From assembly GCF_030027245.1 (NCBI RefSeq), contig NZ_JASERT010000001.1, positions 2,472,501-2,536,500 of the forward strand: a DNA stretch of 64,000 nucleotides, in the 5' to 3' direction. Below are positions 1 through 64,000 of the stretch, one piece after another; position 1 is the first letter of the stretch, and the number at the start of each line of letters is the position of its first letter. The DNA is from Asticcacaulis sp. EMRT-3 (GTDB lineage: Bacteria > Pseudomonadota > Alphaproteobacteria > Caulobacterales > Caulobacteraceae). The translations under genes and the position numbers were made by a program. The notes under the pieces are model-generated. The model worked only from the letters and a program-made list of their open reading frames with translations. It ran no database searches and was not told where the DNA came from.

Positions 1-34
1 TATTAAGCTTTTGTGAACGCTTTTCGAGAGCCCG

Positions 35-985
35 TCAGCGCGCGGCGCGCAGGGCCTCGATACGATCCCACATCAGAGCGCTGGCATCAACCCCCTCGAA
101 GGTTTTGAGCTGCACCGCACCGGTGGGTGAGGTGACGTTGATTTCGGTCAGATAATCGCCGATCACATCGATACCGACGAACATCAGGCCCTTGTCCTTG
201 AGGACGGGCTTGAGGCGTTCGCAGATTTCGCGGTCGCGCGCCGTCAGGTGCAGCGGTTCGGCGCGGCCGCCGACGCGCAAATTAGAGCGCACGGCCCCCT
301 CTTCGGGCACGCGATTGATACCGCCTGCGATCTCACCGTCGATCAGGATGATGCGCTTGTCACCCGCGCTGACGGCGGGGATGAATTTTTGCAGGATGAC
401 TGGCTCGCGGCTGATCGAGGCGAACAGCTCGACGAGAGCGTCAAGATTGCGGTCGCCCGCCTTGAGCTTGATCACACCATTGCCCGCTGCGCCATGCAGG
501 GGCTTTAGGATACAATCGCCATGCCGGGCGAAGAAATCATGCAGGGCCAGCGGATCGGCGCTGACCAGGGTGGGCGGTTGCAGATCGGGAAAGTGGGTGG
601 CCAGCAGTTTTTCCGGTGCATCGCGCACGCTGGTCGGGTTATTGACCACCAGAGTCTTCGGATGCACCCGTTCGAGCAGATAGGTCGAGGTGATATAGGC
701 GATGTCGAACGGCGGATCCTGCCGCAGCAGGATCACGTCGAGATCGTCTTCGAGATCGAGTTTTTCATAATCGCCCGCCGTCACATGATCGCCCTTGACG
801 GCGCGAAGCGTCACCTTGCGGGCGCGGGCGAACGGACGGCCATCTTCCAGCGACAGGTGCTTCGGCTCGAACACCCAGAGCTGGTGGCCGCGCGCCTGGG
901 CCGCCATCATCATCTGAAACGTGGTGTCGGCGGCGATATTGACCTTCTCGATCGGATCCATAGAAACGGCGACGCGCAGGCTCAT
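35..985 (-). CDS. gshB: Glutathione synthase
   Basis: This 316-residue cytosolic ATP-grasp enzyme joins gamma-glutamylcysteine and glycine, the second step of glutathione synthesis. The N-terminal substrate-binding half contains RQDPPFD (about 89-95) and [14 protein letters not shown] (about 114-127), both typical of bacterial GshB. The ATP-grasp part has [10 protein letters not shown] (161-170), and the metal/ATP-binding INVTSPTG lies near residue 285. Length matches the family. The ATG at 985 is preceded by an AAGGA ribosome-binding site. It is the last gene of a minus-strand run that begins with rdgB, but an 81-bp gap before it leaves room for its own promoter. Confidence 0.97.
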
Positions 986-1066
986 GACGGTGTTCCTTTA
1001 TTTTCACCCGCCGATATGAGGCGCGGAACACGGCTTGGCAAGCGGCTGATCAAAAATAACAGGCCG

Positions 1067-1462
1067 CTAAAAATAGCCGTCCGGTTTTTCAAAGGCATTG
1101 CGCAGGTGGCGCGGCCAGTGACCGGGAGCCAGGGTATAGAGGTCGATATTGAGATCGAGATGTTGCAGGCGCGGGCGCTTGGCCTGAAGCGTCAGACCGG
1201 CCTGCCATAGCCGTTCCTGCTGGATGAAGGAGACGGTTTCCAGCGCCTCTTCGTGGCTGCGGCGCTGCTTGACCTCGACCACGCAGAGGCGACGGCCCTT
1301 TTGCGCCAGCAGGTCGATCTCGCCCTGCGGGGTTTTGAGGCGGAATCCTAAGATGCGGTAACCTTTCAGCAGCAGATGGATCAGCGCCACATATTCGGCC
1401 AGATGGCCGCTTTTGTGCGCCTTGCGACCGCGCGCCTGCCGATCCGGTTTCATCCTATTCAT
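1067..1462 (-). CDS. YraN family (UPF0102) endonuclease-like protein
   Basis: This 131-residue protein belongs to the YraN/UPF0102 family, a small restriction-endonuclease-like fold of unsettled function. The diagnostic core is GEIDLLA followed by VVEVKQR, an E-x-D...E-x-K arrangement as in Holliday-junction-resolvase-like nucleases. The N-terminus is basic. It overlaps the end of rsmI by 8 bp, and rsmI-yraN adjacency is common in Proteobacteria, so the two are probably translated together. A second ATG nine bases inside (1453) is an alternative start. Family assignment is firm; biochemical role is not known. Confidence 0.9.
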   Translation of the reverse strand: MNRMKPDRQARGRKAHKSGHLAEYVALIHLLLKGYRILGFRLKTPQGEIDLLAQKGRRLCVVEVKQRRSHEEALETVSFIQQERLWQAGLTLQAKRPRLQHLDLNIDLYTLAPGHWPRHLRNAFEKPDGYF

Positions 1463-2327
1463 CCCGGCGTTTGCGCGCCTGCATTTCCAGCGCCTTCTGG
1501 TAGATCAGCTTGCGCGGCAGGCCAAAGGCTTGCGCCAGTTGCTTGGCGGCGTCGGCCGGGGCATAGGTTTGCAGGGCCAGTTGCAGGGCTTCGTCGAGAT
1601 TGTCCGTAGACGGAGCATCGTCTTCGGGCGGGGCGATGACGATGACGATTTCACCCTTCGGCTCCTGCAAAACGGGGTCGTCAATCAGCGCGCTTAAAGG
1701 GCCGCGATGGCCGGTCTCAAACAATTTCGTCAGTTCACGGCAGATACAGGCTTCGCGGTCGCCCAGCACAGTTTTCAGGTCGATCAGGGAATCGTGCAGA
1801 CGCGGGCCGGTCTCGAAAAAGACGAGGGTGGCGCGTTGCGCGGCAAACTCAGCCAGAAAGGTTTTGCGCGCGCCTGATTTGTTGGGCAGAAAGCCCGCGA
1901 ACAGAAAACGGTCGGTCGGCAGGCCCGACAGGCACAGTGCGGCCAGCACCGATGAGGCGCCGGGAATGGGATGAACCTTCGCGCCCGCCTGATGTGCCTC
2001 GGCCACCAGCCTGAAGCCGGGATCGGAGATCAGCGGCGTGCCCGCATCGGAAATCTGGGCGATAATCTGTCCCGCTTGCAGGCGCTCGATAATCTCCGGC
2101 AAGAGTTTCGGCCCGGCATGATCATCATAACGCAGCAGCTTCTTTTTCAGATCATAGGCGGCCATCAGCTTGCCGGCGACGCGCGTATCTTCGGCCAGCA
2201 CCACATCGGCGGCGCGCAGAATATCAAGCGCGCGCAGGGTGATGTCGCGCAAATTGCCAATTGGCGTGGCGACGATATAGAGGCCGGGGCTGACGGGTTT
2301 GGGCGGCGGGGCGAACAGGGATTCCAT
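1455..2327 (-). CDS. rsmI: 16S rRNA (cytidine(1402)-2'-O)-methyltransferase
   Basis: RsmI uses S-adenosylmethionine to methylate the ribose 2'-OH of C1402 in the decoding centre of 16S rRNA. The 290-residue protein has the family N-terminus LYIVATPIGNLRDITLRAL (about 17-35), the QISDAGTPLISDPG loop and the IPGASSVLAALCLSGLPTDRF segment of the tetrapyrrole-methylase fold. Length is normal. Its start lies just after the hemW stop, and its end overlaps yraN, so it sits inside the tightly packed rdgB-hemW-rsmI-yraN unit. Confidence 0.96.
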   Translation of the reverse strand: MESLFAPPPKPVSPGLYIVATPIGNLRDITLRALDILRAADVVLAEDTRVAGKLMAAYDLKKKLLRYDDHAGPKLLPEIIERLQAGQIIAQISDAGTPLISDPGFRLVAEAHQAGAKVHPIPGASSVLAALCLSGLPTDRFLFAGFLPNKSGARKTFLAEFAAQRATLVFFETGPRLHDSLIDLKTVLGDREACICRELTKLFETGHRGPLSALIDDPVLQEPKGEIVIVIAPPEDDAPSTDNLDEALQLALQTYAPADAAKQLAQAFGLPRKLIYQKALEMQARKRRDE

Positions 2328-2330
2328 GGT

Positions 2331-3494
2331 TTAGCTTAGAAGCTCCAATAGTAATCTGTCCAGGACGACGCGGCCCTTATCGGTGGCGCGCAGGCGATCC
2401 TTGGTGCACGCAAGGAAGCCCTCAGCGATCAGGGTGTCGGCCTTGGCGAGATCGAGCGAGGGCAGACGTTCCAGTCTGACCCCTTCGATCAGGCGCAGGC
2501 CCAGCATCAGGGCCTCTTCTTCGGCCTCGACCAGCGACAGGGCGGTGACGGCAATCGGATCGGCGGATGCGGCATAGGTTTTCAGGTCGGGCTCGGCGAT
2601 AGTGGCGTGGCGAACGCCGTTGCGCGTCAGTCGGCCATGACTGCCGGGCCCAATGCCCATATAATCGACACCCTCCCAGATCAGCACATTATGCGCCGAG
2701 CGGGCAACGGGCCCGCGCGCATGGTTGGACACCTCATAGGCCTCGAAACCGAGCTGGCCCAGCACGTCCTGCGTGCAAAAATAGAAGGCTTCGGCGAGGT
2801 CTTGGCCGGGCGGTGACCACTGGCCGCGCCTGACCGCCCGCCCGAAGGCCGTGGCCTGTTCGATGGTCAGTTGATAGGGCGAAATGTGTTCGACGCCCAA
2901 GGCCGCCGCCTGACGCAGTTCGGCCTCCCAGGCGTCCACATCCTGATCGGGCAGGGCGTAGATCAGATCGAGCGAGACGCGGCCAAACACAGATTGCGCC
3001 GTCTCGATGCCGTGCATGGCTTCGCGCGCCGAATGGTCGCGGCCCAGAAAGGTCAGGGCCTGATCGTCGAGCGACTGCACGCCCAGCGACAGGCGGTTGA
3101 CGCCGGCAGAGCGAAAGCCTTGATAGCGCGCGATTTCCGCATCGGTCGGGTTGGCTTCGAGCGTTATTTCTATATTTCCGGCAGTTGGGAATAGTGTGTG
3201 CGCCGCCGCGATCAGTTCGGCTACCCATTCGGGCGGCAAGAGCGAGGGCGTGCCGCCGCCGAAGAAGAGACTGGCCAGTTGCCGTTCGCCCAGACCCTGC
3301 GCCTGACGGCGCAGGTCGGCCAGTAGGGCGTCGAACAGGCCGCGCTGGCTGGCCTGTCCGCGATGTCGGGTCACATTGAAATCGCAATAGGGGCAGATGC
3401 GCGCACAATAGGGCCAGTGGACATAGAGGGCGAGAGGAAGAGACCCCACCACCACTTCGTGGTCCCCCTCCCCATGAAATGGGGAGGAGGTCAA
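2331..3494 (-). CDS. hemW: Radical SAM heme chaperone HemW
   Basis: HemW is a radical-SAM protein related to coproporphyrinogen III dehydrogenase; it binds heme and delivers it to respiratory enzymes. The iron-sulfur motif CARICPYC (Cys30, Cys34 and Cys37 from the upstream start) lies in the expected YVHWPYC context, followed by [10 protein letters not shown] and [12 protein letters not shown]. The longest frame starts with TTG at 3494, overlapping the rdgB stop. However, the first ~16 residues are encoded by a GC-rich palindromic repeat, and a strong purine-rich SD (3465-3473) precedes three consecutive GTG codons (3455, 3452, 3449). One of those is a likely true start, giving about 372-374 residues. 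Confidence 0.93.
3447..3473 (-). promoter_or_regulatory. Repeat-derived ribosome-binding site and GTG start cluster of hemW
   Basis: On the minus strand GGGGAGGGG is followed, 9 bases later, by GTG GTG GTG just before the conserved HemW sequence begins. The segment includes the palindrome ACCACGAAGTGGT and belongs to a low-complexity repeat ending with CTCCTCCCCATTTCATGGGG. No other good SD exists for the upstream TTG. This supports a GTG start; it is inferred from spacing only. Confidence 0.45.
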
Positions 3495-4105
3495 AACAAC
3501 GCCTTGCGCAATTGCTCAAAGGCGAGATGGCGGTGGCTTATCGCGTCTTTGGCCGCCGGATCCATTTCGGCGAAGGTGATGGCGTGGCCATCGGGGCGGA
3601 AGATCGGATCATAGCCGAAACCCTGATCGCCGCGTTTCGGGAAGACGATCTCGCCCTGCACCTTGCCTTCAAAAACGCAGGCATGACCCTCCGGCCAGGC
3701 CACGGCCAGCGCGCAGGTGAAATGGGCTTTGAGCGTAAAAGCCTCGCCCTTTTCCTCGCGGGCGATGCGCAACTTATGCTCGATCACCTCCATAGCGCGG
3801 TCGAAATCCTTGTACGGCCCGGCCCAGCGCGCCGAATAGATACCGGGATCGCCATCAAGCGCGTCAATGCTCAGGCCCGAATCGTCGGCCAGCGCCGTCA
3901 GGTCTGCCTTCATGGCGGCGTGGCGCGCCTTCAGAATCGCATTGCCGATGAAGCTGACCTCGGTTTCGGGCGGTTCGGGCAGGTTCAGCGAAGCCGCCGT
4001 CACCACCTCGAAGCGGCCATCCAGCAGGGTGGAGATTTCGCGCGCCTTGCCGGGATTATGGGTGGCGGCGATCAGCTTCTGGCCGGTGATCAGCGACAGG
4101 CTCAT
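3491..4105 (-). CDS. rdgB: Non-canonical purine NTP pyrophosphatase (dITP/XTP)
   Basis: RdgB hydrolyses ITP, dITP and XTP to monophosphates, cleaning the nucleotide pool. The 204-residue sequence shows the HAM1-family signatures [11 protein letters not shown] near the N-terminus, [24 protein letters not shown] in the middle, and GFGYDPIF plus [15 protein letters not shown] toward the C-terminus. It is the first gene of the minus-strand unit with hemW, and its stop codon overlaps the most upstream possible hemW start. Length and motifs are complete. Confidence 0.96.
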
Positions 4106-4133
4106 TGTATTTCCTTAAAGAGATGATGCGGGT

Positions 4134-4748
4134 TTATCCGCCCTGCATCGCCTGTTCGATTTGCTGGGCGTTCTGCTGCGGCGTCATGCTGGCGGTGAGC
4201 GGCACGTCGAACTGACCCTGCGGGTTCATCAGATAAACCACCGCCGTGTGGCTGTAGCCATAGCTGTCGCCGCTGCCGGTTTTGGTGGCGGTGGCGCGAT
4301 ATTCTTTCTCGACCTTATCAATGGCGTCCTGCGATCCGGTCAGGCCGATGACGTTTTTCGGAAAGCCGTTGGAATCGAGATAGGCCTTGAGGTTGGCCGG
4401 TGTGTCGCGCGCCGGATCGACGGTGATGAAGATGATTTGCAAATTCCTGGCCTTGTCACCGAGCAGGGCCTGGGTATGGGCCAGGTTTTGCAGGGTCAGG
4501 GGGCAGACATCGGGGCAGAAGGTGTAGCCGAAAAACACCGCCGACCACTTGCCCTTCAATATTTCTTGCGTCACCGGCTTGCCGTCCTGATCGGTCAGGC
4601 TGAACGGGCCGCCGATACGGATGGAGGGGTCGGTCTGCGAAACCGTAGCGCGCGGCGCCGGGTGCAGACCATGCCAGATATTGACACCGGCCAGAACGAT
4701 CAGCAGGGTGAAGGCGCAGGCGATGATCGCCAGTCGGAATTTGGTCAT
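4134..4748 (-). CDS. SCO1/SenC family copper chaperone
   Basis: This 204-residue thioredoxin-fold protein delivers copper to the CuA centre of cytochrome oxidase. Residues about 7-25 form an uncleaved N-terminal membrane anchor, leaving the domain in the periplasm. The copper ligands are visible: CPDVC (Cys78, Cys82) and His167 in SYGYSHTAVVYL. It is transcribed divergently from regB across only 73 bp. SenC next to regB/regA (prrB-prrC-prrA) is a known alphaproteobacterial arrangement, which suggests shared redox-linked control. Confidence 0.93.
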   Translation of the reverse strand: MTKFRLAIIACAFTLLIVLAGVNIWHGLHPAPRATVSQTDPSIRIGGPFSLTDQDGKPVTQEILKGKWSAVFFGYTFCPDVCPLTLQNLAHTQALLGDKARNLQIIFITVDPARDTPANLKAYLDSNGFPKNVIGLTGSQDAIDKVEKEYRATATKTGSGDSYGYSHTAVVYLMNPQGQFDVPLTASMTPQQNAQQIEQAMQGG

Positions 4749-4821
4749 ATCCGTCCTTTTCTTGTCAGTGTCCTATCTCAGCCCCACCCGCTCTTAGACC
4801 CTGAAACGGCCCGCCTCAAGC

Positions 4822-6222
4822 ATGTTTGTCGCCAGAACCCTCGAACGCATTTCGGATGTCCTCCATGACGGCGAGCCGGGCCCGGCCTTGTCGGGCGGGC
4901 GCGGTCAGGAGCATTTACGCCTGCGCACGCTGGTCATGCTGCGCTGGCTGGCCGTGTTCGGTCAGACGGTCATGGTGCTGCTGGTGGCCTATGGACTGGG
5001 CTTTCATATCCGGCTCGGCCTGTCGCTTGGCATTATCATGGCCAGCGTCTGGCTCAATATTACCTTAAGCCTCGGTCGCCGTTCGGTGACGCGGGTGCGC
5101 GGCTGGGAAGCGGCGCTGCAACTCAGTTTCGACGCCTGCCAACTGGCGCTTTTGCTGGGCGTCACCGGCGGGCTCGACAATCCGTTTTGCCTGATGCTGA
5201 TCGCCCCGCCCACCGTGGCGGCGGCCAATCTGCCGACGCGGCACGGGCTGGCCGTGGTGGTGGTGTCGATTATCGCCGCCTGCGGACTGGCCTTCTGGTC
5301 GCTCGACCTGCCGTGGTTTGCGGGCGAAACCTTTACCCTGCCGCACATGTACCGGTCGGGCTTTCTGGCCGCCATCATCGTCGGGATCGTGTTTACCGCC
5401 GGCTATGCCTGGCAGACGGCGCTGGAGCAGGCGCGCATGGCGCGGGCGCTGACCGCCACCCAGGCTGTGCTGGCCAAGGAACACCGCTTAAGCGCGCTGG
5501 GCGGTCTGGCCGCCGCCGCCGCCCATGAACTGGGCACGCCGCTGGGCACCATTCAGGTGGTGGCCAGGGAAATGCTCAATGGTCTGAAGCCGGGCGATGC
5601 GCTGTTTGAGGACGCCGAACTGCTGGTGTCGCAAAGCCAGCGCTGCCGCGATATTCTCAAATCCCTGTCGGCCAGCCCCGAGCGCAGCGATATGGTCTAT
5701 GAGCGCATGGCCTTGCGCAGCTTTCTCGAAGAAGCGGCAGCACCTTACCGTGCCGCGCACAAGCAGATCGTCATTTCGGTCAGCGTCGAGGGCGCGCCCG
5801 CAGGCGTTGATCCCGGCCTCGGCATGACCATCCGCCGCCGCCCGGAATGGCTGCACGCCTTTTCGGCCTTTATCGAAAACGCCGTCGATTTCGCCCGCAC
5901 CACGGTCTATGTCCGCGCCGAAGTGACGCGCGGCTTTGTCAGCGTGACCATCGAGGATGACGGGCCGGGATTCGCGCCGGACATATTGTCGCGGCTGGGC
6001 GATCCTTACGTCTCGTCGCGCTATCAGGCCGAAATCGCCGAAAACCGTGACGAGGCCAGCCATTCCGGCATGGGGCTGGGCTTCTTTATCGCCAAGACCC
6101 TGATCGAATATACCGACGCCACGGTCAGTTTCGGCAATCGTGAGGCGGGCGGGGCCCATGTGCGGGCCTTGTGGCGGCGCGAGCAAATCGATATTCTGCC
6201 TGCGGACTCACTTATTTTATAA
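4822..6222 (+). CDS. regB: Redox-sensing sensor histidine kinase, RegB/PrrB/ActS family
   Basis: RegB is a membrane kinase that reads respiratory redox state and phosphorylates RegA. The 466-residue protein has about six membrane segments in its first ~190 residues, including the quinone-site motif GGLDNPF (116-122). The H-box AAAHELGTPLGTI has His235 as the phosphorylation site, and the redox-active cysteine of the family is present in QRCRDIL (Cys275). N and G boxes (FIENAVDFA, EDDGPGF, MGLGFFIAKTLIE) are intact. It ends 11 bp before the regA start, so the two are co-transcribed. The start ATG has only a weak SD. Confidence 0.95.
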   Translation: MFVARTLERISDVLHDGEPGPALSGGRGQEHLRLRTLVMLRWLAVFGQTVMVLLVAYGLGFHIRLGLSLGIIMASVWLNITLSLGRRSVTRVRGWEAALQLSFDACQLALLLGVTGGLDNPFCLMLIAPPTVAAANLPTRHGLAVVVVSIIAACGLAFWSLDLPWFAGETFTLPHMYRSGFLAAIIVGIVFTAGYAWQTALEQARMARALTATQAVLAKEHRLSALGGLAAAAAHELGTPLGTIQVVAREMLNGLKPGDALFEDAELLVSQSQRCRDILKSLSASPERSDMVYERMALRSFLEEAAAPYRAAHKQIVISVSVEGAPAGVDPGLGMTIRRRPEWLHAFSAFIENAVDFARTTVYVRAEVTRGFVSVTIEDDGPGFAPDILSRLGDPYVSSRYQAEIAENRDEASHSGMGLGFFIAKTLIEYTDATVSFGNREAGGAHVRALWRREQIDILPADSLIL

Positions 6223-6233
6223 GGCAAAGCGTC

Positions 6234-6827
6234 ATGGACGACCCCCACGCCGACACACCCGAAGCGTCACGCGCCGCCCTAGCGGCGAAGATAGACGGTC
6301 TGGCCGATACATCCCTGCTGCTGATGGACGATGACGCGCCGTTTCGCAACCGGCTGGCGCGGGCGCTGGAGGCGCGCGGCTTCAAGGTGATCACAGCCGA
6401 AGGGGTGCGCGCGGCGATGGCGATCATTGAACAGATGCCGCCCGCCTTTGCCGTGATGGATATGCGGCTGGAAGACGGTAATGGCTTGCAGGCGGTCGAG
6501 GCCCTGCACCAAAAACGCCCCGACGCCCATGCCGTCATGCTGACCGGCTATGGCAATATCGCCACGGCGGTGGCGGCGGTCAAATCGGGCGCGGTCGATT
6601 ACCTGTCCAAGCCCGCCGACGCCGACGATGTGGTGCGCGCCCTGCTGGCCGTGGAGGACAAGGCCCCGCCGCCGCCTGAAAACCCGATGTCAGCCGACCG
6701 CGTGCGTTGGGAACATATCCAGCGCGTCTATGCCCTGTGCGGGCAGAATGTGTCGGAAACCGCCCGCCGCCTGGGGATGCACAGGCGGACATTGCAGCGG
6801 ATACTGGCCAAACGCGCGCCTAAGTAG
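6234..6827 (+). CDS. regA: Redox response regulator, RegA/PrrA/ActR family
   Basis: This is the partner of RegB, a DNA-binding regulator of respiration, carbon fixation or related redox genes. The receiver domain has the acidic MDDD cluster, phospho-acceptor Asp76 in VMDMRLEDGNG and the conserved Lys126 in SKPADADD. A Fis-type helix-turn-helix closes the 197-residue protein (VSETARRLGMHRRTLQRIL), very characteristic of RegA. An upstream in-frame ATG at 6171 lies inside regB; the ATG at 6234 fits the family N-terminus. A CACGGA-bounded repeat element begins 17 bp after the stop. Confidence 0.95.
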   Translation: MDDPHADTPEASRAALAAKIDGLADTSLLLMDDDAPFRNRLARALEARGFKVITAEGVRAAMAIIEQMPPAFAVMDMRLEDGNGLQAVEALHQKRPDAHAVMLTGYGNIATAVAAVKSGAVDYLSKPADADDVVRALLAVEDKAPPPPENPMSADRVRWEHIQRVYALCGQNVSETARRLGMHRRTLQRILAKRAPK

Positions 6828-6843
6828 GTAAGGTATTTTAAGC

Positions 6844-6990
6844 AAGAGTTTTAACCACGGAAAACACGGATCGCCGCTAAAGCGGCGTCACGGATGGCAG
6901 AGTGTAAACGGAGAAGGAGGGATGCCTCCTCTCTCTTATCCGTGTCATGGCCGAAGGCCATGATCCGTGTTTTCCGTGGTTCAAACTCTT
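6844..6990. repeat. CACGGA-bounded inverted-repeat element 1 (non-coding)
   Basis: The element is a 147-bp unit between regA and the convergent hypothetical gene. Its arms are inverted copies of ACCACGGAAAACACGGAT (6854-6871 and 6963-6980), perfect over 18 bp and extended outward by AAGAGTTT with one mismatch at the joint. Just inside each arm is a hairpin with unrelated sequence: CGCCGCT/AGCGGCG on the left (6872-6887) and CATGGCC/GGCCATG on the right (6946-6962). Each hairpin is followed by another CACGGAT. The core holds no gene. It shares design with the units at 21723 and 59621. Confidence 0.8.
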
Positions 6991-7045
6991 TATTGAGCAA
7001 GCCGCAAATATTGTGCTCATTCAATCTTGGCTTCGTGGCTAAACC

Positions 7046-7660
7046 TTATTCATCCGCGATGACAATGCTCGGATTATCGGGCGGAATGAAATCGAACAGG
7101 CCGAAATCAAGCGACTTTTGCGGACGTGCCGCCATCAGCGGATTTTGCGACAGGGCCAGCAGTTCTTCCGGCGTCAGGTCTTTTGCGGCGGGCTTTTTGC
7201 GTAAGTGACGCGCCTGATCCTTGCTGACCTGACCTTCACCCTTGGGGCGCGCCGGTTCAGCGGCCATGATTTTCCAGTAGCCAAGCGATAGCTGCCAGAC
7301 GGGGGCCACGGGTTTTTCGCGCTGCGGCCAGCGTTCGCCAGCGGTAAAGACCGGTTCCACGGGCCTTAAACGTCCGCGCTGCGCATCGGGTATGCGGCTC
7401 AAAAGACGGCAGATGCGGTCTTCGGGCAGGGGCGTAAAGGCCTTGCCTGCGCGCTCATCTTCCACCAGCCCGGCATAGGCGTCGAGCGCGTCATCGAGGC
7501 TTTGATATACCGGCCCCAGCGACTGGGTGACGAAGACCACGCGACCGCCATTCAGATGTTCGGCCTCACGCTCACGCATGGCGCGGCTCTCCGAGCCCTG
7601 ACGCAGCAGGGCCAGCGCTTCGTGGGCGTCGTGGGCGATGGGAAAGGCGGGCAGGCTCAT
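7046..7660 (-). CDS. Conserved-looking hypothetical protein
   Basis: I do not recognise this 204-residue soluble protein. It begins MSLPAFPIAHDAHEAL, has an alpha-helical acidic middle (QSLDDALDAYAGLVEDERAG) and a segment VWQLSLGYWKIMA, then a basic stretch (RHLRKKPAAKDLTPEELLAL) and an acidic, aromatic tail (FGLFDFIPPDNPSIVIADE). There is no signal peptide or membrane helix. Codon use resembles its neighbours, and the frame is open upstream to 7726, but the ATG at 7660 is the more natural start. It stands alone, converging on the end of regA. Confidence 0.65.
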   Translation of the reverse strand: MSLPAFPIAHDAHEALALLRQGSESRAMREREAEHLNGGRVVFVTQSLGPVYQSLDDALDAYAGLVEDERAGKAFTPLPEDRICRLLSRIPDAQRGRLRPVEPVFTAGERWPQREKPVAPVWQLSLGYWKIMAAEPARPKGEGQVSKDQARHLRKKPAAKDLTPEELLALSQNPLMAARPQKSLDFGLFDFIPPDNPSIVIADE

Positions 7661-7737
7661 TTTGCGTTCACGTTTTGATCCGAACGTCACCTTAAACCCG
7701 CATAATCGGGGTGACAAGGGGATCATCCTGCGATTAT

Positions 7738-7854
7738 GCTAGAGCAACGAGCGTTTAATTTGACTTACAAATTGAATGCGAGATGCGGAAAAGCGCAAAA
7801 TGTAGAGCGGGTTGCATGCCTTTGACCGATTCAATCAGAATGCAGACCGCTCTA
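7738..7854. repeat. 117-bp dispersed repeat, copy 1
   Basis: The segment matches 18287-18403 at 112 of 117 positions with no gaps. It opens with GCTAGAGC and closes with CCGCTCTA, short inverted ends. The right half can fold into a hairpin: TAGAGCGG..TGCA pairs with TGCA..CCGCTCTA. It ends 34 bp upstream of the esterase start, so it may carry or displace promoter signals. No coding frame is evident. It resembles a MITE or REP-like element; no transposase for it is in the window. Confidence 0.85.
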
Positions 7855-7888
7855 GACAAAAGTAAGACAAATCTGGATGGAAACGATC

Positions 7889-8899
7889 ATGGACACTCTG
7901 CGCCGCACCCTCATTCTCGGCAGTCTGGCGGCTCCGGCCCTTGCGGCTTCGGCGGCTATGGCCCAGACGGCGGCGCCCGATGTCAGCGATCCGCTGCACG
8001 CCGGTCTGGCCTGGCCGGAGCCTGCCGCCACGCTTGATCTGTGGCCGAAGGGGGTGAGCGGCCAGTTGCATCCCGATATGCAGGAGCATGTTGAGGAAAC
8101 CTCGACCGATCCCAAGGTGCGCATTCGCCGCGTTCAGGGCATCAGCCGTCCGCGTGTGGCGGTTTTCCCGGCGAAGAACCCCAATGGCGGGGCCATGCTG
8201 ATCATTCCGGGCGGCGGGTTTAGCTGGAATTATTTTGACCATGAGGGCTATCAGCTCGCCGATTATCTCAACCAGCAGGGTATCACCTGTTTCGTGCTGT
8301 TCTACCGTCTGGCCAATGACGGCTGGGACAAACCCGCCGAGGTGGGTGTGGCCGACGCGCAGCGCGCCATGCGCCTGATCCGCGCCCATGCCGCCGATTA
8401 CGCCATTGATGCCCATCGTCTCGGCGTCATCGGCTTTTCGGCGGGCGGGTTTCTGGTGTCCACCCTGGCCACGCGCTTTGACGCTTCCTTTTACACGCCG
8501 GTGGACGCCGCCGATACGCAACCGGCCAGACCGTTTATCGCCGCTCCCATTTATCCGGTGCAGAGTGTCGATCCGGCCTATGCCTATCCGGGCGTGATCA
8601 CCAGCCTGTTTGGCGGGCAGGTGACGCCGCAGATCATCAAAACCTGGTCGCCGGATCAGAATGTCGGGCCCGATACCGCGCCGTGCTTCCTGTGCCAGAA
8701 CGAGGACGACACCACGGTGCCGGTCGAGAATTCGGTGGCCCTGCGCAATGCGCTGGCCGCCGCCAAAATCCCGGTCGAAACCCATCTGTTCGCCAGGGGC
8801 GGTCATGGCTTCGGCATGAAGGACGCGCCCGATCAGCCGTGGCATATCTGGCCGCAGCTCTTCGCTAATTTCGCGCGCAGCCGCGGCCTGATGGGGTAG
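7889..8899 (+). CDS. Secreted alpha/beta hydrolase (acetyl-xylan-esterase-like)
   Basis: This is a probable exported carbohydrate esterase or related hydrolase. The N-terminus MDTLRRTLILGSLAAPALAASAAMAQ looks like a signal peptide, with adjacent arginines compatible with Tat export. The oxyanion-loop motif IIPGGGFSW, the nucleophile elbow GFSAGGF, the acid in NEDDTTVP and the base in GGHGFG complete a Ser-Asp-His triad. The ATG at 7889 has GGAA six bases upstream; another ATG at 7877 is possible. The 336-residue length suits the family. The substrate cannot be read from sequence. Confidence 0.85.
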   Translation: MDTLRRTLILGSLAAPALAASAAMAQTAAPDVSDPLHAGLAWPEPAATLDLWPKGVSGQLHPDMQEHVEETSTDPKVRIRRVQGISRPRVAVFPAKNPNGGAMLIIPGGGFSWNYFDHEGYQLADYLNQQGITCFVLFYRLANDGWDKPAEVGVADAQRAMRLIRAHAADYAIDAHRLGVIGFSAGGFLVSTLATRFDASFYTPVDAADTQPARPFIAAPIYPVQSVDPAYAYPGVITSLFGGQVTPQIIKTWSPDQNVGPDTAPCFLCQNEDDTTVPVENSVALRNALAAAKIPVETHLFARGGHGFGMKDAPDQPWHIWPQLFANFARSRGLMG

Positions 8900-8927
8900 G
8901 TTTTTTCCGAAGACCTGTAAGGTCTGA

Positions 8928-8980
8928 GGCAAGGCCGACGGGCCGCCCGAGCTGATGCGAGGAGCCATGCGGAGATTGAG
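8928..8980. repeat. 53-bp direct repeat upstream of divL, copy A
   Basis: This segment, starting GGCAAGGCCGACGGGC, recurs at 9042-9094 in the same orientation with a single mismatch (52 of 53), a period of 114 bp. Between the copies lies an imperfect inverted repeat (CCAAAAGGCCTG ... CAGGCGGCCTTTTGG). A palindrome AGACCT/AGGTCT precedes the first copy and may end esterase transcription. Confidence 0.85.
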
Positions 8981-9041
8981 TTCATGTCCAAAAGGCCTGA
9001 CGCTCGATGCTTGTAGCTTAAGCGATGACAGGCGGCCTTTT

Positions 9042-9094
9042 GGCAAGGCCGACGGGCCGCCCGAGCTGATGCGAGGAGCCATGCGGCGATTGAG
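9042..9094. repeat. 53-bp direct repeat upstream of divL, copy B
   Basis: This is the second copy of the 8928-8980 repeat. It ends 88 bp before the divL ATG, so it may overlap the divL promoter region. It is followed by a more AT-rich stretch (TTTTTTACACGCGAATCAACTT). Confidence 0.85.
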
Positions 9095-9182
9095 CTGAAG
9101 AATCTCCGTTTTTTTACACGCGAATCAACTTCCTCTATAGTGCTGGGATCAGTGATTCGTATTGTATTCAGGCGGACGCCGG

Positions 9183-11648
9183 ATGGCCCTTGCTACCCTA
9201 GCCTATTCTGCCGCTGCCGGGGCTATGGCCCTGGCGCTTTCGACGACCTGGCTGGCTCTGCGCACGCGCTCACGCCTCAGCCGGTCGCAAACCGTGCTGC
9301 GCGATGATCTGGGGCATAAACAGGCCCTGCTGCGCGAACTCGATTCGGCCACTCAGGCGTTTGACGAAGCCTTTCTGGCCGTCGAAGCCGATACGGTGCG
9401 GCTGGTCTGGGGCGAAGACACGCTGCACGCCTGCGCCGCCGCCCTGGGGATCAAGTTAGCAAACCTGAAAAACCATGCTGCCGATCTGGCGCCCGCCGTC
9501 ATGGCCGCTCTGGGTGACAGTTCATCCGAAGCTGCCAATGGCCTGAAGGCGCTGATTGCGGAAGGTCGCACCTGCCGGTTCGAGGTGTTCGCCGAAGATG
9601 AGGCTGGCCGCGAAGAGGCAAGCCTTGCCGCGCCCGCTGGCATGACCCTGATCGTCGAAGGCCGTTCATCGGGCGCAACGGCGTGGATCCGGCTGGCTAT
9701 TGCCGGGGCGCGCGCCTCTCTATCGTCGGGGCCGTTCGCCCAGATGGCCGAGCACATGCCCGCGCCGTGCTGGATCTGCGCCCGCGATGGCCGCCTGATC
9801 TGGGCCAATGCCGCCTGGCTGAAAGCCGCCGAAGCACCGTCGCTCGATGCCGCCATCAAGGGCAATCTGTCGCTCGACAGCAATGCCGATGCGCTGGTCA
9901 TGGAGGCGCTGGAAACGCGCGGCCGCCGCGAAGGCTTCCGCTGGCTGACTTTGGGCGGGCAGCGCCGCGCCTTCCAGATCATCGCCGAGCCGCTGAGTGA
10001 CGCCTATATCTGCGCCTATGTGATCGATGTGACCGAGGCCGAGGACAGCCGCGAGGCGCTCAAGCGCCACGCCAAGGCGCATGACGAAACGCTGGATGCG
10101 CTCGAAGACGCTGTGGCCATTTTCGGCCCCGAACGGCAACTGACCTTCCATAACCGCGCCTTCGAGCAGCTCTGGGAACTCGACGCCGCCTGGCTGGCCG
10201 AGCGCCCGACCCACGCCGAATGGCTCGACCGCCTGCGCCAGAAGCGCCGCCTGCCCGAAACCTCCGACTATGCCGGTTTCAAGGCCAGAGAGAGCGAAGC
10301 CTTTGGCCTGACCCATACGGGCGATGACGAGATGTGGAGCCTGCCCGATGGCCGCTCCTTGCGCGTCGTCCACCAGCCCCACCCCTTGGGCGGTTTGTTG
10401 ATCCTGTTTTCCGACAAGACCGGCGAGCTGAAGCTGAAATCGCAGTTCAACGCCCTGATTCAGGTGCAGAAATCGACGCTCGACCAGCTTAATGACGCTG
10501 TGTCGGTCTATGGTTCGGATGGCCGCCTGCGCCTGCGTAATCAGGCGTTTGACGCCTTCTGGAATATCCGCAGCGACGACATGACCGCCGTGATGGATTT
10601 CGCGCAGGTTGCCGAGCTGTGCCTGCCGCTGGTGCATGATCGCGGTTTCTGGAGCGAGCTGAAGGCGCGCGTCACCGACACCGATCCTCTGTCGCGCGCC
10701 CCGCAAAAGGGCGAGGTCAAGGTGTCGGATGGCCGTCTGGCGCGCTGGCGCACCCAGCCCCTGCCGGATGGGGCGACGCTTCTGGCCTTTTCCGACATCA
10801 CGGCCACGCGCCAGCTTGAAAAAGCCATCGAAGACCGCGACGAGGCGCTGAATGAATCGGTGCGGCTGAAGCGCGATTTCGTCGCCAATGTCTCCTACGA
10901 ACTGCGCACGCCGCTGACCACCATTGTCGGCTATGCCGATCTGTTGCAGACCCAGAGCTTCGAGAATCCGAAGCACAAGGCCTATCTCGACTCGATCCAG
11001 TCGGCGGCGCAGGAACTGGCGCGCTCGATCGATGATGTGCTCGATATGGCCCAGATCGATGCCGGGGAAATGTCGATCAGCCGCGCGCCGGTGCGCCTGC
11101 TCGATATTGTGGCTGAGGTCGGCACGCGTCTGGCCGACAGCTTCAAGGCGCGCGGCGTGGCCTTCGATTATCAGGGCGTCACCGAAACCGGCGAGATTGA
11201 TGTCGATGCCAAAAGGCTGGGCCAGTGCCTTGAGCATCTGCTTGGCAATGCCATCCGCAATGCCGCGCCGGGTGGTGCGGTGGCGCTGAAGGCGCGGCGC
11301 AATGGCGAGACGCTCGAACTGGAAGTGGCCTATACAGGGCGCGGCATTCCGTTCCATGTGCAGGCGCATATTTTCGACCGCTATATTGGCCGTGAGCGCG
11401 GCGGGCCGGGTCTGGGCCTGGCGCTGGTCAAGGCGCTGGTGGAGTTGCACGAAGGCTGGATCACGCTCGAATCCGAGCCCAATACCGGCGCCAGTTTCAA
11501 GATTCACCTGCCGGGTCAGGGCGCGATCAGAGCGCCGCTGCCAGTGGAGGTGGCCCAGACCAAGGCGCAGGATGCAGAGCCGGAAACGCTGGTTGCCGCG
11601 CCGGGTCAGGGCGATGACGGCGGCGTCAATGTGCTGGGCGTGGCCTGA
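9183..11648 (+). CDS. divL: DivL-type cell-cycle pseudo-histidine kinase
   Basis: DivL is a polar membrane protein of Caulobacterales that links DivK to the CckA-CtrA phosphorelay. The 821-residue protein has one N-terminal membrane helix (about 1-25), several PAS-like modules, a DHp helix and a HATPase domain. The DHp motif reads NVSYELRTPLT, with Tyr572 where kinases have the phospho-His; this is the defining DivL feature. The N box (LLGNAIRNA) and G2 box (GGPGLGLALVKAL) are present, but the G1 box reads VAYTGRGIP, with Tyr717 where the adenine-binding Asp is expected. The ATG at 9183 is preferred over an upstream TTG at 9162. Confidence 0.93.
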   Translation: MALATLAYSAAAGAMALALSTTWLALRTRSRLSRSQTVLRDDLGHKQALLRELDSATQAFDEAFLAVEADTVRLVWGEDTLHACAAALGIKLANLKNHAADLAPAVMAALGDSSSEAANGLKALIAEGRTCRFEVFAEDEAGREEASLAAPAGMTLIVEGRSSGATAWIRLAIAGARASLSSGPFAQMAEHMPAPCWICARDGRLIWANAAWLKAAEAPSLDAAIKGNLSLDSNADALVMEALETRGRREGFRWLTLGGQRRAFQIIAEPLSDAYICAYVIDVTEAEDSREALKRHAKAHDETLDALEDAVAIFGPERQLTFHNRAFEQLWELDAAWLAERPTHAEWLDRLRQKRRLPETSDYAGFKARESEAFGLTHTGDDEMWSLPDGRSLRVVHQPHPLGGLLILFSDKTGELKLKSQFNALIQVQKSTLDQLNDAVSVYGSDGRLRLRNQAFDAFWNIRSDDMTAVMDFAQVAELCLPLVHDRGFWSELKARVTDTDPLSRAPQKGEVKVSDGRLARWRTQPLPDGATLLAFSDITATRQLEKAIEDRDEALNESVRLKRDFVANVSYELRTPLTTIVGYADLLQTQSFENPKHKAYLDSIQSAAQELARSIDDVLDMAQIDAGEMSISRAPVRLLDIVAEVGTRLADSFKARGVAFDYQGVTETGEIDVDAKRLGQCLEHLLGNAIRNAAPGGAVALKARRNGETLELEVAYTGRGIPFHVQAHIFDRYIGRERGGPGLGLALVKALVELHEGWITLESEPNTGASFKIHLPGQGAIRAPLPVEVAQTKAQDAEPETLVAAPGQGDDGGVNVLGVA

Positions 11649-11712
11649 TTGTTGTTTTTTGCAACCCGATGTGACCGGGTAAGGGTTGATCGGGCGAACC
11701 AAAAGACCGATA

Positions 11713-11743
11713 GCAGGGGATAATTTCCCAGCGCCTCCCCTGC
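11713..11743. other. Inverted repeat in the divL-clc intergenic region
   Basis: GCAGGGGA (11713-11720) pairs with TCCCCTGC (11736-11743) across a 15-base loop, inside the 163-bp gap between divL and the ClC gene. There is no T-run for a classical terminator. I could not fit it to the fluoride-riboswitch consensus, though the neighbour is a ClC protein. Nothing else is evident in the gap. Confidence 0.4.
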
Positions 11744-11811
11744 AAGCCGCCATAATCCCTGTGGCAGGCCGCACGGAGGCTTTGTCCGTATGAAAGAATT
11801 CTCACCCGCCC

Positions 11812-13197
11812 ATGCCTAAGGATCTGCGCCGCCTCCGCCCCGTCATCAGCCGCTGGATGAGCCTGCGTCACTGGCGGTCGCAACTGCTGTTCTGGAGCGG
11901 CGGCCTGCTGGTCGGGCTGGTGGCGGTTTCCATGACGATGGTGGCCGATAAGGCGCAGGCTCTGTTTTTCGGGATGCGCCACGCCTTTTTCTGGCTGCCG
12001 CTGATCATTACCCCCTTAGGCTTTGCCGTCTCATCCTATGTCACCAAGCGCTGGTTCGGCGGCGCGCAGGGCTCCGGCATTCCGCAGGTCATCGCCGCCA
12101 GCGAACTGGTGCGCCATGATCCGGAAGGGTCGCAAAATCTGGTGTCGATCCGCATCATTATCGGCAAGGTGGCCATGCTGATGCTGGGTCTGGTCTGCGG
12201 CGCGCCGATCGGCCGCGAAGGCCCGACCGTGCAGGTGGGGGCGGCCCTGATGCGCATGACCGGGCGGATCGGCGGCATTGTCAGCAACGAATCGGCGCTT
12301 CTGCTCGCCGGTGGTGCGGCGGGCGTGGCGGCGGCCTTCAACACGCCGCTGGCCGGGATCGTGTTCGCCATTGAGGAACTGGGCAAGTCGTTCGAGCAGC
12401 GCACATCGGGCACGGTGATCCTGACCGTCATGCTGGCCGGTATCGCTTCGATGGGGTTGTTGGGCGATTATACCTATTTTGGTCGCCACACTACCGGGAT
12501 CATCGGCTGGCCTGATGTGGTGGCTGTTTTCGTGTGCGGCATCGGCGGCGGCCTGCTGGGCGGCGGTTTTTCGCGCGGCGTCATTTTCGGCCTGAAACGC
12601 ATGGGTTCGCTGTTTGGCGGCTTCACGGCGCGCCGTCCGGTCGTCTTTGCCGCCATGTGCGGGCTTTTGCTGGCCATTCTGGGTGTGGCTACGGGTGGAG
12701 CGGCCTTCGGCACCGGTTACAGTGATGCCCGCGACCTGCTGGCCGGTACTCAGCACGTCTGGTACGGCTATGGACTGCTGCGCGTGGTCAGCGCCCTGTT
12801 GATGGCGATTTCCGGCATTCCGGGCGGCCTGTTCGCGCCGTCTTTGTCGGCGGGCGCGGGTGTCGGGGCCGACCTGCACTTTTTTGTGCCGATGGTGCCG
12901 CTGGCCACAATGGCCCTGCTTGGCATGGTCGGCTATTTCTCCGGCGTTGTGCAATCGCCGCTGACCGCCTTTGTCATCGTCATGGAAATGACCGACGACC
13001 ACGACATGGTGCTGCCTTTGATCGCCACCTCGCTCCTGGCCTATTCGGTGTCGCGCCTCGTGTGCCCGCGTCCGCTTTATCACAGTCTGGCCCAGTCGTT
13101 CCTGAAAAAGGCGCGCGACGAAAAACGGGCCGAGACGGCAGAGGTGGAAGCCGTGGACGAAACCGGTCAGATCGAAACCAGTCCGCCCAAGGCCTGA
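11812..13197 (+). CDS. ClC family chloride channel or H+/Cl- antiporter
   Basis: This 461-residue inner-membrane protein has about ten hydrophobic segments. The ClC selectivity motifs are visible: GSGIPQ (87-92), GREGPTVQVG with gating Glu136, and GIPGGLFAPSLSAGAG in the second half. The gating glutamate excludes most Kb-like ungated channels; whether it is an antiporter depends on the inner proton glutamate, which I could not place with confidence. There are no CBS domains. It is followed by a GNAT gene 42 bp away on the same strand. Confidence 0.93.
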   Translation: MPKDLRRLRPVISRWMSLRHWRSQLLFWSGGLLVGLVAVSMTMVADKAQALFFGMRHAFFWLPLIITPLGFAVSSYVTKRWFGGAQGSGIPQVIAASELVRHDPEGSQNLVSIRIIIGKVAMLMLGLVCGAPIGREGPTVQVGAALMRMTGRIGGIVSNESALLLAGGAAGVAAAFNTPLAGIVFAIEELGKSFEQRTSGTVILTVMLAGIASMGLLGDYTYFGRHTTGIIGWPDVVAVFVCGIGGGLLGGGFSRGVIFGLKRMGSLFGGFTARRPVVFAAMCGLLLAILGVATGGAAFGTGYSDARDLLAGTQHVWYGYGLLRVVSALLMAISGIPGGLFAPSLSAGAGVGADLHFFVPMVPLATMALLGMVGYFSGVVQSPLTAFVIVMEMTDDHDMVLPLIATSLLAYSVSRLVCPRPLYHSLAQSFLKKARDEKRAETAEVEAVDETGQIETSPPKA

Positions 13198-13239
13198 ACC
13201 GGCCTTGCGCGCGCGGCGAGGATACCGCATCTTTACAAG

Positions 13240-13716
13240 ATGACCGGACACGCCCCGCACATCAGAGCCGCCACCACGCCGCGGGATATAGAGGCGGCGA
13301 GGGGGCTGTTCCTCACCTATGCCGCCTCACTGGGCATTGGGCTCGATTATCAGGATTTCGACGCTGAACTGGCGGGCCTGCCGGGTAAATATGCACCGCC
13401 GCAGGGTGCGCTTCTGCTGGCAAGCCATGATGCGCGGATGATCGGCTGCGTGGCGATGCGACCGCTGGCCTCCGGCGTCTGCGAGATGAAACGGCTCTAT
13501 GTCACGCCACAAGGCCGGGGACTTGGCGTGGGGCGCGCCCTGATCGACGCGGTTCTGTCGGAGGCGCGACGGCTCGGCTACGGCGAGATGAAGCTCGACA
13601 CCCTGCCGCAGATGACGGCGGCCATCGCGCTTTACCAGGAGGCCGGATTTGCGCCCGCGCCCGCCTATTACGACACGCCGATTGCCGGAACCCTGTTCAT
13701 GGCGCGCACGCTCTAA
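13240..13716 (+). CDS. GNAT family N-acetyltransferase
   Basis: A 158-residue single-domain acetyltransferase. The acetyl-CoA pyrophosphate loop is PQGRGLGVGRALI (about residues 89-101), preceded by the beta-strand MKRLYVTP and followed by MKLDTLPQMTAAIALYQEAGFAPAPAYYD, the usual GNAT motif-B layout. The substrate is unknown; the pattern resembles small amino-acid or metabolite acetyltransferases. The gene overlaps the convergent HPP-CBS gene by 4 bp at the 3' ends. Confidence 0.88.
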   Translation: MTGHAPHIRAATTPRDIEAARGLFLTYAASLGIGLDYQDFDAELAGLPGKYAPPQGALLLASHDARMIGCVAMRPLASGVCEMKRLYVTPQGRGLGVGRALIDAVLSEARRLGYGEMKLDTLPQMTAAIALYQEAGFAPAPAYYDTPIAGTLFMARTL

Positions 13717-14798
13717 GCCGAGTGATACAGGGCGCGCATCGTATCGGATGCGCTGATCACGCCTTCGAGCCGCCCATCGGCATCCGTAACCAGCACGTGC
13801 CGCCGGTCGCCGCGGCTGAACAGGGGCATCAGCCTGTCCAGCCCGTCCGTGGCGCGCACGCTGACATAATCGCGGCGCATGGCGTTTCTGGCCAGACCGG
13901 CCAGACGGGAAAGTCCGGTCATATCTGCGCGCACCAGCAGGCCCAGAACCCGGCCTTGTCTGTCGATGACGGGCAGGGCCTTGATGTCGTGGCGTTGCAT
14001 CAGGACGTGCGCCTCTTTCAGCGGGGTGCCGGGACGCACCGTATGGACGGGGGCGGTCATGATGCTGGCGCAGGTCTTATGTCCGGCCAGCCTCTGCCAG
14101 GCGTGCAGTTCGCTGCGTTCGAGCAGGCGGGCCAGATCGTCGCTGGCGATGTCGAGCACCTCGTCATGCTCGGCCAGGGCGGCGGCCATGTCTTCGGGGC
14201 TGATGCGCAGCAGGCCCGACGCCGGCGCAGCCTGTGCGGCCGGCCTGTGCGGATAGGGTTTGCGCGTCAGGCCATTGTAAAGCATGGCCGTGCCGACCAG
14301 CAGCAGCGAATTGGTCAGGGCGGGAAACAGGGCGAAAACCGGAGCGTGGACGCCGCTCAAGACCACCAGCAAGGCCATAGCGCCTCCCGGCGGATGCAGG
14401 CAGCGCAGGCCGAACATGGCGGCGATGGCCAGCCCCACCGCAACGCTGGCGGCGATGACCGGATCAGGAATCAGATTACAGGCCACAAGCCCCATAATGG
14501 CCGATACCGTATTGCCGCCGATCACCGACCAGGGCTGGGCCAGAGGCGATGAGGGCGCGGCGAAGACCAGAACGGCGCTGGCCCCCAGCGGCGCCACCAG
14601 CCAGGGTGTCAGATGCAGGTTTTTCGCGGCGGTCAGGCAGATCAGGGCGGTGATGGCGATGCCGAAACCGCCGCCCAGCGCCGCGCGCAGGCGTTCGAGG
14701 CGGCTGACAGTGGCCGCTCCGGCCATGACGGCGCGCAGACGGGCCCGGACAGGCGGCAGGGATAGAGGCAGGGGCAGGGCGATGGCGGGGCGGGGCAT
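13713..14798 (-). CDS. HPP family membrane protein with two CBS domains
   Basis: The first ~190 residues carry about five membrane segments and the LHPPGGA motif that names the HPP family, linked in some members to nitrite or anion transport. A soluble C-terminal part holds two CBS modules (IMTAPVHTVRPGTPLKEAH.. and RDYVSVRATDGLDRL..), which usually bind adenine nucleotides and gate the membrane part. The 361-residue length is normal for this fusion. The transported species is not apparent. Confidence 0.9.
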   Translation of the reverse strand: MPRPAIALPLPLSLPPVRARLRAVMAGAATVSRLERLRAALGGGFGIAITALICLTAAKNLHLTPWLVAPLGASAVLVFAAPSSPLAQPWSVIGGNTVSAIMGLVACNLIPDPVIAASVAVGLAIAAMFGLRCLHPPGGAMALLVVLSGVHAPVFALFPALTNSLLLVGTAMLYNGLTRKPYPHRPAAQAAPASGLLRISPEDMAAALAEHDEVLDIASDDLARLLERSELHAWQRLAGHKTCASIMTAPVHTVRPGTPLKEAHVLMQRHDIKALPVIDRQGRVLGLLVRADMTGLSRLAGLARNAMRRDYVSVRATDGLDRLMPLFSRGDRRHVLVTDADGRLEGVISASDTMRALYHSA

Positions 14799-14905
14799 AA
14801 CATCTCAGGAGCACAGGAAGGACGCGGGTTTGTAACCGTCCGCGCCGCCGCACCAAAGCTATATATTCTGCACCGCGACTTTAGGCGGGCTCGTCCCCCT
14901 TCGGT

Positions 14906-15199
14906 TCAGACGACAATGTTCAGATAGGAGCCAGGGCGTCTGAGCGCTGTGTCCGCCGGGTTTTGCGCAGGAGAAGGCGGCGCGGCGGGTGATGTGGCTC
15001 TGGCGATGTCGGCAGCCCTGAAGGTGGGCGGCGTAATGGCTGGCGCAGCGGGTGCCGTCACCTGCTGGAAGAAGGCTTTCTGGGCCGACAGGGCGCTGGT
15101 AAAGCCCGCGCCACTGTTCGCCGGACGCGCCGCAGGACGAGGGGCGGGGGCTTGCGGATTCAGCATCTGCGACAGGGAGGGCGGGATAGGTGTGGCCAT
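14906..15199 (-). CDS. Small Ala/Pro-rich hypothetical protein
   Basis: I do not recognise this 97-residue protein. It is rich in alanine and proline and probably disordered, apart from a short helix (FTSALSAQKAFFQQV). It closes with RRPGSYLNIVV, a hydrophobic C-terminal motif that looks conserved-type and could be a docking or degradation tag. There is no signal peptide. Expression would come from the hairpin-rich stretch at 15200-15600. It could be spurious, but codon use is like its neighbours. Confidence 0.5.
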   Translation of the reverse strand: MATPIPPSLSQMLNPQAPAPRPAARPANSGAGFTSALSAQKAFFQQVTAPAAPAITPPTFRAADIARATSPAAPPSPAQNPADTALRRPGSYLNIVV

Positions 15200-15282
15200 A
15201 GCTGATCCTATACGGAATCAGGTATTTAAATGGTTAACACGCATTAAGGCTGATGGAAAATTCGGCGCAGACACTCTGAAAA

Positions 15283-15408
15283 AGACCCTGATGGGGTGCA
15301 ATGGTCTCCGCTGTTTTGCTTAAAACGCAAAACCTTAGCGAGACCCTGATGGGGCGCAATTGTCTCCAAAAACGCAAAACGGAGACCATTGGGGGGCAAT
15401 GGTCTCCG
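15283..15408. repeat. Array of three GGTCTC hairpin units
   Basis: The 402-bp gap between the 97-residue ORF and the DHS-like gene has three related units: 15283-15310, 15340-15367 and 15380-15408. Each has GAGACC or AGACC at one side and GGTCTC or GTCTCC at the other. The third is a perfect 12-bp stem (CGGAGACCATTG / CAATGGTCTCCG) around a GGGGG loop. Units 2 and 3 are each preceded by the linker AAAACGCAAAAC. The rest of the gap, 15410-15600, includes a G-run and an AT-rich tail with no gene seen. Confidence 0.7.
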
Positions 15409-15601
15409 TCGCATACCGCCGGTTTCGAGGGGGGGGATGATCCCGGCGGCTAAGTCGGGTTTCAGCAGCAAAATCAGCCGGTGAAACCGTTGTGACCCCT
15501 ACCTAATACTTTATGCGGAAAATGGAAGACCGCAGTGCAACAAATATCTCCTTTTTTGTGAGAAATTTGCCTAAATTCACATGGAAGTGAACATGAGTCC
15601 C

Positions 15602-16651
15602 TTATTGAAACAGTTTGGCCCAACGCGGCTTGGTGCGCGATTTCCATGCGCCGCGATGATAGGCGTCCGAACCGATCAAAGGCACAACGGTGGTGGCTTC
15701 GGCAAACACCATCTGCTCATAGGTGGTGTTGACCTTGCCCCACGAAGCGGCTTCCTGAAGGGTGGATGACGAACAGGCGCCGTCCCGCACATCGGCCACC
15801 GTGATCTGCACAGCGTATTTGTGCATGTCGGCTTCGACGCCGAGGATTTCAGCGCAGACAACCGTATCCTGCGCGAAGTTCTTCGGCACGCCACCGCCGA
15901 CCATGAACAGGCCGGTGGTGCCCGCTGCGATCTTGATGTCGGTCAGTTCGCGGAAATCGGCCACGGCGTCGATCATCATATAGGGTTGCTTGGCGGCGGC
16001 GCGTTCCTTCTGGTGCTTGACCAGACCGAAACCGGCCGAGGAATCGACAAAGGCCGGGCAGAAGATCGGCACGCCCTCTTCATAGGCGGTCTGGATCAGC
16101 GAGCCGGGCTTCTTGGCATTGCCTTCGGAGAGCCACTTGCCCATTTCCCAGATGAATTCGCGCGAGGAATAGCCGCGCGGCTCCAGACGGTTGGCGATCT
16201 CAAGAATGGTGTGGTCGCAGGTTTGCAGTTCTTCTTCGTCGATATAGGTGTCGTAGATGCGGTCGATATAGTTTTCGCGCAGCACATTGTCATCGACCGG
16301 GCCCGCGGCCTGATAGTGCTTGAAGCCGAGCGCTTCGAAGAAGTCCATATCGACGATCGACGCGCCGGTGGCCACAACAGCATCGACCATGCCAAACTTC
16401 ACCATGTCGCGGTAAACGTGCATACAGCCGCCCGCCGAGGTGGAGCCAGCCAGAATCAGCCAGGGCGAACAGGCCTTGTCTTCCAGCGCCATATTGAAAA
16501 TATCGGCGGCGCGCGCCGTGTCGCGGCTGGAAAAGCTCATCTTGCGCATGGCGTCGATGACCGGACGCGCATCATAGGCGGTGATGTCAACGTGCTCGAC
16601 GGTGTTTTGCAGCAGTTCAGCTTTGCGATTATTGGGGGTATCAGCGTTCAT
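15602..16651 (-). CDS. Deoxyhypusine-synthase-like enzyme (probable homospermidine or related polyamine synthase)
   Basis: The 349-residue protein is a full-length member of the deoxyhypusine synthase family. It shows the NAD-binding GSTSAGG and VATGAS stretches, FVGG-like FMVGGGVPKN, and the lysine that forms the imine intermediate in WGKVNTTYEQ (Lys306). Bacteria lack eIF5A, so hypusine synthesis is unlikely; bacterial relatives make sym-homospermidine or a guanidino analogue from putrescine or agmatine. The neighbouring ODC-type decarboxylase, 197 bp upstream on the same strand, would supply putrescine. The ATG at 16651 has AAAGGAAAA upstream. Confidence 0.85.
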   Translation of the reverse strand: MNADTPNNRKAELLQNTVEHVDITAYDARPVIDAMRKMSFSSRDTARAADIFNMALEDKACSPWLILAGSTSAGGCMHVYRDMVKFGMVDAVVATGASIVDMDFFEALGFKHYQAAGPVDDNVLRENYIDRIYDTYIDEEELQTCDHTILEIANRLEPRGYSSREFIWEMGKWLSEGNAKKPGSLIQTAYEEGVPIFCPAFVDSSAGFGLVKHQKERAAAKQPYMMIDAVADFRELTDIKIAAGTTGLFMVGGGVPKNFAQDTVVCAEILGVEADMHKYAVQITVADVRDGACSSSTLQEAASWGKVNTTYEQMVFAEATTVVPLIGSDAYHRGAWKSRTKPRWAKLFQ

Positions 16652-16787
16652 CTCGTTTTCCTTTGAGACAGGAGTGAAGGTGGACGCCCGTCATTGACCC
16701 TTGTTTGACACCTCATATGGCATGAGGTTCGTCCCCCCAGACGGTGCGATGGGGCGGGTATAGCCGACAACTGTGTCAGTCTTATGC

Positions 16788-16812
16788 GCGGCCCTATACG
16801 CGATAGGGCCGC
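16788..16812. other. Perfect hairpin between the decarboxylase and the DHS-like gene
   Basis: GCGGCCCTAT and ATAGGGCCGC form a perfect 10-bp stem with a 5-base loop just after the decarboxylase stop codon. A run of T is missing on the minus strand, so it may be an mRNA stabilising stem or weak terminator. A second palindrome, ACCTCAT/ATGAGGT, lies nearby at about 16708-16727, closer to the DHS-like start. Confidence 0.5.
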
Positions 16813-16848
16813 CTTTGGCAATTCAAGCTTTAGGGTGCCTGTTACCTG

Positions 16849-18123
16849 TTACCTGGCCCTGACGATCCGCTTCTTGCCGCGCTTGCCGCCCTTGGGACGG
16901 TTGAGCCGCACCACCTTATTGTCGTCGATGTCAAAGGCCGAGCGCGGATTATTGATCGAGCGCGGGCCTAAGCCAAACAGCGAGGCCATCGGCGCGTCAT
17001 CGAGGAAGACGGTGTCGGTTTCGCCATAGCCATTGAAGCGCGTGCCCATGGTGACGCCATAAGCGCCGAGCATACCGATTTCGATATAGTCGCCTTCATT
17101 GACATCGGCGGGCAGCCAGAAGGGCCCCGGCATGGAATCGATGGAATCACAGGTCGGGCCATAGAAGCGGAACGGTTTCAGGGTTTCCGACTCGATCTCG
17201 TCATCCTGTCTGTGCAAACGCACCGGGAACGGCCATTTGGCGTGGGTGGCGTCGAACAGATTGCCGTAGGAGCCGTCATTGAGATAGAGGGCATCGCCCT
17301 TGCGCAGCTCAACGCGGGTCAGAACCGAGGTCGATTCCGCCACCAGAGCACGGCCCGGTTCGGCCCAGAGCTGCGTCTCCTCATGCACCTTCATTTCATT
17401 GAAGGCGCGGTCGATGACATCCATATATTCGGAAAGGGCCGGCGGGATCATGCCCGGATAGACCGACGGGAAGCCGCCGCCGACATCGACCACATCGGCG
17501 AAGACACCGGCGCGTACCAGAGCGCGCGAGGCCGACAGCATGGCCGCGGCGTAAGATGTGGGGCGCATACATTGCGAGCCGACATGGAACGACACGCCCA
17601 TCAGATCCTGCGTGGCCTGACGCGCCGCCAGCAACAGCGACGGGGCTTCGTGGGCCTGGGCGCCGAACTTGTTGGTCAGCGGCAGATTGGCGCCTTCGCC
17701 CGACGTGGCCAGACGCACGATCAGGTTCAGATCGCGCGCGCCGCCGGTGGAGTCGAGAATTTTGTGCAATTCTTCGTGGGTGTCGAGCGAGAAGGTGCGC
17801 ACACCATAGTCAGAATAGGCGCGCGCAATGGCGCTGCGGCTCTTGACCGGGTGCATGAAGGCCAGACGCGCTTCCGGCAGAACCGAACGCACCAGCTCCA
17901 CCTCATTGAGGGAAGCGACGTCGAACGAACGCACACCCGCCGCCCACAGGGTTTCCAGCACCCATGCGGAGGGGTTGGCCTTGACGGCGTAGAAGACATT
18001 GCCCTTGAAATTGGCCTGAAACCATTGCGCGGCAACTGTGACCGGCGCACGTCGCACGAGGGCGACGGGGCGTTCCGGAGGCTGCTTGCGGACCAGGTCC
18101 AGGGCTGATTGGTAGTGATCCAC
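16849..18123 (-). CDS. Type III PLP-dependent ornithine/lysine decarboxylase
   Basis: This 424-residue alanine-racemase-fold decarboxylase makes a diamine (putrescine, possibly cadaverine). The PLP lysine is Lys48 in FYAVKANP; VDVGGGFPSVYPG binds the phosphate; WAEPGRALVAES and YGPTCDSID supply the catalytic Cys and a substrate-contact Asp near the C-terminal beta domain. Start is GTG at 18123, with AGGGA 7 bases upstream. A lysine/arginine-rich tail (RPKGGKRGKKRIVRAR) is unusual. Pairing with the DHS-like gene points to homospermidine-type polyamine synthesis. Confidence 0.92.
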   Translation of the reverse strand: MDHYQSALDLVRKQPPERPVALVRRAPVTVAAQWFQANFKGNVFYAVKANPSAWVLETLWAAGVRSFDVASLNEVELVRSVLPEARLAFMHPVKSRSAIARAYSDYGVRTFSLDTHEELHKILDSTGGARDLNLIVRLATSGEGANLPLTNKFGAQAHEAPSLLLAARQATQDLMGVSFHVGSQCMRPTSYAAAMLSASRALVRAGVFADVVDVGGGFPSVYPGMIPPALSEYMDVIDRAFNEMKVHEETQLWAEPGRALVAESTSVLTRVELRKGDALYLNDGSYGNLFDATHAKWPFPVRLHRQDDEIESETLKPFRFYGPTCDSIDSMPGPFWLPADVNEGDYIEIGMLGAYGVTMGTRFNGYGETDTVFLDDAPMASLFGLGPRSINNPRSAFDIDDNKVVRLNRPKGGKRGKKRIVRAR

Positions 18124-18286
18124 CAGACATCCCTTGCTTGTTTAAAGGTCGCCTGTGCTTCGGAAAATGTGAAGCATATGCGGCCAAAAATACCCAGGCC
18201 GGCGTTAGCAGTGGGGGTTGGAACCTTAAGGGTCCGCCGGAACAGGCTGGTATAGGGATTTTTCACTGCATGTAAAGCCTTTTTTC

Positions 18287-18403
18287 GCTAGAGCAACGAG
18301 CGTTTCATTTGACTTACAAATTGAATGCGAGATGCGGAAAAACGTAAAATGTAGAGCGGGTTGCCTGCCTTTGACCGATTCAATCAGAATGCAAACCGCT
18401 CTA
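18287..18403. repeat. 117-bp dispersed repeat, copy 2
   Basis: This copy matches 7738-7854 at 112 of 117 positions, same strand, no gaps. It lies between the divergently transcribed decarboxylase and PhnD-like genes, 155 bp before the latter's start. Like copy 1 it has GCTAGAGC/CCGCTCTA ends and the internal hairpin. Confidence 0.85.
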
Positions 18404-18557
18404 ACAACGCCTTGTGGCGCGTGCCTTTCGGCTGGCTGTGGCCGCGCCGTAAAATCGCGGGGCCGGGGCTTGAAAGACGGTTGCCAGAACCGTGGATTCG
18501 TTCTTATGAATACATGTGGTTCAATACGAGTCGGGTTCTTGTCTCTGGAGGCGGAAA

Positions 18558-19640
18558 GTGCGCAAGCCTGACGGGGCGGCTGACAGGACGAAGGCGAAAG
18601 CGAAGATCGGGCTGGCGCTGCTGGCCCTCGTGGCGCTGGTGGTGACCGGCTGCGGTCGTGCGCCGACCGGCGACACCCGCCCGCGTACAGAGATTGGCTT
18701 TGCCGTGCGCGCCGATGCGCCAGCGCAGGCCCGCTGGCAGCCTCTGTTCGATGATATGGCGCGCCAGACCGGGCTGAAGATCAGACCGGTCTATGCCGCT
18801 TCCGATGCCGCCCTGGTGGCGGCCTTGCGTGACAACAGGGTGCAGGCGGGCTGGTTTTCCAATGCAGCGGGGCTGGCGGCCATGCGCCACGCACACGGTG
18901 AAGTGTTTGCCCACACCACCTATCCCGATGGTACGGACAGCGATTACAGCCTGATTATCGTGGGCAGGGATTCAAAACTCAAAACCATCAATGATCTGCT
19001 GAAGTGCGATAAGAGGCTGAAATTTGGCGTCGATTATGGCGCTTCGGCGGGAATGTCGGGGGCGGATATGGCGGCGCGTGTCTATCTGTTCCTGCCGCAT
19101 CATTTTACGCCGGAAACCTGTTTCAAAACCGTGCGGCCCGATAGCCCGCAAGCCAATATAGAGGCCGTGGCGTCAGGCAGGCTCGACGCTGCCATCAGCC
19201 ACGCCACCGCCCTGACCGCGCTCAGCGCCACGCCGCAGGGCCATGTCGAGCTGGAGCGCATCAAAACCCTGTGGGTGTCGCCGCCGCTCCTCATGGACGT
19301 GCTGGAATACCGCACCGATCTCGATCCGGCGACGCGCGAAAAACTGCGCTCCTTCTTTCTCTCCTATGGCACGGCGACGGGCGCAGACGGTGAGCGTCAG
19401 CGCGCCGTTTTGAACGGGCTGGTCTGGGGGCCGTTGCAACCCGACGACGATTCGCACTTTCTGCCGCAGCGCCGCCTGGAAGCCTTGCTGGCTATCGACA
19501 AGGCGCAGGCCCGGCATGACGACAAGGCGCTGAAGGCGGCGCAGGCGCAACTGGCGGACATTGAAAAGGAACAGGCCGATCAGGCGGACAGCGGCGCACC
19601 TCAGGCATCGGTCGATGGATCTGTTGAGGCGCGGCCCTGA
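18558..19640 (+). CDS. PhnD-like periplasmic binding lipoprotein
   Basis: The 360-residue protein is a phosphate/phosphonate-type ABC substrate-binding protein. A basic N-terminus and hydrophobic segment end in a lipobox (VVTGC, Cys32), so it is likely an inner-membrane-anchored lipoprotein. The fold signatures are EIGFAV, DALVAALRDNRVQAGWFSNAAGL and FGVDYGASAGMSGADMAARVYL. The GTG at 18558 is chosen because GGAGG lies 7 bases upstream. The C-terminus (about 310-360) is an Ala/Gln/Lys-rich helix. No permease or ATPase gene is adjacent, so the ligand is uncertain. Confidence 0.85.
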   Translation: MRKPDGAADRTKAKAKIGLALLALVALVVTGCGRAPTGDTRPRTEIGFAVRADAPAQARWQPLFDDMARQTGLKIRPVYAASDAALVAALRDNRVQAGWFSNAAGLAAMRHAHGEVFAHTTYPDGTDSDYSLIIVGRDSKLKTINDLLKCDKRLKFGVDYGASAGMSGADMAARVYLFLPHHFTPETCFKTVRPDSPQANIEAVASGRLDAAISHATALTALSATPQGHVELERIKTLWVSPPLLMDVLEYRTDLDPATREKLRSFFLSYGTATGADGERQRAVLNGLVWGPLQPDDDSHFLPQRRLEALLAIDKAQARHDDKALKAAQAQLADIEKEQADQADSGAPQASVDGSVEARP

Positions 19641-19652
19641 TCCGCCCGCCCA

Positions 19653-20726
19653 TCAGGCCGGTTCACGGCGCTTGCGGCGGTGGATCTGGCGCAGGCGGTT
19701 CCAGAATTTCGCCCGCGCCGGTTCGGGATAGGGTTCGAGATTGCGAATGAATTCCGCCGCGCATTCCGGCCAGGTGAATTTTTCGGCATAGGCGCGCACC
19801 GCCTTGCGGTCGATTGTCAGGGCCTCGCTAATGGCCACGGCGAGGTCTTCGTTGATCGCGCCCGCACCGGAGCCGGGGATCAGGTCGATCGGGCCGTGCG
19901 CCGGGAAGGCGGCCACCGGCGTGCCGGCCGCCATCGCCTCGGTGATCACCAGCCCGAAGGTATCGGTCAGGGACGGGAAGACGAACACATCCGAATCGGC
20001 ATAGGAGCGCGCCAGTTCATCGCCGAAACGCGGGCCGGTGAAAACCACATCGGGATATTTAAGCTTCAGCTCTTCAAGCTGCGGCCCCTTGCCGACAATG
20101 ACCTTGGTGCCGGGCAGGCCTTCGAGCCTGAGGAAGGCTTCGATATTTTTCTCCACCGCCACACGGCCGATATAGGTCATGATCGGACGCGGCAGATCGC
20201 CGAAGATCGGTTCCAGGCCGGGGCGGAAGGTTTCGGTATCGACGCCGCGCGTCCACGGCGAAATATTCTTGAAACCGCGCGCCTCCAGATCCTTTTGCAG
20301 GGTGGGCGTGGCCACCATCACCCGTCCCGAAGGCTTGTGGAACCAGCGCATGAAGGCATAGCCGACGCTGACCGGAATGGGCAGGCGCGCCGAGACATAT
20401 TCAGGGAACTTGGTGTGATAGCTGGTGGTGAAGGGCAGTTTCCATTCCAGGCAGACGCGCCGCGCCGCCATGCCGACAAAGCCTTCGGTGGCGATATGGA
20501 TGGCATCGGGCGCGTAATCGAGGATGATTTCGCGCACCTCCTCGTAGCAGCCGAGCGCCAGCTTGACCTCAGGATAGTCGGGCCATGAAACGGTCTTGAA
20601 CTGGTTATAATCGACGATCTTGAATTCGTGGCCGAGCTTTTCGCATTCCTCGATCGTCTTGCGCAGGGTCGTCACCACGCCATTGACCTGAGGTTCCCAT
20701 GCGTCGGTTGCCAGCAAGATGCGCAA
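19653..20726 (-). CDS. Glycosyltransferase family 4 (GT-B fold)
   Basis: A 357-residue nucleotide-sugar glycosyltransferase, probably for a glycolipid or envelope glycan. The N-terminal glycine-rich acceptor loop is TDAWEPQVNGVVTTL, SYHTKFPEY follows, and the donor-site EX7E-type segment is FPSLTDTFGLVITEAMAAGTPVAA. RVAVEKNIEAFL and VGKGPQLEELK are standard GT4 strands. Start is TTG at 20726 with AAGGA upstream. The tail is basic (NRLRQIHRRKRREPA). It is divergent from the TetR gene across a 254-bp region. Confidence 0.9.
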   Translation of the reverse strand: MRILLATDAWEPQVNGVVTTLRKTIEECEKLGHEFKIVDYNQFKTVSWPDYPEVKLALGCYEEVREIILDYAPDAIHIATEGFVGMAARRVCLEWKLPFTTSYHTKFPEYVSARLPIPVSVGYAFMRWFHKPSGRVMVATPTLQKDLEARGFKNISPWTRGVDTETFRPGLEPIFGDLPRPIMTYIGRVAVEKNIEAFLRLEGLPGTKVIVGKGPQLEELKLKYPDVVFTGPRFGDELARSYADSDVFVFPSLTDTFGLVITEAMAAGTPVAAFPAHGPIDLIPGSGAGAINEDLAVAISEALTIDRKAVRAYAEKFTWPECAAEFIRNLEPYPEPARAKFWNRLRQIHRRKRREPA

Positions 20727-20809
20727 AATGGTTGTCCTTCATAGTTGCCCTCTTCTCCATGCCGAACTCGGCGCGGCTTGGCAAGCTTAAGCCGCACCGG
20801 CATTTTTTT

Positions 20810-20839
20810 GACACATGTGTCGCTTTGTGCATCGCACAA
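20810..20839. promoter_or_regulatory. Adjacent palindromes in the GT4-tetR divergent promoter region
   Basis: GACACATGTGTC (20810-20821) is a perfect 12-bp palindrome, and TTGTGC/GCACAA (20825-20839) is a second, 3 bp away. They sit between the divergent glycosyltransferase and TetR genes, a common position for a TetR operator. Autoregulation is an inference from place and symmetry. Confidence 0.45.
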
Positions 20840-20980
20840 GATATAAAAACCCTGTAAATAGCGGTTTCGCGGATGCGCTTGCGACTTGCGTAAAGCGAAA
20901 AATGTCTTATTTTTAAAAGCGAAAGACGATTTGGCGTAACGCATGTTCGGTAATGTGCGCCGCGCCCGGAAAGAAGCGGA

Positions 20981-21694
20981 ATGAACGAAGACAGCAAAAG
21001 CGCTCCGTCTGCGCCACCGAAGATGTTGCAGGTGCGCAGTAAGGCTGGCAAGAGCCGCGAGCCCTCGTCGCGCGATGGCGGGGCCAAGGACACGCCCAAA
21101 TCGCGCCGCACCCGCGTGCAGATTTTAGAAACCGCCATGCGCCTGTTCGCCGAACTGGGCTATGACCGGGCGGGCAATGCCGCCATCGCCGAGGCCTGCG
21201 GCCTGACGCGCGGGGCCATGCTCTATCACTTTCCGACGCGCGAAGCCCTGATCGAGGCGGCGGCCTGGCATATTCAGGCGGCGCGCGAAGCCGCCTTCGA
21301 GATCGAGGCGGGCAAGCTGAAGCCGGGTCAGGACGCGCTCGACGGCGCGATTGACGCCTACTGGCAGCTCTTAAGCTCCGTGCCGTTCGCCGCCTTTCTG
21401 GCGCTGGAACGCGCTGGTCGTCAGGATGCCGAAGTGGCCAGGGCCATCGCCCCGGCGCAGGAAGCCTTCGACAAGGGCGCGATGGGCCGCGCTACGCCGG
21501 GTTTCATCATGGCCGGTAATGACCCGCGCTTTCAGGTCAGCCGCGACCTGGCCCGCTTCGCGCTTGATGGTATGCACCGCTCGGCCATCACCTATGATCA
21601 TGATGCGCGCGTCGAACATATGCTGAGCGTCATCAAACGCGCCGTTCACATGCTCAACCGCAAGGGCGATGTGACGGACCTGTGGAGCGAATGA
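20981..21694 (+). CDS. TetR/AcrR family transcriptional regulator
   Basis: A 237-residue one-domain-plus-ligand regulator. After a ~40-residue Ser/Lys-rich N-terminal extension, the HTH reads RVQILETAMRLFAELGYDRAGNAAIAEACGLTRGAMLYHFPTREAL, with the classic GxxYxHF-type recognition helix. The C-terminal helices form the dimer and ligand core. The gene diverges from the glycosyltransferase, and palindromes at 20810-20839 may be its operator. The ligand is unknown. Confidence 0.9.
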   Translation: MNEDSKSAPSAPPKMLQVRSKAGKSREPSSRDGGAKDTPKSRRTRVQILETAMRLFAELGYDRAGNAAIAEACGLTRGAMLYHFPTREALIEAAAWHIQAAREAAFEIEAGKLKPGQDALDGAIDAYWQLLSSVPFAAFLALERAGRQDAEVARAIAPAQEAFDKGAMGRATPGFIMAGNDPRFQVSRDLARFALDGMHRSAITYDHDARVEHMLSVIKRAVHMLNRKGDVTDLWSE

Positions 21695-21722
21695 TTGGCA
21701 AGGCCGTGATTTAAGGTTATGG

Positions 21723-22163
21723 AACCACGGAAAACACGGAAAGCACGGACGTATGGATAAAGGCCATCTGCTTTATGAGGCGGAGACGTTTGCGATCCGT
21801 GGCGCTGTCTTCGAAGTGTCCAGGGAAATGGGTATTGGCTTTCTGGAGTCGGTGTATCAGAACTGCTTGCAGCGCGAGTTCGTATTACGGAACATCCCTG
21901 CCATTTCCCAGCCAAGTTTGACCCTTATGTACAAGGGTGAGTTTTTGCCTCCTTGCTTCCAACCCGATTTTGTCTGCTATGACAAGATCATCGTTGAGCT
22001 TAAGGCGGTGCGCGCTATTGATGATGCACATCGCGCACAAACGGTCAACTATCTTCGTGCGACAGGATACAAGCTCGCCCTTCTCGTCAATTTCGGTGCG
22101 CACCCCAAAGCTCAGGTCGAGCGCATCGCGCTTTGATCCGTGCTTTCCGTGTTTTCCGTGGTT
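21723..22163. mobile_element. CACGGA-bounded cassette 2 carrying a GxxExxY gene
   Basis: A 441-bp unit with perfect 27-bp inverted terminal repeats (21723-21749 and 22137-22163). Each is three CACGGA copies: AACCACGGA, AAACACGGA, AAGCACGGA. The single gene starts 4 bp inside the left arm and its stop codon abuts the right arm, so the unit is almost all gene plus ends. No direct target duplication is evident. The right end stops 20 bp before the panD start codon. The design suggests a mobile or gene-transfer cassette. Confidence 0.8.
21753..22136 (+). CDS. GxxExxY family protein (PD-(D/E)XK-like)
   Basis: A 127-residue member of the GxxExxY family. The name motif appears as GIGFLESVYQ (about 30-39), followed by a nuclease-like core FQPDFVCYDKIIVELKAVRAI with the D...E-x-K pattern of the PD-(D/E)XK superfamily, then YLRATGYKLALLVNFG. 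Function is unknown. Relatives in diverse phyla often sit in small cassettes with CACGGA-like flanks, as here. The terminal repeat (CACGGAC just before ATG) appears to supply the SD-like GGA. Its base composition is a little lower in GC than its neighbours, consistent with transfer. Confidence 0.9.
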   Translation: MDKGHLLYEAETFAIRGAVFEVSREMGIGFLESVYQNCLQREFVLRNIPAISQPSLTLMYKGEFLPPCFQPDFVCYDKIIVELKAVRAIDDAHRAQTVNYLRATGYKLALLVNFGAHPKAQVERIAL

Positions 22164-22182
22164 CACTATTCTTCAGGCTCCC

Positions 22183-22560
22183 ATGCGTAATCTTCTCCGC
22201 TCCAAAATTCACAACGCCTATGTCACCGAAGCCAATCTGGCCTATATCGGTTCGATCACCATCGACGAAGACCTGATGGAGGCGGTAGACCTGTGGGAGG
22301 GCGAGCGCGTGCTGGTGGTGTCCAACACGTCGGGCGCGCGGTTAGAAACCTATGTCATTACCGGCGAACGCGGTTCGGGCAAGATCGCCATGAACGGCGC
22401 CGCCGCCCATCTGATCGCGGAATCGGAGCAGATCATCATCATGGGCTTTGAGCTGACGGATAAGCCGATTATCCCCAGTGTCGTGCTCGTTGACCGCCAC
22501 AATAAACTTGACCGCTATTTAAGCGAAACGCCCGACACGATTCTTTCACAGAAATCGTGA
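22183..22560 (+). CDS. panD: Aspartate 1-decarboxylase
   Basis: PanD makes beta-alanine for pantothenate and CoA. The 125-residue proenzyme cleaves itself between Gly23 and Ser24 in YIGSITID, forming the pyruvoyl cofactor. Other family marks are KIHNAYVTEANL at the N-terminus, NGAAAHL in the middle and DRHNKLDRY near the end. The ATG at 22183 gives the standard N-terminus (MRNLLRSKIHNA). The GxxExxY cassette ends only 20 bp upstream, so the native promoter must lie inside or beyond that cassette, or have been replaced. Confidence 0.96.
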   Translation: MRNLLRSKIHNAYVTEANLAYIGSITIDEDLMEAVDLWEGERVLVVSNTSGARLETYVITGERGSGKIAMNGAAAHLIAESEQIIIMGFELTDKPIIPSVVLVDRHNKLDRYLSETPDTILSQKS

Positions 22561-22690
22561 TTAAGGCGAAAAAGTGTTAAAGGCGCGCAAGCCCTTGAGA
22601 GGCTTGGCAAAAGCCAAAAATTAACCTGTCGTTTACGAAAAATCTTCACCACAAGGGCCTTCAGCCCATTGACGAAATTCGGTGCTTATG

Positions 22691-22706
22691 TCCCCATATA
22701 TCGACG
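22691..22706. promoter_or_regulatory. Upstream NrdR box of nrdA
   Basis: TCCCCATATATCGACG keeps the CxATATATxG core of the NrdR consensus (ACACWATATATWGTGT). Its centre is 31 bp from the second box, three helical turns, the usual NrdR spacing. The rest of the 239-bp panD-nrdA gap shows no gene. Confidence 0.6.
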
Positions 22707-22721
22707 GACGGGGCGGGTTAC

Positions 22722-22737
22722 ACACCAGATATAGTGT
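22722..22737. promoter_or_regulatory. Downstream NrdR box of nrdA
   Basis: ACACCAGATATAGTGT is a near-perfect match to the NrdR box, 62 bp before the nrdA ATG. Together with 22691-22706 it predicts repression by the ATP/dATP-sensing regulator NrdR. Confidence 0.75.
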
Positions 22738-22799
22738 TAACGCGATTTGTACGGAGCGGGCGCCACGGGCGCGCATTTCAGGTATCAGGGTGATTTTCT

Positions 22800-24686
22800 A
22801 TGTCTTCGAGTGAAGCGGCCAAACGCGAAACTTCCGTCTCCTTTAAGGCGAATACGGCTAAGGCGAAGATGGCTGTGCGGCCCAAGGCGCGCCCCGAACT
22901 GGTGCTGAGCCGCCAGATTGTTACCGATCCGTCACGCGACGCCCTGCTGACCGACTTCGGCAAGACCACGCTCGACGACCGCTATCTGATGCCCGGCGAA
23001 ACCTATCAGGACATGTTTGCCCGCGTCGCCAATACCTTTGCCGACGATGCCGACCACGCCCAGCGCATCTATGACTATATCTCGAAGCTGTGGTTCATGC
23101 CGTCCACGCCGGTGCTGTCAAATGGCGGCGCGGCGCGCGGCCTGCCGATCTCGTGCTTCCTCAATGCCGTGCCCGATAATCTCGAAGGCATTGTCTCGAC
23201 CTGGAATGAAAACGTGGCCCTGGCCAGCAATGGCGGCGGCATCGGCACCTATTGGGGCGGCGTGCGCTCCATCGGCGAAAAGGTCAAGGGGGCGGGCCAG
23301 ACCTCCGGCATCATCCCCTTCATCCGCGTGATGGATTCGCTGACGCTTGCCATTTCGCAAGGCTCCTTGCGCCGTGGTTCGGCCGCCGTCTATATCGACA
23401 TCTTCCACCCGGAAATCGAGGAATTCCTCGAAATCCGCAAATCTTCGGGCGACTTCAACCGTAAATCGCTCAATCTGCACCACGGTATCGGCGTCACCGA
23501 CGAATTCATGGAGGCCGTGCGCGATGGCACGCCGTTCGGCCTGCGTTCGCCCAAGAACAACGAAGTCCTGCGCTATGTCGATGCGCGTTCGCTGTGGCAG
23601 AAGATCCTCGAAATCCGCCTGCAAACCGGCGAGCCCTATCTGATCTTCTCCGATACGGTCAATCGCTCCATGCCTTTGCATCAGCGCGAACTGGGCCTGA
23701 AGGTGCGCCAGTCGAACCTGTGCTCGGAAATCATGCTGCATACCGGCCCCGATCACCTTGGCCGCGACCGCACCGCCGTGTGCTGCCTGTCGTCGGTCAA
23801 TGCCGAAACCTTCCTCGAATGGCGCGACCAGCCGGGCTTTATCGAGGACGTGATGCGCTTCCTCGATAATGTGCTGGAAGACTTCATCCAGCAGGCTCCC
23901 GGTTCGATGGACGCCGCCGTCTATTCGGCCAAACGCGAACGCTCGGTAGGCTTAGGCCTGATGGGCTTCCACTCCTTCCTGCAAAGTCAGGGCGTGGCGT
24001 TTGAATCGGCGATGGCCAAGTCGTGGAATATGCGCCTGTTCAAGCATCTGCGCCGCGAGGCCGACAAGGCTTCGGTCAAGCTGGCCGAGGAACGCGGGCC
24101 CTGCGAAGATGCCGCCGAGCGCGGCGTGATGGAACGCTTCTCGCACAAGCTGGCCGTGGCCCCCACCGCCTCGATCTCGATCATCTGCGGCGGCACCTCG
24201 GCGGGTATCGAGCCGATCCCGGCCAATATCTACACCCACAAGACCCTGTCCGGGTCGTTTGCGGTCAAGAACCCCTATCTGGTGGCGCTTCTGGAAGAAA
24301 AAGGCCAGAACACATCGGAAATCTGGGATTCCATCGTCGAAAACGAAGGCTCGATCCAGCATCTCGACTTTCTGTCCGAGCATGAAAAGGACGTGTTCAA
24401 GACGGCGTTTGAAATCGACCAGCGCTGGGTGGTCGAACTGGCCGCCGACCGCACGCCGGAAATCTGCCAGTCGCAGTCGCTCAACATCTTTCTGCCCGGC
24501 GATGTCAATAAGTGGGACCTGCACATGCTGCACTGGACGGCGTGGGAGCAGGGGCTGAAATCGCTCTATTATATGCGCTCTAAGTCGGTGCAGCGCGCTG
24601 CCCATGCCGGTTCCGAAACCAAGGAAGCGGTCGAAAAGATGGACATGCCGAAGACGGATTACGAGGAATGCCTCGCCTGTCAGTGA
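22800..24686 (+). CDS. nrdA: Class I ribonucleoside-diphosphate reductase alpha subunit
   Basis: NrdA reduces ribonucleotides to deoxyribonucleotides with a radical supplied by NrdB (not in this window). The 628-residue sequence has the first active-site Cys in LPISCFLNAVPDN, the catalytic NLCSEI (Asn, Cys, Glu), the partner CCLSSVN, the PTASISIICGGTSAGIEP loop and the C-terminal redox pair CLAC. The ~90-residue N-terminal ATP-cone is absent: the core begins near residue 35 (LVLSRQIVTD). Overall-activity control by dATP may be lost or done differently. Two NrdR boxes lie upstream and a strong terminator downstream. Confidence 0.96.
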   Translation: MSSSEAAKRETSVSFKANTAKAKMAVRPKARPELVLSRQIVTDPSRDALLTDFGKTTLDDRYLMPGETYQDMFARVANTFADDADHAQRIYDYISKLWFMPSTPVLSNGGAARGLPISCFLNAVPDNLEGIVSTWNENVALASNGGGIGTYWGGVRSIGEKVKGAGQTSGIIPFIRVMDSLTLAISQGSLRRGSAAVYIDIFHPEIEEFLEIRKSSGDFNRKSLNLHHGIGVTDEFMEAVRDGTPFGLRSPKNNEVLRYVDARSLWQKILEIRLQTGEPYLIFSDTVNRSMPLHQRELGLKVRQSNLCSEIMLHTGPDHLGRDRTAVCCLSSVNAETFLEWRDQPGFIEDVMRFLDNVLEDFIQQAPGSMDAAVYSAKRERSVGLGLMGFHSFLQSQGVAFESAMAKSWNMRLFKHLRREADKASVKLAEERGPCEDAAERGVMERFSHKLAVAPTASISIICGGTSAGIEPIPANIYTHKTLSGSFAVKNPYLVALLEEKGQNTSEIWDSIVENEGSIQHLDFLSEHEKDVFKTAFEIDQRWVVELAADRTPEICQSQSLNIFLPGDVNKWDLHMLHWTAWEQGLKSLYYMRSKSVQRAAHAGSETKEAVEKMDMPKTDYEECLACQ

Positions 24687-24715
24687 CCAGGCGCCGTGCA
24701 TTTTTGTAAACCCAA

Positions 24716-24762
24716 AAAAAAGCTAAGGCTACCAGTAACTCACTGGCAGCCTTAGCTTTTTT
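24716..24762. terminator. Bidirectional rho-independent terminator between nrdA and kup
   Basis: A long stem, AAAAAAGCTAAGGCT-x-CCAGT / ACTGG-x-AGCCTTAGCTTTTTT, with a 5-base loop and A/T tracts at both ends. It sits between the convergent nrdA and kup stop codons and should end transcription from both sides. Confidence 0.93.
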
Positions 24763-24781
24763 ATATATCAGGGCCACGGCC

Positions 24782-26722
24782 TCAAATGGTCATCTGCGTG
24801 CCCAGCTCGACCACGCGCCCCGGCGGGATATGGAAGAAGTCGGTCGGGTTGGTGGCGTTCTTCATCAGGAAGATGAACAGCCTGTCCTGCCACAAGGGCA
24901 GGCCGGAATTGTTCGATGGCACGACATTGCGTTTGCCGAGGAAGAAGCTGGTGGCCATGATGTCGAACTTCAGCCCCTGTTTGCGGCACAGGCCAAGGGC
25001 GCGCGGCAGGTTGGGGCTTTCCATGAAGCCGTAGCGCACGGTTACTTTTTTGAAGTCGTCATTCAGCACCTCGATGGCGATGCGTTCGTCTTCGCTGACG
25101 CGCGGCGCATGGGTCGTTACCACGCTTAATATGATGTTCTTCTCGTGCAGCACCTTGTTGTGCTTGAGATTGTGCATCAGGGCGACCGGAGCGGCGTCAG
25201 AATCGGAGGTCAGGAAGATAGCGGTGCCGGCGGCGCGGTGCGGCGGGCGCTTTTTCAACATCTCGATCAGATCGGTCAGCGATATGGCATCGCGGCGCGC
25301 TTTTTCGCTCAGCAGGCGTGTGCCGGTCGTCCAGGTGGTCATGATCAGGATCATCGCCCCGCCAAAGGCCAGAGGCAGCCAGGCACCGGTGAAGAACTTG
25401 GTCAGGTTGGAGGCCATGAAGATGGCCTCGATGGCACCCAGCGGCACCAGCAGGATCAGGGTGCGTGTACGCGACCAGCCCCATGTCTTGCGGATCACCA
25501 CCCAGGCCATGACGGTGGAAATAAACATGGTGCCGGTGACCGCGATGCCATAGGCCGAGGTCAGGGCGTCGGAGCTGCGGAAGGCGACAATCAGCATCAG
25601 CACGCCGATCATCAGCAAGGTATTGACCTGCGGCACAAAGATCTGGCCGGCCTGGGTTTCCGAGGTGCGCCGGATGTCGATGCGCGGCAGAAGGCCGAGC
25701 TGCACGGCCTGCTGGGTCATCGAATAGGCACCTGAAATCACCGCCTGCGAGGCGATCACGGTCGCCATAGCGGCCAGAACCAGCATCGGCCAGTACATCA
25801 GATCGGGGATCATGCGCCAGAACGGATTGCCCATCGCGCTGGGGTCGATCAGGCACAGGGCGCCCTGACCGAGATAGTTGAGCATCAGGGCCGGAAAGAC
25901 AACGGCCAGCCAGGCCGCGCCGATCGGGTTGCGGCCGAAATGGCCCATATCGGCATAAAGCGCCTCGGCTCCGGTCACCACCAGAAACACCGAGCCCAGG
26001 ATAATGAAGCCGGTAAAACCGTTGGAAATCAGGAAACTGACGCCATAGACGGGATTGAGCGCCAGCAGCACGTCGGGGCGTTCGACGATATAGCGTATGC
26101 CGATGCCGCCGATGACGAGGAACCAGATCAGGGTGATGGGCCCGAAGAAGCGCGACACTTTTTCGGTGCCCTTGGACTGGACAAGGAACAAAACGACCAG
26201 AATGACGATGGAAACCGGCACGACCAGATGATCGAGGCTGTGGCCGACATTGGGCGCGTCCTTGAAGCCTTCGATGGCCGACATGACCGACAAGGCCGGG
26301 GTGATCAGGCTGTCGCCGTAGAAGAGCGCCGCGCCGCAGATGCCGAGGAAAAAGATCATGGGCGAGTAACGGCCCAGCGCATTTTGCGCCAGCGCCATCA
26401 GGGCCAGGGTGCCGCCTTCGCCCTTATTGTCGGCGCGCATCAGGAAGATGACGTATTTGATGGTCACCAATAGCAGCAAGGCCCAGAAGATCAGCGAGAT
26501 CACCCCGAAAATGGCCAGATGATTGCCAACATCGCCGCGCGTGTGGCGCAGGGCCTCGCGCATGGCATAGAGCGGCGAGGTGCCGATGTCGCCGAACACC
26601 ACGCCGAGCGCGCCCATCGTCAGCAGCCAGAAGCTGTCGCGGCCATGACCGTGGGCAGCAGGGGCGGCGGGTGCCTGCGACGTTTCGGCGGTGACTATTG
26701 CGCTTTGTGAAGACGTGTCCAT
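24782..26722 (-). CDS. kup: KUP/Trk-H-type potassium uptake protein
   Basis: Kup is a constitutive low-to-moderate-affinity K+ (H+ symport) transporter of the inner membrane. The 646-residue protein has about 12 membrane segments, starting with GALGVVFGDIGTSPLYAMREAL, a family signature, then GDSLITPALSVMSAIEG. The C-terminal soluble part (about 450-646) ends PTDFFHIPPGRVVELGTQMTI. The ATG at 26722 is chosen because GAGG lies 6 bases upstream. It begins 8 bp after the KdpC-like stop, so it is the third gene of an operon with degenerate Kdp subunits, an unusual setting. Confidence 0.94.
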   Translation of the reverse strand: MDTSSQSAIVTAETSQAPAAPAAHGHGRDSFWLLTMGALGVVFGDIGTSPLYAMREALRHTRGDVGNHLAIFGVISLIFWALLLLVTIKYVIFLMRADNKGEGGTLALMALAQNALGRYSPMIFFLGICGAALFYGDSLITPALSVMSAIEGFKDAPNVGHSLDHLVVPVSIVILVVLFLVQSKGTEKVSRFFGPITLIWFLVIGGIGIRYIVERPDVLLALNPVYGVSFLISNGFTGFIILGSVFLVVTGAEALYADMGHFGRNPIGAAWLAVVFPALMLNYLGQGALCLIDPSAMGNPFWRMIPDLMYWPMLVLAAMATVIASQAVISGAYSMTQQAVQLGLLPRIDIRRTSETQAGQIFVPQVNTLLMIGVLMLIVAFRSSDALTSAYGIAVTGTMFISTVMAWVVIRKTWGWSRTRTLILLVPLGAIEAIFMASNLTKFFTGAWLPLAFGGAMILIMTTWTTGTRLLSEKARRDAISLTDLIEMLKKRPPHRAAGTAIFLTSDSDAAPVALMHNLKHNKVLHEKNIILSVVTTHAPRVSEDERIAIEVLNDDFKKVTVRYGFMESPNLPRALGLCRKQGLKFDIMATSFFLGKRNVVPSNNSGLPLWQDRLFIFLMKNATNPTDFFHIPPGRVVELGTQMTI

Positions 26723-26730
26723 AAGGAACC

Positions 26731-27267
26731 TCATGCCAGCCTGTGGTCGAGACGCAGATTGACGATCAGAAGATTGACCGACGGTACGCCACGAAGGCTG
26801 AAGGTGGGATTAAAGGTGGAGGCCCGGATGGCCGCTTCGATGACGCTGAGCGGAACGCCTCTGGCGCGGGCGATGCGCGGTGCCTGAAAGTCGGCGGCGG
26901 CGCGGCTGATGACGGGATCGAGACGGCTCGGGGTGAAGCGGGCCAGTTCAGCGGGTACGCCGGGGCCAAGCCGGGTTTGCCATGATTGCAGTTCGCGGCG
27001 GCAGGCTTCGCTGGCATTACCGGCGCAGGCCGGATCGTAAAGCGGGCCCCAGATATAGGCGGGATCGCCCTGATGCCGGGTGGTGAAGACCGAGGCCAGC
27101 GGCGTGCCGTGAGTGGCAGGCACGGTCAGATCGCGCATCTGCTGGTCAAAACCATTGCGCACCGCCGCCTGCTCAAGCGCGGGCAGAAGGACGCCGCCCA
27201 GCAGCAGCCCGCCGATCAGCAGGGCCAGAGGCGCACGCACCGGCGTAAAAAGGGCCGGATACCTCAT
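26731..27267 (-). CDS. KdpC-like protein (divergent paralogue)
   Basis: A 178-residue protein with one N-terminal membrane segment (LALLIGGLLLGGVLLPAL) and the KdpC C-terminal core: SRLDPVISRAAADFQAPRIARARGVP and PSVNLLIVNLRLDHRLA. It matches the true KdpC at 32535-33122 in those regions but lacks the GSNFGVNNP motif and has a rewritten middle with CAGNASEAC. The true kdpC is complete elsewhere, so this is an extra copy. Its start overlaps the KdpA-like stop (ATGA), and kup follows at once. A regulatory or accessory role is inferred. Confidence 0.85.
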   Translation of the reverse strand: MRYPALFTPVRAPLALLIGGLLLGGVLLPALEQAAVRNGFDQQMRDLTVPATHGTPLASVFTTRHQGDPAYIWGPLYDPACAGNASEACRRELQSWQTRLGPGVPAELARFTPSRLDPVISRAAADFQAPRIARARGVPLSVIEAAIRASTFNPTFSLRGVPSVNLLIVNLRLDHRLA

Positions 27268-28289
27268 GACGAAGCTCCGGACGCCAGAACGCGCCGCACG
27301 CCGGGCGAGGCAGCCAGGGCCAGGGCCGGAATGGCCAGCCAGAAGTGGATGAAGAGTTGCGCCAGCGCCGCCAGCCAGGGCAGGGCGAGGAAGACCGGCA
27401 TCTGGGGCATAGCCGCCTGCTGCGCCGCCAGTGTGAGCGCGAGGCTGCCGGCGCAGATCAGAAAGCCGAAGACGCGCTTTCGGCTTATATGGGCGTACAG
27501 CCCAAAAAGACTAGCCGGGGCGATCAGGTTGACAAAACCGATCACGGCGTCGCCGCGCGCCGCATGTAAGATTTGGGCTGTCGCCAGATCGACACCCGGA
27601 TTTCCGCTGCCTTGCCAGCCATCGAGGCAGGCGGCGACGCCACTTGTCGCCGTCAGCCCCAGATGCAGGCAGGCCAGAGGCGTCAGGATGCAGATGAGCG
27701 CCCGGATCAGATCGCTCCAGTAATTGCCAACCTCGCCATTGGGGCTGCACAGGGCGCGGATCGTGACGGCGCACAGGGCCAGGGTGGCGGCGGATCCGAC
27801 AAAGGCGGCGCCGCGTGACAGGTCGCCTGAAAGGAGGTCGCCTGAAAGCAGGCCGCCAGAGAGGAGGCCGGACGGATCGCCTGCCACGGCCCGCGCTGCC
27901 AGGGCGAAGGCGTTGGCCGCGTCATGGCCGTCCGCCGCCAGAGCGGCATAGACGAGGACGAACAGCAGGCAGGAAAAGCTGAGGGCCGCCAGCGCGGCCT
28001 GGCTCCAGCTCATCCGGGTCTGGGCCTGCGGGCCCACGAGTCGCTGCAACAGACGCACGGGCATATCGAGAACTGGACTGAGCAGGGTTTCCCGGCCGGT
28101 AAAGACCCTGGCCATATAGGCGCCCGACAACCAGGCCGCCAGCAGCGCTATGGTGAAGCTGAGCAGCCAGGCACAGGGTTGAGCGACAATCGATGTGAGA
28201 AACGCAAACGGAAACGGCGACAACATGGGCCAGAACTGGATGTTTCGGCGCACCGAAAAGGCGGACGCGCGAGCTGATCCGCGCCTCAT
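27264..28289 (-). CDS. Shortened KdpA-like membrane protein
   Basis: This 341-residue hydrophobic protein is related to KdpA (586 residues at 28657). Matching parts are AWLSGAYMARVFTGRETLLSPV versus Kdp[22 protein letters not shown], and GNYWSDLIRALICILTPLACL versus [21 protein letters not shown]. The first pore loop ([14 protein letters not shown] in KdpA) is replaced by Ala-rich sequence and LSGGLLSGDLLSGD repeats. The [15 protein letters not shown] and NNNGSAFAG pore loops are missing. It cannot be a normal K+ channel subunit, but the frame is intact. The start is uncertain (ATG 28289 or 28226). Confidence 0.75.
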   Translation of the reverse strand: MRRGSARASAFSVRRNIQFWPMLSPFPFAFLTSIVAQPCAWLLSFTIALLAAWLSGAYMARVFTGRETLLSPVLDMPVRLLQRLVGPQAQTRMSWSQAALAALSFSCLLFVLVYAALAADGHDAANAFALAARAVAGDPSGLLSGGLLSGDLLSGDLSRGAAFVGSAATLALCAVTIRALCSPNGEVGNYWSDLIRALICILTPLACLHLGLTATSGVAACLDGWQGSGNPGVDLATAQILHAARGDAVIGFVNLIAPASLFGLYAHISRKRVFGFLICAGSLALTLAAQQAAMPQMPVFLALPWLAALAQLFIHFWLAIPALALAASPGVRRVLASGASS

Positions 28290-28300
28290 AATTCAAATCG

Positions 28301-28411
28301 CGTATAGGCGGCGTATAGATATGCCGGAAGCCTGTATAATTTCTGTATAGAGGCGCGCCGTCTATACGAAACCTATATGCACCGGGTGCGCCTTTATATG
28401 CCGCCTATACC
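28301..28411. promoter_or_regulatory. Divergent kdp control region with GTATAG/CTATAC motif array
   Basis: The 163-bp gap between the KdpA-like gene and the small ORF before kdpF has seven or more variants of GTATAG or CTATAC. A perfect 11-bp inverted pair, GTATAGGCGGC (28302-28312) and GCCGCCTATAC (28400-28410), brackets the array. Single motifs appear near 28313, 28334, 28345, 28362, 28372 and 28394. KdpE operators are AT-rich repeats, so KdpE binding controlling both directions is the leading guess. Confidence 0.5.
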
Positions 28412-28452
28412 GGAATGGCGCTAGATGAGGTGGCCTCACCCGGAGGCTCGTC

Positions 28453-28548
28453 ATGCTGTTTGTCTTCCTTATTCTGGGGCTCGGTTTCTTTGCCCTGTCG
28501 GCCCTGCTGGTGCGTCTGTGCCAGCGTCTGCTGGAGGGCGGTTCATGA
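28453..28548 (+). CDS. 31-residue membrane peptide coupled to kdpF
   Basis: A 31-codon ORF: MLFVFLILGLGFFALSALLV followed by RLCQRLLEGGS. It is one transmembrane helix with a basic cytoplasmic end. GGAGG lies 6 bases before the ATG, and the stop overlaps the kdpF start (ATGA). I believe similar FFALS-LxVRxC-xRL peptides precede kdpF in other bacteria, but this is from memory and needs a search. It is probably a Kdp-associated small subunit or a translational leader. Confidence 0.6.
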   Translation: MLFVFLILGLGFFALSALLVRLCQRLLEGGS

Positions 28549-28637
28549 GCGCCCTGATTCTTGTGGGCGGCGTCATCGTCGCCGGTCTGTTCGGCTATCT
28601 GCTGGTCGCTTTGATCAAGCCCGAACTCTTTCCCTGA
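28545..28637 (+). CDS. kdpF: K+-transporting ATPase small subunit KdpF
   Basis: A 30-residue hydrophobic peptide starting MSALILVGGVIVAGL and ending ALIKPELFP; the K-P-E-x-F end is typical of KdpF, which stabilises the KdpABC complex in the inner membrane. Start overlaps the preceding small ORF, and kdpA begins 19 bp after its stop. Confidence 0.9.
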   Translation: MSALILVGGVIVAGLFGYLLVALIKPELFP

Positions 28638-28656
28638 TCTGACACAAGAGGCCGTC

Positions 28657-30417
28657 ATGTTTTCGTTCATTCCCGCCGCAGGCTGGTTGCAGCTTGCGCT
28701 CTATATGGTCGTGCTGATCGGCGCGTCGATCCCGCTCGGCCGCTTCATGGCGCGCGTGCTGAAGGGCGAGCGCACCTTCCTGTCGCCCGTTGTCGCGCCC
28801 GTCGAGCGCCTGATCTACAAAGCGTGCGGCATCGATCCTCAAGCTGACATGCGCTGGCAGGACTATGCCGCCGCCATGCTGGTCTTTTCTGTCGTCAGCT
28901 TTGTGGTTCTGTTCCTGATGCTGCTGGGCCAGGGCGTGCTGCCACTCAATCCGCAGCATCTGCCGGGCCTGTCCGCCGATCTGTCCTTCAATACGGCGGC
29001 CAGTTTCGTCACCAACACCAACTGGCAGGCCTATGGCGGCGAAACCACTATGAGCTATTTCAGCCAGATGGTGGGTTTGACCGTGCAGAACTTCGTCACC
29101 CCCGCCGTCGGGCTGGCGGTGATGGCCGCCATGATCCGCGGTCTGGCGCGTAAAGAAAGCACGGGCCTCGGCAATTTCTGGGCCGATATGGTGCGCGCCA
29201 CCCTCTATATCCTTTTGCCGATGTCGTTCGTTCTGGCGCTGATTTTGGGCGCGCAGGGCGTGGTGCAGACCTTTCATCCTTACGTTACCGCGCATGGCCT
29301 GCAAGGCGTTGATCAGGTGATCGCGCTGGGGCCGGTTGCCTCGCAAGAGGCAATCAAGATGCTGGGCACGAATGGCGGCGGCTTCTTCAACGTCAATTCG
29401 GCCCATCCGTTTGAGAACCCGAACCCTCTGACCAACTTCCTTGAGCTGTTGTCGATCCTGCTGATCCCGGCCGCCTGTTGCGAAACCTTCGGCGTCATGG
29501 TCGGCGACAAACGGCAGGGCCGCGCCATCCTGACCGCCATGACGGTGATCTTCGTGCCGCTGATGCTGATGTGCGTCATCGCCGAGCAATCGGGCAATCC
29601 GCATTTCACGGCGCTGGGTGTCGATCAGATCGCCAGCCATTTGCAGAGCGGCGGCAATATGGCCACCGCCGCGCAAAGCGGCGGCAATATGGAAGGCAAG
29701 GAGACGCGCTTCGGCATCGTCAATTCCGCCCTGTGGGCTTCGGCCACCACGGCGGCGTCGAACGGTTCTGTCAATGCCATGCACGACAGCTTCACGCCGC
29801 TGGGCGGGCTGATCCCCCTATTGTTGATGAAGTTTGGTGAAATCATCTATGGCGGCGTCGGTTGCGGGCTTTACGGCATGTTGATCTTCGTTCTGCTCAG
29901 CGTCTTCATCGCCGGTCTGATGGTGGGGCGCACGCCGGAATATCTCGGCAAGAAGATCCAGAGCTTCGAGATCAAGATGGCCTCGCTGGTCATGCTGATC
30001 CCCGGCATACTGGTGCTGGTGGCCACTGCCATCGCCGTGATGACGAAGGCCGGGCAGGCGGGCATTTTCAATCCCGGCGCGCAGGGGTTCTCGGAAATCC
30101 TCTACGCCGTCACCTCGGCCAGCAATAATAACGGCTCGGCTTTTGCGGGCCTCAGCGCCAATACGCCGTTTTACAATACGCTGCTTGGCATCTGTATGCT
30201 GGTCTCGCGCTTCTGGGTGATCGTGCCGGTACTGGCCATCGCCGGATCGCTGGCGGCCAAGAAGCGCGTGCCGGAATCGGCGGGTACGCTGCCGACCCAT
30301 ACGCCTCTGTTCGTGGCCGTCGTGGTCGGGGTAATCCTGCTGATCGGCGTCCTGACCTATGCCCCGACGCTTGCGCTCGGCCCCGTGGTCGAACATTTCC
30401 ATATGATTGAGGGATAG
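28657..30417 (+). CDS. kdpA: K+-transporting ATPase potassium-binding subunit KdpA
   Basis: KdpA is the channel-like subunit of the high-affinity K+ pump. The 586-residue protein has ten membrane segments and all four pore loops: [50 protein letters not shown] and [12 protein letters not shown]. Length is normal. It is followed at 5 bp by kdpB. Compare the shortened relative at 27264, which lacks these loops. Confidence 0.97.
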
Positions 30418-30421
30418 GACA

Positions 30422-32521
30422 ATGACATCCCAGTTCAAAAAGAGCGGCCTCTTTGAGGGTGCCGACATCGGCTCGGTGCTGAAACAGACCGTGCTGCGCC
30501 TCAACCCCGTCTATCAGTTGCGCAACCCGGTCATGTTCCTGGTGTTCGCAGGTTCGGTCGTCACGACGCTGATCTTCGTCGCCATGCTGGTCATGCCTCA
30601 TGCGCCGAGCGTCAGGGCGCTGGCGGGTGGGCAGGGCGCGGTCTTCGTCGGCCTCGTCGCCTTCTGGCTGTGGTTCACGCTTTTGTTCGCTAATTTCGCC
30701 GAGGCCATCGCCGAGGGCAAGGGCAAGGCGCAGGCCGATTCGCTCAAGAAAGCCCGCCGCGATGTCAGCGCCAAAAAGCTGGCCAAAAGCGCCGACCGCA
30801 AGAAGTTCCAGACCGTGCCCGCCAATGGCTTACGCAAGGGCGATCTGGTGGTGATCGAAGCGGGCGATTTTGTCCCCACCGACGGTCAGGTGATCGAGGG
30901 CATCGCTTCGGTCGATGAAAGCGCCGTCACGGGCGAGTCCGCGCCGGTGATCCGCGAATCGGGCGGCGACCGCGACGCGGTGACCGGCGGTACGCGCGTC
31001 TTGTCCGACTGGCTGGTGGTGCGCGTCACCTCCGATCCGGGCGAAAGTTTCCTCGACCGTATGATCGGTCTGGTCGAAAGCGCCAAGCGCCAGAAGACGC
31101 CCAATGAAATCGCCCTGTCGATCCTGCTGGCGGCCCTGACCATCATCTTCCTGCTGGTGTGCGTAACCCTGCTGCCCTATTCGTGGTTCAGCGTGGCGCA
31201 TACGGGTGCCGGAACCGTCATCTCGGTGACGGTGCTGATCGCCCTGCTGGTCTGCCTGATCCCCACCACCATCGGCGGCCTTTTGTCAGCCATCGGCATT
31301 TCCGGGATGCAGCGCCTGATCCGCGCCAATGTCATCGCCACCTCCGGGCGCGCGGTCGAGGCGGCGGGCGATGTCAATGTGCTGCTGCTTGACAAGACCG
31401 GCACCATCACCTTCGGCAATCGTCAGGCGGTGGAGTTCCTGCCTGCGCCCGGCGTCTCCGAGCAACAACTGGCCGAGGCGGCAGAGCTGTCGTCTCTGGC
31501 CGACGAGACGCCGGAAGGCCGCTCCATCGTCGTGCTGGCGCGGCAGAGGTTCAGCCTGCCTGAGCGGCGGGCGAGCGACATCGACGCCGACTTCATCCCG
31601 TTCAGCGCCGAACAGCGCGTATCGGGCGTGGTGGTGGCCGACCGCCACATCATGAAGGGCGCGGGCGACGCCATCGCCAGACTGATCGCGCTCAAGGGCG
31701 GCGCTATCCCCGCCGAGGTCAATGGCGATATTGAGCGCATCGCGCGTTCCGGCGGCACGCCGCTGCTGGTATCGGAAAACAGCCTCGCGCTCGGCGTTGT
31801 CTATCTGAAGGACATCGTCAAGCCGGACATCAAGGCGCGTCTGGCCGAGCTGCGCCGCATGGGCATCAAGAGCATCATGATCACCGGCGACAACCCGCTG
31901 ACCGCCGCCGCCATCGCCTCCGAAGCCGGGGTGGACGATTTCCTGGCTCAGGCGACGCCGGAGACGAAGCTTGCCTATATCCGCAAGATGCAGGAAGGCG
32001 GTGAACTGGTGGCGATGGTCGGCGACGGCACGAACGACGCGCCCGCTTTGGCGCAGTCGGACGTGGCCGTGGCGATGAATTCCGGCACCCAGGCCGCCAA
32101 GGAGGCGGGCAATATGGTCGATCTCGATTCCGATCCGACCAAGCTGATCGAGATTGTCGAGATCGGCAAACAGCTCCTGATGACGCGCGGTGCCCTGACC
32201 ACCTTCTCGATCGCCAATGATCTGGCCAAGTATTTCGCTATTATTCCGGCGGCCTTCGCCGCGACCTATCCGGCACTTGGCGCGCTGAACCTGATGGGCC
32301 TGACCAGTCCGCAAAGCGCCATCCTGTCGGCGGTCATCTTCAATGCCCTGATCATCATCGCCCTCATCCCGCTGGCGCTGAAGGGCGTCAAATACCGCCC
32401 GGCCTCCGCCGCCAGCCTGTTGTCGCGCAATATGCTGATCTATGGGCTGGGCGGGCTTGTCGCGCCCTTTATCGGCATCAAGCTGATCGATATGGCGGTC
32501 ACCGCCATCGGTCTGGCGTAA
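30422..32521 (+). CDS. kdpB: K+-transporting P-type ATPase subunit KdpB
   Basis: KdpB is the ATP-hydrolysing P-type ATPase subunit. The 699-residue protein has the phosphorylation motif DKTGTIT (Asp324), TGES in the actuator domain ([11 protein letters not shown]), the [12 protein letters not shown] hinge and seven membrane segments. The ATG at 30422 gives the family N-terminus; an in-frame ATG at 30407 overlaps kdpA and is less likely. Spacing is 4 bp after kdpA. Confidence 0.97.
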
Positions 32522-32534
32522 AAGGAATCGCATC

Positions 32535-33122
32535 ATGAACGCCTATCTTTCCGCTTTACGTCCCGCCATCGTCTCCACAGCCCTGCTCACCGTCCTTTTG
32601 GGCGGTGTCTATCCGGCGGTCACCACGGCGGTTCTGCACTTGAGCTTTCACAAGCAGGCCGAGGGCAGCCTGATCCGCAGCCCGGCGGGCCGGATCGTCG
32701 GTTCAGAACGGATTGGTCAGAACTTCGACCAGCCGCGCTATCTGTGGGGCCGTCTGTCGGCGACCGGGCCCACGCCCTATAATGCCGGAGCCTCGTCCGG
32801 TTCGAATTTCGGTGTCAATAATCCGGCCCTGCTGGCGGCGGCGGAAGCGCGCATCAAGGCGCTGAAGGCTGGCGATCCGGGTAATAAGGCATTGATTCCC
32901 GTCGATCTGGTCACGGCGTCCGGCTCCGGCCTCGACCCGGAGATCAGCCCCGCCGCCGCCCAATATCAGGTCGGGCGCATCGCCAAAGCGCGCGCCATCA
33001 GCCCCGATGTGGTGCGCGCCGCCATCGCAAAATCGACCAAGGGGCGCACCTTCGGGATTCTGGGCGAACCGCGCGTCAATGTGCTAGAGGTCAATTTAAG
33101 ACTGGATGGCCTTTTGACGTGA
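32535..33122 (+). CDS. kdpC: K+-transporting ATPase subunit KdpC
   Basis: KdpC is the periplasm-facing chaperone-like subunit. The 195-residue protein has one N-terminal helix, the GSNFGVNNP motif, SGSGLDPEISPAAAQYQVGRIAKARAI and the C-terminal RVNVLEVNLRLD. It follows kdpB by 13 bp, and its stop overlaps the kdpD GTG start, so the pump and its sensor are translationally linked. Confidence 0.96.
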   Translation: MNAYLSALRPAIVSTALLTVLLGGVYPAVTTAVLHLSFHKQAEGSLIRSPAGRIVGSERIGQNFDQPRYLWGRLSATGPTPYNAGASSGSNFGVNNPALLAAAEARIKALKAGDPGNKALIPVDLVTASGSGLDPEISPAAAQYQVGRIAKARAISPDVVRAAIAKSTKGRTFGILGEPRVNVLEVNLRLDGLLT

Positions 33123-35824
33123 ATAGCGATACCCGACCCGATCCCGATAAGCTGCTCGCCCTCGTCCGCAAGGACGGGGGCGAAGACGCGCCCGGAACCA
33201 CCAGACGCGGTCGCCTGAAGATCTTCTTTGGCGCCTCGGCGGGGGTGGGCAAGACCTATGCCATGCTGTCCGAGGCGCGCGCCCGTAGCCGCGAAGGCCG
33301 TGATGTGGTGATCGGCGTGGTCGAGACGCATGGCCGCAGCGAAACGGCCAGCCTGACCGAAGATATGGAGCTTGTGCCGCGTAAAGCCATCGATCATCGC
33401 GGCGTCGCCATGACCGAGTTCGATCTCGATGCCGCATTGGCGCGCAAGCCTTCGCTGATCCTGATCGACGAATTCGCGCACAGCAATGCGCCGGGATCGC
33501 GCCATCCCAAGCGCTGGCAGGATGTCGAGGAACTGCTCGACAATGGGGTTGATGTCTATACCACGCTCAATGTCCAGCACCTCGAAAGCGTCAATGATCA
33601 GGTGGCGCGCCTGACCGGCGTGTGGGTGCGCGAAACCGTGCCCGACCGCGTGTTCGACGCCGCCGACGAGATTGCGCTGATCGACATTCCGTCCGATGAG
33701 CTGCTGCGCCGTCTGGCCGACGGCAAGGTCTATGTCGCCGAGGGGGCCAGTCGCCGCGCCGCTGAAAACTTCTTTAAAAAAAGCAATCTGCTGGCCCTGC
33801 GCGAACTGGCGCTGCGCCGCACCGCCGAGCGCGTCGATGCCCAGAGCGACGAACTGAGCGCGGCGCTGGGGCGCGATGAGCCGCAACTGGGCCAGAAGAT
33901 CATGGCGCTGATCGGCCCTGATCCCTTATCGATGCGGTTGATCCGCCACGCCGCGCGCATGGCCAAGGGGATGCGCGCGCCTCTGTGCGCCGTTTATCTG
34001 CAAGGCGAGCGGCACGAGCGGCTGGATGAGCGGGCGCGCGACCGCGTTGAGCAGTATCTGCGTCTGGCCGAACATATGGGCGCGCGCATTGTGCGGCTGT
34101 CCGGCGCGCATCCGGCGCGCGACATCCTGGCCTATGCCCGCCAGACCGGCTTTACCCGCATCGTGGTTGGCCACCGCAAACCGCCTTTGTGGGCCTTTTG
34201 GCGTCCGTCATTCGCGCAGCAACTGATCGCAGGCGGCGAGGGGCTGGAGATTGCCGTCCTGCATGGCGACCGCGGTCCGGCGCGCCGGGAAGCGGCCTCA
34301 ACGGAGCGCGCGCCGGGGCGTTTGTGGCTGCGGCCCTTTCTGGCCCAGCCGCTCGACTATGCGCTGGCAGCGGGCGGCGTGGCCCTGTGCACCGGGCTCG
34401 GCCTGCCGTTCCGTGATCATACGCCCTCGACCAATCTGGCCATGATCTATCTGACCGGCGTGGTGGTGATCGCCGCACGCCTTGGTCTGGGGCCGTCGGT
34501 GCTGGCCTCGCTGCTCAGCGTGCCGGCGTTCAACTTCTTCTTCACCCAGCCCTATTACAGCTTCAATTTTTACGACACCTATTATTACATAACCCTGGCC
34601 TTCATGCTGGTGACCTCTTTGCTGGTCGGTTCGCTGACGGCGCGCCTGTCGCTCAATGTGCAGCAGGTCAGCGACCGCGAACGCGAGACGCAAGGGCTGT
34701 ATGATCTGTCGCGCGCCCTGTCGGCCGAACGCGGCGTGGAGCGCATTTGCGAGGTCGCGGTGGCGCATCTGACCGAGCCCTATGATCTGAGCGTGACGGT
34801 TTTCGTGCGCAATGGCCCGAATCTGCGGCCTTTTCCGGCCAGCGCGCTCAGCGACGACATGAAGGAGATGAGCGCGGTCAACTGGGTGGCGGCCAATGGC
34901 CAGATGGCCGGGCGTGACACCGACACCCTGCCGTCGGCGGTCGGGCTGTACCTGCCGCTCAGCGCCGAGGGCGAAACCATCGGGGTGCTGGGCCTGATTC
35001 CCAATGACGGCGCGCGCCCGTTTCGCGGCCCGGAAATCCTGCAATTCGGCACGGCGGCGGGCCTGATCGCCGGGGCTCTGCAACGGGCACGGCGCTCCGA
35101 CGAGGCGGCGCAGTCCCGCGTCGAATCGGAAAATGAGCGGCTGCGCAATGTGCTGTTGTCGTCCTTGTCGCACGATCTGCGCACGCCGCTGACCGTGATG
35201 AACAATTCGGTCAGCACGCTTGTGCGGATGCGCAAGGATCTGCCGCGCAAGGCGATGGACGAGCTGACCAGCCTGTGGAGCCAACTGACGCGCTTGCAGA
35301 AATTCGTCAGCAACCTGCTCAGCATGGCGGCGATCACCTCCGGCCAGATGCAGTTCAACTTCCAGCCCTACACGATTCAGGAAATCATCGGTGCGGCTTT
35401 GTCTCACACCGAGGCCGGGCGCGAACAGCGCACTGTGCGCACCCAGATGACCGGCGTGCTGCCGCTGGTGCGCATCGATGGCGCCCTGATCGAGCAGGTT
35501 CTGGTTAATCTGATCGAAAACGCCTATCAGCATACGGCCAGTGACGGCGACATCCTGATCCAGGCCGAGCCGGAGGCCGACCGTGTGCGGGTCAGGGTTT
35601 CCGACAATGGCGGCGGTCTGAAGCCGGGCGACGAAGCGCAGATATTCGAGCAGTTCCAAACCGGCCAGACCGTGACCTCAGACCGATCCGGAAAAGGCTC
35701 CGGTCTGGGGCTGGCCATCTGCCGCGGTGTAATCCGTGCCCACGGCGGCGTCATCTATGCCCGCAACAACCGTGCCCCGCGCTCTGGCGCCAGTTTTATT
35801 TTCACCCTGCCTGTGGCTGAATGA
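33119..35824 (+). CDS. kdpD: Osmosensitive K+ sensor histidine kinase KdpD
   Basis: KdpD senses K+ limitation and phosphorylates KdpE. The 901-residue protein has an N-terminal KdpD domain with Walker-A-like GASAGVGKT (about 38-46), a UspA-like module (about 250-370), four membrane segments around 400-520, a GAF-like region, the H-box SSLSHDLRTPLT with His685, and the ATPase boxes NLIENAYQHT and SDNGGGL. The start is GTG at 33119, overlapping the kdpC stop. kdpE follows 4 bp later. Confidence 0.96.
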   Translation: MNSDTRPDPDKLLALVRKDGGEDAPGTTRRGRLKIFFGASAGVGKTYAMLSEARARSREGRDVVIGVVETHGRSETASLTEDMELVPRKAIDHRGVAMTEFDLDAALARKPSLILIDEFAHSNAPGSRHPKRWQDVEELLDNGVDVYTTLNVQHLESVNDQVARLTGVWVRETVPDRVFDAADEIALIDIPSDELLRRLADGKVYVAEGASRRAAENFFKKSNLLALRELALRRTAERVDAQSDELSAALGRDEPQLGQKIMALIGPDPLSMRLIRHAARMAKGMRAPLCAVYLQGERHERLDERARDRVEQYLRLAEHMGARIVRLSGAHPARDILAYARQTGFTRIVVGHRKPPLWAFWRPSFAQQLIAGGEGLEIAVLHGDRGPARREAASTERAPGRLWLRPFLAQPLDYALAAGGVALCTGLGLPFRDHTPSTNLAMIYLTGVVVIAARLGLGPSVLASLLSVPAFNFFFTQPYYSFNFYDTYYYITLAFMLVTSLLVGSLTARLSLNVQQVSDRERETQGLYDLSRALSAERGVERICEVAVAHLTEPYDLSVTVFVRNGPNLRPFPASALSDDMKEMSAVNWVAANGQMAGRDTDTLPSAVGLYLPLSAEGETIGVLGLIPNDGARPFRGPEILQFGTAAGLIAGALQRARRSDEAAQSRVESENERLRNVLLSSLSHDLRTPLTVMNNSVSTLVRMRKDLPRKAMDELTSLWSQLTRLQKFVSNLLSMAAITSGQMQFNFQPYTIQEIIGAALSHTEAGREQRTVRTQMTGVLPLVRIDGALIEQVLVNLIENAYQHTASDGDILIQAEPEADRVRVRVSDNGGGLKPGDEAQIFEQFQTGQTVTSDRSGKGSGLGLAICRGVIRAHGGVIYARNNRAPRSGASFIFTLPVAE

Positions 35825-35828
35825 GCAA

Positions 35829-36515
35829 ATGAACGAACCCCTGATCCTGTGTATCGAGGACGATGCCGACATCCGCCGCTTTCTGAAATCCACACTGGCC
35901 GCCAATGCCATGCAGACTCTGGAGGCGGCGACCGCGAAGGAGGGGTTGCAACTGGCGTCCAGCCGCAGCCCCGACATCATCCTGCTCGATCTCGGCCTGC
36001 CCGATATGGACGGCATGGACCTTATCCGCCGATTGCGCGAATGGGGCACCACGCCGATTGTGGTGCTGTCGGCGCGCGACCGCGAGCGCGACAAGGTGGC
36101 GGCGCTCGAACTGGGGGCCGATGATTATCTGACCAAGCCCTTTTCCGCCGCCGAGCTGATCGCGCGCATCCGCGTGGCGCAGCGCCATGCCGGACGGCAG
36201 ATCAGCGAAGCCGCCTTTGTTTTTGATCGCGGCGGCCTCTTCATCGACAATGCGGCGCGGTGCGTGCGGGTCGATGGCGCCGAGATTCGTCTGACGCCCA
36301 TCGAATACAAGCTTTTGCTGACCTTGGCGCGCCACGCCGATAAGGTGTTGCCGCACTCGACCCTGCTGGCCGAGGTGTGGGGCAGGCACGGGCAGGACAC
36401 CCAGACCTATCTGCGCATCCACACCCAGCACCTGCGCGAAAAACTGAAGGACGATCCGCTCAAGCCGCGCTTCATCTTTACCGAACCGGGTATAGGTTAC
36501 CGGTTACGCGCCTGA
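35829..36515 (+). CDS. kdpE: KDP operon response regulator KdpE
   Basis: An OmpR-type regulator of 228 residues. The receiver domain has EDD at 10-12, phospho-acceptor Asp54 in LLDLGLPDMDG and Lys in LTKPF. The winged helix includes LTPIEYKLLLTLARHADKVLPHSTLLAEVWG and ends GIGYRLRA. The ATG at 35829 fits the family. It is the last gene of the kdp operon and probably acts on the motif array at 28301-28411. Confidence 0.96.
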   Translation: MNEPLILCIEDDADIRRFLKSTLAANAMQTLEAATAKEGLQLASSRSPDIILLDLGLPDMDGMDLIRRLREWGTTPIVVLSARDRERDKVAALELGADDYLTKPFSAAELIARIRVAQRHAGRQISEAAFVFDRGGLFIDNAARCVRVDGAEIRLTPIEYKLLLTLARHADKVLPHSTLLAEVWGRHGQDTQTYLRIHTQHLREKLKDDPLKPRFIFTEPGIGYRLRA

Positions 36516-36538
36516 CTGTGTAAATTTGCTTTTGGCCG

Positions 36539-37561
36539 CTATTTCTTGTCGGTCGGTTTGACATTGATGATCGGCGTCGAGGAATCGTGCTTCTGCATGG
36601 CGGTGATGCGCAGAACGACCGGGCCCAGAATGACGACGAACAGCACGGGCAGGAAGAAGACGATCATCGGCACGGTGAGCTGGGCGGGCAGGGCGGCGGC
36701 CTTTTTCTCAGCGGCCGAAAGCCGCAGCTCGCGATTTTCCTTGGCCATGACACGCAAGGCCGTGCCGAGTGGCGTGCCGTATTTTTCCGCCTGAATCATA
36801 GCGGTACATACTGCCTTGATGCCGGGATGGTTGGTGCGGATCGCCAGCCCTTCATAAGCCTGGCGGCGTTCGGCCAGATAGGACAGTTCGGCCACCAGCA
36901 AAGACAGCTCCTCGGCCAGCGCGATCGACTCCCCGCCAATTTCGCCGGACACGCGATGCAGGGCGGTTTCGATCGACATGCCCGCTTCGACCGAGATCAG
37001 CATCAGGTCGAGCGCATCGGGAAAGGCGGCCACAATCGATTGGCGGCGCTTGGCGGCGCGGTTGGAAATATACATGTTGGGCGCGTAATAGCCCAGCACC
37101 AGACCGCCCACCGTGACCAGCAGCTTCATTTGCAGGCTGAGGTGACCGACATCCAGAACAAAAACATAAAAGGCAGCGACGGCAGCCAGCACGAGCGGCA
37201 TGGCGAAGCGAAAGAAGTAGAAGGTGGAAACGGGCTTGGGGCCGCGAAGACCCGCCATAGCCAGTTTCTGCACAACCTTGGGGTCTTCGAGCAGGGTCTT
37301 GAGGTTCAGTTTTTCGACCAGGGCGCGGTAGGGGCTGGTATCGGTGCGGCGCAGGCCCCCGCCCGCGTCTTTCGCCACGCTCTGGCGCGAGATGCGGCGC
37401 AGTTCTTCGCGCCGCTGCGCCACGGCCTTCATCCGTTTGCTGAGTTGCTCGCCCGACACCATGTTCTGGCCGAGCGTTAGCACGGTGAAGAAGACCAGCA
37501 CCGCCACGATGATGGCGGCCATATTGCCGGGATTCATGATAAAGGCGGCGAAGGCTTCCAT
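36539..37561 (-). CDS. tadC: Tad pilus platform protein TadC
   Basis: A 340-residue GspF-type inner-membrane platform protein with segments near residues 10-28, 110-150 and 300-325. The T2SSF core is FPDALDLMLISVEAGMSIETALHRVSGEIGG, then AVCTAMIQAEKYGTPLGTALRVMAKE. It pairs with TadB to anchor the Flp pilus motor. It is the last gene of the cpa/tad operon, 13 bp after tadB. Confidence 0.94.
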   Translation of the reverse strand: MEAFAAFIMNPGNMAAIIVAVLVFFTVLTLGQNMVSGEQLSKRMKAVAQRREELRRISRQSVAKDAGGGLRRTDTSPYRALVEKLNLKTLLEDPKVVQKLAMAGLRGPKPVSTFYFFRFAMPLVLAAVAAFYVFVLDVGHLSLQMKLLVTVGGLVLGYYAPNMYISNRAAKRRQSIVAAFPDALDLMLISVEAGMSIETALHRVSGEIGGESIALAEELSLLVAELSYLAERRQAYEGLAIRTNHPGIKAVCTAMIQAEKYGTPLGTALRVMAKENRELRLSAAEKKAAALPAQLTVPMIVFFLPVLFVVILGPVVLRITAMQKHDSSTPIINVKPTDKK

Positions 37562-37574
37562 GCTGTGATCCCCG

Positions 37575-38570
37575 TCAGAACTTGAAGTTGATCATCTTGC
37601 GCATCATCAGTATGCCGAGGCCCATCCAGACCGCGCCGCCGAGCAACATCAGATTGCCGACCACATTGGTGAACATGATGGCGATATAATCCGGCCGCGT
37701 GATGAAGATCATCAGGCCGACGCCCGGCGGCAGAACGCCGATGATCGAAGCCGAGGCAATGGCTTCGGACGACAGGGCCTTGATCTTTTCGCGCATCATC
37801 TTGCGGGCGCGCAGCACGCTCGACAGATTATTGAGCGCTTCGGACAGATTGCCGCCCGATTTTTGCTGAATGGCGATGACGATGGCGAAAAAGCGCAGTT
37901 CCGGTGCCGGAATATGCTCGCTCATCTTGTCGAGCGCATTTTCCAGCGACATGCCGATGGCGACATTTTCCACCAGCCGCTGGAATTCCGGCCCCAGCGG
38001 CGCGGTGCATTCCTTGGCGGCCAGCTTCAGCCCGTCATTGACCGGCAGGCCCGACTTGATGCCGCGCACGATGATGTCCATCGCATTGGGAAATTCCTCG
38101 GTGAACCTGGCGACGCGGCGCTTGGCCATGAAGCTTAAGATCCAGCGCGGCAGGCCATAGCAGGCGGCAAAGGCGGCGCCTGCGGCGATCAGCAGGCGCA
38201 GGGCGAAGGGCACGTTGCCGAGCAGCAGCAGAGGCAGCAGAAAAGCCATAGCGCCCAGTACGCCGCTGATGATCCAGAAACGCGATATATTCGCCTCCAG
38301 ACCGGCGTGCTGCATCCGCGCGCTCAAGGACAGGCGCGCCTTGCGCTCGCGCTGTTCGGCCTCTTTTAACTGCTCGGTAATCTGGCGGCGGCGCTCTTCG
38401 GGCGTGCGCGCCTGTCCGCCGGACTTGCGCTTGACGGCGGCATTGGTGCCCAGGCCGATGGCCTGGGTGCGTTTGGTGAGCTGGGCCGAACCGCCGCCGC
38501 CGGTAATGGCGAAACCGAGGCTGGCCAGCAGCACAAAGCTCAAAAAGGCGATCAGAAGGGTGGTGAGCAC
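37575..38570 (-). CDS. tadB: Tad pilus platform protein TadB
   Basis: A 331-residue inner-membrane GspF relative. The core reads FPNAMDIIVRGIKSGLPVNDGLKLAAKECTAPLGPEF and FAIVIAIQQKSGGNLSEALNNLSSVLRARKMM, and two hydrophobic C-terminal segments follow. It sits 12 bp after cpaF and before tadC, the conserved Caulobacter order. Confidence 0.94.
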   Translation of the reverse strand: MLTTLLIAFLSFVLLASLGFAITGGGGSAQLTKRTQAIGLGTNAAVKRKSGGQARTPEERRRQITEQLKEAEQRERKARLSLSARMQHAGLEANISRFWIISGVLGAMAFLLPLLLLGNVPFALRLLIAAGAAFAACYGLPRWILSFMAKRRVARFTEEFPNAMDIIVRGIKSGLPVNDGLKLAAKECTAPLGPEFQRLVENVAIGMSLENALDKMSEHIPAPELRFFAIVIAIQQKSGGNLSEALNNLSSVLRARKMMREKIKALSSEAIASASIIGVLPPGVGLMIFITRPDYIAIMFTNVVGNLMLLGGAVWMGLGILMMRKMINFKF

Positions 38571-38582
38571 AGGTGGTTCCCC

Positions 38583-40214
38583 CTATTCCGACGCATCGAG
38601 CGCTTCGGCGAGTTCGCGCTCCAGCCCGTAATAACGGGCGCGATCCCAGAAGCGCGGACGGCCGATGCCGGTCGAGCGGTGACGGCCGATAATCTTGCCG
38701 TTCTTGTCCTCGCCATCCATTTCGTAAAGGAACAGATCCTGGGTGACGATGACATCGCCTTCCAGTCCCAGAACTTCGGTGACGTGGGTGATGCGGCGTG
38801 AACCGTCGCGCAGGCGGGCGGCCTGGATGATCAGGTCGATGGAGCCCACGATCATTTCGCGGATGGTGCGCGACGGCAGGCCGTAACCGCCCATCGTGAT
38901 CATCGATTCGAGACGCGACACGGCCTCACGCGGTGAGTTGGCGTGCAGCGTGCCCATCGAGCCATCGTGGCCGGTATTCATGGCCTGCAACAGGTCGAAC
39001 GCTTCCGGGCCGCGCACTTCGCCGACGATGATGCGTTCGGGACGCATCCGCAGACAGTTCTTGACCAGATCGCGCATGGTGACCGTGCCCTGGCCTTCGA
39101 GATTGGGCGGGCGGGTTTCCAGGCGCACCACATGCGGCTGTTGCAATTGCAGTTCGGCGGCGTCCTCGCAGGTGACCACGCGCTCGGTCGGGTCGATAAA
39201 GGCCGTCATGGTGTTGAGCAGGGTCGTCTTGCCGGAGCCGGTGCCGCCGGAGATCAGCACATTGCAGCGCGACGCCCCGATCACGCCCAGCACGCGCGCC
39301 CCTTCCGGGCTGATCGAGCCGAATTCGACCAGATTGCGCATGGTCAGCTTGTCTTTTTTGAACTTCCGGATGGTGAGGGTGGGGCCATCGAGCGCCAGAG
39401 GCGGCGCAATGACGTTGACGCGCGAACCATCGGGCAGGCGCGCATCGCAGATTGGCGAGCTTTCATCGACGCGGCGACCGACCTGCGACACAATGCGCTG
39501 ACAGATATTCATCAGTTGCTGATTGTCGCGGAAGCGCACATTGGTGAGCTGAACCTTGCCGTCCACTTCGATGAAGACGCGCTGCGCCCCATTGACCATG
39601 ATGTCGGCAATGTCGTCGCGCGCCAGCAAAGGTTCGAGCGGGCCATAGCCCAGAACATCATTGATGATGTCCTGCACCAGATTGTCCTGCTCGGCCACCG
39701 ACATGGAGACGTTCTTGATCGCCACCAGTTCGGCCACGATGTCGCGGATTTCCTCGGAAGCGGCGCGGTGATCGAGTTGCGCGAGCTGGCTCAGATCGAT
39801 GGTGTTGATCAGGGCATTGAAGATCGCCGTCTTGGTGGCGTGATAATAGTCCGACTGTTCGCGCACGATCTCGGTGACCGACTGCGCCTGGTGCATCTGC
39901 TCCAGACCGGCGGCCAGCTTGCCCTTGGGCGCAGGCTTGTCGGATTCGGCACCAACGCGCTTTTCCTGGCTCAGTTCCGGCAAGGCGATGCGGCTGGCAT
40001 CGGGGCGTGGCGCATCGAGCTTTTGCGGGCGTGTGGCAATGCCCGTGGCACCGGCAGGCGGTGGTGCCGCCACCGCACGCACGGCGGGTTTGCTGCCGCC
40101 CGCGCTTTTGCCCAGAGCCTGCACGCGCACTTCCGAAGGCGAGGCAGCCGCCGGCTTGCCGCCGAATCCGCTGGCGGCGCGCGGTTCAGATTCGCTCGGG
40201 CGTTTGCCAAACAC
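38583..40214 (-). CDS. cpaF: Pilus assembly ATPase CpaF/TadA
   Basis: This 543-residue type II/IV secretion ATPase powers Flp pilus extension and probably retraction. Walker A is GGTGSGKT (323-330); Walker B-type RPERIIVGEVRGPEAFDLLQAMNTGHDGSMGTLHAN follows. The N-terminal ~110 residues are low-complexity Ala/Pro-rich and less conserved. It is placed between cpaE and tadB. Confidence 0.96.
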   Translation of the reverse strand: MFGKRPSESEPRAASGFGGKPAAASPSEVRVQALGKSAGGSKPAVRAVAAPPPAGATGIATRPQKLDAPRPDASRIALPELSQEKRVGAESDKPAPKGKLAAGLEQMHQAQSVTEIVREQSDYYHATKTAIFNALINTIDLSQLAQLDHRAASEEIRDIVAELVAIKNVSMSVAEQDNLVQDIINDVLGYGPLEPLLARDDIADIMVNGAQRVFIEVDGKVQLTNVRFRDNQQLMNICQRIVSQVGRRVDESSPICDARLPDGSRVNVIAPPLALDGPTLTIRKFKKDKLTMRNLVEFGSISPEGARVLGVIGASRCNVLISGGTGSGKTTLLNTMTAFIDPTERVVTCEDAAELQLQQPHVVRLETRPPNLEGQGTVTMRDLVKNCLRMRPERIIVGEVRGPEAFDLLQAMNTGHDGSMGTLHANSPREAVSRLESMITMGGYGLPSRTIREMIVGSIDLIIQAARLRDGSRRITHVTEVLGLEGDVIVTQDLFLYEMDGEDKNGKIIGRHRSTGIGRPRFWDRARYYGLERELAEALDASE

Positions 40215-40223
40215 GTCAGGGCC

Positions 40224-41678
40224 TCACTTCTTAAACAGGGAGCCCAGGAAGGATTTCCTGGCCTTGGCTTCGGCAGAGCGACCGGTGATGGCGGTGGTCA
40301 GCCGGTTGAGGCTGTCGGCCACCTTGCTGGCCGGGCCGCATTCGGCGATCATCTGGCCGTTATTGGAGGCCTGGCCGAACAGCCTGGCGTCGAACGGGAT
40401 CAGGCAGCACGGCTCAAGCCCCAGAGCGGCGGTGAAGTCCTTGACCGGGATTTCCGGGCGGCCCGGTATATCCATCTGGTTGAGCACCAGTTTGGGGGCG
40501 GAATCGTTGGGGCGCGAATGCTTGAGCAGGTCGATGATGTTCTTGGCGTTGCGCAAGGAGGCCAGGTCGGGCGTGGCCACGATCACCACCTCGTCGGCGG
40601 CGATCAGATTGGCCTTCAGCCACGGCGTCCAGATATGCGGCAGATCCATCACGATATAGGGGGCGGCGGCGCGCACCTTGCGCGTCACTTCCGAATAGGT
40701 GTCTTCGTCCGCCGTATAGTCCTGATCGAGCGTGGCGGGTGACGAAAACAGCGACAGACGGTCGGTGCATTTGGTCAGCATACGGTCGAGCAGCACGGAA
40801 TCGAGCCGGTCGGGCTCACCCAGCGCATCGGCTATGCCGTGCAGAGGATCCTGATTGAAATCGAGGCCCGCCGTGCCGAACGGCAGGTCGTAATCGACGA
40901 TCACCGTGTTCGACTGCATCTGCTCGCTGAGATTATAGGCGAAATTATGGGCAATCGACGACGAGCCCGCGCCGCCGCGCGCGCCGACAAAGGCGATGGC
41001 GCGACCGACAAACGGCGTTTCCGGGTCATTGAACAGACCGCCGATGGACTTGATCAGTTGCAGCGGCTGAATCGGCGCCACCACATATTCGGAAACGCCC
41101 TGGCGGATCAGTTCCCGATAAAGGGAAATATCATTGTGCGCGCCGATGACGACAACCTTGGTATTGGCGTCGCAAACCTCGGCGAGGCGGCCAAGCTGAT
41201 CGAGCAGGCCCGCGCCGCGCTCGGTCGATTCCACGATCAACAGGCTCGGCGTCGGTTCGTTATGATAGGTCTGGATAGCCGCTTCGATGCCACCCGGGCG
41301 CACCAGAGACTGGGCGCGCGCCATGCGCCGGTCGAGCGCGGCGGTATCGCAGGCTTGCAGGCTGGCAGGCGAGTCGGGGAAGAAATGGATGGCGATGCGC
41401 GGGATCGAAATCGCGCCGATGTCGTCATGATCTCCCATGCCAGCGAAGGCGGGCGCGGGTTCGCGCAGGCCGAGATGATTGGCGAAGGCCTGACGCTGCA
41501 AGGGCGCTTCCGCCACCGGCTCGGCGAACGGATCATCGGCCAGCCCATCCTCATCGAAGGACGCAGGCGCGGCCAGATCGTAATCGTCCTTCGCAGGCGT
41601 AGCATGGTAATCGACGAATTCATCGTCGAGATCGTCCAGGCTGTCGAAAGGATCATTATGCTTGGCGGGATTGGCCAT
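40224..41678 (-). CDS. cpaE: Pilus assembly localisation protein CpaE/TadZ
   Basis: CpaE is a ParA/MinD-like ATPase that places the pilus at the pole. The 484-residue protein has an acidic low-complexity N-terminus (FDSLDDLDDEFVDYHA), a receiver-like middle (about 95-225), and a P-loop domain whose Walker-A is degenerate, GARGGAGSSSIAHNFA, followed by DYDLPFGTAGLDF. Lack of the usual GKT lysine is typical of TadZ/CpaE variants. The end is KSFLGSLFKK. Confidence 0.93.
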   Translation of the reverse strand: MANPAKHNDPFDSLDDLDDEFVDYHATPAKDDYDLAAPASFDEDGLADDPFAEPVAEAPLQRQAFANHLGLREPAPAFAGMGDHDDIGAISIPRIAIHFFPDSPASLQACDTAALDRRMARAQSLVRPGGIEAAIQTYHNEPTPSLLIVESTERGAGLLDQLGRLAEVCDANTKVVVIGAHNDISLYRELIRQGVSEYVVAPIQPLQLIKSIGGLFNDPETPFVGRAIAFVGARGGAGSSSIAHNFAYNLSEQMQSNTVIVDYDLPFGTAGLDFNQDPLHGIADALGEPDRLDSVLLDRMLTKCTDRLSLFSSPATLDQDYTADEDTYSEVTRKVRAAAPYIVMDLPHIWTPWLKANLIAADEVVIVATPDLASLRNAKNIIDLLKHSRPNDSAPKLVLNQMDIPGRPEIPVKDFTAALGLEPCCLIPFDARLFGQASNNGQMIAECGPASKVADSLNRLTTAITGRSAEAKARKSFLGSLFKK

Positions 41679-41689
41679 GGATTATTGCC

Positions 41690-42394
41690 TCACTGGATCG
41701 CGGTAGAGATATTGCCCTTGCTCTGATCGTCCTCGGCCGCCGAGGTCACATCACCCTTGCGATACTTATCGAGGATGACGGACTTGCGGGAGGGGTCGGT
41801 CGAGCTGGCCGCGTGGGGGGAATCGAGGTCGCGCGGATCGGCGATCATGGCCGCCATATTGGCCGAGATCGCGCAGCCGAAATTATTGTAGGGCCTGTTG
41901 GAGGCCGTGGCCGCCAGGTTTTCCCAGGCCTGATTGCAGTCATAGCTGCGCGCCCGGTAATAGACCATATCGACAGTCACCACATCGGCGGGCTGGCTTT
42001 GCGCTGTGCTTTGCGACAGATGATCGGCGGACACATCATGGTCGCGCAGATAGCCGCTGATATTACGTCCGGCGGCAATGGCCGAGGGAGCGGAGGCTGT
42101 AATGATTTCGACGCTGACCGGCTCGCCCGAAATCCAGTTGGCCTTGTCGGCCACCTGATCGAGGGCGCGGCGCTGATTATCCGACAGGCCATTGGGATTG
42201 ACGCGCAGGTGGATGGCGCGCGTCAGGGTCTGGGCCTGTAGCGGATATTGCTCGCTGGGCAGGAGCGGGTTCGGATCGGCGGCCATCGCGGTCGGGCTGA
42301 CCGTGGTGGCGCAGCCTCCCAAAGCCAAGACACCGGAAAGGGTGAGCAGGGCGGAAAGCGTGAAAAGACGGGGCTTGTAAGCAAGGTCGGTCAT
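41690..42394 (-). CDS. cpaD: Pilus assembly lipoprotein CpaD
   Basis: A 234-residue lipoprotein: signal peptide ending in VLALGGCATT, with the lipidated Cys at about 28. The CpaD family region follows (HLRVNPNGLSDNQRRALDQVA, NFGCAISANMAAMIADPRDL). It helps place the CpaC secretin in the outer membrane. It is 8 bp after cpaC and before cpaE. Confidence 0.93.
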   Translation of the reverse strand: MTDLAYKPRLFTLSALLTLSGVLALGGCATTVSPTAMAADPNPLLPSEQYPLQAQTLTRAIHLRVNPNGLSDNQRRALDQVADKANWISGEPVSVEIITASAPSAIAAGRNISGYLRDHDVSADHLSQSTAQSQPADVVTVDMVYYRARSYDCNQAWENLAATASNRPYNNFGCAISANMAAMIADPRDLDSPHAASSTDPSRKSVILDKYRKGDVTSAAEDDQSKGNISTAIQ

Positions 42395-42402
42395 GATGCT
42401 TC

Positions 42403-43872
42403 CTATTCGATCACATAGCCGATGGGTGCCTGATAGGGGGCAGGTGGCGGCGCGCCCGGTGCGCCTTGCGCAGGGCTGATCACCGCGTTCAGACGGCCCA
42501 TGAAGACGCTGCTCAGATCATTGGAGGGTTGCAGATTGTCGGCGGGGGTCTGTATGTGATCGGGATCGCTGGGCGACACGATATAGGGGGTGACGATGAC
42601 GACCATTTCGGTTTCGTCGTTCTGGAAATCGCGCGAGCGGAACAAAGCGCCCAGCACCGGCAGGCTGGTCAGGCCGGGCAGGGAATCGATCGCCGCCTTA
42701 TATTTCGATTGCAGCAGACCGGCGATCATCATCGACGAACCCGACTGCATCTCGACCGTATCGGAGGCGCGGCGCACGCTTAGGCCCGGCAGGTTGAGCT
42801 GGCCCACTGTCAGGGAGCCGATATTGGTCAGTTCCGAAACTTCCGTCGAGATTTTCAGGCTGATCAGTCCGCTCGACAAAACGACCGGCGTAAAGCCCAA
42901 ACCGACACCGAAGGGTTTATATTCAACGCTGACATGGCCCTGACTGTCCACGCTGGTCGGCACTGGAAACTCACCGCCCGCCAGGAATTTGGCCGCTTCG
43001 CCCGATACCGAGGTCAGGTTCGGCTCGGCCAGTGTCCGCACCAGACCGACGCGCTCGAAGGCCGACAGGTTTGAGGCCAGCGACAGGCCCGCTGCCGTCT
43101 TGTCGGCATAGCTGAGGGCGCTGCCGCCGAGCAGGGCGTTGTTGACGCCGTAGGTGGCCGTTTGCTGGAAGCCGTAGCTGACGCCATTGGCACTGGTGTT
43201 TTGCAGGAGGTTGGTGAAACCCAACTGCTTGATCGTGTTGCGGTTGACCTCGACGATGCGCACCTTGAGCATCACCTGATCCTTGCCGGCAATGGCCATC
43301 ATATTGACCACGTCTTCGGGCTTATCGACGAAGGTCTGGGCCAGACGGGTGATCTGGTCGGCCTGACCGTCATTCTGCGCCATGCCACTTAGGATGATAT
43401 GGCCGTTCAGCGCCTGTACCTCGATCTTGGCGTCGGGGAAGAGGCGGTGCATGGTGTCGCTCAGTTCGTCGGTGGGCTTATCGACGCGGATCGACAGGTT
43501 GAGGATCTGGCGGCCCATGCGGTCGAAGAAGATGGCGTCGCTCTGGCCCGCCGCCACGCCGAGCACGAAGATGCGGCGCGGCGTGCGCAGAACGGCATCG
43601 GCCACCGCCGGATCGGAGACGAAGACATCGGAGGCATCGACCGGCAGGTCGATGACCGCCGAGCGGCCCTTGGCGAGGTTGAGCACTTCGGTCTTGGCCG
43701 TCGAGGTCTGGGTTTCGACGCGCATACCGGTGCCGCTATAGGGCACGGGTTCGGACATGGCCGGGCTGAGGGCCGGACTCACGGCGAAGGCCCCGATGGC
43801 CAGAAGACCTGTCAGGGCCGTTGTGGCCAGCCGCAACCGCGCAGTGTGTGTGGATTTCAACTGATAGCTCAT
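42403..43872 (-). CDS. cpaC: Outer-membrane secretin CpaC/RcpA
   Basis: A 489-residue secretin forming the pilus channel. Signal peptide at about 15-40, then the pilus-formation N domain (LNLAKGRSAVIDLPVDASDVFVSDPAVADAVL), a BON-like repeat (LNGHIILSGMAQNDGQADQI) and the secretin core (VGLVRTLAEPNLTSVSGEAAKFLAGGEFPVP, VEYKPFGVGLGFTPVVLSSGLI). It overlaps cpaB by 4 bp. Confidence 0.96.
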   Translation of the reverse strand: MSYQLKSTHTARLRLATTALTGLLAIGAFAVSPALSPAMSEPVPYSGTGMRVETQTSTAKTEVLNLAKGRSAVIDLPVDASDVFVSDPAVADAVLRTPRRIFVLGVAAGQSDAIFFDRMGRQILNLSIRVDKPTDELSDTMHRLFPDAKIEVQALNGHIILSGMAQNDGQADQITRLAQTFVDKPEDVVNMMAIAGKDQVMLKVRIVEVNRNTIKQLGFTNLLQNTSANGVSYGFQQTATYGVNNALLGGSALSYADKTAAGLSLASNLSAFERVGLVRTLAEPNLTSVSGEAAKFLAGGEFPVPTSVDSQGHVSVEYKPFGVGLGFTPVVLSSGLISLKISTEVSELTNIGSLTVGQLNLPGLSVRRASDTVEMQSGSSMMIAGLLQSKYKAAIDSLPGLTSLPVLGALFRSRDFQNDETEMVVIVTPYIVSPSDPDHIQTPADNLQPSNDLSSVFMGRLNAVISPAQGAPGAPPPAPYQAPIGYVIE

Positions 43873-44825
43873 CGCGATACCAGAACCTCTGAGGCTTGAC
43901 CGTTGCGGAAGACGCGGACACTTTGTTCGCCGCCACCTGACGGCGTGGCATCGATGACGCCGGATGGGCCCGACGCATCGGCATAGGAACGCAGCATCAG
44001 GGACAGGGTGCCCGAAGCCTTGGCCAGGGTCAGCACCTCGCCGTCGCGCGGGCTGACCTCCAGCGTGGCGGTGGCGCCGATCACGCTTTGCTTGTCCTTT
44101 TCGGCATTGACCTGCTGGTCGATGGCCAGAACGCGGATATTGCGCAAGACCGGCTGGACCGAATCGATCGTGCCGGAGCCTGAGGCGCGCTGCGTCTGGT
44201 GGGTGGCCAGAATATCGACATGGTCGCCGGGCAGGATGAAGCCACCCGCCGTATTATCGACGCTGACCGGCACGGCCATCGCGCGCATCCCCGGATGCAG
44301 CATCACGGCCATGAAGCCGCCCTCATCGGCGCGCACGATCTTCTCGTCGGTGACCGGCTCATTGGCGAACATATCCTGACGCGCCACGCCGCCGACATAG
44401 GCGTCACGCGCCGGCGAGGGGGCCACCTTGTCGCTGACGGCCTGAGCGATGCCGCCCACCACGCCATCGGCGTTTTTCTTGACGGCCACGGGGCCGCTTT
44501 CCGAACCGGGCGCGGCGGAAGCCGAGCCGGAAGCCGAAGCCGACGACGCGCTCATCGAAGGATTACCGCCATCGACGATATAGGCGGGATTGAGCGAGGC
44601 CATCGGCCAGTCCTGCCAGGTCAGGTCTGCATCGGTCAGGCGCGTGCCCGCCTTGATGTCGTGGCTGACCACCAGTACGCGGGCCGTCGGTTGGGCAGCG
44701 GGCGCTTCCACCGAAGCCTTGGCCACGGTTGAAGGCTTGCCCGCGATCATGCCGCGCACCAGCAGAGCCAGCAGAATGGCCGCCAGACCTGCAATGCCGT
44801 AAACGACGTATTTGGACGTCTTCAT
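43869..44825 (-). CDS. cpaB: Pilus assembly protein CpaB/RcpC
   Basis: A 318-residue periplasmic protein with one N-terminal membrane segment (YGIAGLAAILLALLVRGMI). An SAF domain is seen in VLVVSHDIKAGTRLTDADLTWQDWP and VSVDNTAGGFILPGDHVDILATH. A Ser/Ala-rich low-complexity linker (SASSASASGSASAAPGSESG) interrupts it. It starts the cpaB-tadC run; a ~630-bp repeat-filled gap separates it from cpaA. Confidence 0.93.
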   Translation of the reverse strand: MKTSKYVVYGIAGLAAILLALLVRGMIAGKPSTVAKASVEAPAAQPTARVLVVSHDIKAGTRLTDADLTWQDWPMASLNPAYIVDGGNPSMSASSASASGSASAAPGSESGPVAVKKNADGVVGGIAQAVSDKVAPSPARDAYVGGVARQDMFANEPVTDEKIVRADEGGFMAVMLHPGMRAMAVPVSVDNTAGGFILPGDHVDILATHQTQRASGSGTIDSVQPVLRNIRVLAIDQQVNAEKDKQSVIGATATLEVSPRDGEVLTLAKASGTLSLMLRSYADASGPSGVIDATPSGGGEQSVRVFRNGQASEVLVSR

Positions 44826-45020
44826 GCAACAATTCCCCTGCCACTGTCGGGCCGCGTCTTCAGCTTGATCCCGGCCTGATCGCGCGCTTTTCGCATGTAG
44901 AGCCGGGTGATTCTCGCGGTGATGTTGGCTTAACGGTAGTTAACGTTCACCTAAGGAAAGCCCGAACCATTGCAAAATCCGTGTTTTAGGTTGTTTTTCG
45001 GTGCGGAAGAGGCCCTCCGC

Positions 45021-45447
45021 CCCTCCGTCATCTTCGCTCCGCTCGCTGACACCTCCCCCGTACGCTGCGCTACAGGGGAGGATCATTTGTTCTCATCCTC
45101 CCCTGCATAGCGGGGGGGGAGGGCGCAAGCGCAGATGACAGTGGGGTATCTTGCGGCCTTGAATGCCCCCTCCGTCATCTTCGCTCCGCTCGCTGACACC
45201 TCCCCCGTACGCTGCGCTACAGGGGAGGATCATTTGTTCTCATCCTCCCCTGCATAGCGGGGGGGGGAGGGCGCAAGCGCAGATGACAGTGGGGTATCTT
45301 GCGGCCTTGAATGCCCCCTCCGTCGCGGGCAAGCCGCGCCACCTCCCCCGTACGCTGCGCTTACAGGGGAGGATCATTTGTTCTCATCCTCCCCTGCATA
45401 GCGGGGGAGGTGGCGAGCAAGCGCAGCGCGTCGAGACGGAGGGGGCG
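45021..45447. repeat. Tandem ~147-bp repeat array between cpaA and cpaB
   Basis: Three units, offset by 147 and then 148 bp (anchors at 45024, 45171 and 45319), start with CCCTCCGTC and hold the facing motifs CACCTCCCCCGTACGCTGCG and CCTCCCCTGCATAGCGGGGG. Units 1 and 2 are nearly identical; unit 3 differs at both ends. Inside each unit GGGGAGGAT and ATCCTCCCC form an inverted pair. The flank at 44826-45020 holds the likely cpaB promoter (TTAACGGTAGTTAA at 44930-44943). No gene is seen. Confidence 0.85.
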
Positions 45448-45457
45448 TTTTGCCTGA

Positions 45458-45985
45458 TCAGGGCCGGATCAGGCTGAGGAAATCGCTCTGCCAGATGGCG
45501 GCCAGCCCGCCGATGGCGATGGCGATGCCATACGGAATATCGCCGCGCGCCTCGAAATGGCGGCCAAGCCAGGCGGGCAGTTTCGGCCCCGCCAATGGAA
45601 AGGCCTGACGCAGGCCCAGCAGCGCCAGGGTGAGCGCGCCGCCCGCCAGCGCCGTATAGATCAGGAAGGCCACGAAGCCATGCCAGCCCAGCCATAGCGA
45701 AGCCGCCGCGATCAGCTTGGCGTCGCCGCCGCCCATGAAGCGCAGGGCGAAGAAGACCATGCCGAGCACCAGGCCCAGCGCGCCGAGGCCGAGATGAATA
45801 CCCCAGTCGGTCAGGCCGAAAGGCACGCCGCTGATCTGGGCCAGCAGGGCAGCGGGCACGAAAGCGACCGCCAGACCTATGGTCAGGCGGTTGGGGATGG
45901 TCATGGTGGTGAGGTCGGTAAAGGCCGCCGCCAGCAGACAGGCCGGATAGACGAGGGCGAACAGGGTGGCGAGCAGGGTCAGCAC
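45458..45985 (-). CDS. cpaA: Prepilin peptidase CpaA
   Basis: A 175-residue membrane aspartyl protease (A24 family) that trims Flp prepilins. The two catalytic aspartates are in FTDLTTMTIPN (about residue 23) and GGGDAKLIAA (about 88). About five membrane segments are visible. It lies downstream of both pilin genes; after it comes a repeat array, then cpaB. Confidence 0.94.
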   Translation of the reverse strand: MLTLLATLFALVYPACLLAAAFTDLTTMTIPNRLTIGLAVAFVPAALLAQISGVPFGLTDWGIHLGLGALGLVLGMVFFALRFMGGGDAKLIAAASLWLGWHGFVAFLIYTALAGGALTLALLGLRQAFPLAGPKLPAWLGRHFEARGDIPYGIAIAIGGLAAIWQSDFLSLIRP

Positions 45986-46057
45986 GGAAAAACCTCGGCA
46001 GAATCGGAACCTGTCCGAGATGTAGCCGCCCGTGGTTAAGGATATGCTTATGGGGGG

Positions 46058-46234
46058 TCAGTTGGCTCTGTTGGCCACGGCCAGTACGGAATCCGATACA
46101 TGGCTGAACATATTGATCGCGCTGGTGCCAAAGGCATAAAATGCGCCGATGCAGCCCAGAAAAATGATGGCGGCGATCAGGCCATATTCGATGGCGGTAG
46201 CGCCGCTGGTATCATTGAAAAAACGCCGGAACAT
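46058..46234 (-). CDS. Second Flp family pilin
   Basis: A 58-residue type IVb prepilin. The leader MFRRFFNDTSG is cut before ATAIEYGLIAA, with the conserved Glu and Tyr, and a hydrophobic helix follows. GGAGG six bases upstream marks the ATG at 46234. It differs from the next pilin in its helix (FLGCIGAFYAFGTSAI) and could be a minor pilin. It is 101 bp after pilA. Confidence 0.9.
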   Translation of the reverse strand: MFRRFFNDTSGATAIEYGLIAAIIFLGCIGAFYAFGTSAINMFSHVSDSVLAVANRAN

Positions 46235-46335
46235 GAAAAACCTCCGGAGGAAGGCGGATGCCGGATACAGAAACGGGCCACGGACGGGTTGATCGTCCGT
46301 GGCCCGCATCAGATCAGATAGGTGATCTGGGTCGA

Positions 46336-46518
46336 TTAAGCGGCGCCGTTAGCCGTCGTCAGCTTGGTCGAAATCTTGCTGAAGGTGTTCGACAGGCTGC
46401 CGGACAGGGTGCCGAGAATGGTGATCAGGGCAACGGCGATCAGGGCGGCGATCAGGCCATATTCGATGGCGGTGGCGCCGGATTCGTCTTTGGCAAAGCG
46501 GTTGAAGAACTTGGTCAT
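46336..46518 (-). CDS. pilA: Major Flp pilin PilA
   Basis: A 60-residue type IVb prepilin: MTKFFNRFAKDESG leader, cleavage before ATAIEYGLIAALIAVALITI, and a short polar tail (KISTKLTTANGAA). GGAG lies upstream of the ATG. It heads the cpa operon as in Caulobacter, so it is probably the major pilin. The upstream region is an AT-rich island with TTAA-type boxes. Confidence 0.93.
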   Translation of the reverse strand: MTKFFNRFAKDESGATAIEYGLIAALIAVALITILGTLSGSLSNTFSKISTKLTTANGAA

Positions 46519-46609
46519 AGGGTTTCTCCTGGTTGAATGACTTGTAGCAATTGATCCATTTACTCGTATCGGGCCTCAAGTTGAATGGCTCAAATGCTCC
46601 CGAACACAG

Positions 46610-46800
46610 GATCGAATTTAGCGAACCTTGATTAATTGCTAGTAAATATCGAATTATTTTTGAAAATAATCTATAGTTAATAAGGATTTACTGTTAATTG
46701 TCATTAAGGTTAATCTTTATTAAGTCTATCAAATATTGATTTTTCTCAAGAAATTTGCTTTAATATTATGTTTAGTAAATTTAAAGATTTATTATTTACC
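46610..46800. promoter_or_regulatory. AT-rich divergent promoter island upstream of pilA
   Basis: About 190 bp of strongly AT-rich DNA lie between pilA and the divergent pilus gene at 46876. Two near matches to the CtrA site TTAA-N7-TTAA occur, each one base off: TTAATTGCTAGTAAA (46632-46646) and TTAATAAGGATTTAC (46677-46691). Further TTAA pairs are at 46694-46724. pilA is CtrA-controlled in Caulobacter, so CtrA binding is a reasonable inference. Confidence 0.45.
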
Positions 46801-46875
46801 TTTCCCGCTAATCGATTCCTCAGCTCTGGCCGCCAGACTGAAGCTCCGTCCTTCTTTGCAAGATGAGCCGCATCC

Positions 46876-47349
46876 ATGATGAACCGCAAAATTTTCGGCC
46901 CTGTTGCCGCCCTGATGGCCGCTATGGCCCTGATGGCCGCTATGGCCCTGCTGGCCGCCCCGGCCCTGGCCGCCCAGCGCGTGACGGTGGAAAAGAACCA
47001 CACGCTGCGCGTCAGCCTGGCCGGTTCGGCGGGATCGGTGATTGTCGGCAATCCCGACATTGCCGATGTCACCGTGGTCGATTCCCACACACTCTATATA
47101 GTGGGCAAGGGTTTCGGTTCGAGCGCCATCACCGTCACCGATCAGGCGGGCCGTCCCTTGTTCGATGGCGAGGTGATGGTCACCGCCGCCCAGCAGGGTG
47201 CGGTCACCGTCTATAAGGGGCTGACCCCCTCCACGGTGATCTGCTCCACCATCTGCACGCCGGAAGACCCGCAGGCCGTGGCATCGCAGGGATCGTCCGG
47301 TATGAATCTGACGCCCGCCGCCATGCCGGTGACGGTGGCTGCGCAATAG
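46876..47349 (+). CDS. Stand-alone pilus-formation N-terminal domain protein
   Basis: A 157-residue exported protein with a signal peptide rich in Met/Ala (an in-frame duplication encodes MAAMALMAAMALLAAP). The mature part, VTVEKNHTLRVSLAGSAGSVIVGNPDIADVTVVDSHTLYIVGKGFG, is the same N domain found in CpaC. Two cysteines (ICSTICTPED) may form a disulfide. It is divergent from pilA and upstream of the TadE-like pair. It may assist secretin or pilus assembly. Confidence 0.85.
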   Translation: MMNRKIFGPVAALMAAMALMAAMALLAAPALAAQRVTVEKNHTLRVSLAGSAGSVIVGNPDIADVTVVDSHTLYIVGKGFGSSAITVTDQAGRPLFDGEVMVTAAQQGAVTVYKGLTPSTVICSTICTPEDPQAVASQGSSGMNLTPAAMPVTVAAQ

Positions 47350-47560
47350 ACGGAAGATACCCCACCGTCAGCTTCGCTGCGCTCGCTGCCACCTCCCCAT
47401 CTTCGCTTTGCTCGATAGGGAGGAGGGTGGTGCCGTTATCTCCCTCCTCCCGTTATCTTCCTCCTACCTGCGCGAAGCGTGGGGTTTGGCAAAGCAAAAG
47501 TATAGCTTTTGCAAAGCCAAGGGCGCGCAGCGCCGGAGGGGTATCTTTCTTTCTCACCCT
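47350..47560. repeat. GC-skewed repeat related to the cpaA-cpaB array
   Basis: The gap after the pilus N-domain gene holds GCTTCGCTGCGCTCGCTGCCACCTCC, similar to the units at 45021-45447, plus several CTCCTCC runs. A hairpin of AAGCAAAAG/CTTTTGC type (about 47487-47518) may terminate transcription. No gene is evident before the TadE-like start at 47630. Confidence 0.6.
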
Positions 47561-47629
47561 TCTGGCGGGCACTTAACGGACTGTTGACGCCGTTGCGCTA
47601 AACTGACGGATCATCTCGTCGGGGGCTTC

Positions 47630-48184
47630 ATGCTGACCATGCGGTCATTGTCTTTATCGCGCGCCTTTCAGGCCCTGCGCCGCCGTTGGCGCGATGACCG
47701 GCGCGGCGCGGCGGCGATCGAATTCGCCCTGGTGGCCGGGCCGCTGATCTTCATGATCATGTGCTGTATCGAACTGGCCCTGGTGATCCTGCTGTCGGTA
47801 ACGCTCGACAACGCCACCGACATCGCCGCCCGCCAGATCCGCACCGGCACCACCACGGCGGCCAATTCCACGGCGACGGATTTTCGCCAGCTCATCTGCA
47901 ATAATATGACCTGGCTGGCCGGCAGTTGCATGGCGTCATTGCAGGTCGATGTGCGCACCTACAGTAATTTTTCTCTGGTTGACACGACCAGCCCGATCCT
48001 GAACGGCAAGATGCAGGGCAGCGTTTTTGCTTATCAGATCGGGGCGGGCTCCACCATTCAGTTGGTGCGCGCCTATTACGAATGGCCCCTGTTCACGCCT
48101 TTCCTGAAGCCGGGTCTGGCTTCGCTGGCCAATGGCGACGCCGTCATCACCGCCACGGCGGTCTTCAGGAATGAGCCCTTCTGA
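47630..48184 (+). CDS. TadE/TadG-like pseudopilin 1
   Basis: A 184-residue protein with the TadE signature RRGAAAIEFALVAGPLIFMIMCCIELALVILL near residues 22-55, giving a prepilin-like N-terminal helix. The rest is periplasmic with two cysteines (LICNNMTWLAGSCM) that could pair. TadE proteins are minor pilus components processed by CpaA-type peptidases. The stop overlaps the next start (TGATG). Confidence 0.9.
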   Translation: MLTMRSLSLSRAFQALRRRWRDDRRGAAAIEFALVAGPLIFMIMCCIELALVILLSVTLDNATDIAARQIRTGTTTAANSTATDFRQLICNNMTWLAGSCMASLQVDVRTYSNFSLVDTTSPILNGKMQGSVFAYQIGAGSTIQLVRAYYEWPLFTPFLKPGLASLANGDAVITATAVFRNEPF

Positions 48185-48762
48185 TGCTGCGCCAGATGAA
48201 CCGAAAGATCAGGCAATGGGCCGGCTTGCAGCGTTTCGCCGCCGACCGCAAAGGCGTATCGGCCATCGAATTCGCCCTGGTGGCACCGCTGCTGATCATG
48301 ATTTATCTTGGTCTGGCCGAGCTGACCCTGGGCATGATGGCCTCGCGCCGCACCTCGCACCTGGCCGCTACGATCGGCGATCTGGCCGCCCAGTCCGAAA
48401 CCCTGACCGTGGCTAATATCAGCGATCTGTGGAACATCGGCAACAGCATGATGCAGCCCTTCGCCACCGGTGCGAGTCTGAAAATGCGCCTGACCAGCGT
48501 GACCATGAGCAGTCAGAACAAGGCGCTGGTGAACTGGAGCCAGGGCTCCAATATGGCCCGCCTACATCAAAACGACCCGGTTCCCGCCATCACCACGGCG
48601 CAGATCGCACCCGGCGAAAGTCTGATCATGACCGAGGTGGAATATGATTATGACTCGCCGATTGGCAATTTCCTGCCCGGCGAGACGAAATTCACCGACA
48701 CCTTTTATCACCATCCGCGCAATGGCGCGGCGGTGGTCTGTTCGGATTGCCCCGTACCCTAG
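48184..48762 (+). CDS. TadE/TadG-like pseudopilin 2
   Basis: A 192-residue paralogue of the previous gene: DRKGVSAIEFALVAPLLIMIYLGLAELTLGMM near residues 20-50, then a periplasmic domain ending with a cysteine pair (VVCSDCPVP). Translationally coupled to pseudopilin 1. It closes the pilus region and converges on pabB. Confidence 0.9.
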   Translation: MLRQMNRKIRQWAGLQRFAADRKGVSAIEFALVAPLLIMIYLGLAELTLGMMASRRTSHLAATIGDLAAQSETLTVANISDLWNIGNSMMQPFATGASLKMRLTSVTMSSQNKALVNWSQGSNMARLHQNDPVPAITTAQIAPGESLIMTEVEYDYDSPIGNFLPGETKFTDTFYHHPRNGAAVVCSDCPVP

Positions 48763-48765
48763 AGC

Positions 48766-50181
48766 TTAAACGCCCTCCAGCACGGCCCGGATCAGCGACA
48801 GCTTGGTTTCGCTTTCCAGCCGCTCGCTGAGCGGATCGCTGTCGGCCACGATGCCGCCGCCCGCCGCCGCCCGGATCAGCCAGCGGCCACCTTCATCCCT
48901 TTCGCAGGCAAGCGTGCGGATCAGCACATTCGAATCCATGCCGCCGCCCGCATCGATCCAGAACAGCGAACCGCAATAGGGGCCGCGCGCCGCCTCCATC
49001 CCGGCGATCACCTTCATCGCCTGCACCTTGGGCGCGCCGGAAATCGATCCGGCGGGCAGGGTGGCGCACAAAAGATCAGCCGCGGTCAGGCCCTCGCGCA
49101 AACGTGCTGTGACGGTCGAGACGAGATGGTGGACATTGGCGAACGATTCCAGCGCATGGAGCGCCGTCACCCGCACGCTGCCGATCTCGGCCACACGGCC
49201 CAGATCATGGCGCATCAGATCGACGATCATCAGGTTTTCGGCGCGGTCTTTTTCGCTGGCCAGCAGTTCGGCGGCCAGTGCCCGGTCGGCTGCGGGGCTT
49301 TCACCGCGCGGGCGCGTGCCCTTGATCGGGCGCGTTTCCATACGGCCATCGGGTTCAAGGCGAATAAAGCGCTCCGGGCTGTTGGAAACGATGGCGCGCT
49401 GTGATGGGCCAAGGCGCAGGTATCCGCCAAAGGGGGCGGGGCCACGCCGGTGCAATTGCGCCGCCACCTGTCCGGGGGTTACGCCTTCGCGCAAACGCCC
49501 CGTCCAGCCGCGCGCCAGATTGGCCTGAAACAGGTCACCGGCATGGATCTGCTGCACCAGAGCCGCCACCTTGTCTTCGTGGGCGTCATCGGGCGTTTCC
49601 GAACGCAAGGGCGCATCGAGGCAGGGGCCACTGACGGGCGGCATGTCGGGCGGCAAAACGGGCGTGCGGGCATACAGCGCCGCCAGCTGATCGCGCGCCG
49701 CCTCGGCGGCTTCAGGCGTGGGGCCGCGCCCATAGACGGTCAGGGTATGCGCGGTGTGGTCAAAAGCCAGCACCGCCGGATAGAGGTGCAAGACCAGTTC
49801 GGGCCAGGCCGTGCGGCCTTCGATGCGGAAAGGGCGGCGGCGCAGGTTTTCCAGCCGTGGGCCCAGCTCAAACGCCGCCATGCCGATCACGCCGCCGGTA
49901 AAGGGGGCAGCGTCCGGCGTGGTTTCGCCCCGATCAAAAGCGCAGGCGGCGTGCAAAGCATCGCGCGCGTCACCCACGGCGTCGTGCGCCAGTTCGGCGG
50001 TGGCCGCGGGCAGGGCTGTCAGGTAACTATAGCGTCCGCGTTCGCCGCCATCGGAGATCAGCGCGCAGGCGTGATCGTGCGTGAACCAGCCCGCCAGCCG
50101 ATCCGCCACCGGCGTCCAGTCCAGCCGCCTTTGCGCCAGACAGATCAGGGCTTTCGGCTGATCACGGAAAAAAGACAACAT
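48766..50181 (-). CDS. pabB: Aminodeoxychorismate synthase component I
   Basis: PabB converts chorismate (with ammonia from PabA) to 4-amino-4-deoxychorismate for folate. The 471-residue protein shows GDLFQANLARGWTG, GYLRLGPSQRAIVSNSPERFI, TRPIKGTRPRG, ENLMIVDLMRHDLGRV and PAGSISGAPKVQAM, all chorismate-binding-enzyme motifs. GDLFQANL favours PabB over anthranilate synthase TrpE. There is no fused lyase domain (PabC). Convergent with pseudopilin 2 (4-bp gap). Confidence 0.92.
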   Translation of the reverse strand: MLSFFRDQPKALICLAQRRLDWTPVADRLAGWFTHDHACALISDGGERGRYSYLTALPAATAELAHDAVGDARDALHAACAFDRGETTPDAAPFTGGVIGMAAFELGPRLENLRRRPFRIEGRTAWPELVLHLYPAVLAFDHTAHTLTVYGRGPTPEAAEAARDQLAALYARTPVLPPDMPPVSGPCLDAPLRSETPDDAHEDKVAALVQQIHAGDLFQANLARGWTGRLREGVTPGQVAAQLHRRGPAPFGGYLRLGPSQRAIVSNSPERFIRLEPDGRMETRPIKGTRPRGESPAADRALAAELLASEKDRAENLMIVDLMRHDLGRVAEIGSVRVTALHALESFANVHHLVSTVTARLREGLTAADLLCATLPAGSISGAPKVQAMKVIAGMEAARGPYCGSLFWIDAGGGMDSNVLIRTLACERDEGGRWLIRAAAGGGIVADSDPLSERLESETKLSLIRAVLEGV

Positions 50182-50356
50182 TCACAGCAACTTGATTCGA
50201 TTGTTAAGGATGAAAGCGCCACTATTGTTACAGGATTTGTCAGCCGGTTGCGGTTTTCAAAACCTATGGATGGAGGTCCATTGATCAAACTTCAGGAGCA
50301 GATGGCGGCGGCTGGGCGTGCCGCGCGATCTGCTCCGATTTTTATTCCCCTTACGT

Positions 50357-51880
50357 TTAGCGAAACGGCGGCTCGTCAAAGGCGCGCAGCTTGCGCGAAT
50401 GCAGTTTCGGGCCAAAGTCGCGCAGGATATTCATCGTCTCGATGCCGATGTCGATATGTTCGCGGATGGCGCGCTCATAGAAATGATTGGCCTGACCGGG
50501 CAGTTTCAGTTCGCCATGCAAGGGCTTGTCGGAAACGCACAGCAATGTGCCGTAAGGGACGCGGAAGCGATAGCCCTGCGCCGCCAGTGTGGCCGATTCC
50601 ATATCAATCGCCACGGCGCGCGATTGTGAAAAGCGCAGGGCGCTCAAAGTATAGCGCAGTTCCCAGTTGCGGTCGTCGGTGGTGACGACCGTGCCGGTAC
50701 GCAGGCGTTTTTTCAGCGCGTCGCCGCTTTCGCCCGTAATACGCACGGCCGATTCATGCAGGGCCAGTTGCACCTCGGCAATCGGCGGAATGGGAATTTC
50801 GAGCGGCAGCACATCATCCATGACGTGATCATCGCGCAAATAGGCGTGGGCCAGCACATAGTCGCCGATGCTCTGTGATGGGCGCAAGCCGCCGCAATGG
50901 CCGATCATCAGCCAGACGTGCGGGCGCATCACGGCCAGATGGTCGGTGATGTTCTTGGCATTGGACGGGCCGACGCCGATATTGACCAGCGAAATGCCGC
51001 GCCGCCCCTCGGCCAGCAGGTGATAGGCCGGCATCTGGTGGCGTCGCCATGAAGACTTAGCGATCAGTTCCTCAGGATTGGGCGTGTCCTTGGTGATGGT
51101 GAAGTGGCCGCAGCACGACAGCGCCGTGTAGGGGCTATCGGCTTTGCGTAACTGTTCCAGCGCATAGGTGACGAACACATCGACATAGCGATGATAGTTG
51201 GTGAGCAGGATATAGCCTTGGGTATGTTCGGCGGGCGTGCCCGTATAGTGGTTGAGGCGGGCCAGCGAGAAATCGGTGCGCAGGCCATCGAAAAGCGCCA
51301 GCGGATGATGGCCCTGTTCATCGACGATATCGAGGCCATCGGCCACCTCATTACCGATCAGGGCCAGTTCGGTGGCCGGGAAATGCCGCGCCAGATCGAG
51401 CGCTGACACGCTATTGAGATCAAGCCCCGCCCCATCCAGCACGTAAGGGTAGGGGATTTCCTGATCGGACAGGCTGACCCTGACCTCGGCCCCGTAATCG
51501 CGGATCATCAGGTCGAGCTGTTCCTCGATATGGCTGCCGAAAATATCGGGCCGGGTAATCGAGGAGGCATAGGTGCCGGGGCGCGAGAAGCGGGCAAAGG
51601 CGCGATTGACCTGCGGGTGGCGGTTTTGCAGGATCAAGGCCTCGTCATCGGCATCGTGCTGGCCGTGCCAGACGACGGTGAGCCTGGGGTAGCAATAACG
51701 GCCACCGGCGCGCAGCTCTTTCGAGGGCAGGATGCGCTTATCAAGCCAGGCGTGTAGATCGGCCTGAAGCGCCGTGACGGCCTGGGTGTAAAGGCGCTTG
51801 AGTTGGCGGACGGCTTCGGCGGCGGAGAGCGGCGTCGTGTCGGTGGTGTTGGCGGGTCTGTTCATGGCTCTGGATACCAT
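50357..51880 (-). CDS. amn: AMP nucleosidase
   Basis: Amn hydrolyses AMP to adenine and ribose-5-phosphate, adjusting adenylate levels. The 507-residue protein has the N-terminal Amn domain (residues about 20-190) and a phosphorylase-type C-terminal domain with VNIGVGPSNAKNITDHLAVMRPHVWLMIGHCGGLRPSQSIGDYVLAHAYLR and VAIDMESATLAAQG, both diagnostic. A second ATG at 51865 is possible. The 175-bp gap after pabB shows no clear gene. Confidence 0.94.
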   Translation of the reverse strand: MVSRAMNRPANTTDTTPLSAAEAVRQLKRLYTQAVTALQADLHAWLDKRILPSKELRAGGRYCYPRLTVVWHGQHDADDEALILQNRHPQVNRAFARFSRPGTYASSITRPDIFGSHIEEQLDLMIRDYGAEVRVSLSDQEIPYPYVLDGAGLDLNSVSALDLARHFPATELALIGNEVADGLDIVDEQGHHPLALFDGLRTDFSLARLNHYTGTPAEHTQGYILLTNYHRYVDVFVTYALEQLRKADSPYTALSCCGHFTITKDTPNPEELIAKSSWRRHQMPAYHLLAEGRRGISLVNIGVGPSNAKNITDHLAVMRPHVWLMIGHCGGLRPSQSIGDYVLAHAYLRDDHVMDDVLPLEIPIPPIAEVQLALHESAVRITGESGDALKKRLRTGTVVTTDDRNWELRYTLSALRFSQSRAVAIDMESATLAAQGYRFRVPYGTLLCVSDKPLHGELKLPGQANHFYERAIREHIDIGIETMNILRDFGPKLHSRKLRAFDEPPFR

Positions 51881-51930
51881 GCGCTTCGCCGCTTCGCCAA
51901 TCGGGACGGCGTGAATATTTTATGGCGTGG

Positions 51931-52221
51931 TCAGAGGTGCGTGCCCGGTTCCATGCTTTGGTGAAGGATACGCACGATGATGAGATCATCGCCATTGATG
52001 CGGAAATAGAGTGTATGTGAAGCGACGTGACATTTGTTATGTCCGGCCTTGATGTGATCCGCTGTTTGGCCAATGCGCCGCCCCTCCAGCACATCCTGAC
52101 AAGCCTGTTTTATGACACCTATGTAGCTATCGGCCTGCATCACCGACCATTGCTCGGCAGAATAATCCCAGATCTGGCCCAGATCGGCCACGGCACGGTT
52201 CGACAGGACGAGGCGTTTCAA
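51931..52221 (-). CDS. parE: RelE/ParE family toxin
   Basis: A 96-residue toxin of type II toxin-antitoxin systems. The fold signature is LSNRAVADLGQIWDYSAEQWSVMQADSYIGVIKQACQDVLEG, then SHTLYFRINGDDLIIVRILHQSMEPGTHL, the typical ParE end. ParE toxins usually inhibit DNA gyrase. It overlaps the antitoxin gene by 4 bp, antitoxin first. Confidence 0.9.
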   Translation of the reverse strand: MKRLVLSNRAVADLGQIWDYSAEQWSVMQADSYIGVIKQACQDVLEGRRIGQTADHIKAGHNKCHVASHTLYFRINGDDLIIVRILHQSMEPGTHL

Positions 52222-52484
52222 GCCTTGCGGGCCTTCATCTTTTGCTCATGTGCGACGTGGCGTCCGGCCAGAAAATCGTCGAAATCGAAACTCTCGACAT
52301 AGCCGGAAGCTTCGCCCACATCCAAAGCTTCGCGCAAAGCCTTCACCTTGGATTCGTGATCTTCCAGCAAGCGCAGACCGGCATTGATAACGTCGCTTGG
52401 CGATGCGAAGCGCCCCGCATCTACCTGTCCGGCCATAAAGGCGGCGGCATGATCATCCAGATTAAGGGAAACAGGTTTTGTCAT
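52218..52484 (-). CDS. parD: ParD-like antitoxin
   Basis: An 88-residue ribbon-helix-helix antitoxin: TKPVSLNLDDHAAAFMAGQV, GRFASPSDVINAGLRLLEDHE, then an acidic toxin-binding tail (YVESFDFDDFLAGRHVAHE). AGAGGA precedes the ATG at 52484; the open frame upstream is not used. With parE it forms a self-regulated pair. Confidence 0.9.
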   Translation of the reverse strand: MTKPVSLNLDDHAAAFMAGQVDAGRFASPSDVINAGLRLLEDHESKVKALREALDVGEASGYVESFDFDDFLAGRHVAHEQKMKARKA

Positions 52485-52549
52485 GTCATCCTCTTCTGAA
52501 AGCCGTCCTCTTTTGAAGGCAGGGAGTGTAGAACTTAAAGCCTGTGGCC

Positions 52550-53539
52550 TCAAGCCATCGTCATCGGGCGGAGTCCCAGTTCTTGCAACAGATGGGCGTC
52601 CGAGCCGCGTTCGGGGTTGGGCGTGGTCAGGAGCTGGTCGCCGACAAAGATCGAATTGGCTCCGGCCAGAAAACACAGAGCCTGCAATTCTTCGCTCATC
52701 TCATTGCGACCGGCTGACAGGCGCACCATCGATTTCGGGCAGACGATGCGCGCCACGGCGATGGTGCGAATGAATTCCAGCCCGGAAATGCCGCCGTCGC
52801 GTTGCGCTTTTTCACCGAGCGGCGTGCCCGCAATGGCGACCAGATTATTGATCGGAATCGAATCGGGATGGTGGGGCAGGGTGGCGAGTTGGTGCAGGAA
52901 AGACGCCCGGTCTTCGCGGCTTTCACCCAGCCCCATAATGCCGCCGCAGCAGGTCTTCATGCCCGCATCGGCCACGGCTTGCAGCGTGTCGAGGCGTTCC
53001 TGATAGGTACGGGTGGTGACGACCTGATCATAATATTCGGGCGAGGTATCGAGATTGTGGTTGTAATAATCAAGCCCCGCCTCTTTCAAAGCCTGCGCCT
53101 GATCGGGGCGCAGATGGCCGAGCGTGGCGCAGGTTTCCAGCCCCAGCGCCCGCACGCCGCCGATCATTTCGGCCAAAGCCGGCACATCGCGGTCTTTCAG
53201 ATCGCGCCAGGCTGCGCCCATGCAAAAACGCTGCGCCCCGCCATCCCTGGCGGCTTTCGCCGCGGCCAGCACCTCATCGACCGGCATCAGTTTCGACGCC
53301 TTCAGGCCCGTGTCGAAATGCGAGGATTGCGAGCAATAGCCGCAGTTTTCGGCGCAGCCGCCGGTTTTCACCGACAAAAGCTGCGACAACTGCACCTCGC
53401 TCGGATCGAAGCTCTGGCGATGCACGGACGCCGCCTGAAACACCAGTTCCATGAAGGGCAGATCGAACAGGGCGGCGATCTCGGCCTTTGTCCAGTCGTG
53501 ACGTAAGCTGATCGTGGAAAAGGCGGCGGTGTCGGCCAT
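52550..53539 (-). CDS. bioB: Biotin synthase
   Basis: BioB inserts sulfur into dethiobiotin. The radical-SAM motif CAENCGYC is present, with [14 protein letters not shown] after it, [23 protein letters not shown] and [37 protein letters not shown]. The 329-residue protein starts at ATG 53539, with GGAG 6 bases upstream; an in-frame start at 53563 is less likely. No other bio gene is adjacent. Confidence 0.96.
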
Positions 53540-53679
53540 GAGAAGCTCCGTGAAATGCGTCACCAGACTTAGCCTTAAAGGCCGTGCCGGGTCAAACCTT
53601 GCAGCGCAGCAAATGACAAAAATCCTCGCGCTTTGGACGGCTTTGTTTTATGTGCGGCTGATAAGGGAGGCCACAAACC

Positions 53680-54951
53680 ATGACCGCACACCAAAAACCG
53701 CTCAATTCGCCGTTCAAGGTGCTGATCGCCAGCCTGATCGGCACGACGATTGAGTTTTTCGACTTCTATTCTTACGCCACGGCGGCGGTGCTGGTCTTCC
53801 CGACCCTGTTTTTCCCGAATGGCAACCCGACCACGGAGCTGTTGCAGTCGTTTGCCACCTTCTCCATCGCTTTTTTTGCCCGCCCGATCGGCGCGATGGT
53901 GTTCGGCCATTTCGGTGACCGCATCGGCCGCAAGGCGACATTGGTGGCGGCGCTTCTGACGATGGGGCTGTCGACCGTCATCATCGGTTTCCTGCCCGGC
54001 TATGCCAGCATTGGCGTGGTCGCGCCGCTTCTGCTGGCCCTGTGCCGCTTTGGTCAGGGTTTCGGTCTCGGTGGTGAATGGGGCGGAGCGGTGCTGCTGG
54101 CCACCGAAAACGCGCCGGAGGGCAAGCGCTCATGGTACGGCATGTTCCCGCAGTTGGGCGCACCGGTCGGGCTTTTGCTGTCATCAGGCGCCTTCTGGGC
54201 GCTGTTGCACTTCATGCCGCAATCGGCGCTTTTGAGCTGGGGCTGGCGCATTCCGTTCGTCGCTTCGGCGGTGCTGATCATGCTCGGTCTGTGGATGCGG
54301 CTGTCTCTGACCGAAACGCCGGAATTCCAGAAGGCGGTCGCGGCAGAAGAGCGCGTCAGCGTGCCTCTGGTCGAGATTTTCCGCCGCTATAAGCGCAATC
54401 TGTTCCTCGGCACCTTCGTGGCCCTGGCCACCTTTGTTCTGTTCTATATCGCCAGCGCCTGGCTGTTGTCTTACAACGTCAAGACGCTGCACATCCCCTT
54501 TCTTGACGCGCTTGAAATCCAGATGGCGGGCGCCGTGGCTTTCGGTATTTTCATCCCGCTGGTGGCCAAGCTGGCCGAACGGATCGGCCATCGCCTGAGC
54601 CTGATCCTGACCACTGTGCTGATCGGCGTCTTTTCGTTTGCGCTGGCACCCTTGCTGAAGGGCGGCGAGAGCGCGATCCTGATCTTTGCTATCGTCAGCA
54701 TGGCGCTGATGGGCATGACCTATGGCCTTTTGGGCACCACCCTGGCCGCGATGTTCCCGACGCGCGTGCGCTATACGGGCGCTTCGCTCACCTTCAATTT
54801 TTCTGGCATTGTCGGCGCATCGCTGGCCCCTTACATCGCCTTGTGGCTGCAAGGGCATTATGGCTTAGGCGCGGTCGGGCTTTACCTGCTGGTGGCGGCC
54901 CTGATCACGCTTGTTTGCGTGCTGCTCTCCGATAAGACGGACGCCATATAA
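53680..54951 (+). CDS. MFS transporter, metabolite:H+ symporter family
   Basis: A 423-residue inner-membrane symporter with 12 segments. MHS-family marks are GTTIEFFDFYSYATAAVLVFPTLFFP, GHFGDRIGRKATLV, GFGLGGEWGGAVLLATENAPEGKRSWYG and LSLTETPEF. Relatives carry organic acids, shikimate or osmolytes; the substrate is not readable. GGAGG precedes the start. ahcY follows on the same strand after 81 bp. Confidence 0.9.
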   Translation: MTAHQKPLNSPFKVLIASLIGTTIEFFDFYSYATAAVLVFPTLFFPNGNPTTELLQSFATFSIAFFARPIGAMVFGHFGDRIGRKATLVAALLTMGLSTVIIGFLPGYASIGVVAPLLLALCRFGQGFGLGGEWGGAVLLATENAPEGKRSWYGMFPQLGAPVGLLLSSGAFWALLHFMPQSALLSWGWRIPFVASAVLIMLGLWMRLSLTETPEFQKAVAAEERVSVPLVEIFRRYKRNLFLGTFVALATFVLFYIASAWLLSYNVKTLHIPFLDALEIQMAGAVAFGIFIPLVAKLAERIGHRLSLILTTVLIGVFSFALAPLLKGGESAILIFAIVSMALMGMTYGLLGTTLAAMFPTRVRYTGASLTFNFSGIVGASLAPYIALWLQGHYGLGAVGLYLLVAALITLVCVLLSDKTDAI

Positions 54952-55032
54952 AGATATGTTTATGTCTTTATTGCGAAGTGCGGTGTGAGCGGCTATAAGC
55001 GGCCATCATCCCCTTCGTAACGGACATTTCTC

Positions 55033-56436
55033 ATGGCTGCCAAAGACCAGGATTTCATCGTAAAAGACCTTTCGCTCGCCGCTTATGGCCGCAAGGAAAT
55101 CGACATTGCCGAAGGCGAAATGCCGGGCCTGATGGCCACGCGCGCCGAATTTGGCCCGACGCAAACCCTGAAGGGTGCGCGCATTGCCGGGTCGCTGCAC
55201 ATGACGATCCAGACCGCCGTGCTGATCGAAACCCTGCAAGCCCTGGGTGCCGAAGTGCGCTGGGCGTCGTGCAATATCTTCTCGACGCAAGACCACGCCG
55301 CCGCCGCCATTGCCGCCACGGGCACGCCGGTCTTCGCCATCAAGGGCGAAACGCTTGAGGAATACTGGGATTACGCGCACAAGATCTTTGAGTGGCACGA
55401 TGGGGGTTACCCCAACCTGATCCTCGATGACGGCGGTGACGCCACGCTTCTGTGCGTGCTGGGCCCCAAGGCCGAAAAAGACCCGTCCGTCCTCGACAAG
55501 CCGACCAATGAGGAAGAAGAAGCGCTGTACAAGGTGATGAAGCGCTACCTGAAGGAAAAGCCCGGCTTCTATTCGGCCATCGCCAAGGCGATCCAGGGTG
55601 TTTCGGAAGAAACCACCACGGGCGTCCACCGCCTTTACGCGATGGCGCAAAAGGGCGAACTGCCCTTCCCGGCGATCAACGTCAACGATTCCGTCACCAA
55701 GTCGAAGTTCGACAACCTCTATGGCTGCCGTGAATCGCTGGTCGATGCCATCCGCCGCGCCACCGATGTGATGCTGGCCGGCAAGGTGGCCGTGGTGCTC
55801 GGCTATGGCGATGTCGGCAAGGGTTCGGCGGCGAGCTTACGCAATGGCGGGGCGCGCGTCATCGTCACCGAAGTCGATCCGATCTGCGCTCTGCAAGCCG
55901 CGATGGAAGGCTATGAGGTGCGCACCGTCGAAGAGGTGGCCTCTGCCGCCGACATCTTCGTCACCTGCACCGGCAATAAGGACGTTTTGCGCTTAGAGCA
56001 TATGCGCGAGATGAAACATAACGCTATTGTCTGCAATATCGGCCATTTCGACTCCGAGATTCAGGTGGCGGCCTTGCGCAACTACAAGTGGGACGAAATC
56101 AAGCCGCAGGTGCACCACGTCGAATTCCCTGATGGCAAGAAGATCATCATCCTGTCGGAAGGCCGCCTGGTCAATCTCGGCAATGCCACGGGCCATCCGT
56201 CCTTCGTCATGTCGGCCTCGTTCACCAACCAGACCCTGGCCCAGATCGAATTGTGGACGCGCGGTGAGACTTACGAAAACAAGGTCTATACCCTGCCCAA
56301 GCACCTCGATGAAAAAGTGGCCATGCTGCACCTCGAAAAGCTGGGTGCAAAGCTGACCGTGCTCAATGCCGAACAGGCCAACTATATCGGTGTGCCGGTC
56401 GATGGCCCGTTCAAGCCGGATCATTATCGTTACTAA
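55033..56436 (+). CDS. ahcY: Adenosylhomocysteinase
   Basis: AhcY splits S-adenosylhomocysteine to adenosine and homocysteine, completing the methyl cycle. The 467-residue protein has [19 protein letters not shown], the NAD-binding [41 protein letters not shown] and the C-terminal KPDHYRY. The ~40-residue insert seen in many bacterial forms is present around residues 150-190. No SAH riboswitch was recognised in the 81-bp leader. A hairpin overlaps its stop codon. Confidence 0.97.
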
Positions 56437-56477
56437 TATCAAAAGTCTTTCGCTACGCTCAGTGTACTTTTGATATT
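56435..56477. terminator. Hairpin overlapping the ahcY stop codon
   Basis: AATATCAAAAGT (56435-56446) and ACTTTTGATATT (56466-56477) form a perfect 12-bp stem with a 19-base loop that starts at the ahcY stop codon. It probably acts as a bidirectional terminator or RNA end-stabiliser with the stem just downstream. Confidence 0.6.
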
Positions 56478-56486
56478 GAATTTAAG

Positions 56487-56520
56487 AGGCGGCGCATCAC
56501 TGGGTGCGCCGCCTTTATTT
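56487..56520 (+). terminator. Rho-independent terminator after ahcY
   Basis: AGGCGGCGCA (56487-56496) pairs with TGCGCCGCCT (56505-56514), loop of 8, then TTATTT. A classical terminator for ahcY, ahead of the convergent AraC gene. Confidence 0.85.
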
Positions 56521-56575
56521 GAATCCTCCCCCATCAAGAGATGATAAGGGAGGCGGGTTTCGTCAATTTTCCGTT

Positions 56576-57403
56576 TTACCTGACTACCGGCACCCAGATT
56601 TCGATCACACCTATGCCGGTGTGGCCATCGAAGCGTTCATCCATGCGTTCGAAGCTCGGTGTGTATTGCGGTTTCAACCCGGCATTCGCCAGCCATGCGT
56701 CATAGATGGCCCGCCATGTGTCCGAAATTCCCGAAACATGACCATGATGCTCGAAAATAGCATAACGGCCTGAGGGAATTTTGATAGTGCTGAAGCCGTC
56801 CGGCAGTATGCCCGAGCCGTCAATCTCGACGCCAGACATGTAGGTGAGCCCGTCTGGTTTGAAGTCGTAGGACACACCATAGCAAACGCCCCCGACCTGT
56901 CCGTCAATATGGCCGAAATGGTCGCGGAAGGCTTGCCACTGGCCGGGTATGCCGGTTAGTTGCGTCATGGTGTAAGCATGGGCCAGACCGGCGATAGTCA
57001 TGGCGGCCCCATCTACGAGGCGAGGGGTTTGCGTGGGCAGGGTCTTGATCTCAGTCATGGAAAAAGGCTCCGTTAAGGCAAGCGCGGCGAGATTGCCGCT
57101 AAGACGCAAATCCTTGGGTGACATGCCAAACTCTGCCCGAAAAGCGCGGGTAAAGGCGGCATGGCTGCCATATCCATTGGCCACGGCGACGTCGAGAATA
57201 TCACCAGCCACCATCAGGGCCTTCGCCGCCTGGCTCAGCCTGCGTGCGCGGACATAGGCCATAAGGGGACGTTGGCTCACAGCCGCGAACAGGCGCGTGA
57301 TGTGAAAGCGGCTGGCATCCGTGGCCCTAGAAATTTCGGCCAAGTCAGGATTGCGTTCGAGATGGGCCTCGACATACCAGACGATCTTGCGGATCAGACT
57401 CAC
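56576..57403 (-). CDS. AraC family regulator with GyrI-like effector domain
   Basis: A 275-residue regulator. Residues 1-100 hold two HTH units (LAEISRATDASRFHITRLFAAV and ILDVAVANGYGSHAAFTRAFRAEFGMSPKDLR). Residues about 120-275 form a GyrI-like small-molecule domain (IPSGRYAIFEHHGHVSGISDTWRAIYDAWL, ending GIGVIEIWVPV), as in Rob/SbmC relatives. The likely role is response to a toxic compound; no target gene is obvious. It is divergent from the 91-residue gene. Confidence 0.9.
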   Translation of the reverse strand: MSLIRKIVWYVEAHLERNPDLAEISRATDASRFHITRLFAAVSQRPLMAYVRARRLSQAAKALMVAGDILDVAVANGYGSHAAFTRAFRAEFGMSPKDLRLSGNLAALALTEPFSMTEIKTLPTQTPRLVDGAAMTIAGLAHAYTMTQLTGIPGQWQAFRDHFGHIDGQVGGVCYGVSYDFKPDGLTYMSGVEIDGSGILPDGFSTIKIPSGRYAIFEHHGHVSGISDTWRAIYDAWLANAGLKPQYTPSFERMDERFDGHTGIGVIEIWVPVVR

Positions 57404-57521
57404 GTTCTTCTCTTTCGGGTTTGCGCTTATAATAGTCTAATCGGGCTCAGACGACGATATTTGATCGCTCTTGTGGCGAAGCGGCAGGATATGGCCTGCC
57501 CTGAAAATAAAGAGGTTGGGC

Positions 57522-57797
57522 ATGAAGGAAACCGGTATTGTTACCGTCTCCATCGCATGTTGTCCCGATGCCGAAGCGCAGGCTCTGGCGCGCGCCCTGT
57601 TTCGCGTTGACGGCACCGACGCCCAGATCCTGACCAAGTCGGAGCTTTTGCAGCTTCTGGCCGCCTTCGACATCGATGCCCAGCGCAAACTGACGACGAT
57701 CCGCCTCGGCGATAATGGCAAGACCGACCGCGCCGCCGCCCTCGATCTCGGGCTGGCCCAGTATCAGATCGTCAAACAGTACGAAGCCGGTCAATAA
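57522..57797 (+). CDS. Small hypothetical protein
   Basis: I do not recognise this 91-residue soluble protein. It begins MKETGIVTVSIACCPDAEAQ and continues with a helix-rich ILTKSELLQLLAAFDIDAQ and an Arg/Asp-rich C-terminus. AAAGAGG six bases before the ATG at 57522 supports this start. The sulfotransferase gene follows 65 bp later on the same strand. Confidence 0.6.
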   Translation: MKETGIVTVSIACCPDAEAQALARALFRVDGTDAQILTKSELLQLLAAFDIDAQRKLTTIRLGDNGKTDRAAALDLGLAQYQIVKQYEAGQ

Positions 57798-57862
57798 AGC
57801 TGTGTTGCGTTTGGCTGCGAAGCGGCTGAAACTGGCCGTTTATTCCTTTCCGGCGCGTCTGC

Positions 57863-59539
57863 ATGACCTCAGCTTCCCGTCCATCCGATCAGGCCGTCTC
57901 CGCAGCCATCGCCGCCATGCAGCGCGGCGATCTGCACCGCGCCGTCGAAGCTGCGCGTCAGGCGACCGGGCTTGATCCTGATGATCTCGACGCCTGGTGG
58001 CTGCTGGGCTCAGCCACCTGCGAATTGTGGATTTTCGGCGAGGCCGAGGAGGCTTTCGCGCAAGGCATCAAACGCGCGCCCTCAGGCTCGCCGCGACAGG
58101 TCAGCTTCCTCGTGCATCGCGCCCGCGCCCTGGCCGCGATGGCGCGCATGGCCAGTGCAAAAAACCTGATCGAAAAGGCACTGGCCATCGGCACCCATGA
58201 TCCCGCCCATCTGGCTATCATGGGCAAGGTGCTGACCCAAGCCGGATGCACAGGTCAGGCCATCCCCCTGCTTGAAAGCGCCGTCAAGGCGGCACCCGAC
58301 AATGCCGAGAACTGGCATCTGCTGGCCGAGGCGCAGCAATATATCGGCGATCTCGACGCGGCTGAAACCGCTTACGAACATGCGATCGACCTGGCCTCGC
58401 TGCCTGCCGCTCATCTGGCTCTGGCGCGTTTGCGGCGCTGGACGAAAGCGCATCACCATATTGCCCGCCTTCAGCGCCTGCCGCGCCGCAATGCGCAGGA
58501 AGCCGCCTCGATCTGTTATGCCCTGTTCAAGGAATGCGATGACATTGGCGATCATGAAGCGGCGTGGAACTGGCTGCAAATGGCGGCGCTAGCCGCGCAG
58601 GATCAGGTGGTGCCCGCCGAACGCGGTCAGTGGAATCGCGGTCAGCCCCTGCTGCCGCCCGTGCGCATCGGTGACTGGAAGCCGGCTCAGGAGGCGGCGA
58701 TTGTCGATAGCTGGATCGAACATTTTCCGGCATCGCGCTTTGAAAACCCGCCTGCCTCCGCGCCGCAAAGGCCCCGGCGCATCTTCATCATCGGCCTGCC
58801 GCGTTCGGGCACCACGCTGGTGGAACGCATCCTGACCGCCCATTCGCAGGTGCAGGCGCAGGGCGAATTGCAGGTGATGGCGCTCGGCACCAAGATTCTG
58901 TCCGCCAGCCGCAGCGGCCCGATGCTCGATCCCGATGTGGCGGCGCGCGCTGCCCGTATCGACCCCGTCGAACTGGCCGAATATTACCGCAGCGAAACCG
59001 TATTCTTAAGCGATGGCAGCCCCTATGCCATCGATAAATTGCCGCACAATTATCACTATGCCGGTCTGATCCGTCTGGCTTTTCCTGATGCCATCATCAT
59101 CCATCTGCGCCGCGATCCGATGGATTCCCTGTTCGGCACCTACAGGCTTCTATTCGGCTATGCCTATCGCTGGTCGTACACACAAGACAATCTGGCCGGA
59201 TTTTACGCGCAATATGTGCGCCTGACCCGCCACTGGCGCGCCTGTTTTGCGGCCAGTGGCCAGCCTTTGATCGATGTGTCGCTCGAAGCCCTGATCGCCA
59301 GCCCGGAAAGCGAAATCCGACGCCTGCTCGCGGCCTGCGGTCTGCCCTTTGAAGCGGCCTGCCTCAATCCGCACAAGAGCGATGGCGCGGTGGCCACGGC
59401 CAGTTCGGTTCAGGTGCGCCGCCCGATCAACAGCGAAGGCGTGGGGGCGTGGCGGCGCTATGCAGCGGGCCTTGCGCCTCTACGCCAGCGCCTGTTCGAG
59501 ATGGGGTTTATCGACGAGGATGGCCTGGGAAGGGCTTAG
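57863..59539 (+). CDS. TPR-repeat sulfotransferase
   Basis: A 558-residue protein with TPR-like helices at about 10-230 (AVEAARQATGLDPDDLDAWWLLGSATCELW, DLDAAETAYEHAIDLASLPAAHLALARL) and a sulfotransferase domain. The PAPS-binding loop is IGLPRSGTTLVERIL (about 307-321); the 3'-phosphate segment is IIIHLRRDPMDSLFG. It would move sulfate from PAPS to a polysaccharide, lipid or peptide acceptor. Such TPR fusions are common in Alphaproteobacteria. Confidence 0.88.
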   Translation: MTSASRPSDQAVSAAIAAMQRGDLHRAVEAARQATGLDPDDLDAWWLLGSATCELWIFGEAEEAFAQGIKRAPSGSPRQVSFLVHRARALAAMARMASAKNLIEKALAIGTHDPAHLAIMGKVLTQAGCTGQAIPLLESAVKAAPDNAENWHLLAEAQQYIGDLDAAETAYEHAIDLASLPAAHLALARLRRWTKAHHHIARLQRLPRRNAQEAASICYALFKECDDIGDHEAAWNWLQMAALAAQDQVVPAERGQWNRGQPLLPPVRIGDWKPAQEAAIVDSWIEHFPASRFENPPASAPQRPRRIFIIGLPRSGTTLVERILTAHSQVQAQGELQVMALGTKILSASRSGPMLDPDVAARAARIDPVELAEYYRSETVFLSDGSPYAIDKLPHNYHYAGLIRLAFPDAIIIHLRRDPMDSLFGTYRLLFGYAYRWSYTQDNLAGFYAQYVRLTRHWRACFAASGQPLIDVSLEALIASPESEIRRLLAACGLPFEAACLNPHKSDGAVATASSVQVRRPINSEGVGAWRRYAAGLAPLRQRLFEMGFIDEDGLGRA

Positions 59540-59647
59540 GACGGGCGACATTCAGGCTGTTTTCTGTAGCATGGTATAGACCCTGAGCTGTCGTTTAAAT
59601 AAGCAGCCTTCATTAAGAAGCCACGGATAGACACGGATGATGGCCTA

Positions 59648-59655
59648 CGGCCACC
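59648..59655. repeat. IS256 target-site duplication, left
   Basis: CGGCCACC immediately left of the IS end; the same 8 bases are at 61084-61091. Confidence 0.8.
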
Positions 59656-61083
59656 GATCGTGCCCCAGGGCGTGGTGTAATTGAGCGCTTGGCATCAATG
59701 ACTTCCGGACAGGTCCGGGTTTCGCTCAGTTTGCCACGGCTGGCATGCTGAGAAGTGGATCATCGCTGAGTTGTGCGATGGTTTCAAGGGTAATGTAGCG
59801 TCCGCGCTGAACCGCCCATTCGTCATTTTGTTCGAGCAGGATGGCGCCGACCAGTCTGGTGATGGCATCGTCGTTTGGGAAGATGCCCACGACATCGCAG
59901 CGACGCTTGATTTCGCCATTGAGCCGTTCAATGGGGTTGGTTGAGTGCAGCTTGATGCGGTGTTCCTTCGGGAAGGTCATATAGGCCAGGACATCGTGCT
60001 CAGCCTCGTCCATGATCGTGGCCAGCTTTGGCATTTTGGGCCTGAGCTGGTCGGCGACGTTTCGCCATTGGGTACTCGCCGTTTCCGCCGTCTCCTGGGC
60101 GAAGGCCGTGCCGATGAAGGCAGAGACGACGCGTCGCCCGCTCTTGCCGGCATGGGCGCAGACATTGCGCATGAAGTGAACACGGCAGCGCTGCCAGGTG
60201 GCGTTGAGAACCTTGGAGACGGCACCCTTGATCCCGATGTGGGCATCAGAGACCACAAGTTTGACACCACGCAGGCCCCGGCGTGTCAGGTTGCGCAGGA
60301 ACTCTGCCCAGATCGGTTCGGCTTCCGAGGTGCCGACCTCCATGCCCAGCACTTCACGCCTGCCGTCGCTGTTGACGCCAACGCAGATGATGACGGCGAC
60401 CGAGACGATACGGCCGCCCCGGCGCACCTTCAGATACGTAGCGTCAATCCAGATGTATGGCCATTCCCCTTCAATGGGGCGGTTCAGGAAAGCCTTCACA
60501 CGGTCATCGATCTCTTCGCACAGCCGACTGACCTGACTCTTGGAGATGCCGCTCATCCCCATCGCCTTGACCAGATCATCGACAGAGCGCGTCGAGATAC
60601 CCTGAACGTAAGCCTCCTGGATCACAGCCGTCAGTGCCTTCTCGGCCACGCGCCTGGGCTCCAGGAAACCCGGGAAGTAACTGCCTTTACGAAGCTTCGG
60701 GATCCGAAGCTCGACCGTGCCTGCGCGTGTTTCCCAGTCTCGGTCACGATAGCCGTTGCGCTGGACCAGCCGGTCGCCGGTTTTCTCATGGTAGCCGGCA
60801 CCGGTCATGCCGCTCACTTCCAATGCCATCAAGCGTTCAGCCGTGAAGCTGATCATGTCGCGCAACAAATCGCTGTCTGAGGTCTTTTCAACAAGCCCTT
60901 TCAGGGCCATCATATCGTCGGTCATCGGTGTTCTTTCGTTCTGGAATGAGTGTCGCAACCCAAACCTATCCGAAAATCACTGATGACCAACCCGCTACGC
61001 TAAGGCTCGCTTTGCCCTTTTGAATGGGCAGCGAGCCATGCGCTACGCTCTTACCCAGTTACACCACTCGCTGGGACACGACC
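59656..61083 (-). mobile_element. IS256-family insertion sequence
   Basis: A 1428-bp complete element. Its terminal inverted repeats match at 24 of 30 positions: the left end begins GATCGTGCCCCAGG and the right end, read inward, begins GGTCGTGTCCCAGC; both continue to TGGTGTAA. Eight-base duplications CGGCCACC flank it. It has one transposase gene. The perfect duplication and intact gene suggest recent and perhaps still active transposition. Confidence 0.92.
59726..60925 (-). CDS. IS256 family transposase
   Basis: A 399-residue DDE transposase of the Mutator/IS256 type. Family marks are [41 protein letters not shown] near the N-terminus, [26 protein letters not shown] (first Asp), [14 protein letters not shown] (second Asp), CRVHFMRNV and [16 protein letters not shown] around the final Glu. 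ATG at 60925 is preferred to the TTG at 60958. No frameshift or stop is present. Confidence 0.95.
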
Positions 61084-61091
61084 CGGCCACC
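61084..61091. repeat. IS256 target-site duplication, right
   Basis: CGGCCACC directly after the right IS end, identical to 59648-59655. Confidence 0.8.
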
Positions 61092-61100
61092 AGCACGGAT

Positions 61101-61156
61101 AATACCAACTTGCGCAGACCAGAACCTATTCAGGTGCAAGTTGGTATTCGTTTTTT
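61101..61156 (+). other. Terminator-like hairpin inside element 3
   Basis: AATACCAACTTGC (61101-61113) and GCAAGTTGGTATT (61136-61148) form a perfect 13-bp stem with a 22-base loop, then CG and a run of seven T. It belongs to the core of element 3 and lies where a rho-independent terminator would fit, but no gene reads into it now. Confidence 0.6.
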
Positions 61157-61212
61157 TGCAGCTCAAGCGCCGCATGGCTCGCCGCATACGCGGCGACGCG
61201 CAGTCGCGCTTG

Positions 61213-61247
61213 CCAAGCTGCGATGAGTCAAAGTCATCGCAGCTTGG
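61213..61247. other. 14-bp perfect hairpin inside element 3
   Basis: CCAAGCTGCGATGA (61213-61226) pairs with TCATCGCAGCTTGG (61234-61247) around GTCAAAG. It is the second strong stem in the element core; no T-run follows. Confidence 0.7.
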
Positions 61248-61353
61248 TATAAGGTTTAAAAATCTGTTCTTATCCGTGTGGTCGCTTGCGACCGTCCGTG
61301 TCTATCCGTGGTTCAATCTTTCTGCAAAGGCCTCACACCTGATTGTCGATCGC

Positions 61354-62082
61354 CTAACGCGGCGTCTCATCCATCAGGGCGTTCGAGGCCGTTTCCAGCC
61401 GAGTCTTGATCTCGCTCATGAATTCGGCGCGCTTGAGGCCCGCGGGTAAAGGCGGCAGAAATTCAAACACCACCGTGCCCGGCTTGCGGTCAATGCCGTG
61501 GGCGGGCCAGAACTGGCCGGAATTGGTGGCCAGCAAATGACAGGGCACATCGAGATCACGATACAGCGCCGCCACGCCCGGCTTATAGCTCGGATCATCG
61601 CCGGGATCGGAGCGCGTGCCTTCGGGGAAGATGATGATCTGGCGGCCCTCCGACAGGTTTTTACGGCAGCCCTTGACCATCGCCTTCAGCGCCTTGGCCG
61701 CGTCTTCACGCTTGATTGCCACCATATGGGTACGCCAGGCATACCAGCCAAGAAATGGCATATAGATCAATGATTTCTTCAGGACATAAGAGGTCTGGTT
61801 CAAAACCGTAAAGGGGGCGATCGTATCGAGCATACTCATATGCTTGCCCGCGATCAGCGCTGCCCCATCGGGTCGGTGTTCGAGGCCGCGAAACTCGACG
61901 CGGATACCCACCAAAAGGCGTGCGCCGAACAAAACACAGTGCGCCCACCAGCGGATGACGGCCATCGCCGCACCGGTCGGCAACAGCAGAAGCGGCGAAC
62001 AGCCGATGCCGAAGATGGCCATTGAACCATACAGCCACACGATAAACAGGATGGAGCGGAGGCGGGTGATCAGGGCGCTCAC
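61354..62082 (-). CDS. plsC: 1-acyl-sn-glycerol-3-phosphate acyltransferase
   Basis: A 242-residue membrane acyltransferase making phosphatidic acid. The catalytic HxxxxD is in AGKHMSMLDTIAPF, FPEGTRSDPGDD binds the glycerol phosphate, and LLATNSGQFWP is the usual fourth motif. An N-terminal membrane segment (SILFIVWLYGSMAIFGIG) is present. It overlaps the YdcF-like gene by 4 bp. Confidence 0.94.
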   Translation of the reverse strand: MSALITRLRSILFIVWLYGSMAIFGIGCSPLLLLPTGAAMAVIRWWAHCVLFGARLLVGIRVEFRGLEHRPDGAALIAGKHMSMLDTIAPFTVLNQTSYVLKKSLIYMPFLGWYAWRTHMVAIKREDAAKALKAMVKGCRKNLSEGRQIIIFPEGTRSDPGDDPSYKPGVAALYRDLDVPCHLLATNSGQFWPAHGIDRKPGTVVFEFLPPLPAGLKRAEFMSEIKTRLETASNALMDETPR

Positions 62083-62735
62083 GAACTGGCGCTCGCAGCG
62101 GCGGAGTCTTCGGAACCGGCGGCGGGTGCCCCGCCCTTATCGCCGAAACTGCGCGAAAGGCTGATAATGGCGTCGCGCGTCAGTATGGCCAGGTATTTGC
62201 AATATTCGACAACGATGAGGCGCTGGCTTTTCGGTGATTTCCACCAGCCGCGCGCGTCCAGTTCGGGGGTCGCCACCGGATAGGCGATAAAATGGGCGTC
62301 AGGCATATCGGCTTTCAGTTCGAGAAGGGCGCGGGGCATGTGGTAATCCGAGGTGACGACGATCAGATTATAGAAATCGTGGCCGCGCGCCCAGTCGGCG
62401 ATTTCGCGGGCATTACCGACCGTATTTTCGGCTTCGTAGCCGAGATCGACGCAGCATTCATAAAGCCGTTTTGAGCCTTGCGTGACGGCCATCAGCTCCG
62501 GGCGCTTGACCTCGCGGTTGACGCCCGAAATAAACAGACGCTGGCCGCGTCGGCGTTCGAGCAGCCGCATCCCTTCCTTCAGGCGCAGATCGGAGGCGCC
62601 GGTCAGCACCACAATGGCGTCGGCAGCCGTCGCCGGTTCGACGGCAGGCGTCGAATCGATCACGCGGTCGGCAAAGACCAGCAGACCCGCCAGCCACAGC
62701 AGAATGACCACGGCCAGCGCGATGAGGGATCGCAT
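62079..62735 (-). CDS. YdcF/SanA-like DUF218 protein
   Basis: A 218-residue protein with one N-terminal membrane anchor (SLIALAVVILLWLAGLLVFADRVI) and a DUF218 domain: DAIVVLTGAS, RLFISGVNREVK, ENTVGNAREIADWARG, LIVVTSDYHMPRALLELK. Relatives affect envelope or peptidoglycan metabolism; no reaction is proven. The ATG at 62735 is used; a GTG at 62771 would extend it into ftsX. It sits in the ftsEX-ydcF-plsC order. Confidence 0.85.
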   Translation of the reverse strand: MRSLIALAVVILLWLAGLLVFADRVIDSTPAVEPATAADAIVVLTGASDLRLKEGMRLLERRRGQRLFISGVNREVKRPELMAVTQGSKRLYECCVDLGYEAENTVGNAREIADWARGHDFYNLIVVTSDYHMPRALLELKADMPDAHFIAYPVATPELDARGWWKSPKSQRLIVVEYCKYLAILTRDAIISLSRSFGDKGGAPAAGSEDSAAASASS

Positions 62736-62739
62736 GTGC

Positions 62740-63654
62740 TTAAATTTCGCCTCCCCGATGACCCGAACCACCCAGCAGCTTCAGCGTGACCATGCGCGCC
62801 GTAACGGCGGCGGTCAGCGCCACCAGCACGGGACACGGGATCAATATTAACAGGTCGGGCCATGAAAAGGGAAGGGCCAGGGTGAAGCTTTGTGAGCGTC
62901 CGGTGATTTTTATGATCGTCATGGCCAGGGCGGCCAGGCCTGCACCGAGCAGCCCCGATTCAAAGGCCATGCGCGCAAAGCGATTCTGGAAGCGTTCGGC
63001 GATGAAGATGTCGCTGGCCCCGCACAAGGACAAGACCTCGACAATATTGGCGCGCGCCGTCAGCCCCGCCCGCGTGGCAAAGCCGACCACCGCCGCCGTG
63101 GCCGAGCCGATGATCAGGAAAATGCCAAGCGAAAGCAGCCTGATGGTCAAGGCGCTTTGCTGCACATCCTTCAGCCACACCGTATGATCGTCGATCGAGG
63201 CGTCGATGTCCTGCGTGCTCAGGGCGGTTTTGAGATCATGCAGACTGGCCGGATGGCGCGGATCAAGGCGCACCTCGACCAGATTGGGAATCGGCAGATC
63301 ATCAAGCACGGCATCGCCCAGCCACGGCTTGATCAGATCCTTGGCCTTTTCCGGTTCCAGCGCCGTCACCTGCCCCACGCCTTTCACTCCGGCCAGCACC
63401 TCAGCGGCGCGCGCGGCGGCCACCGAACCGCTTTCAAGGCCTGAGGGCCGCACCTGAACCGTGACTTCGGCGTGAATATCGCGTGACCAGCCGGCGGCGG
63501 CGCGGTCCGACGCCATGACGGTCAGGGCCGCCATGCAGGCCAGAAAGCACAGGACGCCGATCACATAATGCAGGGCCACTTCGCGCTCATCCTGACGCGG
63601 CAGCAGGTCGCGGGCGCGCAAATTCTGAAAGCGGCTGAGCAGCGGGCCGATCAT
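62740..63654 (-). CDS. ftsX: Cell-division ABC transporter permease FtsX
   Basis: A 304-residue protein with four membrane segments (about 30-50, 180-200, 225-245 and 265-290) and a periplasmic loop between the first two. With FtsE it controls septal peptidoglycan hydrolases. The C-terminal FtsX core contains IVEVLSLCGASDIFIAERFQNRFARMAFESGLLGAGLA. It overlaps the ftsE stop by 4 bp. Confidence 0.93.
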   Translation of the reverse strand: MIGPLLSRFQNLRARDLLPRQDEREVALHYVIGVLCFLACMAALTVMASDRAAAGWSRDIHAEVTVQVRPSGLESGSVAAARAAEVLAGVKGVGQVTALEPEKAKDLIKPWLGDAVLDDLPIPNLVEVRLDPRHPASLHDLKTALSTQDIDASIDDHTVWLKDVQQSALTIRLLSLGIFLIIGSATAAVVGFATRAGLTARANIVEVLSLCGASDIFIAERFQNRFARMAFESGLLGAGLAALAMTIIKITGRSQSFTLALPFSWPDLLILIPCPVLVALTAAVTARMVTLKLLGGSGHRGGEI

Positions 63655-64000
63655 GATGCCTCCCCTTTGGCAGGATCGGTTTTTGTCAAATCCCGACGGC
63701 TCAGACGACCGCTTTTCAGCTCCAGCACCGGCATACCGGCGGCACGCACCAGCCCCTCATCATGGGTGGCGATCAGCACGGTGGCCCCTAAGCGGTTCAG
63801 CTCGATAAACAGGCGCATGATGCGCAGGCCCATCGCATAGTCGATATTGCCGGTCGGCTCATCGGCCAGAATCAGCGTGGGCCGCGTCACCACGGCGCGG
63901 GCAATGGCCAGCCGCTGTTTTTCACCGCCCGACAAAAGCTCCGGCATGGCGTCAAGGCGGTGCTTGAGGCCTACCCAGGTCAGAAGCTCGGTCACGTCAT
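63651..64000 (-). CDS. ftsE: Cell-division ATP-binding protein FtsE (partial)
   Basis: The C-terminal ~115 residues of an ABC ATPase; the start and Walker A lie beyond the window edge. Visible are the signature [32 protein letters not shown] (Walker B and D-loop) and the switch histidine in [11 protein letters not shown]. Adjacency to ftsX identifies it as FtsE. Confidence 0.92.

What the first reader, a model, noticed from the sequence alone, without database searches (positions are those of the whole stretch)
24782..28289. An operon of a shortened KdpA-like protein, a KdpC-like protein and Kup, divergent from a complete kdp operon
Seen: three tightly spaced minus-strand genes (4-bp overlap, 8-bp gap). 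The KdpA relative has 341 rather than 586 residues and lacks the [17 protein letters not shown] and NNNGSAFAG pore loops, yet is open throughout. The KdpC relative keeps its C-terminal core but not GSNFGVNNP. Established: KdpA and KdpC work with KdpB in one pump; Kup works alone. Inference: the degenerate pair may form a non-transporting K+ module that senses K+ or modulates Kup or Kdp.
Basis: partly seen in the sequence, partly recalled or inferred. Interest (0 to 1): 0.8.

Follow-up and report, generated by a model that had tools for sequence, protein, structure and literature searches.

The report
Pore-less Kdp pair with inducible Kup
Some Asticcacaulis bacteria keep a second potassium operon in which two cut-down relatives of potassium-pump subunits, stripped of the parts that hold potassium, sit in front of an extra potassium importer; the pair is conserved and probably assists or regulates potassium uptake instead of carrying potassium itself.

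Summary
A minus-strand operon (kdpA', kdpC', kup) lies divergent from a complete kdpFABCDE operon in an Asticcacaulis genome. The same divergent cluster occurs in three further Asticcacaulis genomes (4 of 25 searched), and more KdpA' and KdpC' proteins turn up in metagenomes: a conserved family.

KdpE-type direct repeats face both operons in 4 of 4 clusters. They precede all 9 members of a separate Kup2 clade and none of 17 other kup genes examined. One genome without KdpA or KdpC keeps KdpD-KdpE-box-Kup2.

Best reading: a KdpDE-induced second uptake operon built on Kup2, carrying in some lineages a non-transporting KdpA'-KdpC' heterodimer, probably accessory or regulatory. Conservation, loss of the filter and the box layout are shown; KdpE control, the heterodimer and its target are inferred. 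No description was found in the paper library searched.

The parts
27264..28289 (-). kdpA' : KdpA-like protein without K+ filter (341-aa ORF; likely start 28226, 320 aa)
26731..27267 (-). kdpC' : KdpC-like protein, C-terminal core kept
   Evidence: ORF; Pfam KdpC 60.1 bits; 21-member KdpC' set
27001..27027 (-). Codons of the KdpC' cysteine pair (residues 81 and 89), where Asticcacaulis KdpC has GASSGSN..NNP
   Evidence: two Cys in 21 of 21 KdpC'
24782..26734 (-). kup2 : second Kup K+ transporter (alternative start 26722)
   Evidence: Pfam 587.8 bits; member of the 9-row Kup2 clade, 100/100; another kup at G000:C1:2294248-2296149
28302..28317 (-). KdpE-type direct repeat TATAC-N6-TATAC facing kdpA'
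   Evidence: exact match
28334..28349 (-). KdpE-type direct repeat facing kdpA'
   Evidence: exact match
28363..28378 (+). KdpE-type direct repeat facing kdpFABC
   Evidence: one mismatch to TATAC-N6-TATAC
28395..28410 (+). KdpE-type direct repeat facing kdpFABC
   Evidence: one mismatch
28453..28548 (+). 31-aa membrane peptide ORF at the head of the kdp operon
   Evidence: a similar ORF is visible before kdpF in the other kdp loci printed
28545..28637 (+). kdpF
   Evidence: name by likeness and position, recalled
28657..30417 (+). kdpA, canonical, with intact filter motifs
30407..32521 (+). kdpB (ORF; likely start 30422)
   Evidence: TIGR01497 1022.1 bits
32535..33122 (+). kdpC, canonical
33119..35824 (+). 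kdpD sensor kinase
   Evidence: ORF; same protein found beside kdpC in other genomes; name by likeness and position
35736..36515 (+). kdpE response regulator (ORF; likely start about 35829)
   Evidence: ORF; name by likeness and position; homologues beside kdpD in L036 and L096

Best explanation
The operon is a second arm of the KdpDE response. At low K+, KdpE binds the direct repeats between the operons and drives kdpFABC one way and kdpA'-kdpC'-kup2 the other way (inferred from the boxes). Kup2 imports K+ (family knowledge). KdpA' and KdpC' form a membrane heterodimer, the KdpA' helix scaffold carrying the periplasmic KdpC' domain, which is probably pinned by a disulfide (inferred). KdpA' has lost the K+ filter, TM10 and the intact KdpB-coupling segment (shown by sequence), so the pair is very unlikely to pump K+. 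It most likely acts as a non-transporting accessory or regulatory subunit of the K+ uptake induced beside it, with Kup2 the likelier partner and KdpFABC the alternative (inferred).
For: Conserved divergent cluster in 4 of 25 genus genomes. Filter motifs 1-4 not intact in any of 14 KdpA', TM10 absent in 14, fold still KdpA. Cys pair in 21 of 21 KdpC'; 56 of 67 canonical KdpC have none. No stops in four KdpA' and four KdpC' genes, whereas a neutral copy was open in 0 of 200 runs at divergence 0.3, 0.6 or 1.0. Boxes face both operons in 4 of 4 clusters with the 6+5+6 layout of E. coli KdpE sites (PMC3264566 passages). Box before the gene or its operon in 9 of 9 Kup2 rows, 0 of 17 other kup rows. 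KdpD-KdpE-box-Kup2 in G141, which has no KdpA or KdpC match. kdpA' and kdpC' overlap in 3 of 4 genomes and are 5 bp apart in the fourth.
Against: Kup2 occurs without the pair in 5 of 9 rows, so Kup2 does not need it. kdpC' and kup are 52 and 104 bp apart in L036 and L035, so coupling to Kup is looser than within the pair. Elevated dN; comparisons with the window are near saturation. Genome-wide, the reversed control pattern is commoner than the box with one mismatch (114 against 35), so a single box proves little. No expression, binding or interaction data; no complex was modelled.
Confidence: 0.4

Rival explanations
1. The pair is slowly decaying debris of a duplicated kdp operon that lost kdpB, carried along between a KdpE promoter and kup2.
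For: Graded shrinkage (426-434, 381-393, 368, 305-326 aa); dN 2.7 and 4.4 times the canonical subunits; the pair is absent before Kup2 of G119, whose triple box is nearly identical to that before kdpA' of G149, so it is dispensable.
Against: Frames open in all genes read at saturated dS against 0 of 200 in the neutral control (substitutions only); new cysteine pair in 21 of 21 KdpC'; motifs GN[FY]W.D and W..IPALA in 14 of 14 KdpA'; KdpA' and KdpC' stay together (4 of 4 genomes; four matching contig lengths).
Confidence: 0.2
2. The pair modulates KdpFABC, not Kup2: KdpA' or KdpC' competes with the canonical subunits in assembly, or docks on the finished pump, and limits or tunes it.
For: Common ancestry with KdpA and KdpC; all four genomes with the pair have the kdp operon right beside it with boxes facing both.
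Against: The [11 protein letters not shown] stretch near the coupling helix is deleted in 6, mostly deleted in 2 and altered in 6 of 14 KdpA', and TM10 is absent in 14; the coupling helix meets KdpB (PMC6255902 passages). The pair shares an operon with kup, not with kdpFABC.
Confidence: 0.2
3. The pair is a periplasmic K+, redox or osmotic sensor that feeds the KdpD kinase.
For: KdpC' carries a conserved cysteine pair; all four genomes have KdpD.
Against: No filter left to bind K+; no signalling domain found by Pfam; 22 of 25 genomes have a KdpD match but only 4 have the pair.
Confidence: 0.1

Closest known systems
KdpA, potassium-binding subunit of KdpFABC (PF03814; PDB 5mrw, 6hra, 7nnp)
   Same: Homologous by profile and fold; N-terminal helices, GN[FY]W.D and the W..IPALA helix kept
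   Different: 320 against 586 aa; filter motifs and TM10 gone; no KdpB in the operon; far below the NCBIfam kdpA cut-off (46.7 against 387.7 bits)
KdpC of KdpFABC (PF02669)
   Same: N-terminal hydrophobic stretch, C-terminal core and VNxLxxNxRLD ending
   Different: Cysteine pair where Asticcacaulis KdpC has GASSGSN..NNP; below the NCBIfam kdpC cut-off (44 against 152.55 bits)
Kup/KUP K+ transporter (PF02705, TIGR00794)
   Same: Full-length, above both cut-offs
   Different: Belongs to a second Kup clade preceded by KdpE-type boxes
KdpDE two-component regulation of kdpFABC
   Same: Direct repeats of 11-bp period as in E. coli KdpE sites (PMC3264566 passages)
   Different: Boxes also face kdpA'-kdpC'-kup2 and solitary kup2 genes; in G141 a KdpD lacking its N-terminal half stands with KdpE and Kup2 and no KdpA or KdpC match
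Non-transporting auxiliary or silent subunits of pumps and channels (works-like comparison)
   Same: A paralogue or partner without its own transport path that tunes a transporter; PMC6255902 (passages) compares KdpC with the Na,K-ATPase beta subunit; silent channel subunits are recalled
   Different: Assembly not shown here; likeness of role only

Membership tests
KdpA (transport subunit) | Pfam PF03814 above the gathering score | tested here: met
   66.8 bits, cut-off 22.6
KdpA (transport subunit) | NCBIfam equivalog TIGR00680 above its cut-off | tested here: not met
   46.7 bits, cut-off 387.7
KdpA (transport subunit) | Four filter loops ([17 protein letters not shown], loop 3, NNNGSAFAG) | tested here: not met
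   none intact in 14 of 14 KdpA'
KdpA (transport subunit) | Ten TM helices including TM10 | tested here: not met
   TM10 columns empty in 14 of 14; best alignment stops at chain residue 521 of 557
KdpA (transport subunit) | Overall KdpA fold | tested here: met
KdpA (transport subunit) | KdpB encoded in the same operon | tested here: not met
   no KdpB ORF or tblastn match between kdpA' and kup in 4 clusters
KdpC | Pfam PF02669 above the gathering score | tested here: met
   60.1 bits, cut-off 24.1
KdpC | NCBIfam equivalog TIGR00681 above its cut-off | tested here: not met
   44 bits, cut-off 152.55
KdpC | Loop with [AS]S[GH]SN | tested here: not met
   0 of 21 KdpC'; but only 33 of 67 canonical rows show this pattern, so it is a weak criterion
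Kup | K_trans domain and TIGR00794 cut-off | tested here: met
   587.8 bits; 557.3 against 539.6
KdpE-regulated promoter | Direct repeats of 6 bp, 5 bp apart | tested here: met
KdpE-regulated promoter | KdpE binding and induction at low K+ | not testable with these tools
   needs experiment
Auxiliary subunit of a K+ transporter | Physical association with the transporter | not tested
   the structure tool folds one chain at a time

The most novel reading that the evidence does not exclude
KdpA'-KdpC' is a de-pored half of the Kdp pump recruited as a regulatory subunit complex of an unrelated transporter, Kup2, and made at low K+ under KdpDE: part of a P-type pump turned into a non-transporting regulator of a secondary transporter.
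Probability: 0.3. Interest if true: 0.8.

Novelty: new variant of a known kind. Interest (0 to 1): 0.6.

Why it matters
KdpA is known as the K+-selecting subunit of the KdpFABC pump, and the role of KdpC is still open (PMC6255902 and PMC12629597, passages). A natural KdpA-KdpC pair without filter and without KdpB separates the non-transport roles of these subunits from pumping and makes them testable. The data also point to a rewired KdpDE response in Asticcacaulis in which an extra Kup is induced, in one genome apparently without a Kdp pump.

Tried and rejected
Chance ORFs: rejected (family profiles, homologues, synteny). Simple debris: disfavoured, kept as a rival.

Wide distribution: strong matches were seen only in Asticcacaulis: KdpC' in 4 of 390 family genomes (E <= 1e-48) and 2 of 398 order genomes (E <= 1e-45; G145 and G149 evidently not drawn), KdpA' in 1 of 385 class genomes (E <= 1e-68). 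I set these cut-offs to leave out canonical Kdp (one search's 1e-45 barely does so), so distant relatives could be missed. The scan of named genomes gave three Asticcacaulis loci and six KdpA loci of other bacteria with no kup match in the fetched stretch.

The protein searches were incomplete: 8000 candidates scored, 120 rows listed, and the KdpA' of G149 was not among them although its KdpC' was found.

Two other exact boxes in the genome (G000:C1:2721233 and 2808930) lie near ORFs that I read as glycoside hydrolase and aldolase; I take them for chance. Nesting of KdpA' within Asticcacaulis KdpA is neither shown nor rejected (AU p 0.359).

Rows dropped: P0047 (near copy of P0046) from A5 and the trees. 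P0174 was classed as canonical KdpC by its loop although it scores among the KdpC' rows. Of 34 kup genes in the 25 genomes (my count after joining split ones), 26 were in the tree; the kup of G029, G068, G075, G099, G104, G109, G129 and the second one of G119 were not fetched.
Full report
WHAT IS THERE. The window lies in an Asticcacaulis genome (G000, 3,316,911 bases in 4 contigs). The genus follows from same-genus genomes whose contigs have the lengths of A. benevestitus NZ_AQWM01000019.1 (74,755) and A. taihuensis NZ_FMTS01000001.1 (1,471,759). The three minus-strand ORFs exist as described: KdpA-like 27264-28289, KdpC-like 26731-27267, Kup 24782-26734, divergent from a 31-aa peptide, kdpF, kdpA, kdpB, kdpC, kdpD and kdpE. 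The likely start of KdpA' is 28226 (320 aa), where homologues start and where the distance to the boxes is like that in the other three genomes.

CONSERVED. Of 25 Asticcacaulis genomes searched, 21 have a KdpC match and 4 have in addition a distinct KdpC' and KdpA': the window, G014 (A. taihuensis), G145 (A. benevestitus) and G149 (an uncultured MAG). In these four the order is kup, kdpC', kdpA', then divergent kdpA, kdpB, kdpC (the G149 contig ends inside kup). kdpA' and kdpC' overlap by 4, 10 and 4 bp in three and are 5 bp apart in G149. kdpC' and kup are 52 and 104 bp apart in G014 and G145. Strong matches outside the genus were not seen: KdpC' in 4 of 390 family genomes and 2 of 398 order genomes, KdpA' in 1 of 385 class genomes, at cut-offs I set to leave out canonical Kdp. 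Protein searches added KdpA' from elsewhere (P0002-P0006, 305-326 aa; P0045-P0051, 381-434 aa, P0045 being A. benevestitus) and 20 KdpC' besides the window's (P0163 from A. solisilvae). Four longest-contig lengths are shared by a KdpA' and a KdpC' (6288, 2657, 314897, 113451).

SELECTION. Four KdpA' and four KdpC' genes have no stop. A neutral copy of the taihuensis kdpA' was open in 21 of 200 runs at divergence 0.1 and in 0 of 200 at 0.3, 0.6 and 1.0 (substitutions only). NG86 for benevestitus-taihuensis: KdpA' dN 0.35, dS 1.70; KdpC' 0.30, 2.73; Kup2 0.075, 1.67; KdpA 0.126, 0.90; KdpB 0.044, 0.65; KdpC 0.069, 1.07. The pair is constrained but looser than the canonical subunits. Against the window dN is 0.67-0.87 with dS 1.17-1.88, close to saturation and weak as evidence; YN00 failed for most pairs. 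KdpA' is one clade at 100/100 with long branches. Without the window-type rows and G149, the 7 mid-length rows are one clade at 100/100 and a join with Asticcacaulis KdpA is not rejected (AU p 0.359).

REGULATION. Between the operons lie four TATAC-N6-TATAC repeats (two exact, two with one mismatch), two facing each way, each pair 32 bp apart. The window holds 5 matches to TATACN6TATAY with up to one mismatch, 0.26 expected, 4 of them here. Genome-wide there are 4 exact TATACN6TATAC, 2 of them here, but with one mismatch the reversed control pattern is commoner (114 against 35). E. coli KdpE sites are 6-bp direct repeats 5 bp apart (PMC3264566, passages), the same 11-bp period. Boxes within one mismatch face both operons in 4 of 4 clusters. 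In 8 kdp loci without the pair they face kdp only in 7 (G145:C6, G133, G119, G114, G124, G085, G089); in G094 none within one mismatch precedes kdp.

KUP2. Of 26 kup rows in the tree (26 of 34 kup genes), 9 form a clade at 100/100: the four cluster kups, G119_C13, G133, G145_C2, G114 and G141_C8. A box precedes the gene in 5 and the kdpA' operon in 4; none precedes the other 17, for which about 900 bp or more upstream was held. The rows are related, so these are not 26 independent trials. The kup2 of G114 is split in two frames. In G119 the triple box before kup2 is nearly identical to that before kdpA' of G149. G141 has no KdpA or KdpC match but has a 475-aa KdpD lacking the N-terminal half, KdpE, a box and Kup2 in a row. 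The 8 genomes with Kup2 all have a KdpD match; the three without one (G052, G080, G153) have one kup each, outside the Kup2 clade. This makes KdpDE control of Kup2 likely; it is not shown by experiment.

HOW IT MAY WORK. Shown: filter motifs lost, pair conserved, boxes facing both ways. Inferred: KdpE induction; heterodimer (coupled genes, common ancestry with interacting subunits); disulfide (KdpC is periplasmically oriented, PMC6255902 passages). The target is open. I favour Kup2 because the pair shares its operon and because the stretch near the KdpB-coupling helix is lost or altered; against it, Kup2 occurs without the pair in 5 of 9 rows.

LITERATURE. Searches of the PMC library: KdpA with Kup and Asticcacaulis, 0 papers; truncated KdpA, KdpA-like, KdpC-like, second kdp operon, kdpX, 9 papers, listing only, none on this by title and abstract start; Caulobacter with Kup, Kdp and potassium, 12 papers, listing only; KdpDE with Kup and regulon, 10 papers, listing only; Asticcacaulis with potassium transport, 2 papers, listing only; KdpA homolog, orphan KdpA, KdpA paralog, without or lacking KdpB, KdpA fragment, 2 papers, listing only. 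None described this pair as far as the listings show; most subscription papers are not held. Passages only were seen of PMC6255902, PMC3264566 and PMC12629597.

Noticed in passing
L096 (G141:C8:117500-126500), 1953-6308: A KdpD lacking its N-terminal half (475 aa) beside KdpE, a KdpE-type box and Kup2, in a genome with no KdpA or KdpC match: KdpDE without the Kdp pump.
   Followed up: partly
L063 5932-7656 (Dyella tabacisoli) and L065 4666-6363 (Dyella silvatica): Full-length KdpA-like proteins with no KdpB or KdpC match in the 12.5-kb and 7.4-kb stretches held: possible orphan KdpA.
   Followed up: partly
window 28453-28548: A 31-aa membrane peptide ORF overlapping kdpF at the head of the kdp operon; a similar ORF is visible in the other Asticcacaulis kdp loci printed.
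   Followed up: no
window about 24713-24760: A strong hairpin flanked by A and T runs between kup and the convergent ribonucleotide-reductase-like gene (22800-24686), read by eye; looks like a terminator for both sides.
   Followed up: no
L067 (G133) and L069 (G114); L071 (G133): kup genes split into two frames in G133 and G114, and a kdpB split in G133: frameshifts or sequencing errors.
   Followed up: no
L035 and L073 (G145, A. benevestitus): Two complete kdp operons in one genome; the one on C6 lacks the divergent cluster and its KdpA groups with G133 (81/32, weak).
   Followed up: partly
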